Assembly (NCBI RefSeq): GCF_000179035.2
Contig: NC_015155.1
Coordinates: forward strand, 558,001 to 622,000
DNA length: 64,000 nt
Reading direction: 5' to 3'
From: Mycoplasma suis str. Illinois
Lineage (GTDB): Bacteria; Bacillota_I; Bacilli_A; Mycoplasmatales; Mycoplasmoidaceae
In this document: one piece after another, positions 1-64,000 of the stretch
Numbering within the stretch: the stretch's first letter is position 1
Layout of the letters: each line of letters begins with the position of its first letter
Translations under genes and position numbers: made by a program
The notes under the pieces: model-generated
Told to the model about the DNA's origin: nothing
Seen by the model: the letters and a program-made list of their open reading frames with translations, nothing else
The model's database searches: none

Positions 1-19
1 ACCTGTAACTCAAAAGGTT

Positions 20-29
20 CCCCCCCCCC
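20..29. repeat. C10 homopolymer (G10 on minus strand)
   Basis: Ten consecutive C on the plus strand. Runs of 8 to 10 G on the coding strand recur across the window inside the N-terminal part of surface-like genes, so this one may belong to a minus-strand gene or leader that continues past the left edge. Nothing else in the first 198 bases supports a gene. Confidence 0.8.
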
Positions 30-32
30 TTC

Positions 33-56
33 TAGTCGTTGCAATTGCAACGACTA
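33..56. repeat. 24-bp perfect palindrome
   Basis: A perfect 24-base palindrome with 12-base arms (left arm TAGTCGTTGCAA) and no loop, four bases from the C10 run. Neither strand shows a T run right after it, so it does not look like an intrinsic terminator. It could be a protein-binding site or a cruciform element next to the homopolymer. Confidence 0.75.
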
Positions 57-198
57 AAAAATAAAACTAAATTACTTTAAAGAAAAAAATAACAAATAAC
101 TATTTTTCGATGTAGTTAGAAATTAAATGAAAGAAAAAGTTAACTGAAATAAATAAGTGTATGTTAAATCAAATAAATTTAATTATTATTTTTTATTC

Positions 199-1422
199 TT
201 ATAACTCTTTCAAGATCTTTGACCCACATCTGAAACCCATTACCATAGTATGCTCTGGCCTTAGATCTTCATGTCTTGTTCCTTTGAATGGTTCTTTCAT
301 TAGTCATTGACAGTTACCTTCACTACTCTTTGTCCCTAATCCAAATCTCTTTTTGAGCTTGTCTCATTCCTGATCATTCAACCATTTACCACTTTTGCCT
401 TTACCTTCTCCCTCATCTCCCACTACACAGTCATTACTTTTTCTGTTTGCCTCCGGATCATTTCTAGTATTTCACTGTTTTATACTACTACAGCTTTGAT
501 CAGCTAATTTACCTTCTCATCGAGCAGCTTTTAGTCAATCACCTGCAGTTACTTGTCTTTTTCTTTCTCTAGCTTCCCCAAATATATCTGAACCATTACC
601 CTCTTTTTCAAAAGCTAATAATTCTCCATTACCTCCTCCCCCAAATTCAAAGACCTGTCCTTCAATTACTTTGATATTCCCGCTAGTGCTTCATTCTCTT
701 ACATAATCATTTCCCTCTTTTCCATATTTACTCCTTCCACTTTTACAATGAGCACTCTTAAACTCTTCTCTTACTTCCTTCATAACATTACTCCCATTTC
801 TTCCAAAATTGTTCTCCTTTCACCTAGTCCCCTCTCCACACAAATCATCAATATTCTTTCTCTTAAAACTTTTTTCAGCCCATGTCTTCTCATCAGCAAA
901 TACTTTCTTAAAGATACTTAAGGCATCTCCTTTCTTATCTTCTTTCAACTTTCATTTGCATTTTTTTCTCTTATAGTCGTAATTATCCTGTCCATTATTC
1001 TCTCCCACCCTCTCAGTAACTTCTAAACAACTTCCCTCTCCTCCATTATCTTTTTCAAATCATTTACTTCACTTACTTTTAAACTCTTCCTCTTTTCCAC
1101 TACTCCCATTTCCTTTAACCATTTCAATTAACGCCATAACAAAGCTAACCTTACCAACCATTATCCCTCAACCATTTTTCTGTAAACCAATCTTCTCCTT
1201 TCCTATTCTTCGTTGAAATGCTGTACCTTCACTTCCACCTTCTCCATTTCCTGTAACTTTTTTACATCCATATGCATATCCAGTGGTATCCAAATAGACA
1301 CAGTCCTTTTCAACTTTCCCATCACCTCCATTTCCATTCTCATAACTCACACTGACTCCCCAATCAATATCGTCAAATCAGATCCCTTGAACCTTCTCGA
1401 ACTTACTTTCGGAATCAAGCAT
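199..1422 (-). CDS. tandem paralog family, copy 1 (unknown function)
   Basis: A 407-residue protein when UGA is read as Trp. The N-terminus (MLDSESKFEKVQGIWFDDID) and the tail (NCQWLMKEPF, then DLRPEHTMVMGF) are shared with five neighbours downstream in coordinates. A central Lys/Glu-rich stretch carries KCKWKLK. No signal peptide or membrane segment is visible at this start. The ATG was chosen because it is common to all copies; the frame upstream of it has no start codon. A GC-rich hairpin lies about 40 bases upstream. Family function is not recognised; expansion in tandem suggests a host-facing or antigenic role, which is inference. Uniform codon pattern with the neighbouring copies. Confidence 0.75.
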
Positions 1423-1459
1423 GGCCTTGGTTCCGGTCCCGTCGCCATCATTGCTGAAT

Positions 1460-1474
1460 CGCTGCGTGGCAGCG
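1460..1474 (-). repeat. conserved GC-rich hairpin upstream of copy 1
   Basis: CGCTGC and GCAGCG arms with a 3-base loop, 38 bases upstream of the copy 1 ATG. Equivalent hairpins precede every other copy of the family. Confidence 0.6.
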
Positions 1475-1495
1475 ATTTCAACAATTACAAAAACT

Positions 1496-2770
1496 TTAGA
1501 TTTTTCTTAAGTGAGAAAAAAGAAAGAAGGGGTGTTGATTTCAAACAAATTTTTTAAAAAAGAACACATTTAATGTTTGCGGATAAAAATGGGTTTCATA
1601 TATTTTGAAACCCATTACCATAGTATGTTCTGGTCTTAGATCTTCATGATCTTTTCCATTAAATGGTTCTTTCATCAGTCATTGACAGTTTCCTTCCTTA
1701 CTATTTTTTCCAAATCCAAACTTCTTTTTAAGATCGTTTCAATCTTGATCATTCAATCATTTACCACCTTCTCCATTATCTCTATTCTTTACACATTGAT
1801 TATTGTCCTCATCTACTCCACTATTCCGAGTTTTTCACTGTTCAACACTACTACAACTTTGATCTGCTAACTTACCATCTCAGCGAGCCGACTTAAGTCA
1901 GTCGCTCGCTGATATTTGATTCCTTCCCACATCTCTCCCTCTTTCTCCGAAAATATCTTCTCCAGAACCCATTTTCTCGAAGGAAAGTAGTTCTGAATTC
2001 CTCTTCTCCCCTTTTTTCCCAAATTCGAACACTTGACCTTCAATTACCTTTATTTTTCCATTTACATCTCAGTTATCTACATATCCCCCTTTTTCTCCGT
2101 ACCTACTCCCTTCTCCACTACAATGTGTTTCTTTGAACTCGCTCCTCACCTCATCCATAACATTTCCTCCACCTTTTCCAAATTTATCTGCTTTCCACTT
2201 ATTGTCATCTTTACACAACCCATCTATATGATTTTTCTCAAAACTTTTTGTAGCTCAACTTTTCTCATCAGCAAAAACTTTCTTAAAAACCTCTAAAGCT
2301 TCTCCTCTTTTTTCACTTTTTAGCTTTCACTTACACTTCTTTTTTGTATATTCGTGATTTCTTCCTCCACTCTTTTCAGTAACCTTCAAACAACTTTCTC
2401 CACTATCTTTCTCAAATCATTTTCCTCATTTCTTTTCAAACCCCTCACTACTACCTCCATTCTTCTTAACCATTTCAATCAGCCCAATAACAAAAGACAC
2501 TTTTCCAACCATTATTCCTCATCCATTTTTTTGTAACCCAATCTTCTCTTTACCTAATCTTTGCTGGAAAGCAGTTCCATTATTCCCATTTCCATCTTTT
2601 TCTAACCTTCTGCAACCATACGCATATCCGTTTACTAAATAAACACAATCATTTTCAGCTTTTCCCTCTCCATTCTCTCCCATTGTTTCATAACCCACCT
2701 CAACACCTCAATCAATGTCGTCAAATCAAATCCCCTCAACTTTTTCAAACTTACTAGCGGAATCAAGCAT
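1496..2770 (-). CDS. tandem paralog family, copy 2 (unknown function)
   Basis: A 424-residue member of the six-copy family, open from the shared ATG (MLDSESKFEKV...) to a TAA at 1496-1498. The conserved tail DLRPEHTMVMGF is followed by about 35 extra residues not seen in copy 1, reading to just upstream of the copy 1 leader. KCKWKLK-like and FADEK blocks match the other copies, which is why I regard this frame as the real one. No signal peptide or domain is recognised. The gap to copy 1 is 73 bases and carries the conserved hairpin, so each copy could have its own leader. Confidence 0.75.
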
Positions 2771-2792
2771 AGCTTTGGTTCCGGTTCTTATT

Positions 2793-2806
2793 CGCTGCAA
2801 CGCAGC
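2793..2806 (-). repeat. conserved GC-rich hairpin upstream of copy 2
   Basis: GCTGC and GCAGC arms around a 3-base loop, about 25 bases upstream of the copy 2 start codon; matches the hairpins of the other copies. Confidence 0.55.
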
Positions 2807-2842
2807 TATGAAAATTGTTTATCTACATATTTTTATAAGTGA

Positions 2843-2932
2843 CTAATGAAAGAACCATTTAAAGGATCGGGACATGAAAATCTAAGACCAGAACATACTA
2901 TGGTAATGGGTTTCAAATGGTTCCTTCATTAG
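2843..2932. repeat. inverted 3'-end segment flanked by inverted repeats
   Basis: The 18-base arms at 2843-2860 and 2915-2932 are inverted repeats with one mismatch (core CTAATGAAAGAACC). The sequence between them is the reverse complement of what copies 5 and 6 have at the same place. In those copies the minus strand encodes DLRPEHTMVMGF; here that coding sense lies on the plus strand and copy 3 instead ends in ETHYHSMFWS. This is direct evidence of a past local inversion. Confidence 0.75.
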
Positions 2933-4072
2933 TCATTGGCAGTTATCTTCACTACTTTTCGCTCCTAATCCAAATCATCCCTTTAGGTTTTCCCAGCTTT
3001 GATCATTAAGCCATTTACCCCCACCATCACCACCCTCTGTAGCTTCATCTTTAACACATTGATTGCTACTTGTGCTTGCTTCCTTATGATTCCTTGTATT
3101 TCACTGTTTTACACTATGACAACTTTGATCAGCTCTACTACCACCCCATCTAGCAAGTTTTAGCCAGTCACCAGCTGTTATATTATTGCTTTTCCCCTGT
3201 CTCTTTCCATTTTCTGCTTTCTCAAAGACCTCTTTTCCATCACCCTCCTTTTCGAAAGCTAAGTATTCTATGCTTTCTTTATTTCCGAATCCAAAAACTT
3301 CACCCTCAATTACTTTGATATTGTTGCTTGCACCTCAATCTTTAACGTAATTACTATTTCCTTTTTCATATTTACTTTTTCCTTCGCTACAATGTGCCTC
3401 TTCAAACCCTCTTCTTACTTCTTCCATTACATCCTTTCCATTATTCCCGAAACTATCTTCCTGTCACCTACTGCCTCCTTTCTCACACAACCCCTCTATA
3501 TGTTCTCTTGTGAAACTTTTTTCAGCTCATGTTTTTTCATCAGCAAATACTTTTTTAAAGATTTCTAAAGCATCTCCTCTTTTATTACTTCTTAATCTTC
3601 ACTTACATTTCTTCTTTTTGTATTCATATTCCTTACTACTACTTTCTGCCCCCTTTTCTTTGTTTTTATTTTCAGTAACTTCCAAACAACTTTGATTATC
3701 TCCATTCTCCACCTCAAATCACTCATTTCACTTACTTTTAAAGTCTTCACTGTTTTTATTCCCTACTCTACTTTTAACCATTTCAATTAATGCAACAGCG
3801 AATCCAACCTTACCAATCATTACTCCTCATCCAGTATTTATCAACTTAACTTTTTCTTTACCAATCCGTCTTTGAAATGCTGCTCCACTTCCTCCATCAC
3901 CCTTTCCTGTAATTTTTTTGCAACCTCGAGCATAACCACTTGTTAAATACACACAACCTTTTTCAGCTTGTCCACTACTCCCTACCATTTCATAACCCTC
4001 TGTGACACCTCAATCGATATCGTCAAATCAGATCCCTTGAACCTTCTCGAACTTACTTTCGGAATCAAGCAT
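2882..4072 (-). CDS. tandem paralog family, copy 3 with inverted 3' end
   Basis: A 396-residue member of the six-copy family, open from the shared ATG. It matches the others up to NCQWLMKEPF; then an inverted 62-base segment replaces the usual tail, so the protein ends ETHYHSMFWS and stops at TAG. A TAG lies in frame 11 codons before the ATG, which fixes the start, and an AAGGA-like ribosome site precedes it. Function unknown; no membrane segment seen. The altered tail could be one of two alternative C-termini if the inversion is reversible. Confidence 0.75.
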
Positions 4073-4094
4073 TGCCTTGGTTCCTTGTCCAATA

Positions 4095-4109
4095 CGCTGC
4101 TAAGCAGCG
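4095..4109 (-). repeat. conserved GC-rich hairpin upstream of copy 3
   Basis: CGCTGC and GCAGCG arms, 3-base loop, 23 bases upstream of the copy 3 ATG. Confidence 0.6.
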
Positions 4110-4135
4110 CTTAAATAATGATTATTTACATACCA

Positions 4136-5326
4136 CTATAGATGACTACTAATAAAGAAGTCATCTTTAAATTTTTTTCTATCCCTAGGATCCTCTCTAT
4201 CTTTCTTTCTCATTAGTCATTGACATTTATTATTCTCACTTTTCTTATTGAATCCAAATTTTCTCTTTATGCTCTCCCAGTTCTGATTATTAAGTCATTT
4301 CCCACCTTGTTCTCCATCCCCCTGATTATTATCTTTAGCACATTGATTATCCTCTGCTCCAATACCACTTTCCTTAGTTCGTCATTGTTCAACACTATGA
4401 CAACTCTGTTCTCCCAAGAGACCCTCCCATCTCGCAATTTTTAGTCAATCACCAGCTGATACTTGTCCTTTTTCCCTATCTCTTCCAAAAATTTCTTCTC
4501 CAGTACCTTCTTTTTCAAAAGCTAGTATTTCTCCGCCACTTCCCTTTCCAAACTCAAATACTTCACCTTCAATTACTTTTAGATCTCCTGTAACCTCTCA
4601 ATTTTTTACGTAATCATTATCATTTCCACTTCTTCATGATGCTCCATTCCTTCTACAAACCCCTTCCTCAAATTTTCTTTTCACTTTTCCCATTACATTC
4701 CCATAGTTCCCAAAATTATCTGTATTTCACCCACTACTACCCCCATCTTCACACAATTTCTTTAAATCACTAACTTTAAAACTCTTCTTAGCTCAGCCTT
4801 GTTCATCAGCAAATACTTTTTTAAAAGTACTCAATACTTGTCCCTTCTTTTCCTCTTTTAGTTTTCATTTACACTTCTTTTTCTTATAGCTTTCTTTTAC
4901 TTCTTCACCTCTTTCTTTTTCTTCAATAACATCTAGACAATTTTTTTCGTTACTCCTTACCTCTTCAAATCAATCCTTTCACTGCTCTTTAAAGTCCCTT
5001 CTATCTCCATTTCCACCTTTAACTAGCTCAATCAACCCCATAACAAAACCAACTTGACCGACCATCAATCCTCAACCAGTTTTCTTTAACTTATTACGCT
5101 CTTTACCAAGCCTTCTTTGGAAGGCCGTTCCCTGCTCCCCTCCCTGTCTCCCATTTTCAACAACTTTTTTACAACCACGCGCATACCCACCACTGAGTAA
5201 ATACACACAACCGTTATCAGCCTTTTCACTACCCTGAACACTCCTATAACTTACATTTACACCCCAATCAATGTCATCAAATCAAATACCTTGGACTTTT
5301 TCAAATTTACTCTCGGAATCAAGCAT
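4136..5326 (-). CDS. tandem paralog family, copy 4 (unknown function)
   Basis: A 396-residue member of the six-copy family, open from the shared ATG (MLDSESKFEKVQGI) to a TAG at 4136-4138. The body matches the other copies (KKKCKWKLKEE, FADEQG, IEG, AGDWLK, CQWLMR), but the conserved DLRPEHTMVMGF tail is missing: after CQWLM the protein ends in a charged, unrelated stretch rich in Arg, Lys and Asp. This may be another outcome of rearrangement at the variable 3' end. Function unknown. Confidence 0.7.
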
Positions 5327-5345
5327 CGCCTTGGTTCCGTTAATT

Positions 5346-5360
5346 CGCTGCCACGCAGCG
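5346..5360 (-). repeat. conserved GC-rich hairpin upstream of copy 4
   Basis: CGCTGC and GCAGCG-type arms about 20 bases upstream of the copy 4 ATG. Confidence 0.55.
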
Positions 5361-5372
5361 ATCTCACAATAT

Positions 5373-6634
5373 TTACCTACATATTTCGTTATTAGTAATT
5401 AATGAAAGAACCAAACCGAAATCCATTACCATAGTATGCTCTGGCCTTAGATCTTCATGTCCTGATCCTTTGAATGGTTCTTTCATTAGTCATTGGCAGT
5501 TATCGTTTTTACTCTTTTTCTTAAGTCCAAATCTTTTTTGAATATTGTCTCAACTTTGATCATTTAGTCATTTTCCACTGTTATCACCCTCTTTCTGCAC
5601 TTCATTCTTAGTACATTGATTAGTTCCTGAATTTGCTCCCTTGTGATCTCGTGTCTCTCATTGCTCGACACTATTACAACTTTGATCACCTAGATTACCC
5701 TCTCATCTAGCAAGTTTTAGTCAATCACCAGCAGTCACTCTATTTGTTCCTCCGCTTCCTTCTCTTTCTGTTCCGAAGATATCTTGACCTTCACCCATTT
5801 TTTCGAAAGCTAAAACTTCACCTCTTTCTTTTCCCCCAAATTCAAATACCTGACCCTCAATTACCTTGAAATTACCGTTTGTATCTCAGTTACTTATATA
5901 TTCATTCTCCCTTCCATTCTCATAGTTTCCTTTATTGGTGTTACAAACTCTTTCCATGAAATTATTCCTTACTTTTTCCATAACCCCTGCACCATTCTTT
6001 CCAAAATTGTTTGCCTGCCACTTACTACTATCCCCCTTACACAATTCCTTAATATCTTCTCTCTTAAAACTTTTCTTAGCTCACATTTTTTCATCAGCAA
6101 ACACCTTTTTAAGAGCACTCAATACTTCACTTTTTTTGCCATTCTTCAACTTTCATTTACATTTTTTTTCTTATATGTATATTCTTCTTCCTCTCTTTCT
6201 TGTTTTCTCTCCTCATCTGTTCTGTAAGTGACATCTAAGCAGTTATCTTCCTCCTTGCCTTCTTCAAACCATTCCCCTCATTTTTCTTCAAAATTGCCAC
6301 TCCTTTCATTCTCTTGACCTTTAACCAGCTCAATTAAACCCATAACAAAACCAGCTTTACCAATCATTAGTCCTCATCCATTTTTCTGTAATTTAGCTTT
6401 CTCCTTACCTACCCTAAGTTGAAATGATGTCCATTCCTTTTCACTACTTCCCGCCCTCACCTTTCCACTCACTTTCTTACAACCATACGCATATCTTCCA
6501 GAAATATATACACAATTTTCTTCAATATTCTCCTCATTACTTCCCGCATTACTATAACTCACATCAACACCTCAATCAATGTCGTCAAACCAAATACCTT
6601 GAACTTTCTCAAATTTACTTTCGGAATCAAGCAT
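5373..6634 (-). pseudogene. tandem paralog family, copy 5, frameshifted at an A8 run
   Basis: Starts with the shared MLDSESKFEKVQGI and reads normally to the KCKWKLK block. There the coding strand has eight A (plus 6162-6169) where the reading frame needs six or nine; the downstream homology (FADEKMWAKKSF, AGDWLK, CQWLMKEPF, RPEHTMVMDF) continues in another frame to a TAA at 5373. The span is 1262 bases, not a multiple of three. It may be a dead copy, a slippage-switched copy, or a sequencing error in the run. The tail is in the standard orientation and is flanked by inverted repeats like those in copy 3. Confidence 0.7.
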
Positions 6635-6671
6635 CGCCTTGGTTCCGGTCCCGTCGCCATCATTGCTGAAT

Positions 6672-6689
6672 CGCTGCCTCAGCGCAGCG
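6672..6689 (-). repeat. conserved GC-rich hairpin upstream of copy 5
   Basis: CGCTGC and GCAGCG arms with a 6-base loop, 38 bases upstream of the copy 5 ATG. Confidence 0.55.
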
Positions 6690-6702
6690 TTCTAGCAATA
6701 AT

Positions 6703-7664
6703 TTACATGCGCATATTGTTGAGGGTGATTAATGAAAGAACCTCCAATCTGAAACCCATTACCATAGTATGCTCTGGTCTTAGATCTTCATGTCCTCTCC
6801 CAGTAAATGGCTCTTTCATTAGTCATTGACATTCATTCTTTTCGCTCTTTTTACCGAACCCAAATTTTTTCTTAATATCCTCTCAGCTCTGATCGTGTAA
6901 TCATTTGTTGCTCTTCTTTTCATTACCTCCTTCGCTACTCAAGCAATCATTCCTGCTATTCTTAGCTCCCGCATCAAATCTAGTATTTCACTGTTCTACA
7001 CTGCTACAGCTTTGATCACTCATCTTACCATCTCAACGAGCTGATTTAAGTCAGTCACCTGGTGATACTCCTCTACCTCCCGTTTCCCCTTTTTCTTCTC
7101 CTCCAAAAATATCTTGACCCTCGCCTTCCCTTTCGAAAGCTAATAGTTCTCCATTATTACTTCTTCCTTTCCCAAATTCAAATACCTGACCTTCAATCAC
7201 TTTTATGCTTCCATTAGTATCTCAGTTTTCAACATACCCTTCTTCCTTTCAACTTTTTCCTCCGCAAACATTACTAATGAACTTATTTTTTACCGCCCCC
7301 ATCATCTCCTTATTCCCTTTCTCTTGTTACTAAAACCCTCTTCACCATTCCCATCTCCCTTAACCATTTCAATCAATCCTACAACAAAAGACACTTTACC
7401 GACCATTATCCCTCAACCATTATCTTGTAATGCAATTTTTTCCTTACCTATTCTTCGCTGAAATGCCGTACCCTGACTATCGTTTCCAATCCTCTCATTC
7501 ACTTTTTTGCACCCATATGCATACCCACTGCTATCCAAATAGACACAATCATTTTCAGCTTTTTCATTATTCCCTACCCTGTCATAACTTACATCAACAC
7601 CCCAATCAATGTCATCAAATCAAATACCTTGGACTTTTTCAAATTTACTCTCGGAATCAAGCAT
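6703..7664 (-). pseudogene. tandem paralog family, copy 6, internally deleted
   Basis: The shared N-terminus and a normal tail (CQWLMKEPF, DLRPEHTMVMGF) are present, but the middle, including the KCKWKLK and FADEK blocks, is missing: about 240 bases are deleted near 7310-7330 and the two halves are in different frames (962-base span). In the N-terminal frame a TAA follows soon after the junction. This is a remnant or a donor copy. The first copy of the array in the transcription direction. Confidence 0.7.
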
Positions 7665-7701
7665 CGCCTTGGTTCCGGTCCCGTCGCCATCATTGCTGAA
7701 T

Positions 7702-7716
7702 CGCTGCGTGGCAGCG
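7702..7716 (-). repeat. conserved GC-rich hairpin upstream of copy 6
   Basis: CGCTGC and GCAGCG arms with a 3-base loop, 38 bases upstream of the copy 6 ATG, as in copy 1. Confidence 0.55.
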
Positions 7717-7772
7717 ATTCAGCAACCGTTTCCGCTACATATTACAGCGAGTATTAACTTGCCTGTAATTTT

Positions 7773-8045
7773 CTAAGAGGAAGAAGGTTCAGTAACACCA
7801 AGTACATGCTTAAGCTCCTCGAACGAAACACTAACACCACTATTAGCTTCCTCATTCCCGTGATGACTAGTATCAAAATTAAGTTCACTCATAACCACAT
7901 ATTTCCCCTCATCCTCTTGAGTAAACCCAGCCATCCTTTTCTCAACATCTCTAATATCCATAGATTTCCCCCCAAGCTTGGAGACTCCACCAACAGCCCC
8001 TCCGAGAACTCCATTAAGCATGAGAGCTTTAGCGAATATATTCAT
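7773..8045 (-). CDS. small putative membrane-anchored protein
   Basis: A 90-residue ORF immediately downstream of rpoBC. Residues 5-25 (AKALMLNGVLGGAVGGVSKL) form a Gly-rich hydrophobic segment of the kind that begins many small secreted proteins elsewhere in this window; the rest is acidic and polar. No domain is recognised and there is no clear ribosome site. The ATG sits in the loop of a 15-bp hairpin, so expression may depend on read-through from rpoBC. An alternative start is the Met at codon 9, outside the hairpin. Confidence 0.5.
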   Translation of the reverse strand: MNIFAKALMLNGVLGGAVGGVSKLGGKSMDIRDVEKRMAGFTQEDEGKYVVMSELNFDTSHHGNEEANSGVSVSFEELKHVLGVTEPSSS

Positions 8046-8058
8046 ATTCGCTAAAGCT
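8025..8058 (-). promoter_or_regulatory. 15-bp perfect hairpin enclosing a start codon
   Basis: Arms 8025-8039 and 8044-8058 are perfectly complementary with a 4-base loop. The stem follows the rpoBC stop codon by seven bases and its loop region contains the ATG at 8043-8045. No T run follows, so it is either a U-less terminator of rpoBC or a structure that hides the start of the next ORF. Confidence 0.65.
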
Positions 8059-8064
8059 TAGAAA

Positions 8065-15996
<7,932 letters not shown>

Positions 15997-16006
15997 AACC
16001 TAGCTT

Positions 16007-17620
16007 TTAAAAGGGAATAACTCTTAGTTCTCCCTTTTCATAAAGCATGAATGTTTGTGTCTTTCTTCCTGAAGCTCCAAATGTTGAACTATCTTGTTCA
16101 AATCCAGCAAGATTTAGGAACATTTTTGCACAATCTTCCAAACTTTCTTCTGTGGAATTTAATAGAGATACTCTATAAATTCCCCTAAAGATAGAGCTAA
16201 CTTGAGAACTCATATCAGAAGTAGCTTCTTCAAAGCTCTTCTTTCTAGAAAAAATAACTAGAGGGAATATTAGCTTTAGCTTGGAAAGAGGAAGAAGCTC
16301 TTCTTCAGAAATAGATTCTTCAAACATGAAACAAGCTAAAGCATATGGGAACTTATTGTGTTCTTCATGAAGAAGATTACTCAAGTTAAATAGTCTTGAA
16401 GACTTTATTTCCTTTGTGTAATATCCTTGTAGTTTTAGGTAGTTACAGTGCTTTTCTCCAGCTTGAACTATTTTTGCCATAGTAGAAACTGCTATTAGAG
16501 GGAATAGCCCTTGAGCAGTTTCTCCAGAAAGCATAGTGCTGTCAGCACTAAGTTCAGCTGCTCTATATACATCTGATACTTCAGCTCTTGTAGGTACAAC
16601 TGTTCTTTCTAGCGAATCAAGCATTTGAGTCGCCACAATAACAGGTTTACCTACTTGAGCAGCTTTAGAAAGAATCTTCTTAGTTCAGAATGGAACTTCT
16701 TCAAAAGGAGTTTCAAGAGCAAGATCTCCTCTTGCTATCATTATTCCATCTGAGTGAAGAATAATTTCATCAATATTTTTCAAAGATTGAGTAGTTTCAA
16801 TCTTTGAAATTATTAGAGGAGATTTCTTTCCTTCTCCAATATTTTCGGAAATAAGTTTCTTAACTTCTAGAATGTCTTCTTGCTTATTCACGAATGAAAG
16901 AGCAATAAAGGAGAATCCATTCTTTAGAGAGAATAGGATATCGTCCTTATCTCTTTCACTTAGGAATTCCATAGAGTATTCAGCATTAGGAAGATTGATT
17001 CTCTTATTGCCTTTCAAAATGTGATCATTTTCAACTACTACTTCAACTATCCCTTCTTCTACATTTACATCCTTAATAAGAAGGGATAGTTTTCCATCAT
17101 CTACTAATACTTTTTCTCCTACTATGCAGTCAGCTGCCATATTGTATTTACCAGTAGAGTCAGTTACTGAAAAACATTCACTATTACCTACACACTTGTC
17201 AATACAGTGAATTCTCACTGTTTGACCTCTCTTATATTGTTGTCCATCTTTTTCTTGCATAGCACATACTCTAATTTCAGGACCTTTAGTGTCACACATT
17301 TCTGAGATTGGGAATACAAATCTAACTTTGTGTGGAGAATTGCCATCCTTGTCAATTCTGTTGAAATAATTAAAGAATTCTTTCTTAGCTTCTCTAAGAA
17401 GATTTAGTCTGAATATTCTCTCCTCATCATTTGAGTGAGAGAAATTAAATCTAACGCAGTTTAGACCATTAAAGAATAGTTCATTGAATAGGGAAAGAAC
17501 TTCTCCATATTCAACTGGATTCTTAGCTTTTGTAGCTGAAGGATCCAGTTTCAAAGTAACAGCTGGACCTATAGTTGCAACTATCTTAGTGCACTTTAAT
17601 GGGAATTGCTTAATCATCAT
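16007..17620 (-). CDS. pyk: pyruvate kinase
   Basis: Converts phosphoenolpyruvate and ADP to pyruvate and ATP, the last step of glycolysis and a main ATP source in a cell-wall-less parasite. The 537-residue product has the N-terminal TKIVATIGPA, the substrate-binding NFSHSN, the catalytic-lysine region IISKIETTQS and the cation-site motif MIARGDLALE. There are insertions relative to the usual ~480 residues, for example after residue 20. The second codon is also ATG, so the start could be one codon later. It begins two bases after the pfkA stop and ends 10 bases before rpoBC, which indicates cotranscription. Confidence 0.93.
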
Positions 17621-17622
17621 AA

Positions 17623-18606
17623 CTAGGAAACTAAACTATTCTTTTCTTCAATAAGAGATAGTCTATCTCCTTTTGAAGAACTATCTAGCTTATCAATTGA
17701 AGTCTTATAAAAGCTAGATCCATTAAACCCTATAGCAATATCAAATTCTTTAGAGTCGAAAGCTTCAAAAGCTTTTCGACCAAATTGAGAAGAAACAAAT
17801 AGTTCTCAGGAAGTTGGAATAGCTCCTCGTTGTGTATGTCCTAATACACAACCTCTAACAGTGAAACCAAGTTCACTTTCTAGTTTTGATGTCAGTTCTC
17901 CCATAGAAGGTAGAACTGACTTACCAAGAATTTTTTCCACTACTAGGATAACAATACCTTTTCTTCCTGAACTCTTAAGAGAAGAAATTCTTGACTTAAG
18001 TTCTTCAAAGGATGGAACATTCTTTGAAGTAATAACATAGTCAACTAGTGGAGAAGCACTAGAAGCTAGTACAGCTAAATCAGAACAATCTCTTCCCATA
18101 ACTTCTACAAAAGTTAATTGGGAATGAGATTCAGCTGTATATCAAATCTTTCTAATTGATTGGGAAATTTCTTCTAGTGCAGAGAAGAAACCTATAGTGT
18201 ATTCACTAGAAGTAACATCATTATCAATTGTTGCTGGAAGCAAAATAACTGGAAGTCCCAGCTTAGAAATTAATTCTGCTCCTTCATATGATCCATTACC
18301 TCCCAAAACTACTAGTGCTTCCACTCCCTTATCTTTTAGTTGTTGAACTCCTTTAGCTCTCGCTTCAGGAGAAGACTTAAATTCAGGAGATCTGCTTGAA
18401 CCAATAACTGTTCCAGGAGAATAAACTTCTTTCTTTAATTGATTTAGATCGATAGATGTGAATTCACCATTAATGAATCCTTGATATCCATTCTTAACAT
18501 ATAGAACTTCGTAACCTTTTTGAGTAGCTAGCTTACTGAATGAGTATAGGGAGCTATTCATTCCAGGGGCATCACCTCCTGAAGTTAAAATAGCTACCTT
18601 TCTCAA
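17623..18606 (-). CDS. pfkA: 6-phosphofructokinase
   Basis: Phosphorylates fructose 6-phosphate, the committed step of glycolysis. The 327-residue length is normal for the ATP-dependent bacterial enzyme. Visible motifs are the nucleotide-binding GGDAPGMN at residues 10-17, the catalytic TIDND, and MGRDCSDLAVLAS in the C-terminal half. The usual GGDGS metal/ATP loop reads GGNGS here, with Asn at residue 104 where the family has Asp. First gene of a pfkA-pyk-rpoBC run; pyk starts two bases after the stop. Confidence 0.93.
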
Positions 18607-18698
18607 AAAGTGGTGGAGTTCTAGCTTAAACTAATAAAAAATAAACAGAAGAAACCTCTGAGCAAGAAAAGGCCCAGATACTTATATTAAGCTAAGTA

Positions 18699-20321
<1,623 letters not shown>

Positions 20322-20355
20322 TTAGTTCTAAACTACTATACTAAAGTCTTACTAA

Positions 20356-20979
20356 CTAAGACTTAAGTATTTTTCCACTATCTTTTTGATCATCCATTTG
20401 AATTATAGTAGTTTTAAATGCATTAATGATTCTTTGGGTAATAATTTGTTCCATAATACTTTTTCTTACCATTTCAATTCTAGCAGGATCGTTTAGATAT
20501 TCATCATGTTTTTGACCTGTTTTATCTAGAAAATCTCTTAGTGTTTCTCTGGCCAGTTCTTCAGATACTTCTATTCTTCATTCTCTAGCTAAGTCCTCAT
20601 ATATGAGGTCTTTAAGTATCATAACTTTAACACTATTTCTTATTTCATCTCCCGAATAACCTTTATAGCTTTCAGAAAGTTTCTTCTCTCTTTCTCTTAC
20701 TTCTTCTTCATCAAACTCTATCGAGTATGCTGAAGCTACCTCATCCATTACAAAGTTAAAAATATTATCTTTCTCTATTATTTCCCTCTTTTTAGCTGCT
20801 ATTTCTTCATCAGTTATCCCCGGATTCATTGCTTTGAGAACTTCTTCAAAGTTCTCAACTAAATTAGGAATAGGTCTTATCTCACTAATTGTTATTTCAG
20901 TTCCTCAATTTATAGGTCTTCTTCTAGTTATTTTTGATTTAAATTCAGACTTGTGTCTGGCATTATTGCTGTCACTCAT
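20356..20979 (-). CDS. trigger-factor-like C-terminal chaperone domain protein
   Basis: A 207-residue, highly charged helical protein. The order ITISEIRPIPNLVENF, then a long helix (EEEVREREKKLSES), then LAREWRIEVSEELARETLRDFL and a final MEQIITQRIINAF matches the C-terminal substrate-binding half of trigger factor. The N-terminal ribosome-binding domain and the FKBP-type prolyl isomerase domain are absent, since the whole protein is less than half of a normal ~430 residues. The start ATG is followed by about 25 basic residues. It could be a reduced trigger factor or a distinct helical chaperone; moderate certainty. Confidence 0.5.
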
Positions 20980-20998
20980 ATAGTTTTAAGTGTAACTT

Positions 20999-22897
20999 TT
21001 AACTATTTAGTATTTTACTAATTAACTCAGTGAACTCTACGTGTGCACTCTTCAAATCTTCTAAGCTCTTATTGAGCTTTTCCTCTACTTTAGAGTAGTC
21101 TACTTTAGGAATAGTATTTAACTTAAGAAGGGAGTCTAACTCCACTTCATCCCTCTGAAGATTTACATTCCTAAAGAAGTTAGAGTAACTCTCTATTAAT
21201 CTTGCAGCTTTCTCATGAAGTTTACCTTCAGGAGAATAGTGTTTAACTGTAGATCCTATTTTTCTGAGATACTCAGAATTTAACTTGAGTATTAAATACT
21301 CATACATTCAACCATTCTCTCCATCATTTCAACTACTTATGAATGGTGCATATTCATAGTAGAGTCTTACAAAATACTTTCTTGATTCTGAGTTAAATTC
21401 TGAATTAAATTTAGCTCAGAAATACTGATTCTCTCTTAGTAAATCAGAGCAAAGAGTATTACATTCCTCTTTTAATTGATTTACTAAGTGATTAGTATCT
21501 TCTAACATTGTCTTTTCAAAGTCTTCAAGTATTTTTTGCTTTTGTTTTATATTTTTCTCTACCTTATCTTTTTCCTCTTTGAATCTAGAAACAAAAGCTT
21601 TAATTGTTTCGTTTTGAAGACTTTGAAGAGAAGAACACTGTGATTTAGCAAAACTTAAGTTGAAACAATATTTGCTTTCAACTCGTTCCATTTCAGAATC
21701 AATAGAACTTATAAGTGGAATCAAAATAGATGAATATTTTGATTTCAACTTAGAAATTTCTTGCTCTATTTTTTCTTTTTCTAGTTGAAGTACAACTTCT
21801 AAGTCAGAAGATTCAAACTTAATAGGTTTTAGTGAAAGGAAAGTTTTGGACTCATGTAACTTCTTGAATAGGATATTCATTAAGTTAACATAACTTTCCT
21901 TTATATAGGAAATCATTTTGTCTATTTCTCCTGTAAAGAATGTTTGATATCTAATAATGATTTCCTTATAGTGGTTAACTATAGAAGAAATCTCTTTAAG
22001 ACTTAAGAGATATTGTCTCTTAAGTTCTTTACAGTTATTGTTCAGAAGAGCTATGTCATTATTTATAGTGTTACCGGCAGGTAACTTTAAGAATTGAGCT
22101 TCATACATTCTGGACTCTAGCTTCTTCTGAACAAATAATCTAAAGTCTAATAACTTATTAGATGGAAGAGAGAAATAACTCATAATGTCATAGTATTCCT
22201 TTACAGTTGATTCTCTGTATTTCTCTAGATCTTTAAATGTTTCTTTTTTAATTCCATCTATGATAGTATGTAAGTCTACATACTTTTCAGAAAGGTAATA
22301 AAGTGCCTTTCTGTTTTCTGCCCCTATAATGGTATTTCTCAACTCATAGTTGATATCTAATAGACGAAGTCAACACTCAAAAGCTTCTTCCTCTATTTTT
22401 TTCAGAGCGGCAATATTCAACTTTGTTGTAGCGGCAGAAATATTGACTTTTCCGCTCTGACGTTGATCATAGTAATAAAGTAATTGCTTAAAGAAATTAA
22501 TTTGCTCCTCTCCTTCTCGGAACTCTACTAAGTCTTTATTGTTAATATAGCTGATATAGTTCTTTAAATCAGCTATATTAGATGTTCCTGTAGTTTTTAT
22601 ATATTCATTAATCAGGGAAATATTTTCCCTGTATTTTTCTGCTAATTTATTTGATATCTCAATTATTTTGAAAGCTATAAAAGATTTAGTTTCTGATCTA
22701 AAGAAGTAGTAAGAGAATAATTGATAGAGAGCAAATATTCTCTTACCTTGTCTAGGCTTCTCACAAGTAAGAGATAATTGCTGAGCAATTTTCGCTTTAG
22801 CAAGTTCTTGCTCAGTAGGTCTAGAATTAGGATTTCTGAACAGAAGTTCAGTCTTTTGGGAAGCTGATTGAATTATTTTTTCGTTACTATTACTCAT
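20999..22897 (-). CDS. large coiled-coil protein of unknown function
   Basis: A 632-residue protein, open across UGA-Trp codons. It is dominated by long Lys/Glu/Leu/Ser helices (for example LEKEKIEQEISKLKSKYSS and KDKVEKNIKQKQKILEDFEK), consistent with extended coiled coils. No signal peptide, membrane segment or enzyme motif is visible. Its ATG overlaps the stop region of the upstream RNase R-like gene by eight bases (ATGAGTAA), so the two are probably translationally coupled. A cytoskeletal or scaffold role is possible but not shown. Confidence 0.75.
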
Positions 22898-23423
22898 TAT
22901 TAGATACTTCTGAGTCTTTTGAAGAATGACTCAGAACTTCTACTACAGAAGCATCTATAAGAGAAAATCTAGCTGCTTTTCTCTTGAGATTTATCTCCAA
23001 TTCAACAAATTTTACTAAATCTCCAGTCTTAGCTCCATTGAGATTTTTCTTGTGCACAAAGTGAGAAGACTTCTTATATTTTTCTCCTTCTTTCTTTACT
23101 GTAATGAATCCATTACCACTTCTTGGTTCTATATCTAAGAAGCCTTCTCCAAATCTATTAGTGTGTTTATAGTCTAGATAGTCTATAAACCACTTACCAT
23201 ATTGGTTTTCACCTATAAGGTATTTTTTCTTTAGTCTTGTTAATGTATTGAAGAAAGATTCTTCAAGAACAAATTCTCTAGGATGATTAGCTCTTATGAA
23301 TCTAAAGAATTTGGACTTCAATACATTAAAAGGTACTGGTCTACTATCAACAGATAGTAGTTTTAGGACTATAGAGTCTAACTCTGAATCCTTTAAGTTA
23401 GACTTTCTTTCTTCGGAACTCAA
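22890..23423 (-). CDS. RNase R N-terminal-like protein (HTH plus cold-shock domain)
   Basis: A 177-residue protein. Residues about 10-75 look like a winged-helix segment (LDSIVLKLLSVDSRPVPFN, LTRLKKKYLIGENQYGKW). Residues about 90-150 match the OB/cold-shock domain found near the start of RNase R: GEGFLDIEPRSGNGFITV, then FVHKKNLNGAKTGDLVKFVE. The catalytic RNB domain of a ~700-residue RNase R is missing, and the next gene, which overlaps by eight bases, shows no RNB motif. It may be an RNA-binding remnant or regulator. Confidence 0.55.
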   Translation of the reverse strand: MSSEERKSNLKDSELDSIVLKLLSVDSRPVPFNVLKSKFFRFIRANHPREFVLEESFFNTLTRLKKKYLIGENQYGKWFIDYLDYKHTNRFGEGFLDIEPRSGNGFITVKKEGEKYKKSSHFVHKKNLNGAKTGDLVKFVELEINLKRKAARFSLIDASVVEVLSHSSKDSEVSNNE

Positions 23424-23468
23424 ATTAATTAACTAAATAAATTAACAATACAGTTTTAATTTAAAAGA

Positions 23469-23490
23469 CTGAGGAGTAAAAACTCCTCAG
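23469..23490 (-). terminator. intrinsic terminator downstream of dnaK
   Basis: A 9-bp stem (CTGAGGAGT/ACTCCTCAG) with a 4-base loop; on the minus strand it is followed by TCTTTTAAATT. It lies 35 bases after the dnaK stop. Confidence 0.75.
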
Positions 23491-23525
23491 AAAAAAGACT
23501 AAAGATTTAGTTCTTAACTTTAAAA

Positions 23526-25398
<1,873 letters not shown>

Positions 25399-25483
25399 AT
25401 TATTCCCAAAATATTTCTAATGGCCCTTATCCTGTTGGGATATCTAACCAAATTCCTTATAGAATTAGAAATATAAAACACGA

Positions 25484-27532
25484 ATGATCAAGAGATATGA
25501 AGTCCCACAACTTGAACATATTTTCTCAGAAAATTCCAAATATAAAAGGTGGTCTATTCTTGAGAAAGAAATACTATATTCTCTAGCTAGAAGATTTTCT
25601 ATCTCCGACAAGGAGATAGCAAAACTAGAACTAGAATGACCAGAAATTCCAAGCTATGAAGTAGTAGCTGAGGAAATGAAAACTCAGCACGACTTTGTAG
25701 CTTTCCTTAGATTACTAGAGAGAAAGCTGGGTGGAAACCCAGCTTCTAAATATATACATTATGGAATTACTAGTTCAGATATCATAGATAGCTCTAATTC
25801 ATTAGCTCTTAGGGAAGCTAATAAATTACTTATAAAAGAAATAGAGAGTCTGCAAGACACTCTATATAAATTAGCTAATGAATATAGAGACTTTATTCAA
25901 GTAGGTAGAACACATGGTAGACATGCAGAACCTACATCTTTTGGATATAGGTTCGCAATAACCTACCAAGAATTAGAGTCAGCTCTTGAAAGTCTCTATA
26001 TATCTAGAAGATATTTAGAAGTAATTAGTATTAAGGGATCTACAGGTACATATGCACATATTGGACCTGAAGTCCAAGAAGAATTATCTTCTAGATTTGG
26101 ACTATATACTATTTCGGGATCTACACAAGCTCTACCTAGAAATAGATATTCTTCTTATATTTATTCCCTCTCTCATATAGGTTCTATTATTAACTCTTTA
26201 TCTCTTACTCTAAGAACCTTTATGAGAGAAGAAATAAATGAAATAGAAATACTTAAACCTAAAGATAGTGTGGGTTCTTCTTCTATGCCGCACAAACTTA
26301 ATCCAGTAGAGTTAGAAAACATTACTGGATTAACTAAGTGACTAGATAGTCTCTCTTCTCTAGCTAAAGACAATAACTTTTTGTGAGAAGAAAGAGATAT
26401 TAGTCACTCTTCTAATGAGAGAATGAGCTTAATGGATGCTCCTATTCTCGCATTCAATATTGTTGCTAGAATGCACAAATTCCTTAAGAAGATAAAAGCC
26501 AATTCTGAAGGTATTTCTAAAAACCTTCAGTTAACTAATGGGCTTATATCTTCTCAAAGTATTCTCCTAAAACTTATAGAATCTTCTTCTATAAGTACAA
26601 GAGAAGAAGCTCATACACTTCTTTCTTCTCTTTCTAAAGAAGTAAAAGATGGGAACTTCCCATCTTTATGAGAAGCTATTCAATCTTCTCCTATAAAGAA
26701 ACTTCTTTCCAATAAAGATTGAGAAGATTGCTTCAATCTAGAGAGACATTTAAGAGAACTTCCAAAGATTTATAGTCAAATCTTTGGAAAGAAGATTCAA
26801 ACAAAATCTTTCTCTAAGCAATTATTTAATAAATATGAAGTAGAAAATATTATCTACTTCTTAGCTCAGAGACTTAACTGATATTATTCCCAGAATAATA
26901 TCTCTGGAGAAGAACAAACTCCTATATTAGTAATTTCTCTAATAGAAGGTTCTTCTATGTTTGCTGGGAAAATTATTTCCCAGCTATCTTTCCCATTTGT
27001 ATTCTGTTCTCTATATCATTCAATGTCTAGTTATGTTAAGGGCTTTAAAGAGTCCGAAGGGACTCAAACTTTTGAAGAGTTCATATATAGAGAGCTGAAT
27101 AAGAGAAAAGACTTTCAACGAATTAGAAAGTTAATTGAAAAACATCCTCGAATTCTTATTCTTGAAGGAGTAGTTGAAAGTAAGTCAACACTAACTAACT
27201 TATATGATTCCCTATCAAAAATAGAGGGAATCCAAGAAATAAAGACTGTATCTCTATTTAAAAAAGTGTTGAATGGGAGTCACGATAGTGACTCCTTCAC
27301 TGATTACTACAAGAAATCTTTATTCTCTAAAGATTTCAGGGGAAAACAAGAAGGACTAATACAAAGAGAAATGAATTGAAATGATAGAGAGTTAGTTAAA
27401 CAAATAAATAGTAAGCAAGTAACTAATTGAGTAGGTGAGATCATTAAAGTTAATAAGGACGAATGAATAGTGGGATCTGGAATGGATTTACATGGACAAC
27501 ATAGAGGAGTAGAAGGAGTTTGAGTAATTTAA
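25484..27532 (+). CDS. purB: adenylosuccinate lyase fused to an HPRT-like domain
   Basis: A 682-residue protein in one frame. Residues 1 to about 430 are adenylosuccinate lyase: RTHGRHAEPTSFG and the signature SSSMPHKLNPVELENI. This domain releases fumarate from adenylosuccinate to give AMP. From about residue 445 the sequence resembles hypoxanthine phosphoribosyltransferase: TPILVISLIEGSSMFAGKII, then HPRILILEGVVESKSTL, then EWIVGSGMDLHGQHRGVEGV near the end. HPRT makes IMP from hypoxanthine, two steps upstream in AMP salvage. The PRPP loop is degenerate: EDIIDTG of the family reads EGVVESK (residues 561-567), so catalysis by this domain is doubtful. I read every codon between the domains and found no stop. 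Confidence 0.85.
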
Positions 27533-27551
27533 TAATTAACTAAATAGCTAT

Positions 27552-27983
27552 ATGAATATAGCTATTACTGTTCCTTTACTACTTCTGGCGGGGGGGGGCG
27601 TAGGTTTTTCTACCCAAGTCGCAAGACATTGGGTAAGGGGAGATAGTTGATTTGAAAGAAAAAAACATGGTATGCAAATGGATACCAAGAATGGGGAAAA
27701 ATTAGTAGTTAATGAAACTAATGTTGTACTTATGGGTAACGGTTGAGAAGGATTCGCAACCGAACTTGAAAGAGTACTAAAAAGTAATGGAGATGTACAA
27801 GAAATTACTGTTATTGGAAAAATTGGTGAAGGACAAGAAACACTTTGTAGACTAGGACAAGGAGAACAACAAGTCCGTGCAACGGGCTTGTGAGATAAAG
27901 ATATTGTTTGAACTGGAAACATTAATCAAAAGGGTGTTTCTTGTTTCAAACAAGGATCTAATTCAAATTCTTTAAGTAAATAA
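27552..27983 (+). CDS. small surface-like protein A1 with in-frame G9 tract
   Basis: A 143-residue protein with an N-terminal hydrophobic segment MNIAITVPLLLLAGGGVGFS, likely an uncleaved signal or membrane anchor. The rest is soluble, with GNGWEGFATELERVL, IGKIGEGQETLCRLG and VSCFKQ shared with A2. The three glycines of the anchor are encoded within a run of nine G (27590-27598); the frame is open, so this copy is on. B1 starts three bases after the stop. Function unknown. Confidence 0.75.
27590..27598 (+). repeat. G9 homopolymer inside A1
   Basis: Nine G at codons 13-16 of A1, in frame. The paralog A2 encodes the same Gly residues with a mixed GGAGGGGG sequence. Confidence 0.9.
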
Positions 27984-27985
27984 AT

Positions 27986-28938
27986 ATGATTGGCGGCATA
28001 GCTGCCAAAGCATTAATTCTTGCTGTGGGTCTTGGTGCTGGACTAGGAGCCGGTGAAATCGGCTCCATGTACAACTATGATGAGACAGTTTCTATATATA
28101 AAGAAAATAAGTGATTTGACAAAATGGCTTTAGGTTCCATCTCACAAGGAGATGGAAAAGGTATTGAAGTAGGAAAAACCAAACTTCACTTAGGAGGTTG
28201 AGAAGATAATAAAAGAATTGGAGGAAATGCTAAGGGAGGAGGTAAAGTAGGAGAAAATGATGTTGACATCATTTTCACACAAAATAGATTTAAGAAATCT
28301 GACAATGGTAACAATAGCAGTAGTGGAAATAATTTTGGAAGAACTACAAAGGGAGTAAGTAATAGACATGTATGTATATTACTTGGAAAGAACTTAGTAA
28401 ATAGTGGGCTTCAACAAGCTTCAAGTGAATCAAATCATCAACAAATATCAGGAGAAAATGGAGATGTTTGCTGAAACTACTCTTGATGAGTTTCTAAACA
28501 AAAAGCTAATGGAGGTGGCTGATATGATATAGCAGCTACAGGAGGAAATCAATCTAGAGTATTTCTAGATAGTACTCTAGATCCTAGATTAGGAGTTATA
28601 GAACTAAATCCTACAAATGGAGGAATAAAAGGAGCTCTGGGTAGAAAAGGTTGAGTTTTAGGGTTAAAAGTTGATAACCCTAAAAAATGATGTCATGTAC
28701 ATCACAATAAAGAAACTGATCAGTGAAGAGGAAATTCAATAGATGGTATCGAAAAGAATAGAAAAATAGAGAAAATATGAAAAAAGTCGGATTCTACTTT
28801 TTAAGACAATCAGTAATGGTTTGGTATGAAAAAGATGGAACTATTACTTCTGGCTGAAAAGACAATAATGGGAGTCATGATAGTCAAAATAGTGGAGCTA
28901 GAAAGTTTATGGAAGTAATTAACTGTTACCAAGTCTAA
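27986..28938 (+). pseudogene. surface-like protein B1, frameshifted near the 3' end
   Basis: Starts MIGGIAAKALILAVGLGAGLGAGEIGSM, a Gly/Ala/Leu hydrophobic anchor, and follows B2 over about 260 residues. In the frame of the ATG it stops at TAA 28802-28804. The B2-like tail (VGFYFLRQSVMVWYEKDG to MEVINCYQV) continues in another frame from about 28785 to 28938. The shift occurs in an A-rich stretch near 28760-28790. It may be a 272-residue truncated protein or a broken gene. Confidence 0.65.
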
Positions 28939-28952
28939 GTAACTAAATAAAA

Positions 28953-29381
28953 ATGAATTGGATAACTGTAGTTCCACTACTGTTAGTTGGAGGGGGCATA
29001 GGTATTTCTTCTCAATTTGCCAGACATTGGGCTCAAGGTACTAGTTGGTTCGAAAGAAAGAAACATGGTATGCAAATGGATACTGAAAATGGAGAAAAGT
29101 TACCCATCAATGGAACTAATGTAGTTTTGATGGGTAATGGTTGAGAAGGTTTTGCTACTGAGCTTGAAAGAATTCTAAAAAGTAAGGGTGAAGTTCATGA
29201 AATAACTACTATAGGAAAAATAGGAGATGGTCAAGAGACCATCTGTAGATTAGGAGAGACAAATGGAAAACAAATTAGAGCTAAAAGTTTATGGAACAAA
29301 GATATTGTTTGAACAGGTAATATAGGAAGAGAAGGAGTTTCTTGTTTCAAACAAGAAGACTCACAGAAGAAACAACAATAA
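28953..29381 (+). CDS. small surface-like protein A2
   Basis: A 142-residue paralog of A1 with the anchor MNWITVVPLLLVGGGIGISS and the same blocks (HWAQGTSWFERKKHGMQM, GNGWEGFATELERIL, VSCFKQ). Its Gly codons are not a pure G run, so it is not expected to slip. B2 begins five bases after its stop, mirroring the A1-B1 arrangement; the two pairs are a tandem duplication. Function unknown. Confidence 0.75.
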
Positions 29382-29385
29382 TTAA

Positions 29386-30345
29386 ATGATTGGTGGTATA
29401 GCTACTAAAGCTCTAATCCTAGTTGTGGGGCTTGGTGCCGGACTAGGAGCTGGAGAAATCGGCTCTATGTACAACTATGATGAAACTATTTCTGATTATC
29501 AAAAGGGTACGAGAATTTTTGACAAAGTTCAACTTTCTTCTATATCCCAAGAACCTGGTAAAGGGATACTAGTTGGAGAAAACAAAACTCATTTTGGAGG
29601 CTGGGAAGATAATGTAAGAGTTGGAGGGAGAGCTACTGGAGGAGGCAAAGTAGGTAAAAATGATGTTGACATCATTTTTACACAAAACAATCTTGTAAAG
29701 ACAGATAAAGGAAATAATAATGGAGGATCTTCTAATCACAATCACAATACTAAAAGAACTACTAAGGGAATAAGCAACAGACATGTTTGCATACTTCTCG
29801 GAGAAAACATAGTAAAAGGAGGAAGCCAAACAACTCAACAAGCATCTAGCACAACAAATCAACAATCTTCTAAAGATACTTGTTGAAACTTTTCTGAAGC
29901 ATCCGCCAAAAAGAAAAGTAATGGAGAAAAATATTACATTCAGGCTACTGGAGGTAATGGTTCACAAGTATTCCTAGATAGTACTGACGATCCTAAACTA
30001 GGAATACTTGAGTTAGACAAAAATAATAAGAATAAAGTGAAAAGGGCTTTAGGGAGAAAGGGATGAATACTAGGTTTAAAAGTTAATGATCCGAAAAAAT
30101 GGTGCACTAACTATTTAGATAGGGGAGTTCAAACCCAGTGAAAAGGTAATTCACTTAATTCACCTCACAATAAAAAGACTGCAGCTAATATGAAAAATAT
30201 TGGATTTGACTTTCTTCGACAATCAATAATGGTGTGAGACGAACATAATGATGTAATAACTTCGGGATGAGAAAAAGAAAATCAAAATGCCAAAAACAAT
30301 CAAGGAACAAGATACATGGAAGTAATTAACTGTTACAAAGTCTAG
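29386..30345 (+). CDS. surface-like protein B2
   Basis: A 319-residue intact paralog of B1. The N-terminal 25 residues (MIGGIATKALILVVGLGAGL) form a hydrophobic anchor; a Ser/Asn/Gln-rich low-complexity segment lies around residues 100-170; conserved blocks include RTTKGISNRHVCILLGEN, GRKGWILGLKVNDPKKW and YMEVINCYKV. Five UGA-Trp codons. No known domain. A strong terminator follows. Confidence 0.75.
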
Positions 30346-30357
30346 GAGCTTCAACAA

Positions 30358-30380
30358 AGAGGGGGAAATTCCCCCTCTTC
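30358..30380 (+). terminator. intrinsic terminator after B2
   Basis: AAGAGGGGGAA and TTCCCCCTCTT arms with almost no loop, followed by CTTGTTATTTCC, 12 bases after the B2 stop. Confidence 0.8.
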
Positions 30381-30479
30381 TTGTTATTTCCTTAAATTAA
30401 AATTTGGCTTTTCAGATAAAAAATCTGAATGAAATTTTTGGCAAAATAGACCAGTTAATAAACAGGACTATTTCGGATC

Positions 30480-31979
30480 TTGCGCGGCAAATTCGGAATT
30501 CTTGTCACTAGTCTTGGCTCTATATTTGGAGTCTCAGTTAAGAATCATATATTCTCTTGGGCTAGTAGCAAAAAGCCAAAAATACATGAAAAAGAAAGAA
30601 CTTACTTTAAAGCTGTAGCTGATTCTTTAGAAAGATCAGACTTTTCACAGTCTGAACTTTTACTAACTTCTAGTAGACCTAAAGCTAATAGTAGTTTAGA
30701 TAAACATTTATTTGGAAATATGCAATACGAAAGTGAGGGCTCTAATAGCCCTCTCTTTCTAGTAACTAAAGATAATAAAGTAATAAAAATAGATCCTAGT
30801 CTTTATGGGCAGAAGTCCAGAAGACTAGTGGATGGAATACTAATAGACAAAAACAATAAATGATTTGGTCCACGCAATGAAAATGTGGACCAAATCACAG
30901 CAGAAACTATTAAGAAAGTAGAACTTTATAAAGATTTCTTCAGAAAAATGAATAAACCAGAACTGGAAATGATGCAAAACTGATGAGATAAAAAATCTGA
31001 TAGAGAGATGTGTGAGTCTTTAGAGTTACTAGAGACTTGTGATAATTTAAAAAATCTTTTAAAGAATGGTTATTCTCGTAGACAAAAAGAAATGAAAGAT
31101 CTAGTGAAATTAAAACTAGTCAAAATAGCTGAACTTAATCAGGATACTACAAGAATAATTCCTGAATTAAAGAATGTAATAGGAAGGGAGAAAGTAATTA
31201 ATCTGCCTGAAATATCTAGTCATATTGGCTATTGAATTGGAGGACCTATAGACAAATGACTAGATGATTATTTACAGAAAAAAGCAGATATTAAAGATAA
31301 TGAAGAGATTAATCCCTTCAAACTTTTAGAAAAATTTCTAAAAGGTGAAGAGGTTTCTTTTACTTGTGAAAAAGTTAAGTCTGAGAGCGGACAGAAGGAA
31401 AAAAATGGAACAAATGGTGATAATCAGAAAATCTATTCAGAATGTTTAAGTAATCAACTAAAATATTCTGATAGTTCTGAATCAGAAGAACAATTAGAAA
31501 GTTTTGGAAAAGAAGAACAAACAACTCCTAAAGTTTTAGAAGTTATTAAAGCTGGAAAAAGAGAGGGTGTAAGTACAGTAAGATTCTCTAAAGCCCCAGA
31601 AGGGGGCTCATCAAAAACTTACTTAACTAATGGAAACAATAACAACTGAAATAAACAAGGAGAATTAAAAAGCAAAACTGAAATTATTAATAAATGAAAA
31701 GACAAGGGTAGAAATGACAACTTAATTGATATAGAATGTCAAAAATATTGATCCAAATTATGATTTGGTTTTGCTTTTCAAGGTTCAGAATCTCAAGGTT
31801 GTCAACTCATTTGAAATGATCTAATATTCCGTGGAAATATTAGTGATAAAAGATGATGTCTTTTTGAGATCCCTGGAGCTCAAAAATATATAAGAGAATA
31901 TGAATTTAAATTCTTATCAACTTTCAATTGATATGAAGGTAATAAGTTTTGAGCAAAATGCTCAAACTACAGTATTTAG
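30480..31979 (+). CDS. anchored protein of unknown function
   Basis: A 499-residue protein starting at TTG; no ATG is in frame between it and the upstream TAA, and an AGGA lies about 12 bases upstream. The N-terminal RGKFGILVTSLGSIFGVSV is a likely signal anchor. The rest is Lys/Glu/Asn-rich with helical stretches (RRQKEMKDLVKLKLVKIAEL), a low-complexity Ser/Glu segment near residue 340, and a Trp/Cys-rich end (SKLWFGFAFQGSESQGCQL). It converges on the permease gene with six bases between the stops. Unrecognised. Confidence 0.65.
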
Positions 31980-31985
31980 GTTTTT

Positions 31986-34900
31986 TTAACCTACCAGTAA
32001 CTTAATAGATACTGGTAGGCAAATACCTTTAATTTTTAGGTAGGATCTAAACATAGAGAAGAAGTAGATTACTGCTAGGAGTCCAAAGACTCCTGTCATT
32101 AATCCATTACTTAGTACTAGAGGAAGAAGAATAGATTGATTTGTAAATAACATATTTACATATTTATTTAGAATTGCAGGAACTGCACAAGATCCTGCAA
32201 AAGAAGATAGGAATAATAGAGCAAACAGGTAAACAATTATTGGCATACTGTTTTCTCTATTACCAAAACCTAATAACTTAGTTGTCACAAAAATACTTTC
32301 TAGATCCTTAATTAATAGATAGATAACAGTTATTAGGCTAACTACTAATAAAGGAAGAACTAAGCAAATAAACAGATAAGAAACATTATCTGTTAAGTTA
32401 CTTAAGTTCTTGAAAATTACATCACTAACAATACTGTTATTCATGATTCCCACAATAACAGAGTTCATTGGGGATTCATAATCTTGAAATGTTTTCAAGA
32501 AATAATTTGCTAAATAATTTCTTGAAAGATCTTCAATTCTTTGTTCAGTTTGAGCTGTAGGGGTTTCTTCTTCATATTGTTCAGAAGAATTTCCATTACT
32601 TTGTTGACTTGGTCATTTAATTGTTTGATAGTCTAAGTTATTAACTCCTAGTATTCTTTGAAGAATCTTGAAGTTTCTATTTGTTCCAATATTTTCTTCT
32701 CCTTGAGCTTCTTGTTCATTTTTCTTTTTCTTTCTTGCCTCCGGCAAAGGAGGAGTAGAGTTCATTAAGTTTCTAAATGCTGTGTTATTTAGTTTTTGCT
32801 GTACATTGGTATAAATACCAGAAACAGAATAGGATGAGAAGGCCAGACTAATCTGTTCTGGTAGTTTTTCTAGATCTAGTTCTTGATTCTTAGTAAATAT
32901 TCCATTAAATCCTGTATGTTCATTTAGTCCTATGATCTTATTTACATCCTTTTGAGACATAAAATATGCCTCTTTGTAGTAGGAATCAAAGATTTCTACT
33001 ACTTTTAATGTGTGTTCTTTTATTTCTTTATTCTTTCACCCATTTTGACCATTTTCATTTTTGTATTCACAAACTTTATCTTGTTCATTTCCATTTGTTC
33101 CTCCATTAGCTTGAGGTGAAGTGGTTCCATTTTTTGGAGCCACTTTTAATTGGCAAGTAAATCTAGTGTAGTGGTTTTCTGGAGTGAATTTGATTAAATC
33201 CCCTACTTTCAAATTGTGTTGTCTTGCTGCAAATCTATTAATAATTAGGGGATAAGTATTGTTATCAGATCCATGATTATTTTCAGATTGATAAAGTTTG
33301 TCATTTACTAATTTTCCATTTGAATAAAGCTTGTAATAAGCTCCTCTAGAGTCTTCTTTTAGACCTATTATTTTGGCTGCAAAATCTTTAGCTTGACTAT
33401 CTTTCTTAGCTTTTCCTTTTGTTCAGGAGTAAGTTTGGTCTCCTTCTGGAGTTTTTGAAGCATCAAATTTAAGCTCAACTTGTTGTTGAGCTTGTCTCTT
33501 TTGTCTTTTACTATTAGTTTTTAAATATTCATCTCGACCCTTTAGGGTTGAGAAATAATAACGAGGTGGTAAGTTTTGTTGTTCAGCTTCTGGAGAAGAA
33601 GCTTGAACTTGCTTTAATTGTTGTGATTGTAGTTCATCTTTTTCTACAGTATGAACTACATTACCGAATGTATATTTAATCGGTAATGTATAAGGTTCTC
33701 CTGAACTATTTCCTGTACCGTTATATTTTTGTTCTGTGAAGTCTGCAATGGCAGTAAATATTAGATAGAGGAACTCAGGATCATACATAAGTATGATCTC
33801 TCTATCTACTATTGTTGAAGTATTAAGGACTACTATCTTAGTTCCATCTAGATAGTAGAGACCATCTTCATAATCTTTGTGTTCTTGATTTTGAGCTCCA
33901 CCTCCTTTTGGAGTTGAACTTTCTGTAGATTGTGGTTGCTGCTGTTGTTGAGGTTGACTATTTGATGAGCTTCCATTATCAATTTTTAAGTCTTGTTTTG
34001 GGGTTTTCTTTTGACTACCATTTCCATTTCTTTGGTTAGTTTTTTGAGTTTCTCTACCTATATCAGTTCCCTTAAAGTAATATGTTTTCTTTCCTTGATA
34101 TAGTTCTCCTTGTCTTCCTAGTAACTTAGAAAGATCTTTTTGTTCATTATTGGATTGGGTTTGGGAACTTGCTTGTGTACCTACAGAACTACTACTTGAT
34201 GATGAGATTGAACTAGAAGTACTTGAAGAACTAGTTATTAAATTTTGTTGACCAACAGAATGTTTGGTCATAAATCTGGAAACAAAGAAAGGTCCATACT
34301 TACTTCTAACTATGGACTCTATAAATTTGTCATAGTTTTGTTCATCCATTTTTCTCAAAACTGGTTGAACTTTTTCTAGATTCTTGGAAGTTCAATCCCA
34401 AACGTTGTAATTTAACTTACCAGAATCAGAAACATATTCGATATTGATGTCCAATAGTATTCTTAAGAGGGTTTTCCCTCTAAAGAATTCCATTGAACTT
34501 TCAATTATGTCATAGTCTCTGGAAGAGATTATCCAATAATTTGAATATATATCTAGTAGTGTTTTAAGGGTTGGGAGATAGTATTCTCCATTGCCATTTG
34601 AAGAGCCTGAAGAAACTTGACCTTGTTCTTCTGTAATTAATTCACCATTACCATTAAATTTCTTTCATCCATTATCTTGGTTTTGTCCCCCTTGTGATTT
34701 AGTTACTTGAGTATTATTTGGCTTCACTTTTTTGTTGTAATAGTCATTCCAGAAACTAAATAGTGGTTTATTGTCTACGAAATATTGATAAGTTTTTTCT
34801 TTTTGAGATGATGAAGGTTCAGGTGATCTCTTTTTTCTTGAATTTGATTGTTCAGTCTTTTTCCATAATTCCCATTCTGTTTTTTGACCATTTGATTCAT

Positions 34901-37900
34901 TTTTTCTTTGGAAAGCACCAAATTTAGCTAAACAAGCATGTTGACCGTCAGATGATTGAGTTTGTTGACCACTTTGTTGTTGTCCATTATTGTGATTTAA
35001 TGCACCATGTGAATCGCAATCACCTATATTGTTCTTTTTCTTATATTCTTCATCCCATCAACCATTAAATTGACCATAGTAATTCTTATAAATACTTCCT
35101 AATATATTTATTTCTCTTTTCTTATCTTTAATTGCATAATCTCTGTCATCAGTTGCTTTGGTAACACCAAAGGTTTTTTCAACTGATGAATTTGCTTGTT
35201 GTTGACTTTGAGAAGAAGCTTGTTCTGTATCTTTCATCAAATCTATTCCCTTTCCTAAGTTGGCATAAGAAACTAAGTTAAATTCTCCTGATTCTTTAGT
35301 TGGAGTTTCTAACTCAAACTCAAAACCATAATTTTTAGTTGCCTTTTCAGCTTCAGCAACTTTAGAAAATTTTCCATGATTATGGAAAAAGAAGTTTAGG
35401 AATACAAATCCTATTACAGAGGTAATGGATAATATAGTAGATTGATTTAGAGTATTGAATAGTAATACCGACCTGAATTTTCAGGTCGAAGAAATCTTGT
35501 AGAGAAGTCTATATATAAAGAAGTTGAACTTACTGATCTTCATTCCAGAAGTAGTTTTCAATAATACACTGGCATTATCTTTAAGTAATCAGAAAGAACA
35601 GAAATAAGCTACAGGCGCTACTAAAGATAGCACCTTAAAGATAAAGTACAGTGTATTACCAAGACTTAATACACTGAATCTAGTGTTTAGGAATCAATAG
35701 GCAGAAACTATTGAATAGAAAGTAGATTGTGTCAACAATGATAGGAGGTATCCAAACATTGTTGCACAAGATAGAGGAAGTAATGTAAATAGACATACAT
35801 TAATAAGTACGTCTGTTTTTGCCATTCCATTGGCAACGAAGTTACCAAAGAGATACATATTACTCTTTATGTATCTCTTTACAAGAATGATTATTAATGT
35901 AATAACTATTGCATAAATCAATCCGGAAAGCGTATAGGAGATAGCACTAATTCTGGATTGAAATACAGGAATATAGCTTCCTCTTAAGCTATATAGCTGA
36001 TCACTACCTTCTTCTTCCCCTAACTTTGTTAGGGTATAGTAATCTTTATTTTCAGCTAGCTTTTCATCTATATATCTCTTTAGCTTTTCCATATATTTCT
36101 TTTGCTCCTCTTTGGAACTAGCTTTAATGACCTCAGGGAAACCAACTGTAATATATTGTTCTTGTCATTTAACTGAACCTCTTTCCTTGAGGTCATTAAA
36201 TCCAAATCTGTCTACATAAACAACTGCTTCTTTAGTCTTATCTGGTTGTAGAGAGATCCAAGACTGAGCTGGATATAAAAGCTCAGGAGTTAATCCTAAT
36301 CCAGTAATAATCATTTTTTTATCACCTACATTTATTAGGTGTTTGTGATTTTCTGGATTATTCACGAACTTGTTGTAGTGTTCTTCCCAAGTTTCTTGAT
36401 CTAATCACAAATTATTAACTAACTTTCTAAAGTCTTTATATTGTTGATCTGAGATAGGCTCGAATCCATTAATTCGAGCATACTCAGGAGATATAACTGT
36501 GAAGTAAGAAGTAGGTTGTTCAATATAACCTACCATTCTGAAGTTTCTTAATTCAACAAAGAGATTGGGCAACATCTCTTTGCTAACAATGTGATATCTG
36601 TTGTAGGCAGTAAAGTTAAATACTGTTCTAGCTCCAGAAACACTTCAAGTGTTTTCTTGGATCTCACTTAATCAAATTTGTAGTTTTCTGTGCATATCAG
36701 GTGTATATTCCTTCTCTTTTATTTCAGGAATATTTCAAGTATCTCTTCAAGGATATTGAAGATAAGCTACTCATCATTGAAGAGTCTTTCTAACATCTTT
36801 TTCTTGATCTGTGAACTTAGCTCTTGAGATCATTCTTAGAAGAGGTACCATTCAAGGAGAATAGAATGGCATGTCATAGACTGCCATAAAGTCTCTTATA
36901 AGTTTTTCTTGATCCTCTCTATAGTCAAAGAGAGGATTACCTCTAATAATTACTAGAGGGTTAGTTTCCCCCCTTTCTTTTACATCTTCTATGGACACTA
37001 CCTTAAAGGAGTGTCCAGTCTTAGATGTATCTGATACATGAGCAGATGAGTTGCCCATATTAGATATCTGTACAGATTTGTGAATATTGAACTTAATCTT
37101 GTGTTCTTCTCTTGGATCTGGGTTGAATCTCATCATTTGGTTATCGTGCATCAAACGATATTTATTGATGATGTCTTCTAGACCTTCTCCTGCCTTTTTC
37201 TTAATGTTTCGGTTTTCTAGATTTTGTAACCAAGGATTCATTTCAAAAGGAGTTCACAGTTGATGATCATTTAGAGTTACTTTGCTGTTAACTTGTTGAA
37301 GTTCTGGTACTTGTTGTTGAGATTGATAACCATTTGAAGCTTGTACAAGCTTCAATTCTGTTTGACCTTCGTTCTTTCTAAATTCTTGAAGTATTTTTCT
37401 TATATCTAGATGTTGAGTGCTGAGAAGTCATTCTTCAGCTTCTATCTTTAACTTAGCTTTTTTTCGTTCTCTGTACTTGTTAGTAAATTCGAAACTAATT
37501 AATCTTTTGTATTCTGTTCCATCTCCTATTTGTTCAATAACACCTCCATCTTTGGACATACCAACCATGTCACCATTTTTAAGAATTTTTTGTAAAGATT
37601 CTTGATTTCCTTGTTGACTCCTACCTGCTTGTCCGTTACATTTATTACTACTTCCTCCGCCATTTCCATTACCATTTGCAGTTATTGATCCGAACTTACA
37701 AAGACAACCATTTTTTTCTCAAGAATCTTTGCTATCGCATGTTTCTGAAGATTGTTCTTCACTTCTTTGAGAAAAAACTGACTTTTTTTTAAAAGCTGGT
37801 TGCTCTTCTTGTTTTTTAGCTTCTCTTTTTCTTCTAGATTTTGGTGAACTATTAGGAGTTTCTTGTCCAGTAGAGGAATTTTCTTCCCCTTCTGGTTTTT

Positions 37901-38765
37901 GACTAACTTGTTCTAGGACATTTTCTGTGTTATTTTCGTTAGTTTCTTGCGATAAACTCCTTCGATTTCTCTTTTTTTTTAATTCTTCATTTTGTTCTGG
38001 AAACATACCCCATGAGGAGCTAATGACTGTTTTGCCCCTTTGTCTCATAGTTTCACTTTCTTTGTCGGAAGCATGTCCGGCAATTGCAACAACTAAAGAG
38101 TTTTGATTTTTATATTCTTGGTTAACTGGATCATGATAAGCCTTTAAATAGTCATGAATCATTTTTCCAAGAAAATCATTTTCAATATCTACTTCTTCTG
38201 TATAGTCAGCACATTCTTTTCTAAATCTCTTATTGTCTCTAGCAATAAGAGATGCAGTCTCTAATTTGTCATTGTCTTTTGTGATAGCTGCATCTCAAAC
38301 ACCCTTGAATCTAATTTTTGGTCTAAATCAATAATTTGTATATATAGACTTAATACCTTTCATGGGGACACAATAGTCCCCAGAATAATTGGCTTTAGAA
38401 TCTTTAAGTTTTCCCATTCTTTCTTTAGCCAATTCATTTTTGTATGTAACAAACCAACCCTTAGGGGTTAGGTATCTAATTTCTACTTCTTGATTCCCTT
38501 CTTTAGGTTTTTCATCTTCTACTTCTACTGATACAGGGACAGTAAAGCTGGAACCTCCTGAATATATATCAGGACTTCCAGTCTTGATAAACATATCATT
38601 CTTGGGAGCAATAGAATAGGGCTTAATAGAGGAATCTATTATTTCCTTTATATTGTCTGTAGATATTTGCACGAATGCGGAGCATCCGGCAAAAAAAGTT
38701 ATTACGGAGGTAGAAAATACATTTGACTTGACATGATTTATAACTGTTTTGGAGAGTAAGAACAT
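31986..38765 (-). CDS. giant FtsX-like permease (2259 residues)
   Basis: One frame of 2260 codons with UGA-Trp at many sites. An N-terminal membrane segment (residues ~8-30) is followed by a ~900-residue extracytoplasmic region; then a cluster of membrane segments at ~940-1090 (for example LSGLIYAIVITLIIILV), another single segment near 1105-1125, a second long loop, and a last cluster at ~2120-2259. This twofold layout (anchor, large loop, three-segment FtsX domain) fits the MacB/FtsX permease family. The loops contain Gln/Ser/Asn low complexity and basic clusters such as KSRRKREAKK. No ATPase domain is encoded here. It may export or insert lipoproteins, or be a surface adhesin-like complex; that is inference. 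Confidence 0.7.
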
Positions 38766-38839
38766 ATCTCCCTAGTTAAGAAGTTGTGTTCTTACATAGA
38801 GGAAAAGAAGTAATTAAGAAAAAACATAGTTTAATAAAA

Positions 38840-38859
38840 CCTTCGCTATCAAGCGAAGG
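38840..38859 (-). terminator. intrinsic terminator between the BI-1-like gene and the permease
   Basis: An 8-bp stem CCTTCGCT/AGCGAAGG with a 4-base loop; on the minus strand it is followed by TTTTATT. Confidence 0.65.
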
Positions 38860-38928
38860 AAGAAAAACTTAAATGTCTAAAAAATAATAAAAGAAGTGGT
38901 GATTCATTGTATAACTAAAATTTAATCT

Positions 38929-39006
38929 GCTATAGTTACTGGGCTAGGTCGAACCAGGTCAGGCTAAATTTAGAGCAGCCTTAAGAGCTGCCCGTTGAGC
39001 TGTAGC
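38929..39006 (+). ncRNA. ffs: signal recognition particle RNA (4.5S type)
   Basis: The core AACCAGGTCAGG ... AGCAGCC is the conserved domain IV that binds Ffh. It is flanked by pairing arms GGGC/GCCC and, further out, GCTATAG/CTGTAGC, giving one long hairpin of about 78 bases; the mature ends may extend some bases each way. Between the two conserved strands the apex is CTA-AATT-TAG, so the usual GGAA tetraloop is replaced by AATT. It fills the gap between the permease and the BI-1-like gene. Confidence 0.75.
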
Positions 39007-39043
39007 CTAATTTATAGAGAAAGCTAATCTTTCTGAAAAAATC

Positions 39044-39877
39044 CTATCTTCTACAACCACTACAAATTAAGCAATATTGATAAGCAAATCTAGTTATATA
39101 TACAGCCATTTGCATTAATTGAACTAGTATTTCAAATACAAAGAATAGTTCTCACTTCTTAATAGCTACATAATCAGATTCATCTAGATATCTAACTACT
39201 GTCTTCATTCTATATGTAGACAGTATTGGAGAAGTAAAGATGATTATTCCACATAGAATAAACATCAATATGTGAATTGATCCAAAAAAACTAGGACTGG
39301 CAATAAGAATAGATAGTATGCTTATCACAAACATTACTAGATAAGCTGTGTAACAAAAACCTAGAAATTTATATAGACTAACAGCTCTTGTGTGCTTATT
39401 CATATAGAAACCAATTGCAGCTGGAATTGAATAAGCGACTAAAGTAGTACCAAAAATTGCAGCTCCTGCAATTAGAGCTGTTTGTCCTTGATCTGAGCCA
39501 TTTCCAGTTATCCAACCCAATCCTTGCAACAATATATAAAAGAAAGTTCCATAAGTCAATATAAGGAAGAAATAAGCTCTTTTAACAAAAGAAGGAGTAA
39601 CCTCCATCGGTAATGTTCTATATTTAGGTAAATAATAGAACATAAGTATTAATCCAGAAATTAATGAAGTTATTCCTGCAATACCATTGAAAGCTCATAT
39701 TCCACTTCCACTTCCTACAGCAACAGAAATACCACTTAAAGCACTTACAAGCCCTCCAAAAGCTCCAAAACCAACTGCAGCTTGTGAAAACACTTTTTTC
39801 ATAAAGCCATATTCAAAGGAGGAAAGTTCCTCCTTTAAATAACCCTTAAATAGACCTCAATTGAATACTGATCTCAT
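39044..39877 (-). CDS. polytopic membrane protein, BI-1-like
   Basis: A 277-residue protein with about seven hydrophobic segments (AYFFLILTYGTFFYILLQGL, LIAGAAIFGTTLVAYSIPAA, AYLVMFVISILSILI, ILMFILCGIIIFTSPIL). Length, segment number and a last helix after a charged loop (YLDESDYVAIKKWELFF) resemble the Bax inhibitor-1 family, but I see no unmistakable signature. The first ATG is used; a Shine-Dalgarno-like AAAGGAGGA inside a hairpin within codons 16-22 could instead serve the Met at codon 31 (MKKVFSQAAV). The end reads through a UGA at 39149. Confidence 0.5.
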
Positions 39878-39914
39878 CTAAAAACTATTTATTTACTAAA
39901 TAAATATTAAATAA

Positions 39915-39988
39915 TGGAGCAGCCAGGGGGAATCAAACCCCCATCATTTGCTTGGAAGGCAAATGTTTTATCACTAAACTATGGCTGC
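39915..39988 (-). tRNA. tRNA-Gly (UCC)
   Basis: Cloverleaf with acceptor GCAGCCA, anticodon loop CTTCCAA, T-arm GGGGGTTTGATTCCCCC and encoded CCA. First listed of six clustered minus-strand tRNAs. Confidence 0.95.
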
Positions 39989-40016
39989 AGCGCTTAAAAA
40001 CTGCTGGGCAACAAAC

Positions 40017-40103
40017 TGGTGCTGGGAGAGAGACTCGAACTCACACGCAGTTCCCTGCACGGGGACTTAAATCCCGGGCGTCTACCAATTTCGCCACCCC
40101 AGC
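40017..40103 (-). tRNA. tRNA-Leu (UAA)
   Basis: 87 bases with a long variable arm, acceptor GCTGGGG, anticodon loop TTTAAGT, T-arm GAGTTCGAGTCTC and encoded CCA. The anticodon stem ends in an A-C mismatch. Confidence 0.92.
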
Positions 40104-40175
40104 TGAGATTCATAAAAAATTCTAACTAAAAAGAAATTTTTAGTAAGAATTTAATTGCTTGTAAAGCTAATAAAA

Positions 40176-40250
40176 TGGTGACCCACCTGGGATTCGAACC
40201 CAGGACCCTTTGGTTAAGAGCCAAATGCTCTGCCGCTGAGCTAGTGAGTC
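40176..40250 (-). tRNA. tRNA-Lys (CUU)
   Basis: Anticodon loop CTCTTAA within a TTTGG/CCAAA stem; standard T-arm GGGTTCGAATCCC; encoded CCA. Nearly identical to the next tRNA, a Lys isoacceptor. Confidence 0.95.
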
Positions 40251-40288
40251 TCTAAATGTAAGTATAAATATCTTAAGCTTACGATATT

Positions 40289-40363
40289 TGGTGATTCACC
40301 TGGGATTCGAACCCAGGACCCTTTGGTTAAAAGCCAAATGCTCTGCCGCTGAGCTAGTGAATC
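40289..40363 (-). tRNA. tRNA-Lys (UUU)
   Basis: Anticodon loop CTTTTAA within a TTTGG/CCAAA stem; differs from the neighbouring tRNA-Lys at few positions in the acceptor and anticodon, indicating tandem duplication. Confidence 0.95.
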
Positions 40364-40364
40364 A

Positions 40365-40438
40365 TGGCTGGGCTGGAAGGATTCGAACCGTCGCATCATG
40401 GAGTCAAAGTCCATTGCCTTACCGCTTGGCTACAGCCC
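40365..40438 (-). tRNA. tRNA-Gln (UUG)
   Basis: Anticodon loop CTTTGAC in an ATGGA/TCCAT stem, acceptor GGGCTG, T-arm CGGTTCGAATCC, encoded CCA. One base from tRNA-Lys. Confidence 0.94.
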
Positions 40439-40448
40439 AAAAAAATAA

Positions 40449-40536
40449 TGGTGGGCAAGGAGGGATTCGAACCCCCGTAACCTGAAAAGGTATCTGATCT
40501 ACAGTCAGACGCGTTTAACCACTTCGCTACCTACCC
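40449..40536 (-). tRNA. tRNA-Tyr (GUA)
   Basis: 88 bases with a long variable arm; anticodon loop CTGTAGA in a TCTGA/TCAGA stem; T-arm GGGGGTTCGAATCCC; encoded CCA. First of the cluster in the transcription direction. Confidence 0.94.
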
Positions 40537-40582
40537 TACTAAATCCCCCTATAGGGAGAGGCCAGAAAAACTTAATTCTATT

Positions 40583-41290
40583 TTAAATTAAGTTCTTGGC
40601 TGAACTCACTTCTTTATCTTTTCCCTGCAAAAGGAAAAAGATCTTTCCTACTTTTAAATTAAACTCTTCTAAGTTTTTTAATCTCTCTTTTAGAGTTACT
40701 TTTCCTACAGCACTATATGTTCTTTTAAAACCCTTAGATCATGAAAAAAATCTATCTAATTTAAAGAACACTATAGTTCTGTAGGAATTCTTTATTATCT
40801 CCTCGAGAGATGATGTGGAATTTACAAAATACACTATAGATTCACTAGATTCCTTCAGAAAATTTACTGAAGGAATCTTTCTAAATACATCTAGTGAGGA
40901 TAAAAGAAATTCTCACCAGAATTTTTTATTGTGTAAATTACACAATCTAAATGATTTTCTAGTTTGATAATTCTCTTCATAGAATGAAGAGACTAAAAAA
41001 GCTATATATATAGTGAAAAATGAAAAAGAAGGGCTATATAGGACAATAAGGGAATTTTTAAGTTCTAAATGATCCTTAGTGTCCAATAAGTCCTTCTGAG
41101 GAGATAATTGATAAAGAAGTCAATATATCTTCTTTAAGAAAAAGAATCTGGAGGAATACTCCTCCGATCCTTTGTACTGTTTCCTATGTCTTAGGCAGTA
41201 AAGAGAAAATAATGGAAGTACAACTAAAACAATAGGAAATAGGAGTATTCCTAAAAATCATCTAGATTTACTTTGAGTGGTACTTTCCAT
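40583..41290 (-). CDS. membrane protein of unknown function
   Basis: A 235-residue protein. A strong membrane segment (RWFLGILLFPIVLVVLPLFS) begins at residue ~10 and a weaker hydrophobic one (LYSPSFSFFTIYIAFLVSSF) lies near residue 85; the rest is basic. Its ATG lies inside the 3' end of efp with a 23-base overlap in another frame, so it is probably cotranslated with efp. No family recognised. Confidence 0.65.
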
Positions 41291-41816
41291 TAGAAGTAGA
41301 TATTCATACTCCTTCTCCTGTTTTACAGAAAAGTGGAACTAAACATTCAAATCCAGTTTTAAATATTGCTTTTTGAACTTCACTATTGACAGGAACAAGT
41401 TCCTCAATAGTTAACTTAACTTTTTCTGGTAATACAAAGTCAATTAGTTTGTCCTCGAATCAAACTAATTGAAGAGAACAACCTTCTTCTAAGAATACAG
41501 TTATTTCTGGATAATCAGAAGACAATAAACTGTATTCTTCATAAGTTTCAGTATCACAAAACTTTGAGTTTTGTCCTTCCCTGTGAGTAAATATTGCTTC
41601 TCTTTTACTTAATATTGCTTTTTCCAAACGCTGATTGGAAAGTTCTTCCGTAACAATAGATTTGGTATATAAGTTTTTTAGTTTGCATTTAACAAGACCT
41701 CCTCTCATGGCTGTCTTGTTAAATGAATGATCTAATACTAGATGTGGAACTCCTTTTCACAGGACAGTTTGTCCTGCTCTTAATTCTCTAGCTTCTAATA
41801 TTCTATCGCTAGACAT
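41268..41816 (-). CDS. efp: elongation factor P
   Basis: Relieves ribosome stalling at proline runs. The 182-residue length is normal and the three-domain order is visible: LEARELRAGQTVLWKGVPHLV at the start, GLVKCKLKNLYT in the KOW-like domain, DTETYEEYSL in the second domain and FKTGFECLVPLFCKTGEGV in the third. The loop that carries the modified Lys in E. coli reads AMRGGL, with Arg near that position. Three bases separate it from dut upstream. Confidence 0.9.
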
Positions 41817-41819
41817 ATA

Positions 41820-42356
41820 TTAGATAATTCCCTCCAATCTTTGAAAGTTGACTTTCCACTTAGAAAGATAAGATTCCTTTATTTCTTCTCCCTTTAAGTT
41901 CATTCAAGTACTTATAGTGGAAAGTCAACCTAATCATTCCTGAAAATTATCTTGTTCTATAGCTTGATGAATTGAATTCATTCAATCATAGCTTATATGT
42001 AATAATTCTGTTCTTAATCTATTATCTTCTCTAGCTTGTACATAAAGGTTATTACCATCTTCTTTAGTATTTCCCAATAGACATTGTTCAGCCAATTCTT
42101 GTTTCTTATAGATTAAGCAAAGAGAAAGAGTGAAGTGAACAATGTCTATAAATTCTTCTTTTAAGCTTTCTAGCTTAATAGATTTTTTAGTTCAATACTT
42201 AAAAAGTAATGTTTCATTTAAGAATTCGTAGAATTCTACTACTAGAGCAGTCTTTCTAGCTAGTAGAAGACTGTGTTCATCTAGATCAGAAAATTTCTTT
42301 TCTAGTACTTTTTGATCTAATTCTTTTTGGTAATCTAGTAGTTCTGAAAGTTTCAG
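41820..42356 (-). CDS. dut: dimeric-type dUTP pyrophosphatase
   Basis: Hydrolyses dUTP to dUMP and keeps uracil out of DNA. The 178-residue protein has the all-helical dimeric dUTPase pattern: LSELLDYQKELDQ at the start, VEFYEFLNETLLFKYWTKK (the ExxxE metal-binding pair), then EEFIDIVHFTLSLCL (second metal motif). The frame has no ATG, GTG or TTG between an upstream TAA and the first conserved residues; CTG at 42354-42356 aligns with the family start and is proposed as the start codon. It ends three bases before efp. Confidence 0.75.
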
Positions 42357-42371
42357 TTCTTAGATTTATTA

Positions 42372-42392
42372 AAAGGGCTTGAAAGCCCTTTA
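42372..42392 (-). terminator. hairpin overlapping the rplT stop
   Basis: AAAGGGCTT and AAGCCCTTTT arms around a TC loop on the minus strand, followed by AATAAATC. It starts at the rplT stop codon and separates rplT from dut; probably a weak terminator. Confidence 0.55.
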
Positions 42393-42737
42393 GTTAGGAG
42401 AAGTAGAAGAAACTATTTTCTTGAATTGTTCTGGATTAGAAATAGCCATTTCAGAAAGTACTTTTCTATTAAGTGTTATGTTAGCTCTTTTAAGGGCATT
42501 CATGCCCTTAGAATAAGTAAGACCTAATTCTCTGAATGCAGAATTCAATCTAGAAATTCACAGTCTTCTATATTCTCTTTTCTTATTCTTTCTATCTCTA
42601 TATGCATACTGATCAGCTTTAAATACTGATTGTCTTGCAACTCTATAACCTATTCGTCTGTGACCTCAGTAACCTTCAGCTCTCTTTAATACTTTCTTTC
42701 TTCTTTTTCTTGTACTAACACTATTAGTTGCTCGCAT
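42390..42737 (-). CDS. rplT: 50S ribosomal protein L20
   Basis: Early-assembly 23S rRNA-binding protein. 115 residues, basic N-terminal tail ([20 protein letters not shown]) with the family's KRAKGYwG-type motif, then [20 protein letters not shown] and [17 protein letters not shown] at the end. Two UGA-Trp codons. It begins eight bases after the rpmI stop. Confidence 0.94.
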
Positions 42738-42745
42738 CTTATCTT

Positions 42746-42952
42746 TTAGTTCTTCTTATTTGTTGAGTGCAACAAATAAGCAGTTATCTTGTATTGTGCT
42801 TGATTAAATAGAACACTCTTTCTTAGTTTTCTCTTTCTCTTTGTGGACTTTGCAGAAGCACAGTGAGATCTGTGAGATCTCTTTCTTTTTATTGCTCCTG
42901 ATCCCAGAATAACAACTCTCTTAGCTAAAGATTTCTTGGTTTTATGTTTAAT
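42746..42952 (-). CDS. rpmI: 50S ribosomal protein L35
   Basis: A small basic protein of about 68 residues: KHKTKKSLAKRVVILGSG, KRKRSHRSHC and TKRKRKLRKSVLF match L35. The frame has no ATG, GTG or TTG. ATT at 42950-42952 aligns with the family start. Alternatively, an ATG at 42970-42972 (MKKKVKK...) would enter the frame if an A7 run had eight A, by sequencing error or slippage. infC, the usual upstream partner, is not here. Confidence 0.8.
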   Translation of the reverse strand: MKHKTKKSLAKRVVILGSGAIKRKRSHRSHCASAKSTKRKRKLRKSVLFNQAQYKITAYLLHSTNKKN

Positions 42953-43073
42953 TTTTTTACTTTTTTCTTCATGAAGGTGTTGAAAATTAAATATAAAGAT
43001 ACATTACAGACAGCTATTTTATTTTTTTAATTTTAGCTAAGAAACACTAGCAGACCTGTTGTAGCTTAATTTT

Positions 43074-43101
43074 GGCAGTTAAAAGAGTATTTTTAACTGC
43101 C
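43074..43101 (+). other. hairpin just upstream of the YbhN/MprF-like gene
   Basis: GGCAGTTAAAA and TTTTAACTGCC arms with a short loop, ending two bases before the ATG at 43104. It lies in the divergent gap with rpmI and could affect start-site access. Confidence 0.5.
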
Positions 43102-43103
43102 TA

Positions 43104-44456
43104 ATGTTAGTTCAATTAGCGAAGCTATTAAAGATTATTCTGAGATTTCAATTAGAGTCATCTTGTCAATGTGAATATAACTATTTAGAAAAGTGATGTA
43201 AGCCTTCTAATAGAAGAGAAGAAGTTGTTTCTTCTCTTTTGGTAATTGCTCTCAAAAAGCTTTATCAACTAAATAAGAAATACTTTGTAAAAATTTGAGC
43301 TTGTCTTTTCATATTAGCAGTATTTCTTAATCTCTTCTATCTTCAACCAATTAAGTGGGAACAATTTCAAACTATTTTTTCCAAAGATAAGACAAATAGT
43401 TCCACATTTATTGCTGTTCTTGTCTTTGGAATTTTCTTTTTTGTAATAAATGACATATTTCTTGCAAAATTCTCTTATTCTGGAAGAGTTCCAAAAATTG
43501 GAAAAGATGGTAAAGAAATATCAGCTTTAGAGTGACTAAAGCTTCATTCCATTTCTTTCTTAATTAGATCTGTTACTCCCTTTTCTATAGGGTCTGAACC
43601 CTATATTATTTGATGACTAAAAAAGAGAGGAATTCCCCTAGGAAGAGGGGCTTCTATAGTTTCCTCTCTTACTGTAAGTTGATTCCTTGCGCAAGGAATC
43701 ATTACATGACCTTCCTTTATTTATTTACATGCGCAGGGAAATTGAACTCCAAATGAAGCAGAACACAAATACTATTGAATGATGCTATTAGGTTTACTAG
43801 TAGACTTTGTGTCTGCAGTATTTGTGTTCTCAATTAGTTACAGCAAAAGAGTTCACTACTTTTTTGCTATGACTAAATATAAATTGAATTCCTTCCTAAA
43901 ACTTGGGAATTCACAAACAATTTGTGATATTAAGTGGAAATATATAAACAATAAGAAATTCAAAAAGAATTTCAAAAGAGTGTTTTTCAATGTAGTGACA
44001 TTTAGGTCAATAATTGTCTTTACTATCCAAAATATTCTTAATTACTCTTTATTCTCTTTAATTTCCGCTGCAATGAGCGGAAATTGAGATAACTTCTTTA
44101 ATAACTTCCACATAATTAATATTTCCACTACATCTAATAACTTTGTTCCTACTCCAGGTTCAGAGGGATCTATTCAATTCACAATCAATAAGATGACTGC
44201 GTTAACAAGTACTGCTCCGGTGAATGGAGAATTATTGCAATCAAGTGGTAATCCAGATAGTCTTTCAGAATCTATATTCCTATGGAGATGATCTCAAAAA
44301 TATCAACCTCTATTATTGAGTTCACTATTCCTTTCTTCCTATTACATTTATTTCTGGATTAAATCCAGAATTAAGCAATCTCGTGTAAAGAAGGATACTT
44401 ATCCAGAACTAACTTCTTTATATACTGTCAGCGACTCTTTAGCTCTGAGGAGCTAA
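43104..44456 (+). CDS. YbhN/MprF transmembrane-domain-like membrane protein
   Basis: A 450-residue protein with about eight hydrophobic segments, for example IWACLFILAVFLNLFYL, FIAVLVFGIFFFVINDIFLA, MMLLGLLVDFVSAVFVFS and IIVFTIQNILNYSLFSLIS. The segment FSIGSEPYIIWWLKKRGIPL followed by GASIVSSLTVSWFLAQGIIT resembles the conserved P-x-GGEP-like region of the lysylphosphatidylglycerol synthase transmembrane family (UPF0104). Its 3' end overlaps the convergent sigma-like gene by 86 bases. Confidence 0.6.
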
Positions 44457-44985
44457 CATTTAGTTTTTTACATACTTCTGAACTTTTAATTCCAGAAGCC
44501 TTAAGCTCTCAAATGAGAGCATAAGTTTCATTCTTCTCTTCTAGAAATTTTTTAATAATTTGTACTTTATCTCTAAAAGAGAGATCATTGAAAACATCAG
44601 AAGAATTTTTAGTTGTATTATTCTCATCTTCTTTACATCATCTTTGATGAGCTTTAGAGATAAATTGTCAACTAAAGTTCTTCTTTAATTCGTGTAAAGT
44701 TTCAAACTTTACTAATTGATATAGGTAGTTTTTAAAAGACAGAGAGCTCTCGCTCTCTGACTTGTAATTATTAATCGCTTTTCAAAAAGCTAGGAATACA
44801 TAACTTTCAACTTCTTGGAAAGATCAACTTACTAGATTTGAGTAGACATTGCTACTCAAAAATTTGGAAGCATATTTACAAGTGGCTGGGAAATATTTAG
44901 AGAGAAGGAAGTTGAAAGCTTCCTGATCTTTATTTAATTGAAATTTCTTGATGTTTTCGAGAGTTGCTTGACTGGTTTCATTCAT
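44371..44985 (-). CDS. sigma-70-like (ECF/SigH type) protein
   Basis: A 204-residue protein. Residues ~50-110 (SFQEVESYVFLAFWKAINNY, SFKNYLYQLVKFETLHELKK) resemble sigma region 2. Residues ~160-190 (YALIWELKASGIKSSEVCKK, LNVSSSELKSRWQYIKKLVL) resemble the helix-turn-helix of region 4. Mollicutes such as M. genitalium are known to have one such alternative sigma protein. The ATG is preceded by AAAAGGGAA six bases upstream and a TATAAT box 24 bases upstream. An in-frame ATG five codons earlier is less well placed. Confidence 0.6.
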
Positions 44986-45008
44986 ACTTTCCCTTTTCAT
45001 CGAAGGTC

Positions 45009-45014
45009 ATTATA
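45009..45014 (-). promoter_or_regulatory. TATAAT -10 box of the sigma-like gene
   Basis: Perfect TATAAT on the minus strand, 24 bases before the ATG, giving a leader of about 17 bases with its own ribosome site. No clear -35 is seen, which is common in mollicutes. Confidence 0.6.
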
Positions 45015-45064
45015 TGGGTGAAATACATATTTTTGTGTACTAACTTTGTACACAAAAAGTATCC

Positions 45065-47452
45065 CTAACTTAACTTTTTATTTCTCAATTCTTTCACAAA
45101 ATTGTCTATCTCTTGTTTGCAACTAGTTGCATTTAATAGAAAGACTTCTCTTATGATAGTTGCTCTACAGTTTTGCTGTAAGTCAACAAAAATTCCCTCC
45201 ATTTTCTCAATAAAGATATTTAGGGGGGATTTATGTTCTAGTGATTGCAAATTAATAGTTGTTCTTATTTTTTCTGAATCTTCTAGATGCTTTTCTCAGA
45301 AAGCATCTATAAAGTAAATCATTATTTCTTTTAAAAGACTATTGACATCTATATTCACTAGTCTTTCTTTTTTAAGTTCCCAGAACTTAAAAAATACTTT
45401 ACCAAGAAATACTTCTATATCTTCTGATGCCTTATTTTTGAAGTCTTTTTCTTCAAAAAGAGGAATCTCAAAATAGTATTCATTTAGCATATTTGTAAAA
45501 TTCTTTGGTCTCTCTTCAGAAGAGGAAGAATTCATTTTCCCAAATACTTCGACAGTCCAAGTCTTAACTTGTTTTTCTAACATACTTTCAAATACTTTTT
45601 CATTCTCTGAAGAGAAGAGAATGAATCTTCTCTGCTTATAAATAATGTCTTGTTGAATAGAAAGAATCTCACTATATTCAACTAGATTCTTTCTAGTGTC
45701 AAAGGAAGAATATTGAATTCTCTTTTGAAGGGAAGAAATTGTTTTTGAAAGAAATGGGCTTTCAAAATATTCTTCCTTCATTTTTTTGGAAATTTTGTCA
45801 AATTTGTCTGCCCCAAATCTCTTGAAGATAGTGTCTTCAAGAGAAATAAAGAAGGCAGACTTACCAGGATCTCCTTGTCTTCCTGATCTACCTCTAAGTT
45901 GATCATCTACTCTCTTAGATTCATTTTTTTCACATGCCAAGACATAAAGACCTCCCAATTCTTTAACTTCAGGGGAGATCTTTATGTCTACTCCTCTACC
46001 AGCAATATTAGTTGCTATAGTAACTGCATGCTTTTGCCCAGCTCTAGCAATTATCATTGCTTCCTTATAGTGGTTTCTAGCATTAAGAATTTCACAGGGA
46101 ATTCCTTCATCCTGTAATCTAGAGTAGATGTATTCTGATTCATCTACTGAGCTAGCACCAATAAGTAAAGGTTGACCTTTAATATAGTGGTGCTTTATCT
46201 CAGAGATAATAGCTTTAATCTTTATCTCTCTATTTTTAAATATCATGTCTGGTAAGTCAACTCTCTGTATTTTTCTATAAGTAGGTATCTGCACAACAAT
46301 CATGTTGTATGTCTCTGAAAGTTCTTTAGCTTCAGAGAGACCTGTTCCTGAGAGTGCAGATATCTTCTTATATTTTCGAAAGAAAGTTTGATAAGTTATC
46401 TTTGCAGATACCTTACTTTCTTTCTCTACTTCTAGAGATTCTTTTGCTTGGATTGCCTGTTGCAATCCATAGCTATAACTTCTATCAGCTAGTATTCTTC
46501 CAGTTCACTGATCGATTAACTTAATTCGACCATCATGAACTATATATTCTCTTCCATTCTGGAAGACATAATTAGCTGATAAAGCATTGTGTATCTTATT
46601 GATTAGAGCAGAATTATCTAAAGAATAAAGCTGCTCTAATCCGAGCATAGCTTCTAGTTTTCTTACTCCTCTGCTATTGAGAATTACAGATTTACTTTCT
46701 CAGTCAATCTTGTAATCTAATTGATCAAGATGTTTAACAGCTTGATCAATTTGAGAGTGTCATTTAAAACCATCATCTGATGGTTTAGAAATAATAAGAG
46801 GAGTTCCAGCTTCATCTATTAATATGGAGTCTCCCTCATCTATGATTGCATAACTTAGAGGGGGGAGAACTACATCATTAGAGTTTTTTGCCATATTATC
46901 TCTTAGATAGTCGAATACCAACTCGGAGTTGGTAGTATAAGTAACATCACACTTAAACATTTCTTTCTTTAAGTATCTAGAAAGATATGTGCTGTTAAAT
47001 CCTACAGAAAGTCCTAAAAAATTTAGGACTTTTCTGCAGAACTCAGCATCTCTCTTTACTAGATACTCATTAACAGTAACTACATGTAATCCCTTCTTAG
47101 CTAACGCTAGTAGGTAAGAAGCTAAAACAATAACTAATGTTTTACCTTCTCCAGTTTTCATTTCAGCAAAGTTACCTTCATATATGACTAGAGCTCCTAG
47201 TAATTGAGTATGAAAAGCATAGAGCTTATGAGCTCTATAAGCTGCTTCTCTTACTACAGCTAAAGCTTCTGGAACTATATCAGATAATTCTTCCCCTAGT
47301 TCCAGTCTTTTTAAGAAATACTTAGTTCTAAGCTTTAGCTGCTCATCATCTAGAGACTTTACTTCCTCTGAGAACTCCTCCACTTGGAGGAGTACTGTAT
47401 TTAACCTAGATAAAGTGGATTCAGAAGTACTTAATAAAGTCTTTAATCCCAT
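45065..47452 (-). CDS. secA: preprotein translocase ATPase SecA
   Basis: Motor for Sec-dependent export of secreted and surface proteins. 795 residues. Visible: LLGALVIYEGNFAEMKTGEGKT (Walker A), HVVTVNEYLVKRDAE, YAIIDEGDSILIDEAGTPLII (Walker B reads DEGD, and DEAR reads DEAG), and the helicase motif LRGRSGRQGDPGKSAFFISL. The C-terminal zinc-binding tail of many SecA proteins is absent, as often in mollicutes. Three UGA-separated blocks share one frame. Its product would export the many anchor-bearing proteins encoded nearby. Confidence 0.94.
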
Positions 47453-47539
47453 AAGTTACCTAATTAATTAGAATTTTGGAGACCTCCCTCTTGGGAGAGT
47501 TAAAAGAAATATTAAATCTTCTAAGTTTTTTGTGAAAAA

Positions 47540-47845
47540 TTATTTTTCACAACAACAGCAGCAACAGCAACATTGCTTTTCTGCGCAATTGCAATTATCT
47601 TTTTTACAACAACCATCTTTACAACACTCTTTATTTTTGCAGCATTCACAATTTCCTCCATTAGCTTGGCAACATTGTTTTTCCTCACAACACTTTTCAC
47701 AACATTCTTTACATTTTTCACATTTGCATTGTTGTTCTTGACTGCCATTCCCCCCACTTACTTTGTCATAAATTAATAACCCCCCTAAAGGGGAGGAAAA
47801 GAAAAATGCATAAGCAAAGATTTTGAATATTGTTTTTCTAAGAAT
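47540..47845 (-). CDS. cysteine-rich secreted-like protein (C0)
   Basis: About 101 residues. N-terminus LRKTIFKIFAYAFFFSSPLG is a signal or anchor; from residue 35 on it is extremely Cys-rich (KCEKCKECCEKCCEEKQCC ... CCCCCCCEK) with Lys and Glu. The frame has no ATG/GTG/TTG after an upstream TAA; ATT at 47843-47845 aligns with the MLK starts of its paralogs C1 and C2. A G6 run lies in the signal part. Function unknown; metal binding or disulfide-rich surface protein are possible. Confidence 0.6.
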   Translation of the reverse strand: MLRKTIFKIFAYAFFFSSPLGGLLIYDKVSGGNGSQEQQCKCEKCKECCEKCCEEKQCCQANGGNCECCKNKECCKDGCCKKDNCNCAEKQCCCCCCCCEK

Positions 47846-48060
47846 TGTTTACTAATTAAGTTACTAAAGTATTCTGTATTCATAATTATTAATTTCCATT
47901 AATAATTTTGTTAGTAATCTGATCTAATAAGTAACTAATTAAATTTTCTTTAATTAGCTAAGTCATTGCAACTTAACTAATTATTTTTGTTTTTACTTTA
48001 AAAATTAATAATTATTTAATTATGGGAAAATCTTTTTCCCTAAATTAATTATTTATTAGA
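47846..48060. other. AT-rich gap between C0 and array copy P1
   Basis: No gene seen. The stretch is very AT-rich with several short TAATTA/TTAATT repeats and is likely spacer or promoter for C0. Confidence 0.5.
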
Positions 48061-48062
48061 TA

Positions 48063-48082
48063 CTCCCTCCAAAGGGAGTTTT
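48063..48082 (-). terminator. hairpin at the end of the poly-G array
   Basis: ACTCCCT and AGGGAGT arms, 10 bases beyond the stop of the last array gene (P1); followed on the minus strand by ATC and an AT-rich stretch. Confidence 0.5.
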
Positions 48083-48091
48083 TAGAACTTA

Positions 48092-48948
48092 TTAGGAAGA
48101 AGAAGGTTCTGGCTTAGAAGAACTTTCATCATAAACATAGTTAGCTCATTTAATTGCATTTCTAGTTATGCTGTAAGGTTGTTTATTTTGTTGATTATCT
48201 CCTTCTCCATTATTTTGCTTCTTCATTTGTTCTCTTTTTAATTTTCCAGCTACATTCAAGAAAGCTAGAAACTTCAAAGTTTCTTTAATTCTTTCTTGTA
48301 ACTTATTTTCCATATTTTTTATAGATCTTTCTATAGATTCTCATTCTCATTTCCATTGACTTATATCTATTAGGGTGCTACCTAATAGATAAAAAACTGA
48401 ACCTATTTCAACCTTAAATACATCTCTATAGGCAAAATGACAAATTATTCAAAAACCATTGAAGAAATCTCTTCAATTGGTTTTTACTTGCTGCTGACTA
48501 TCTTGACTTTGTCCATTAGAAGAGTTCTGACTCTTCAATAATTGTTCCTGTTCTTCAGGAATCACACTTTGTCATTCTTTATTTTTCAATTTTTTGATAG
48601 TAGTGAATAATTCTTTAAAACTTTTAACTGTTCCTTTTGCAGATGATTTAGTAAATGATCAAACAATTTCTCAAATGCTCTCTAATTTACTTCAAATTGA
48701 GAACTCTTGTTGTTGAGAAGAAGAGGCTTCGGCCCCTTCTTCTTGAGGCTTAGAAGTTTCTGAAGGAAATCACTCTCTTAAGAGATCTAGAAATTGAAAT
48801 AATGGTTTAGAAAGATCTTGAGTTAAAAATTCTCTTGTTAGTGCGCTTGCCGCTAAACCCCCCCCGCGATAGCTCCGCAAGTAATATAAAGCCTATTGGG
48901 AGTTAAAAAACTCCCAATTAAATGTCTATTTATTGATAAGTTCTTCAA
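48092..48948 (-). pseudogene. poly-G array copy P1, off (G8)
   Basis: Member of the ten-copy family. N-terminal frame from TTG at 48948 reads LYITCGAIAGG up to a run of eight G (plus C at 48858-48865), then hits TAG. With nine G it would read IAGGGLAASALTREFLTQD and stay open to 48092 (NAIKWANYVYDESSSKPEPS). The N-terminus before residue 20 differs from the MFWKLQTK start of other copies. Listed as off rather than dead: the span is one base short of 286 codons. Confidence 0.7.
48858..48865 (-). repeat. G8 tract of P1
   Basis: Eight G on the coding strand; out of frame by minus one. Confidence 0.9.
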
Positions 48949-49030
48949 AAAATTAAATGCTTTTAATGTTCATATAACCTTTTATCATTTAATTTTCTTA
49001 TTGTCCCTTTTCAGGAACAATGATAAGAAT

Positions 49031-49851
49031 TTATTGTTTTTGAGATTGTGAATTATCCAATCAAACATAATTTGCCCACTTCATATTATTTCTAGTTAAT
49101 TTAATTTTTTCTGGTTTTGGATCTTGATTTTTAGTTTTTAATTCTCCCCTCTTCTTTTCTCCCAATATTTTTAGAGAAACTAAAAACTTTAAAGTAGACT
49201 TCAAACTTTCTTCAAGTCTACTTTCTATATTCTTTAAGGATTCTTGTATTTTCTCTCAATCTCATCAATCTCATTTACCTGCATCTATGATTGTTCACCA
49301 AATTAGAGAAAATACAGATCCGAATTCCACTTCAAATACATCTCTGTATTGGAAGTGACACAAAACTCATAAACCATTAAATAAATCCCTTCAATCTACT
49401 TTTTGCTGTTGTGAGTCACTTTGTTGCAATTCATTTTGTTGATTTTGCTGATCAGGAATCATCTCTTTTCATTTCCAGTTTTTATCTTTTAACTTTCAAA
49501 GTGATTTACCTAAATCAACAAAACTCTTGAGAAATCCCATAATAAATGTTTTGAGAATTTCATAAGCTCTTGTGGAGACAGTAACAATTTTTTGATAAAA
49601 ACTACTTTCTTGAGGAGGCGGTGCCTCCTCTTCTGGTTTAAGAACTACAGCAGGAGTTGAAGGAAATCATTCCTTTAGTTTTCCTACAAAACTACTAAAT
49701 GTACTAGAGAGATCTTGTGTTAAAGACTCTCTAGTTACAAGACTAGTTGTTAAGCCCCCCCCGCAATCACTAACGAAGAATACAAAAGTCTTTTATTGGC
49801 TGTTAAGCCTATAGACCATAACCTAGTAGTTGTTTGTAATTTTCTAAACAT
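49031..49851 (-). pseudogene. poly-G array copy P2, off (G8)
   Basis: Starts MFRKLQTTTRLWSIGLTANK and reaches YSSLVIAGG at the G run (plus C at 49755-49762). With eight G the next codons are GCT TAA; with nine they would be GGC TTA ACA, continuing to NNMKWANYVWLDNSQSQKQ. The span of 821 bases is one short of a full frame. The body is Gln-rich with conserved blocks WRDLFNGLWVL-like and FRYRDVFEVEFGS shared in the family. Confidence 0.72.
49755..49762 (-). repeat. G8 tract of P2
   Basis: Eight G on the coding strand; out of frame by minus one. Confidence 0.9.
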
Positions 49852-49857
49852 TAATTA

Positions 49858-50629
49858 CTAAGAAGTACTAGGTTCTGGTTTACTTCTATCTAGTTCAACT
49901 CATTGAGATCCAACACCATATCACAAAATATTTCTTTTTGTGATATTTATAGGAGTTCTTCCATGTAAATTACTTGATTTACTCATTTGCTTTCCAGTTT
50001 CATTTAACTGTATCAATATACCTAATAATCCTAAAAATCCTTTCTCAAATCTTTGCTTAAAACTTTCATAAATTTCAGAGATCTTTTCTACTTTTCATTC
50101 TCACTTCTCTAAATCTAGAAATAAACCAGCCAGTAAATAAGGTAGAGTGCCAAACTCTACCTTAAATACATTTCTATAAGAAAAATGGCAAAGAATTCAA
50201 ATTCCATTAAAAAAATCTCTTCAATTTACTTCTGGTAATTGAGTTTGTTGTTTTTCTTGCAATTCTTTAGCTTGTGAAGAAAAACTAGCCAAACTTTTTA
50301 AATCACTTTGAAAAGTTTTGACTCATTGTTCAAAAAAATCTTTGACAATTTTGAAAAGTGATTGAAATTTATTTGAAATAACTTCAAAAGCTCCTTGCTG
50401 TTGTGCAGATGGTTCAGGAACAGATTGTACTTGCGGGGAAGACTTAAATCATTCTGAAAATTTTCCCCCAATATAAGATAGGGCGTTAGAAATATGTTGT
50501 TGGGAGATTTCACTCCCAACAACGCTAACTAAAGCGCCCCCCCCCGCAATGATTCCACAAGTAGTATAAAGTTGGTTCTTAGTTTAAGGAACCACCTAAC
50601 CAAAACTTAGTTTGTAGTTTTCAAAACAT
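49858..50629 (-). pseudogene. poly-G array copy P3, G9 but frameshifted upstream
   Basis: The G run has nine G, which joins CGIIAGGGALVSVVGSE to the long downstream frame (ending VELDRSKPEPSTS). However, in the N-terminal part the sequence CTTAAACTAAG has one more base than the CTTTAACTAAG of the intact copy P10, and a TAA results at codon 17. So this copy is off for a different reason than its neighbours. The span is 772 bases, one more than a multiple of three. Six bases separate it from P2. Confidence 0.68.
50537..50545 (-). repeat. G9 tract of P3
   Basis: Nine G on the coding strand, the length that is in frame in P5 and P10. Confidence 0.9.
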
Positions 50630-50637
50630 ACTAATTA

Positions 50638-51433
50638 CTATTTTTCTTTTTCGTCTCCTCCCAAATTAACTCATTTCATGGCATAAGTAGATCATCAAAT
50701 GTTTCTTCCATTAATTGGGATTAAGTTTGTGTACTTGAAAGGAAATGATCCATTACTTGAATCTCCCAATGACTTTAACTTTCTCATACTTTTACCAACT
50801 ATATCAAGTTGTATAAGTATAGAAAGAAATCCAGCTAATGATTTTTCAAATCTTCTATTTTCATTAAATTTTTCAAAAGCTTCTAAAAAGCTTTTTTTAT
50901 TTCATTCTCATTTACTGATATCAACTAATAGTCCAGCCAATAAATGAAGTAAAGTTCCAAACTTTACTTGAAAAACATCTCTATAAGAAAAATGGCATAG
51001 AATGAACAATCCATTAAAAAATACCTTTCAATCTATATTTGGTATATTGACATCTTGTTGTTGCTGTTGAATTTCATAGGGAGAAAACTTTCCAATATCT
51101 TTTAAATCTTGTTGTAATTTTTTAACTCACACAACAAAAAATTCTTTAATTGTTGATCAAATAGATTCAAAACCTCCCCTAATTGTTTCTCAGGCTCTTT
51201 GTCCTCCTTGTTGAGATTGAGGCTGAACAATTTCTTGAGGTGAAGACTTAAATCATTCAGAGAATTTATTTCCAATGAATGATAAGGCATTGGAAACATG
51301 TCCATAAGTTGCTTCGCTTCCGACAACACTGACTAAAGCGCCCCCCCCACGCAATGGTGGCGCAAGCCACATATAAGTTAGTTTTGGAAAGAGTTCCTCC
51401 CAATCAAAACTTAGTTTGTAATTTTCAAAACAT
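50638..51433 (-). pseudogene. poly-G array copy P4, off (T-interrupted tract, +1)
   Basis: Starts MFWKLQTKFWLGGTLSKTNLY and reaches VACATIAW at a tract that reads GCG T then eight G. Relative to the intact copies this is one base too many, and the following frame is not the family's. The family frame resumes with GALVSVVGSEATYGHVSNAL and ends KWVNLGGDEKEK at TAG 50638-50640. The tract looks like a ten-G run in which one G became T. Span 796 bases. Confidence 0.68.
51341..51348 (-). repeat. G8 tract of P4, preceded by T
   Basis: Eight G on the coding strand with GCGT in front; out of frame by plus one. Confidence 0.88.
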
Positions 51434-51446
51434 TATTAATTAATAA

Positions 51447-52253
51447 TTATTTCTTTTCTGTTGAATCTAGTACTCATTGCAATGAATAAGCTGCTCACTG
51501 AAGATTTCTTCCATCAACAGGAATCAATGTTGAGTGATAGAAAGGTGAGTATTGTTGATGATTTTGATCTCCTTGAGAAGACATTTTTGTCTTAATTTCT
51601 CTAGTAAATTTCCCAATCATATCTAACTGAATTAACATAGACAAAAATCCAGCTAAAGCTTTTTCAAATCTTTTTTCTTGATTGAAATTCTTATAAGCCT
51701 TCAAGAAAGATTCTTTGCTTCATTTCCGTTGACTTATTTCTTTAGTATCCATCAATAGACCTAGAAGTAGATAAAACAAAGTTCCAAACTTTACTTGAAA
51801 TACATCTCTGTACATGAAATGGCAAAGAGTGAAAAGACCATTGAAGAAAACCCTTCATTCTATGGAAGGTATAGTAATTTCTTGGGGTTGTTGACCATTT
51901 TTAGAATAGAGATTTCCTAAATCTTTTAAATCTTTTTGCATACTTTTAACTCAAGTTTCAAAAAATTCTTTAACTGTTGAATATATTCCTGTGAAAACTC
52001 CAGTAAAGTTTTCTCATGAAACTTGATTATTTGTTTGTTGTTGGGGTGCCGAAGATTGCTCTGTCGATTTAAATCATTCAGAGAATTTCCCTCCAACATA
52101 GGAAAATGCATTAGAAACATGTTGGTGAAATATTTCTGAGCCAGCAACACTGACTAAAGCGCCCCCCCCCGCGATGGTGGCGCAAGTAGTGTAAAGTTGG
52201 CTTTTAGTTAAAGTTCCACCTAATCAAAACTTGGTTTGTAATTTTCAGAACAT
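51447..52253 (-). CDS. poly-G array copy P5, on (G9)
   Basis: A complete 268-residue protein. MFWKLQTKFWLGGTLTKSQL leads into a hydrophobic Gly/Ala/Val segment (residues ~21-40, YTTCATIAGGGALVSVAGSE) that probably spans or anchors in the membrane. The remainder is helical and polar, with WFKS, a Gln/Asn-rich part, IPSIEWRVFFNGLFTLCHFM, YRDVFQVKFGTLFYLLLGLL and a Trp-rich end (WAAYSLQWVLDS). The nine-G run at residues ~29-31 keeps the frame open, and I read it to the stop. Function unknown; this is one of two copies of ten that are open. Confidence 0.75.
52162..52170 (-). repeat. G9 tract of P5 (in frame)
   Basis: Nine G on the coding strand; the gene is open. Confidence 0.9.
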
Positions 52254-52335
52254 GATTTATTACTTAACTTCTATTTAATTAAATATTTATTATTCTCTCT
52301 GCCCTTAAAGAACAGACAAATAATAACTTAAATTT

Positions 52336-53135
52336 CTATTTTTCTTCTGGAGAACTTAAAGCTTCAGGAGCTATTCAACTTAAACCTAAAGCAAAATTCT
52401 TTAGGTTTCTTCTAACTAATTTAATTTTTGTATTTGAATGTTGACTTTGATCTTGTTGAATTTGTCCTTTACTTTTCATTCTCATTCCTTTTCCTGTTGC
52501 GCTCAATTGAGCTAAAAAAATTAATAAGTTTTTAAGGTTTGGTTGAAATTTCTTTTCCAAATTCTCTCAAGCATCAGAGAAAGATTTCCTCTCTCATTTT
52601 CAATCTTGTATGCTATCGAGAAATAAATCTTTCATTAAGTAAAGAAATGTAAAAGATTCCACTTCAAATATGTCTGCATATTTGAATCCAAAAAGAATTC
52701 AAACACCATTAAAAAATTCTCTTCAATCAATATCTAATTTTTGGTTGCTTTGATCGGGAAGTGAACTTCCTCTCCGACCGGAAATTAAATCTTGTCAGAA
52801 CTTATGTTCTGACTTGATGAGCATAACAATTCCTTTAAGAAATGTTTCTGTTCAACTCCACACAGACTCTAATTTTTCTTTTAAGTTTCCTCAAATGTTT
52901 ATGTTTTGTTGTTGAGTTTCTGGAGCTGCCTGAACGGCAGCTGTAGAAGGTTTAAATCAACTTACAAAAGTACTGAAAGCTTGTTGTACTGCTCCAGATA
53001 TCTGATAAGTTGTAACTTCAGAGCCAACAACACTAATTAAAGCGCCCCCCCCGCAATGGTGGCACAAGCCACATATAAGTTAGTTTTGGAAAGAGTTCCC
53101 CCTAATCAGAACTTTGTTTGTAGTTTTCAAAACAT
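52336..53135 (-). pseudogene. poly-G array copy P6, off (G8)
   Basis: Starts MFWKLQTKFW and reaches CATIAGG at eight G (plus C at 53045-53052), followed by GCG CTT TAA. With nine G it would continue ALISVVGSEVTTYQISGAV and end LGLSWIAPEALSSPEEK. Span 800 bases, one short of a full frame. Shares WRDFFNGVWILFGFK-type and FLLFLAQLSATGKGM blocks with P7. It lies directly downstream of three cysteine-rich genes. Confidence 0.72.
53045..53052 (-). repeat. G8 tract of P6
   Basis: Eight G on the coding strand; out of frame by minus one. Confidence 0.9.
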
Positions 53136-53153
53136 TTTGAAAACTAGATTATT

Positions 53154-53444
53154 CTATTTTGGGCAACAACAGCAGCACTTTACACTTCCACTAGTACAAG
53201 TTGTTCCATCTTTGCAACAACACTTACCTCCTTCACAATTTTGACAACAACTAGAATCTCCATCAGTACATTTACACTGTTGTCCATCTTCTTGACAACA
53301 TTGACAATCTCCTGAAGGTAAACAACTTACTTCTTCATTTTGGTTTCCATTTTTATTTACTAAGTAATAAGTTAGATATCCTCCGCCGCCTCCAGCAGAT
53401 AACAAAGAAAGAATAATAAGAGGTATCTTAATTCCCTTAAGCAT
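53154..53444 (-). CDS. cysteine-rich secreted-like protein (C1)
   Basis: 96 residues. MLKGIKIPLIILSLLSAGGG is a signal or anchor sequence followed by GGYLTYYLVNKNGN; from residue ~40 the protein is packed with Cys pairs and runs (CLPSGDCQCCQEDGQQCKC, SSCCQNCEGGKCCCKD, KCCCCCPK). The Gly run is encoded by mixed codons, not a pure G tract. Sits in the poly-G array 16 to 18 bases from its neighbours, so it is cotranscribed. Unknown function; metal binding is a guess. Confidence 0.72.
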   Translation of the reverse strand: MLKGIKIPLIILSLLSAGGGGGYLTYYLVNKNGNQNEEVSCLPSGDCQCCQEDGQQCKCTDGDSSCCQNCEGGKCCCKDGTTCTSGSVKCCCCCPK

Positions 53445-53460
53445 ACCTCTTATTTATTAA

Positions 53461-53781
53461 TTATTCTGCTGCTTTACAGCAACAGTTTTCTTCAGAGCAA
53501 GTTTCTCCTGTTTTGCAACAGCAACAACATTTTTGCCCACTAGGACAAGAATCATTTTTACAACACTTTTGATGTCCTTCGGGACATTGACATTCCACTC
53601 CAGCTTCTGTACAACACTTACATTGACCTTCCGAAGAACAAGTATTTGTTGTTGAAGTAGAAGAGGAACTACTACTTTCAGTTCCAGTTTTCGTGAAATG
53701 ATATGTTAAATAGCCACCTCCGCCACCAACAGAAAGTATGGAAAAAACAATTAAAGGAATCTTTATTGCTGCTTTTAACAT
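53461..53781 (-). CDS. cysteine-rich secreted-like protein (C2)
   Basis: 106 residues, paralog of C1: anchor MLKAAIKIPLIVFSILSVGG, GGGYLTYHFTK, a short Ser/Thr linker, then repeated Cys clusters (CSSEGQCKCCTEAGVECQC, CCKNDSCPSGQKCCCCC, CSEENCCCK). Gly codons are mixed. It starts 20 bases after C3 and ends 16 bases before C1. Confidence 0.72.
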   Translation of the reverse strand: MLKAAIKIPLIVFSILSVGGGGGYLTYHFTKTGTESSSSSSTSTTNTCSSEGQCKCCTEAGVECQCPEGHQKCCKNDSCPSGQKCCCCCKTGETCSEENCCCKAAE

Positions 53782-53801
53782 TCTTATTTAGTTGTTGAAG
53801 C

Positions 53802-54089
53802 CTATTTAGTAGGCTTACAACAACATTTACCGTCTGCGCAATCTGTTCCTTCGGTGCAGCAACAACAACACTGCCCCTCAGGGCAGGGTTCTTTACAACA
53901 CTCTTTAGATCCTTCTGTACATTGACACTGACCTTCTACACAACATTTACAGCTTTCAGAAGGAACACATTTAGATTTTTCTTGATCTCCTGAAGTTTGA
54001 GAACTTAGACTATATGCTCAATATCCCCCCCCGCCAGCAGCAGACAATATAGGAATAACTATGAGAGGAATCTTAATTATTCATCTCAT
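53802..54089 (-). CDS. cysteine-rich secreted-like protein (C3), on (G8)
   Basis: 95 residues, paralog of C1 and C2: MRWIIKIPLIVIPILSAAGG anchor, GGYWAYSLSS, then Cys clusters (CVPSESCKCCVEGQCQC, CCKEPCPEGQCCCCC, DGKCCCKPTK). Here the Gly segment is a pure run of eight G (plus C at 54025-54032), which is the in-frame length for this gene, so it is on but able to slip. Confidence 0.68.
54025..54032 (-). repeat. G8 tract of C3 (in frame)
   Basis: Eight G after GGC on the coding strand; in frame. Confidence 0.88.
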
Positions 54090-54129
54090 AGTTATCTAAA
54101 TATATCTATTAGTTTTATTTGAAAAATTT

Positions 54130-54914
54130 TTATTTGGAAACCCCTTCTTCTTGAGGTATCCACTCAACTGATTTGGCGAATTGTTTTAAGTTATGAGAAG
54201 TTAATTTGATTTTTCTTCCATTACTTCCTCCTGAATTATTTATATTTTGAATACTTAATCTTTTTCCTTCCATACTAATTTGAGCCAAAAATATCAATAA
54301 ACTTTTTAAACCTTTAGGAAATTTTTCCTGAAAATTATTTCAAGCTTCAGTAAAAGATTTCTTTTCTCACTTTCAAGTTTCATAGTTATGTATGAATAGA
54401 CTTCCAGATAATTTCAAGAATGTAAAAGAATCTATTTCAAATAAATTTCTATATTTAAGTCCTCAAAGAATTCACAAACCATTGAAGAATTCTCTTCAAT
54501 CTATATTTACGTTCTGAAGAGAAGTCCCTTCTTGTTGTTGAACTTGTTGTCTATTTGTGATTATTTTCTTTCAGAACTCATGTTCTTTTTTAGCGAATGC
54601 TGCAAAAATTTCTCAAATACTTTTGCCTCATTCATAAATTCCACTAAATTTGTTTCCAATATTTTCAAATAATCCTGTGCTTGACTGTTGTTCTTGAGAT
54701 TCTTGCTGAACAACTTGTTGTGAATTGGGCTTAAATCAACCAATGAAGGTTGAAAAAGCTTCAACTAGGGGTTTAGATATTTGATTGCCTGAAAATTCAG
54801 CACCAATTAAGCTAACTGTTATGCCCCCCCCGCAATTGCTCCGCATGCGGCATAAAGATTGGTTTTAGAAATGCTTCCTGAAAACCAAAACTTGGTTTGC
54901 AATTTTCAAAACAT
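54130..54914 (-). pseudogene. poly-G array copy P7, off (G8)
   Basis: Starts MFWKLQTKFWFSGSISKTNL and reaches CGAIAGG at eight G (plus C at 54834-54841), then GCA TAA. With nine G it would read GGITVSLIGAEFSGNQISKP and stay open to KQFAKSVEWIPQEEGVSK. Span 785 bases, one short of a full frame. First P copy upstream of the three Cys-rich genes in the transcription direction. Confidence 0.72.
54834..54841 (-). repeat. G8 tract of P7
   Basis: Eight G on the coding strand; out of frame by minus one. Confidence 0.9.
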
Positions 54915-54932
54915 TTTTAAGTTACTAAATAA

Positions 54933-55795
54933 TTATTTTTGAGATTGTTGTTCTTCATCTGTAACTCAATCTGAACCATAACCAAATCACTTCATATTTT
55001 CTCAAGTTATGTGAATTCTAGGATCTTTACTTTTTTCATTATTTGGTTGAGATTGACTTTGTGCATTTTTAATTCTTCCTGATTTTCTTTGTTCTTGACC
55101 AACCTTATTCAATTCAAAAAGGAATAAAAGTAAATTCTTTATTCCTTTTTGAGATCTTGTTCCAATATTTTCAAATCCTAAAGTAATTATTTCAATTCAA
55201 GATTTTTTACCTTCTTGTTCTTCTGGCTTATTTCTTTTATTTATTTCTTCTTTTATCTTTTCAAAATCGATAAAAGTTCCAAATAATAAATAAAAGAAAG
55301 AACCAAACTCTATCCTAAAAATATCTCTGTAGGCAAAGCCTCAGAGAACTCATAGTCCACTAAAGAAATCTCTTCAATCGATTTTTAAATCGTTCGAAGA
55401 AGAAGGTTCTCTTTGGACTTGTTGTTGTCCACTAGATTCAAGAAATTTAGAAAAAAATTTCTTTTCCGCTTCTATTATTTTTTTGATACTTTGAAAAATT
55501 GTTGTAAATCATCCTTTTACTGTTTGAAATTTTTCAGATAAATTTTCTAAAAAATTTCCATTTGATTGAGTTTCTTCTTGCTGGGGAGAAGGTTCAGTAT
55601 TAGTTGGTTTAAATCATCCTACAAAAGTTTCAAAAGCACTTTGAATTTTTGTGGATATCTGTCCACTATTGATGTATTCAGAGCCAACAACACTGACTAA
55701 AGCGCCCCCCCCGCGATGGTGGCGCAAGTCATATAAAGTTGGTTCTTAGTTAAAGAACCTCCTAACCAAAACTTAGTTTGTAGCTTTCAGAACAT
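54933..55795 (-). pseudogene. poly-G array copy P8, off (G8)
   Basis: Starts MFWKLQTKFWLGGSLTKNQL and reaches ATIAGG at eight G (plus C at 55705-55712), then GCG CTT TAG. With nine G it would read GALVSVVGSEYINSGQISTK and stay open to GSDWVTDEEQQSQK. Span 863 bases, one short of a full frame. Closest to P9 and P10 in the N-terminal region. Confidence 0.72.
55705..55712 (-). repeat. G8 tract of P8
   Basis: Eight G on the coding strand; out of frame by minus one. Confidence 0.9.
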
Positions 55796-55813
55796 TTATC
55801 TAAAAAATTATTT

Positions 55814-56658
55814 CTATTGTTGAGCTTCTAGTGCCTCTTGAACTCAATAAGAGCTGTGTCCAAATCATTTCATATTTTCTCAAGTTATTGAAATTCTATT
55901 ATCTTGTTGTTTTCCATTAGTTTGGGGTTGTTGAGGACTTTTTCTTTTTTGTTTTCCTACTTGATTCAATCCAACTAAAAAAATAAGCATATTTTTTATA
56001 CCTTTCTCAGATCTTTGACTTATTTGCTCAAATATCTTAGAAACAACTCTAACTAAATAACTCTTTGGTTGACTTTGATCTTGACCTTCTTGTGGTTGAT
56101 TACTTACTTTCTTTATTTCTTCAAAGTCAACAAAAGAACTAGCAACTAAATAAAAGAAAGATCCGAACTCTATCCTAAACACATCTCTATAGGCAAAACC
56201 TCAGAGAATTCACAAACCATTAAAAAAATCTCTTCAATCTATCTTTATGTTCTGCAGAGAAGAATCTTGTTGTTCAGGTTGACTATTTTGATTTGATTTA
56301 AGAAGTTTTTCTAAGAATTTCTTTTCTGAAAGAAAAACTGTCTTAAATCCCTGAAATATATCTGTAATTCAACTTTTTACTATTTCAAATTTCGAAGATA
56401 TATTCTCAAAAAGATTTCCTAATGATTGTGTTTCTGCCTGTACTACAGGCTCAGAAGAAGTTGTTGTTGGGGCGAATCATCCAACAAAAGTGTCAAAAGC
56501 ACTTTTGATCTGTCGAGATATTTGACCACTATTTATATATTCTGATCCAGCAACACTAACTAATATGCCCCCCCCGCGATAACTCCGCAGGTGGTATAAA
56601 GTTGATTTTTAGTTAAAGCTCCTCCTAATCAGAACTTTGTTTGTAACTTCCAAAACAT
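55814..56658 (-). pseudogene. poly-G array copy P9, off (G8)
   Basis: Starts MFWKLQTKFWLGGALTKNQL and reaches CGVIAGG at eight G (plus C at 56568-56575), then GCA TAT TAG. With nine G it would read GILVSVAGSEYINSGQISRQ and stay open to HSSYWVQEALEAQQ. Span 845 bases, one short of a full frame. The body includes AYRDVFRIEFGSFFYLVASS, shared with the other copies. Confidence 0.72.
56568..56575 (-). repeat. G8 tract of P9
   Basis: Eight G on the coding strand; out of frame by minus one. Confidence 0.9.
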
Positions 56659-56666
56659 TTAAGAAA

Positions 56667-57488
56667 TTATTTACTTTTTGCTTCTTCAGAAACTCAACCA
56701 AAACTGTATCCTAATCACTGCATATTATTTCTAGATAAAGTAATTTTTTGAGATATAGATGAAGGTTGATTTTTATTTTTTTGTTGACCAATTTGATCCA
56801 AGATAGCTAGAAGAACTAAAAAGTCTCTAGCTCCTTTCTCAAATCTAGATCCCATTTCTTTATAAGTTTTCTCAATAGATTGCTTCCATTTATCTCAACT
56901 CAATCTTTGATTTGGAGTTTTTAATCATGTTCACTCTTCTGTCTTAATTAATAAGTTTGACAGTAAATAAAGAAAAGAACCATTTTCTACTGTAAATACA
57001 TCTTTATACATCATTCCTCATAAAGCTAGTATTCCTCTAAAAATACTCTTAAATTCAAATTTCATTTCTTTCATATTTCCAGAAGATTGTTGAGAGTCTT
57101 GTTGTTGTAATTCTTGAGATTTCATCTTTTTTATAGATTCAGAAACATTTTTTCAAGATTGAATCATTGTTTCTGCAATTGTTTTTATGAATGAGAAAAC
57201 ATCTCCTAATTTACTACCTACTTCTGAGAAAAAATTTCCAAAAGAAAAAGGTTGTTGCTCAGATGGTTGTAATTGCTGCTGTTGTTGATCTTGTGTCGGA
57301 GTAAATCAACCAATAAAAGTGTTGAAAGCACCTTTTATTTGGGAGGCAATTTGTCCATTATTTATGTATTCAGAACCAACAACACTGACCAAAATGCCCC
57401 CCCCCGCAATTGTTCCACAAGCAGCATAAAGTTGGTTCTTAGTTAAAGAACCTCCTAACCAAAACTTAGTTTGTAATTTCCAAAACAT
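56667..57488 (-). CDS. poly-G array copy P10, on (G9)
   Basis: A complete 273-residue protein: MFWKLQTKFWLGGSLTKNQL, then the hydrophobic YAACGTIAGGGILVSVVGSE, then GQIASQIKGAFNTFIGW and a Gln-rich helical body, ending LGYSFGWVSEEAKSK. The nine-G run keeps it open. It starts 10 bases after C4 and ends eight bases before P9, at the upstream end of the array, so if one promoter serves the array this copy and P5 are the P proteins made. Function unknown. Confidence 0.76.
57397..57405 (-). repeat. G9 tract of P10 (in frame)
   Basis: Nine G on the coding strand; the gene is open. Confidence 0.9.
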
Positions 57489-57498
57489 AACTAACTAT

Positions 57499-57794
57499 TT
57501 ATGTTGTCGTTTCGCAGCAACAACAACATTCTGTTCCATCATCTGATGAACAACAACAGCAATTCTCATCATTACATTCTTCTTTCTTGCAACATTTTTT
57601 ACCTTGCTCTTTACAAGTTCCACTACATTGACCTTCTTCACAACATTTGCAATTTGGGCTAGGTAAACAACTGACTGGTTCTTGATGGTTTGATCCTAAC
57701 TTAGTAAAGTAATAAGCTAAATATCCCCCCCCCCACCACCTAAAGACAAAATAGAAAAAACTATTAGAGGGATCTTAAAAGTTCCTCCAATCAT
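57499..57794 (-). pseudogene. cysteine-rich protein C4, off (G10)
   Basis: Starts MIGGTFKIPLIVFSILSLGG and reaches a run of ten G (plus C at 57725-57734). With ten G the next codons are GAT ATT TAG; with eight or eleven it would read GGYLAYYFTKLGSNHQEPVS and the Cys-rich body (CLPSPNCKCCEEGQCSGTC, CCKKEECNDENCCCCSS, CCCCCETTT). The first gene of the array. Span 296 bases, consistent with one missing (or two extra) bases. Confidence 0.7.
57725..57734 (-). repeat. G10 tract of C4
   Basis: Ten G on the coding strand; eight or eleven would be in frame. Confidence 0.9.
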
Positions 57795-57931
57795 TACTAT
57801 TTATTAGATTTTCTAATAAATATTAGACATTTATAACTTTTGTTATTAAAAAATCCTTAAGTTTAAATAAATTATCCTCAGATTTTTTAATAACATTTTT
57901 CTGTGTATATATGAGTAAATATTTAGGCTAA

Positions 57932-58569
57932 TTGATCTTCTCTAAATATTTATTAGCTTCTATAGTTTCTTTAACTGGAGGAGCTAATTCTCTAGTATTT
58001 ATTACTTCTGCCCGCGGGGGGGGCAAAGTAATTTAAATTTAGAAGAACTTAACAATAACTTAAAGAAAGATTTTGATAATCAAGTAAAACAAATTGAAGA
58101 GCAAACTAAAAGAATAAAGACTGAACAAAAAGAAAGTGAAGAAAATTTAAACCAACTAAAAGAGAAAAACAACTTAAACAATCAGAAAAGACAAGAAACT
58201 GAAACTAAGAGAAAAGAATTAGAAAGTAAAAGTGAAGAAGTAAATAAAGAAGTTAAGAAAAAGGGAGAAGAACTAAATCAGAAGAAGGAACAAATAACTC
58301 AAGAACTAAAAGAGAAAAATAATCAATTATTTGAGAAAGCTAAGAAAGCTGCTCAACAGTTCAGCGAACAAGTTGGAAAAGTTTACAGAGAAAATTCTGA
58401 AAAATTAAAAAGTGCTCTAGAAAAACTTAAAACATCTAATCAAAAATTGATTGAAGAGCTTTCTCAAAAAATAGATAACATGCCTAACGAAATATTTAAT
58501 TTTGAGAAAAATCAACAAGAAGGGGGTGAACAATCCAATCAACAAGGATCTTCTCCTCAACAAAAATAA
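57932..58569 (+). pseudogene. anchored coiled-coil protein, off (G8)
   Basis: From TTG at 57932 the frame reads IFSKYLLASIVSLTGGANSL, a signal-like segment, then SARGGGKVI and TAA, because the G run at 58016-58023 has eight G. With nine it would continue QSNLNLEELNNNLKKDFDNQ into a ~180-residue Lys/Glu/Gln/Asn-rich coiled coil (KGEELNQKKEQITQELKEKN) ending QGSSPQQK. An ATG at 57911 is followed by TAA just before the TTG. Divergent from the array. The downstream frame is open for its full length, so the gene is probably only switched off. Confidence 0.7.
58016..58023 (+). repeat. G8 tract of the coiled-coil gene
   Basis: Eight G; nine would connect the signal segment to the coiled coil. Confidence 0.9.
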
Positions 58570-58585
58570 TTTCTTAATTTTTTAG

Positions 58586-58613
58586 AAAGAAAAGGGCTTC
58601 AAGCCCTTTTTTC
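58586..58613. terminator. bidirectional terminator
   Basis: AAAAGGGCTT and AAGCCCTTTT arms with a one-base loop, between the convergent coiled-coil gene and Ea; T runs follow on the plus strand and A/T-rich sequence on the minus. Confidence 0.75.
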
Positions 58614-58622
58614 TTTCTTACA

Positions 58623-59057
58623 TTAACCCTTCATAAAACAAGATTGAGATATTACTTTTCCACTCTTGGTTTTTTCTTTTCTGCAGACAAAACCTGTATT
58701 TCCTATTTCATTTTCTTCAACTATTATTTCTTCATCCCCAAATAATTCTTTATTTCTTTCTTGTTCTGTTCTAACTTTTTCTTTCCCTAAAGAAGAATCC
58801 AAATCTCAATCTTTTCTTGTATTCGTGTGTTCTGTTCCTTCTTCTCTTTGTTGATAGTTACCTGTTAAGTTTTTTTCGGAAACACTATCTTGTTGTTTTG
58901 GAGGTTGCAAAGAGTGAGAATCATTCTCTACCTCGACACTATTTTCTTTTACTTCTTTATTAAATAAAGATCCCATTCCAAAGCCAGCTCCCCCCCCGCT
59001 GGCCCCTATAACTAATAAGCCAGAAAAAACTTTAGATAACAAGCTTAGACCTCTCAT
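58623..59057 (-). CDS. small secreted-like protein Ea (E family), G8 in frame
   Basis: 144 residues: MRGLSLLSKVFSGLLVIGAS forms a signal or anchor, followed by GGGAGFGMGSLFNK; the rest is hydrophilic, Glu/Asp/Lys/Gln-rich, ending in GFVCRKEKTKSGKVISQSCF. The two Cys near the end recur in Eb and Ec. The Gly codons are a run of eight G (plus C at 58990-58997) in frame, so it is on. Function unknown. Confidence 0.72.
58990..58997 (-). repeat. G8 tract of Ea (in frame)
   Basis: Eight G after AGC on the coding strand, in frame. Eb and Ec use mixed Gly codons here. Confidence 0.88.
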
Positions 59058-59112
59058 ACTAATTAATAATTATCTCTCCATTACTTTAGAAAAATTTTTA
59101 GTTAATAAATAT

Positions 59113-59134
59113 AAAAAGGGCTTTTTAGCCCTTT
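59113..59134 (-). terminator. intrinsic terminator after Da
   Basis: AAAGGGCT and AGCCCTTT arms; TTTATATTT follows on the minus strand. It separates Da from Ea. Confidence 0.7.
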
Positions 59135-59151
59135 GTTTGTTATTTCATTTT

Positions 59152-59694
59152 CTAAGAGTGATAAATTCGGGTACAAACAGATCCTCCTAAATGACTATCA
59201 AAGCATCTTAATTTTCCTACTTCAAATTGAGGAGTAAATGGTTTATTCTCTTCCTCTTCAGTTATTTTTTCGACAGAAGTTGTTGAAGCTGATGTTGAAG
59301 GTTTACTTAATTTTTGTGTAAGTTCTGGTTGTTTTTGAGTTTCTTTTTCTTTTTTTGGTAAAGTGGACAAAGGATTTTCTAGAGAAGATTGTGGGTCTGT
59401 TATTGAATCTTTTTTAGGAAAAGTTTCTAAATTTTCATTAATTGCTGAAGTGGGTGTAGTTAGAGTACCTTCATTCAATAAATCAACTTCTGGGGCAGAA
59501 GTTAGTTCAGTAGAAGTGGTATCAGTTTTTTCTTTATCTCCGCTTACTCCAACAACTTCATTAATGGTTTTTTGAATATTTTCTCCGGAGAAAGCAGTAC
59601 TAATTCCATATCCAGAACCTGCGCCGCCTGCACCTAAAACTAAAAGGCTTCAAAGACCTTTAGTAAATGAACTTCAGCCCTTAATGGCAGACAT
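59152..59694 (-). CDS. small secreted-like protein Da (D family)
   Basis: 180 residues: anchor KGLWSLLVLGAGGAGSGYGI, then a long Ser/Thr/Pro/Glu/Lys disordered-looking body, then a conserved end FEVGKLRCFDSHLGGSVCTR IYHS (two Cys). UGA-Trp at several sites. Preceded by a leader holding a G8 run and a GGTCC/GGACC hairpin. Function unknown; the layout of anchor, flexible stalk and small Cys-bearing head suggests a surface protein. Confidence 0.7.
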
Positions 59695-59720
59695 TAATTT
59701 TTAAATGTTTTATTGAGTAA

Positions 59721-59741
59721 AAGGTCCTTTGAGAGGACCTT
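59721..59741 (-). promoter_or_regulatory. leader hairpin of Da
   Basis: AAGGTCCT and AGGACCTT arms with a 5-base loop, 27 bases upstream of the Da ATG and followed by TTTTAC on the minus strand. Conserved before each D gene. Confidence 0.65.
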
Positions 59742-59784
59742 ATGCTCTATTTACTAATTCATATATTGATTTTTTTATCTTTGT

Positions 59785-59792
59785 CCCCCCCC
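59785..59792 (-). repeat. G8 tract in the Da leader
   Basis: Eight G about 90 bases upstream of the Da start, inside a short potential leader ORF (ends ...FTFIDFAGG and onward). Confidence 0.85.
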
Positions 59793-59861
59793 GCAAAATC
59801 AATAAAAGTGAAATTTAAAAATTCTTGATTATAACGAGAAAAACTCATTTTCTTAGAAGTC

Positions 59862-59867
59862 ATTATA
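59862..59867 (-). promoter_or_regulatory. TATAAT box of Da
   Basis: TATAATGACTTCTAAGAAAATG on the minus strand, about 170 bases before Da. The same TATAATGA block precedes the leaders of Db, Dc and Dd. Confidence 0.6.
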
Positions 59868-59922
59868 AGGAGGAAATATAAAAAAATTTGAAATTCTCTT
59901 AAAAAATTTTTAAACGATTATT

Positions 59923-59946
59923 AATAAAGAGCTAAAGCTCTTTATT
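59923..59946 (-). terminator. intrinsic terminator after Db
   Basis: AATAAAGAGC and GCTCTTTATT arms with a 4-base loop, starting 13 bases after the Db stop. Confidence 0.65.
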
Positions 59947-59958
59947 ATTTTTAATTTT

Positions 59959-60456
59959 TTAGTGATAAATTCTAGAACAAAAACGAGATCATATCCCCTC
60001 ATAAACACTATCAATACATCTCATATTTCCAACTTCATAATTTGGTTCAAACTTTTTTTCCTCCGATTGTTGTATTTCCTGCTGTAATGTTGTGTAATGG
60101 GAATCATTACTTTCTTTAAGGCCTTCCAATAAAGTTTGTTCGTGAGAATCTTTTAAAGATTTATTTTCAGTAACAGAACTATTTTGAGATTTTTCTTCCT
60201 TATTTTCAAGTTGAGTTTCAAGAGATAAAGAAGAAGGTGTTGACATTAATTGTTGGGTGCCTCCTAAATTGTTTTCTTTTGGTTTGTCATCATTTCTAGA
60301 AACTATTTCAGTCACTTTATTAATTGTTTTTTCTACATTTTCTGCAGAAAAATCAGTACTAATTCCATAACCAGAACCTCCACCTCCGGCCCCCAAAACT
60401 AAAAGACTTCAAAATCCTTTAGTTAAAGAACTTAAATTTTTGGCTCCTAAAGCCAT
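59959..60456 (-). CDS. small secreted-like protein Db (D family)
   Basis: 165 residues: MALGAKNLSSLTKGFWSLLV anchor running into LGAGGGGSGYGISTDF, then a Glu/Ser/Gln-rich body, then the family end YEVGNMRCIDSVYEGIWSRF CSRIYH with two Cys. Mixed Gly codons. It has its own TATAAT box, G8 leader and hairpin and is followed by a terminator, so it is a single-gene unit. Confidence 0.7.
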
Positions 60457-60481
60457 TTCCTATTAAAGTGAAACTGTAAAT

Positions 60482-60504
60482 GAAGGTCCTCTTAAAGGAC
60501 CTTC
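60482..60504 (-). promoter_or_regulatory. leader hairpin of Db
   Basis: GAAGGTCCT and AGGACCTTC arms, 9 bp perfect, 5-base loop, about 25 bases before the Db ATG. Confidence 0.65.
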
Positions 60505-60547
60505 TAATTTACTTATTAATTCATTGTTTTTATCTTTTAGCTTACGG

Positions 60548-60555
60548 CCCCCCCC
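60548..60555 (-). repeat. G8 tract in the Db leader
   Basis: Eight G inside a short leader ORF (MNKYFANSAGGP, then GTA AGC TAA). Nine G would extend this ORF through the hairpin to four bases before the Db ATG. Confidence 0.85.
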
Positions 60556-60621
60556 GCAGAATTTGCAAAATATTTATTCATATGCTTTTTTTACTTAAAA
60601 AAATCTTGTTTTCTGGAAATC

Positions 60622-60627
60622 ATTATA
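60622..60627 (-). promoter_or_regulatory. TATAAT box of Db
   Basis: TATAATGA on the minus strand, about 165 bases upstream of Db, in the same position as in the other D genes. Confidence 0.55.
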
Positions 60628-60648
60628 AAAAAATTAAAGATTTTTAAA

Positions 60649-60981
60649 TTATTTCGGGAAACAAGATTGTTTTGTTTCTCCCCCTCTACTCTTTGTTGTC
60701 CTGCAAATAAATCCCATTATTTCAGTTTCACTAACTTCAACTATTTCATCTTGAGATGAAATATCATCATCTTGTTTTTTGTTCCCTAAACCTTCAATTT
60801 CCGAAGAGTCAGCGAGAGTTTTTTCTAATTTTGTATCTTTGGTACTTGAACCGCTTACATGGTTATTAGGTTCTTCTTTTTTAGGGAAAAAGGAGCCAAT
60901 ACCGAATCCTGCTCCTCCACCACCAGCACCTACAATAACTAGCCCAGACAAAACTTTAGATAAAAAACTTAAACTTTTCAA
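60649..60981 (-). CDS. small secreted-like protein Eb (E family)
   Basis: 110 residues: MKSLSFLSKVLSGLVIVGAG anchor, GGGAGFGIGSFFPKKEE, a polar Asp/Ser/Lys body, and MGFICRTTKSRGGETKQSCF at the end with the two family Cys. It lies downstream of the Dc remnant and its terminator. Function unknown. Confidence 0.72.
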   Translation of the reverse strand: MKSLSFLSKVLSGLVIVGAGGGGAGFGIGSFFPKKEEPNNHVSGSSTKDTKLEKTLADSSEIEGLGNKKQDDDISSQDEIVEVSETEIMGFICRTTKSRGGETKQSCFPK

Positions 60982-61000
60982 CTTACTTAATTTTTAGTAA

Positions 61001-61038
61001 GTAAATAATAAAGGGCTATTGGGCCCTTTATTATTTAC
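61001..61038 (-). terminator. 16-bp terminator hairpin after Dc
   Basis: Perfect 16-bp stem (arms 61001-61016 and 61023-61038) with a 6-base loop and AT-rich flanks, 12 bases after the Dc end. Confidence 0.7.
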
Positions 61039-61050
61039 TATTCCACTTTT

Positions 61051-62318
61051 CTAGTAGTGTATTCTGTGACAAACTTGTGATCATATATTTTCATACACGC
61101 TAGAAAAACATCTCATTTCTCCTATTCAATAATTTGGTGTGAATTTTTCTGCAGGTTTTTCTGGTGTTTGTTTTTTAGATTCTCTAGAAATTGAAGAATT
61201 TTTAGGGTTTGATGTTACTGGAGGTTGAGAAAGGGAAGAACTACTTTCAGGATTCCTAACTGGAGATTTATTTTCTGAAGTTTGAGAATTTGCGACTGAA
61301 ATAACTGGTGAAGTTGTTATTGAAGATAGCGGAAATTGCTGTGTTGAGGGTTTTGATTGAAAATTACTTGCTTGATGTTCTACTTTAGGATCCTCTCTTT
61401 TTTCCGGTAATGCTTGTCTAGAGCTAGCAGAAACAATAGTTGACTCTTGTCTTTTTGGCTGTACACCTCTTGTTTCTTGAATACTCTTGATTGGTGATTG
61501 AGAATTTCCTGTTGGTCTAGAAATACTAGGTTGGGGTTGTTTTACTGCTATTGCTGAGGCGGAAGTCTGCGAAGATCTTGATAAATTATTTGTTCTTCCT
61601 ATAACTGGTGCTCTTGGAGATGTCACACCATTTGAAATATTTTTTGAAGATGCAATTTCTTTAGAAGGAGTGGATTGGGATTGAGTATTCTTAGGAACTT
61701 GAAGAATTCTAGGAGTTGGTCTATCTTCTCTTGAATTAATTGCAGGACTAGATGCTTGAATAGGTTCTTTATTTTCTGGAATTAAAGTTTTTACGCCACT
61801 AGAACTTGCATAAGAAATTTCTTGATGTTTGTTGTGTAGGAATGGAGCTAGTTCCACTACTTCTATTTGAAGTATTAAGAGGAACATTTATTTTTTGTAC
61901 TGACATAACTTCAGGAGTTATTTCAGTATTTGGATTCACTATATCTGAAATTGAAGCTCCTTTATTTTGGGGAACTATTTCTGAAACATTAATTGGTTGT
62001 TGACTAAATTTCAGCAGAAGGGGTATTTACAGGACTTGTCAGAGAAATATCTGTTAATTTAGGAAAATTTTCATTTAAACCCTCGTCACCCTTTAACGGT
62101 TGTTATTCATTAATTCCGGAACTTAAATGGTCAAAATTACTTGAAGATTCTGGCTTTCCAGAATCTATTTTCAAAACTTTTTGAATTGCATCTCCAACTT
62201 TACTTTCAGTAAAAACAGAACTTACTCCATAACCAGTTCCTCCACCTCCTACCCCAAGAATTAAAAGTCCTCAAAGTCCTTTAGTTATTAGACTTCAACT
62301 CTTAATTCCTGCGGGCAT
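61051..62318 (-). pseudogene. D-family gene Dc, broken
   Basis: N-terminus MPAGIKSWSLITKGLWGLLI and LGVGGGGTGYGVSSVF match the D family, but an in-frame TAA lies at 62103-62105 after 71 codons, and at least two frame changes follow (near 62000 and 61870). The long C-terminal part is a Ser/Pro/Gln/Thr-rich stalk of ~230 residues ending in the family head YWIGEMRCFSSVYENIWSQV. The stalk is much longer than in Da, Db and Dd. Probably a decayed large member. Confidence 0.65.
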
Positions 62319-62330
62319 TAATTTTTAGTA

Positions 62331-62351
62331 AAGGTCCTTTAAAAGGACCTT
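62331..62351 (-). promoter_or_regulatory. leader hairpin of Dc
   Basis: AAGGTCCTTTTAAAGGACCTT-type hairpin directly upstream of Dc. Confidence 0.6.
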
Positions 62352-62390
62352 CCTTCTTTAATTAACTCACTTAACTTTTCTATCTGAATG

Positions 62391-62398
62391 CCCCCCCC
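62391..62398 (-). repeat. G8 tract in the Dc leader
   Basis: Eight G in a short leader ORF (FSKFSALLGGAFR and stop). Nine G would let that ORF run over the Dc start codon. Confidence 0.85.
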
Positions 62399-62455
62399 AG
62401 CAAAGCTGAAAACTTACTAAAAAAATATTTCATTAAAAAATTTTTCTTAAAAGTC

Positions 62456-62461
62456 ATTATA
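62456..62461 (-). promoter_or_regulatory. TATAAT box of Dc
   Basis: TATAATGACTTTTAAGAAAA on the minus strand, same arrangement as for Da and Dd. Confidence 0.55.
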
Positions 62462-62575
62462 AGAAGATAAGGATTTTTATCTTCTTTTTTAGAAAAAAAT
62501 AATTTTTTACTATTTTTGGAAAATTTTTCAGATTTACTTGAAATTCAAAGTTGATTGTTTTTTGAAAAACAAATA

Positions 62576-62597
62576 AAAAGGGCTACTTAGCCCTTTT
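62576..62597 (-). terminator. intrinsic terminator after Ec
   Basis: AAAAGGGCT and AGCCCTTTT arms; on the minus strand TTTTTATTTGTTTTT follows. 14 bases after the Ec stop. Confidence 0.75.
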
Positions 62598-62610
62598 CTT
62601 ATTTTTTAAA

Positions 62611-62991
62611 TTATTCCTTTGGTTGGCAAGATTGTTGTATATTTCCGCTCTTCATAGTTGTTTTTATACAAACATAACCAAAACCTATATCAATTTCTTC
62701 AGTAGAAACAATTTCATCTTTCCCTTCGAGTAATTCAGGTTTTATATTTATTTCTGGTTTTAGTGAGTTTTGCCCTCCTAAATCCTTTGTAGATTTAGTA
62801 GGAGAATCTTCTGCGCGAGTTTCTATTTCATTATTTATTAGTTTTTGTTCTTCATTTTCTCTAGATTCTTTTGATCTTTGATCATCAGATTTATTAAATA
62901 ATGATCCTAAACCTATTCCAGCACCTCCTCCACTAGTACCAACAATTAATAATCCAGAAAAAACTTTAGATAATAAACTAAAGCTTTTCAA
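62611..62991 (-). CDS. small secreted-like protein Ec (E family)
   Basis: 126 residues: MKSFSLLSKVFSGLLIVGTS anchor, GGGAGIGLGSLFNKSDDQ, polar Glu/Lys/Ser body, and GYVCIKTTMKSGNIQQSCQP at the end with the two family Cys. Gly codons are mixed. Between the Dd unit and the terminator at 62576. Function unknown. Confidence 0.72.
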   Translation of the reverse strand: MKSFSLLSKVFSGLLIVGTSGGGAGIGLGSLFNKSDDQRSKESRENEEQKLINNEIETRAEDSPTKSTKDLGGQNSLKPEINIKPELLEGKDEIVSTEEIDIGFGYVCIKTTMKSGNIQQSCQPKE

Positions 62992-63020
62992 TTTTCTTAA
63001 TTAATTTTTAGTAATTAATA

Positions 63021-63044
63021 AATAAAGGGCTTTAGCCCTTTATT
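63021..63044 (-). terminator. intrinsic terminator after Dd
   Basis: AATAAAGGGCT and AGCCCTTTATT arms with a 2-base loop, 16 bases after the Dd stop. Confidence 0.65.
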
Positions 63045-63059
63045 ATTGATTCTTATTTG

Positions 63060-63596
63060 TTAGTTGTGATGAATTCTGTGGCAAATTTGAGATCATGTAT
63101 TTTCTATTTGAACTGCTGGTAAACATCTAAGTTCTCCTGTTTGATAACTAGAAACAAAAGGTTCTTTTTTAGGAATTTGTTGTTCTTGTGTTGATTCTGT
63201 TTCTTGAGAACCTTTGTTAGATTCAGAACTTCTTGTGGGTGAAACTTGTATAGTTGTAGAAATATCGGACTTAAAGTCTTCCTGATCTTGAGTTTTCACT
63301 AACTCAACTGAATTATTTGTAGTTATAGGGTTTTGAGAAGCTAATTCGGAATTTGAATTTACTTCTGTACTTGAAGAAGCATTAACAATATCAGGATTTT
63401 TAGAATCATGACTTTCTAAACTTCCACCATTATTTTCACCTCCAACTTTCAAAACATTATTAGTTGTATTGTTAGAACTGCTTTCTGTAAAAGCAGTACT
63501 TACTCCTAATCCAGTTCCTCCACCACTAACTCCAATAAAAAATAAACTGCAAAGACTTTTAGTTAATGTACTTAAATTTTTGAATCCCAAAACCAT
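63060..63596 (-). CDS. small secreted-like protein Dd (D family)
   Basis: 178 residues: anchor LTKSLCSLFFIGVSGGGTGL with GVSTAFTES, then an Asn/Ser/Thr/Gln/Glu-rich stalk, then YQTGELRCLPAVQIENTWSQ ICHRIHHN, the family's Cys-bearing head. Ends read through a UGA. It has a leader with a G9 run and a hairpin, as do the other D genes. Confidence 0.7.
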
Positions 63597-63604
63597 TAAT
63601 GATT

Positions 63605-63626
63605 AAAGGTCCTTTTTAGGACCTTT
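63605..63626 (-). promoter_or_regulatory. leader hairpin of Dd
   Basis: AAAGGTCC and GGACCTTT arms with a 6-base loop, ending eight bases before the Dd ATG; the right arm could pair with a ribosome site in AAAGGA. Confidence 0.65.
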
Positions 63627-63674
63627 CTTCACTAACTATTAATTCATTATCTAAATTGTGATTTATTTTGAAAG

Positions 63675-63683
63675 CCCCCCCCC
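63675..63683 (-). repeat. G9 tract in the Dd leader
   Basis: Nine G inside a short leader ORF (MRINKYIFTNLLGGGFQNKS and soon a stop). Confidence 0.85.
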
Positions 63684-63731
63684 AGCAAATTAGTAAATAT
63701 ATATTTATTAATTCTCATTTTCTTAAGTGTC

Positions 63732-63737
63732 ATTATA
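63732..63737 (-). promoter_or_regulatory. TATAAT box of Dd
   Basis: TATAATGACACTTAAGAAAA on the minus strand, as for the other D genes. Confidence 0.55.
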
Positions 63738-63795
63738 AGTGAAAGCGGATTATTTTCGCTATTTATCTTTTTCTGCTTTAACTATTTTTGAATTA

Positions 63796-63829
63796 TTTAA
63801 AAAAGAGCCATATAAGGCTCTTTTTTAAA
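63796..63829. terminator. bidirectional-looking terminator
   Basis: A 14-bp stem (TTTAAAAAAGAGCC with its complement) and a 6-base loop, four bases beyond the stop of the gene at the right edge. Confidence 0.75.
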
Positions 63830-63832
63830 AAA

Positions 63833-64000
63833 CTATTGTCTTGGGATTGTAAAGTCTACTGCCTTGTAACAAACTATTGTTACAGGTCTCAAATCTCCAT
63901 CTAGGTATTTTGTATAGTCACAAATATTATCTCCATTTTTTTCTCAGTGTTTCATAACTTGTTCTTTTTCTCAAAGAACTCAACCTTTCTTTAAAAATCT
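63833..64000 (-). CDS. C-terminal part of a protein cut by the window edge
   Basis: The last 55 codons of a minus-strand gene: RFLKKGWVLWEKEQVMKHWE, then NICDYTKYLDGDLRPVTIVC YKAVDFTIPRQ and TAG. The Cys-x-x-x and DLRPVTIVCYK region resembles the DLRPEHTMVMGF tail of the six-copy family at the left of the window, but the similarity is short. Confidence 0.55.

Follow-up and report, generated by a model that had tools for sequence, protein, structure and literature searches.

What does the gene at 25484..27532 do, in which adenylosuccinate lyase (PurB) runs on into a domain resembling hypoxanthine phosphoribosyltransferase (HPRT), and can its second domain still make IMP? The gene lies in the 64,000-nucleotide stretch of the Mycoplasma suis str. 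Illinois genome analysed here (the window). Hemoplasma genome papers have assumed that IMP is synthesised from hypoxanthine. Guimaraes et al. (2014; PMC3958358) described MSU_0708 of M. suis, almost certainly the gene studied here, as a partial HPRT domain fused to adenylosuccinate lyase and 'likely to exert its function', a reading that agrees with ours and is counted in favour of a working HPRT domain. Their main text gives MSU_0708 one sentence and does not treat its PRPP loop, selection, the PurB-derived halves of its paralogues or a split PurB. The fusion itself was known, and it is the way its paralogues share the work that appears to be new. An unfused purA-purB-hpt operon in sister genera and duplication with reciprocal loss in other hemoplasmas are also new here, and the searchable literature yielded no description of reciprocal loss or of a split PurB.

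Under translation table 11 the region carries stops throughout, while under genetic code 4 the forward strand is open from 25484 to 27532 for 682 amino acids, with 10 TGA codons read as tryptophan and a TAA stop. The M. suis genome is a single contig of 742,431 bases. Each of the seven genomes examined in the genus carries the fusion without interruption, so it is no sequencing artefact. Because no in-frame ATG, GTG or TTG occurs between codons 380 and 491 under code 4, it is unlikely that the HPRT part is also translated on its own from an internal start. The preliminary description had proposed that PurB continues in frame into an HPRT-like domain, subject to the two not being separate polypeptides; the open frame, its conservation and profile matches for both parts confirm a real fusion in a single reading frame. 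Its divergent neighbour is dnaK (23526..25358, complementary strand), which also adjoins the fusion in five further genomes (M. haemolamae, M. haemominutum and the wenyonii/ovis group), and this shared adjacency supports the orthology of these genes, termed copy A.

Just 3' of the fusion, a run of about 9-10 G at approximately 27589-27600 lies near the start of an ORF at 27552-27983 and is possibly a phase-variable tract; a related ORF lies further downstream, at 28953. Elsewhere in the window, RpoB and RpoC share one reading frame of 2643 residues (8065-15996, complementary strand), their junction being uninterrupted in 7/7 genomes of the genus and interrupted in most relatives. Paralogous hypothetical proteins are arrayed in tandem at two places (199-7664 and 48092-57488, both on the complementary strand) and probably belong to surface-related families such as have been reported from hemoplasmas. 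Three small proteins encoded in tandem at 53154-54089 on the complementary strand are rich in cysteine, with CCCC motifs, and have hydrophobic segments at their N-termini.

The PurB part (residues 1-435; 25484..26788, forward strand) is well defined. Residues 1-433 match NCBIfam TIGR00928 above its equivalog cut-off (335.4 bits against 326.2), the match to B. subtilis PurB (1f1o) has E=1.9e-75, and the corresponding part of the AlphaFold model has the fumarase/ASL-superfamily fold in a Foldseek comparison, with TM values by target of 0.90-0.92 against PDB 1c3c/2pfm (0.92 for 2pfm). Residue alignment places motif c1, HYGITSSD (residues 92-99), at 25757..25780, motif c2, GRTHGRHAE with His144, at 25904..25930, and motif c3, GSSSMPHKLNP with Ser265 and Lys271, at 26273..26305, all on the forward strand; His144 is the equivalent of the catalytic His141 of S. 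aureus and B. subtilis PurB. In the S. aureus enzyme each active site draws on three subunits, with R67, H68, D69, T95, Q212, S306 and R310 from subunit A, H141 from subunit B and R4, Y5 and N276 from subunit C (PMC2917274). For our comparisons S262, K268, N270 and E275 were put in face C and T140 in face B by sequence position. Identity to B. subtilis is then 8/10, 2/2 and 7/7 for faces A, B and C (H68, H141, S262, K268, E275, N276 and others), and the two differences, R67Q and T95S, are also present in other PurBs. As judged from this alignment the PurB part keeps a complete set of catalytic residues, and lyase activity is predicted. It is like the PurB of the Bacillus, Thermotoga and Staphylococcus type (TIGR00928; 1f1o, 1c3c, 2x75) over its whole length, in fold and in catalytic residues, but unlike these enzymes it carries a C-terminal extension with a second enzyme-like domain.

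This extension, residues 440-682 (26801..27529, forward strand), is more divergent. Residues 452-599 match TIGR01203 with E=7.6e-10, and the score of 38.8 bits is far under the equivalog cut-off of 150, which is counted against an active HPRT; the Pfam PF00156 match (18 bits) is likewise under its cut-off. A profile built on this domain in four species aligns with stand-alone Mollicutes HPRTs over the entire domain (hhalign, 97.9% probability, E=3.5e-13), and a profile of nine fusions matches solved HPRTs with values up to E=1.7e-12. In the AlphaFold model of the full-length fusion (pLDDT 78.5, pTM 0.81) the C-terminal part has alternating strands and helices, as in the phosphoribosyltransferase (PRTase) fold. 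Among the best 50 Foldseek matches listed for the full-length model there are only lyases and no HPRT, so the claim to an HPRT fold relies on the profiles and the secondary structure. These point to a class I PRTase fold related to HPRT, in keeping with the relationship put forward in the preliminary description.

Alignment identifies an equivalent of the pyrophosphate loop, SLIEGSS (residues 485-491; 26936..26956), one of the PRPP loop, EGVVESK (residues 561-567; 27164..27184), and a purine-binding tail, WIVGSGMD (residues 661-668; 27464..27487), which is the equivalent of FVVGYGLD and, with a following R, agrees with the pattern [FW][VI]VGxGxD...R; all are on the forward strand. A segment at residues 599-644 (27278..27415, forward strand) has a pLDDT of about 33, aligns as an insertion peculiar to the copies A of this genus, and is probably disordered. 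The domain resembles stand-alone Hpt (TIGR01203) in fold, loop order, purine-binding tail and first PRPP-loop acid, and differs from it in being fused, in having G in place of the second acid and K for the loop glycine, in a flexible loop that is unrecognisable and in the 45-residue insertion. The two substitutions and the failure to recognise the flexible SYG loop in the HPRT-domain alignment are counted against an active HPRT.

The PRPP motif of two adjacent acids followed by [DE][TS]G is thus replaced by EGVVESK, and the loop had been called degenerate by comparison with EDIIDTG. That description stands for D->G, common only to M. suis and M. parvum, and for G->K, found in four hemoplasmas (M. 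suis, M. parvum, M. haemolamae and M. haemominutum), both of which are unusual. It does not stand for the other changes: E likewise takes the place of the catalytic D in stand-alone Mollicutes HPRTs (G027, G028, G031) that score above the family cut-off, and S for T is common among the HPRTs compared. The first acid, the loop T position and the tail WxxGxGxD..R are invariant across the same four species. A literature search for a D134G variant of HPRT found none. The unusual loop and base-pocket residues could also belong to an active PRTase using another base or donor (guanine, xanthine or another ring) in place of hypoxanthine, and the closest single-sequence PDB match is indeed a Giardia guanine PRTase (E=0.005). 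That match is weak, the tail WxxGxGxD that binds purine is conserved and the genomic context hints at no other base, and we consider such a change of substrate improbable.

The content of the genome bears on whether the domain is needed; genome-wide statements on M. suis come from searches and selected stretches. Only three PRTase-type genes are present: a prs-like gene, an upp-like (uracil PRTase-like) gene and the HPRT domain of the fusion. A separate canonical hpt, for which the preliminary description advised a search, is absent from the genome, and searches with TIGR01203, PF00156 and a copy-B profile found no hidden second HPRT. The genes guaB, guaA (adjoining guaB and following it), purA and prs are retained, and since GuaB and PurA use IMP directly, some source of IMP is needed. 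That the cell could import IMP or other nucleotides is counted against an active HPRT.

In a Nei-Gojobori comparison with an M. parvum-like genome, dN/dS is 0.19 (0.09-0.33) in the HPRT part, against 0.11 in PurB, with dS near saturation, which indicates purifying selection on the HPRT domain. The dN of the HPRT part is about twice that of PurB, again with dS near saturation, and this is counted against an active HPRT. A functionless part in the course of decay would account for the low similarity, the altered motif and the low-confidence insertion, but the frame is open in 7/7 genomes, dN/dS is well under 1 and dead segments are unlikely to last in a strongly reduced genome; we regard mere decay as very improbable. 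The strongest argument for a working domain is that copy A decays only where a second HPRT exists. In the four species with no second HPRT, copy A keeps 44, 44, 51 and 50 of 66 HPRT-conserved positions, whereas in the three that have one, the wenyonii/ovis species, it keeps 32, 35 and 28 and has lost the tail. The count for the M. suis domain is on a par with that of the active-looking copy B of other hemoplasmas (42-49).

The main rival is a maintained pseudoenzyme, an HPRT-type domain kept for structure or regulation that steadies the PurB tetramer or senses IMP, PRPP or AMP, with purines obtained by another route. The changed PRPP loop would fit such a role, as would the HPRT parts of copy A in the M. 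haemofelis group, which are without the acidic pair and yet, between M. haemofelis and M. haemocanis, have a dN/dS of 0.015, so that non-canonical domains are evidently maintained. It leaves the M. suis genome with no other purine PRTase even though IMP-using enzymes are kept, and decay with loss of the tail in species with a second HPRT is unexpected for a purely structural part; we hold this alternative to be rather unlikely. The preliminary description had allowed that the domain might be regulatory, altered in substrate or inactive. Selection and the comparison among species oppose plain inactivity and favour an altered HPRT. With no other HPRT, retained users of IMP, purifying selection and the pattern of decay, the domain is probably still the IMP-forming enzyme of the cell, in weakened or altered form.

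The reading we prefer, to which we assign a probability of about 60%, is that the whole fusion is bifunctional and serves purine salvage. The N-terminal part, forming a PurB tetramer, would convert adenylosuccinate to AMP and fumarate, and the C-terminal HPRT-type domain, as the sole purine phosphoribosyltransferase of the genome, would form IMP from hypoxanthine and PRPP, the changed PRPP loop probably lowering or altering the efficiency of this step. IMP could then pass through PurA and PurB to AMP or through GuaB and GuaA to GMP. Catalysis by the HPRT-type domain, its substrate and any channelling are inferred.

The suggestion that the fusion brackets the route from hypoxanthine via IMP and adenylosuccinate to AMP holds, as sister genera have purA, purB and hpt together in one operon. 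Unfused operons of this kind, with abutting or overlapping genes, occur in several of these genera (G012, G013, G047, G050, G099), purA and hpt-like matches likewise flank purB in G015, and the M. suis fusion was probably derived from such an operon. A non-hemoplasma genus (G057) has purA followed by its own purB-hpt fusion (L194, 1363-3207, complementary strand). Because its PurB clusters with unfused PurBs in the tree, that fusion is apparently independent, and fusion probably arose at least twice.

Other hemoplasmas carry additional copies. Guimaraes et al. (2014; PMC3958358) found HPRT confined to few species, M. haemofelis and M. haemocanis among them, and reported two HPRT-annotated M. 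haemofelis proteins of 475-498 amino acids, which by length correspond to our copies C and B. Copy B lies beside guaB in M. wenyonii and M. ovis (G001, G002, G004; L066, L067, L068). The HPRT half of copy B shows loops of the DDILDRG type and a complete tail; its N-terminal half has lost every PurB catalytic motif; the predicted fold of M. haematobovis copy B still matches PurB (2x75, E=5e-10) as well as HPRTs. Selection on copy B is reciprocal, with dN/dS of 0.36-0.46 in the PurB half and 0.07-0.16 in the HPRT half; this paralogue joins an HPRT that looks active to a dead PurB. In the M. haemofelis group, copies A and B are accompanied by a distant copy D at another place in the genome, and M. 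haemofelis and M. haemocanis have in addition copy C, degenerate in both halves, beside A and B. A copy-D query of the M. suis genome matched only the known fusion.

The copies B of both genera form one clade in the HPRT tree (97/98), and the GuaB of the wenyonii/ovis species is 62% identical to that of M. haemocanis and 46% to that of M. suis (tree support 100/100), whereas copy A groups these species with M. suis. This conflict suggests that the guaB/copy-B block probably moved between hemoplasma lineages, the HPRT part of copy A decaying afterwards. An ancient duplication followed by several losses of copy B is the less favoured alternative, the GuaB tree pointing to transfer of the block. 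Guimaraes et al. (2014; PMC3958358) explained the second HPRT of M. wenyonii (WEN_00280) by a transfer involving Babesia equi. Such a source seems to us less likely for copy B: its N-terminal half is derived from PurB and it is shared with the M. haemofelis group, which makes an origin within this mycoplasma family simpler, judged from mycoplasma sequences.

The PurB active site itself seems to be divided between paralogues of the M. haemofelis group. Three species, M. haemofelis, M. haemocanis and M. haematobovis, have a copy A with 7-8/10 positions of face A and 7/7 of face C but 0/2 of face B, the GRTHGxHAE segment being gone. Their copy D retains face B (2/2, within an intact GRTHGxHAEPTSFG), with only 0-3/10 of face A and 0-1/7 of face C. 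Kept positions of copy D are enriched in the face-B segment (Fisher p 3e-3 to 1.5e-5), and the sign is opposite for copy A. In M. haemofelis (G010) copy A lies at C1:99734-101512 and copy D at C1:1080543-1082180, and the pattern recurs in G019 and G039 (L183). The three genomes yielded no intact PurB; those of M. haemofelis and M. haemocanis contain PurA. The complementary loss of faces with no intact PurB suggests that PurB of this group is an obligate heteromer of copies A and D. If the D2 tetramer is assembled as A2D2, with the A chains related by the axis joining faces A and C, two complete sites would result. In the argininosuccinate lyase/fumarase superfamily, active sites formed by three subunits allow differently defective subunits to complement each other within one gene; the M. 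haemofelis group differs in that defects of this complementary kind appear fixed in two paralogous genes. For the overall scheme, in which duplicated fusion copies share out both enzymes (copy A supplying two faces of a heteromeric PurB, copy D the third, THG-containing face, and copy B an HPRT on a dead PurB) while M. suis keeps an undivided bifunctional protein, we judge the chances to be even.

If the single-copy protein of M. suis is bifunctional, one polypeptide would hold both the entry of purines and the step that yields AMP in a blood parasite that cannot be cultured, and this would bear on the parasite's use of hypoxanthine from its host. Reciprocal loss in the wider family amounts to a natural experiment, in which pseudoenzyme halves appear to be retained under strong selection, and it may offer a testable case of a multi-subunit active site divided between two paralogues, both of which would thus be indispensable.
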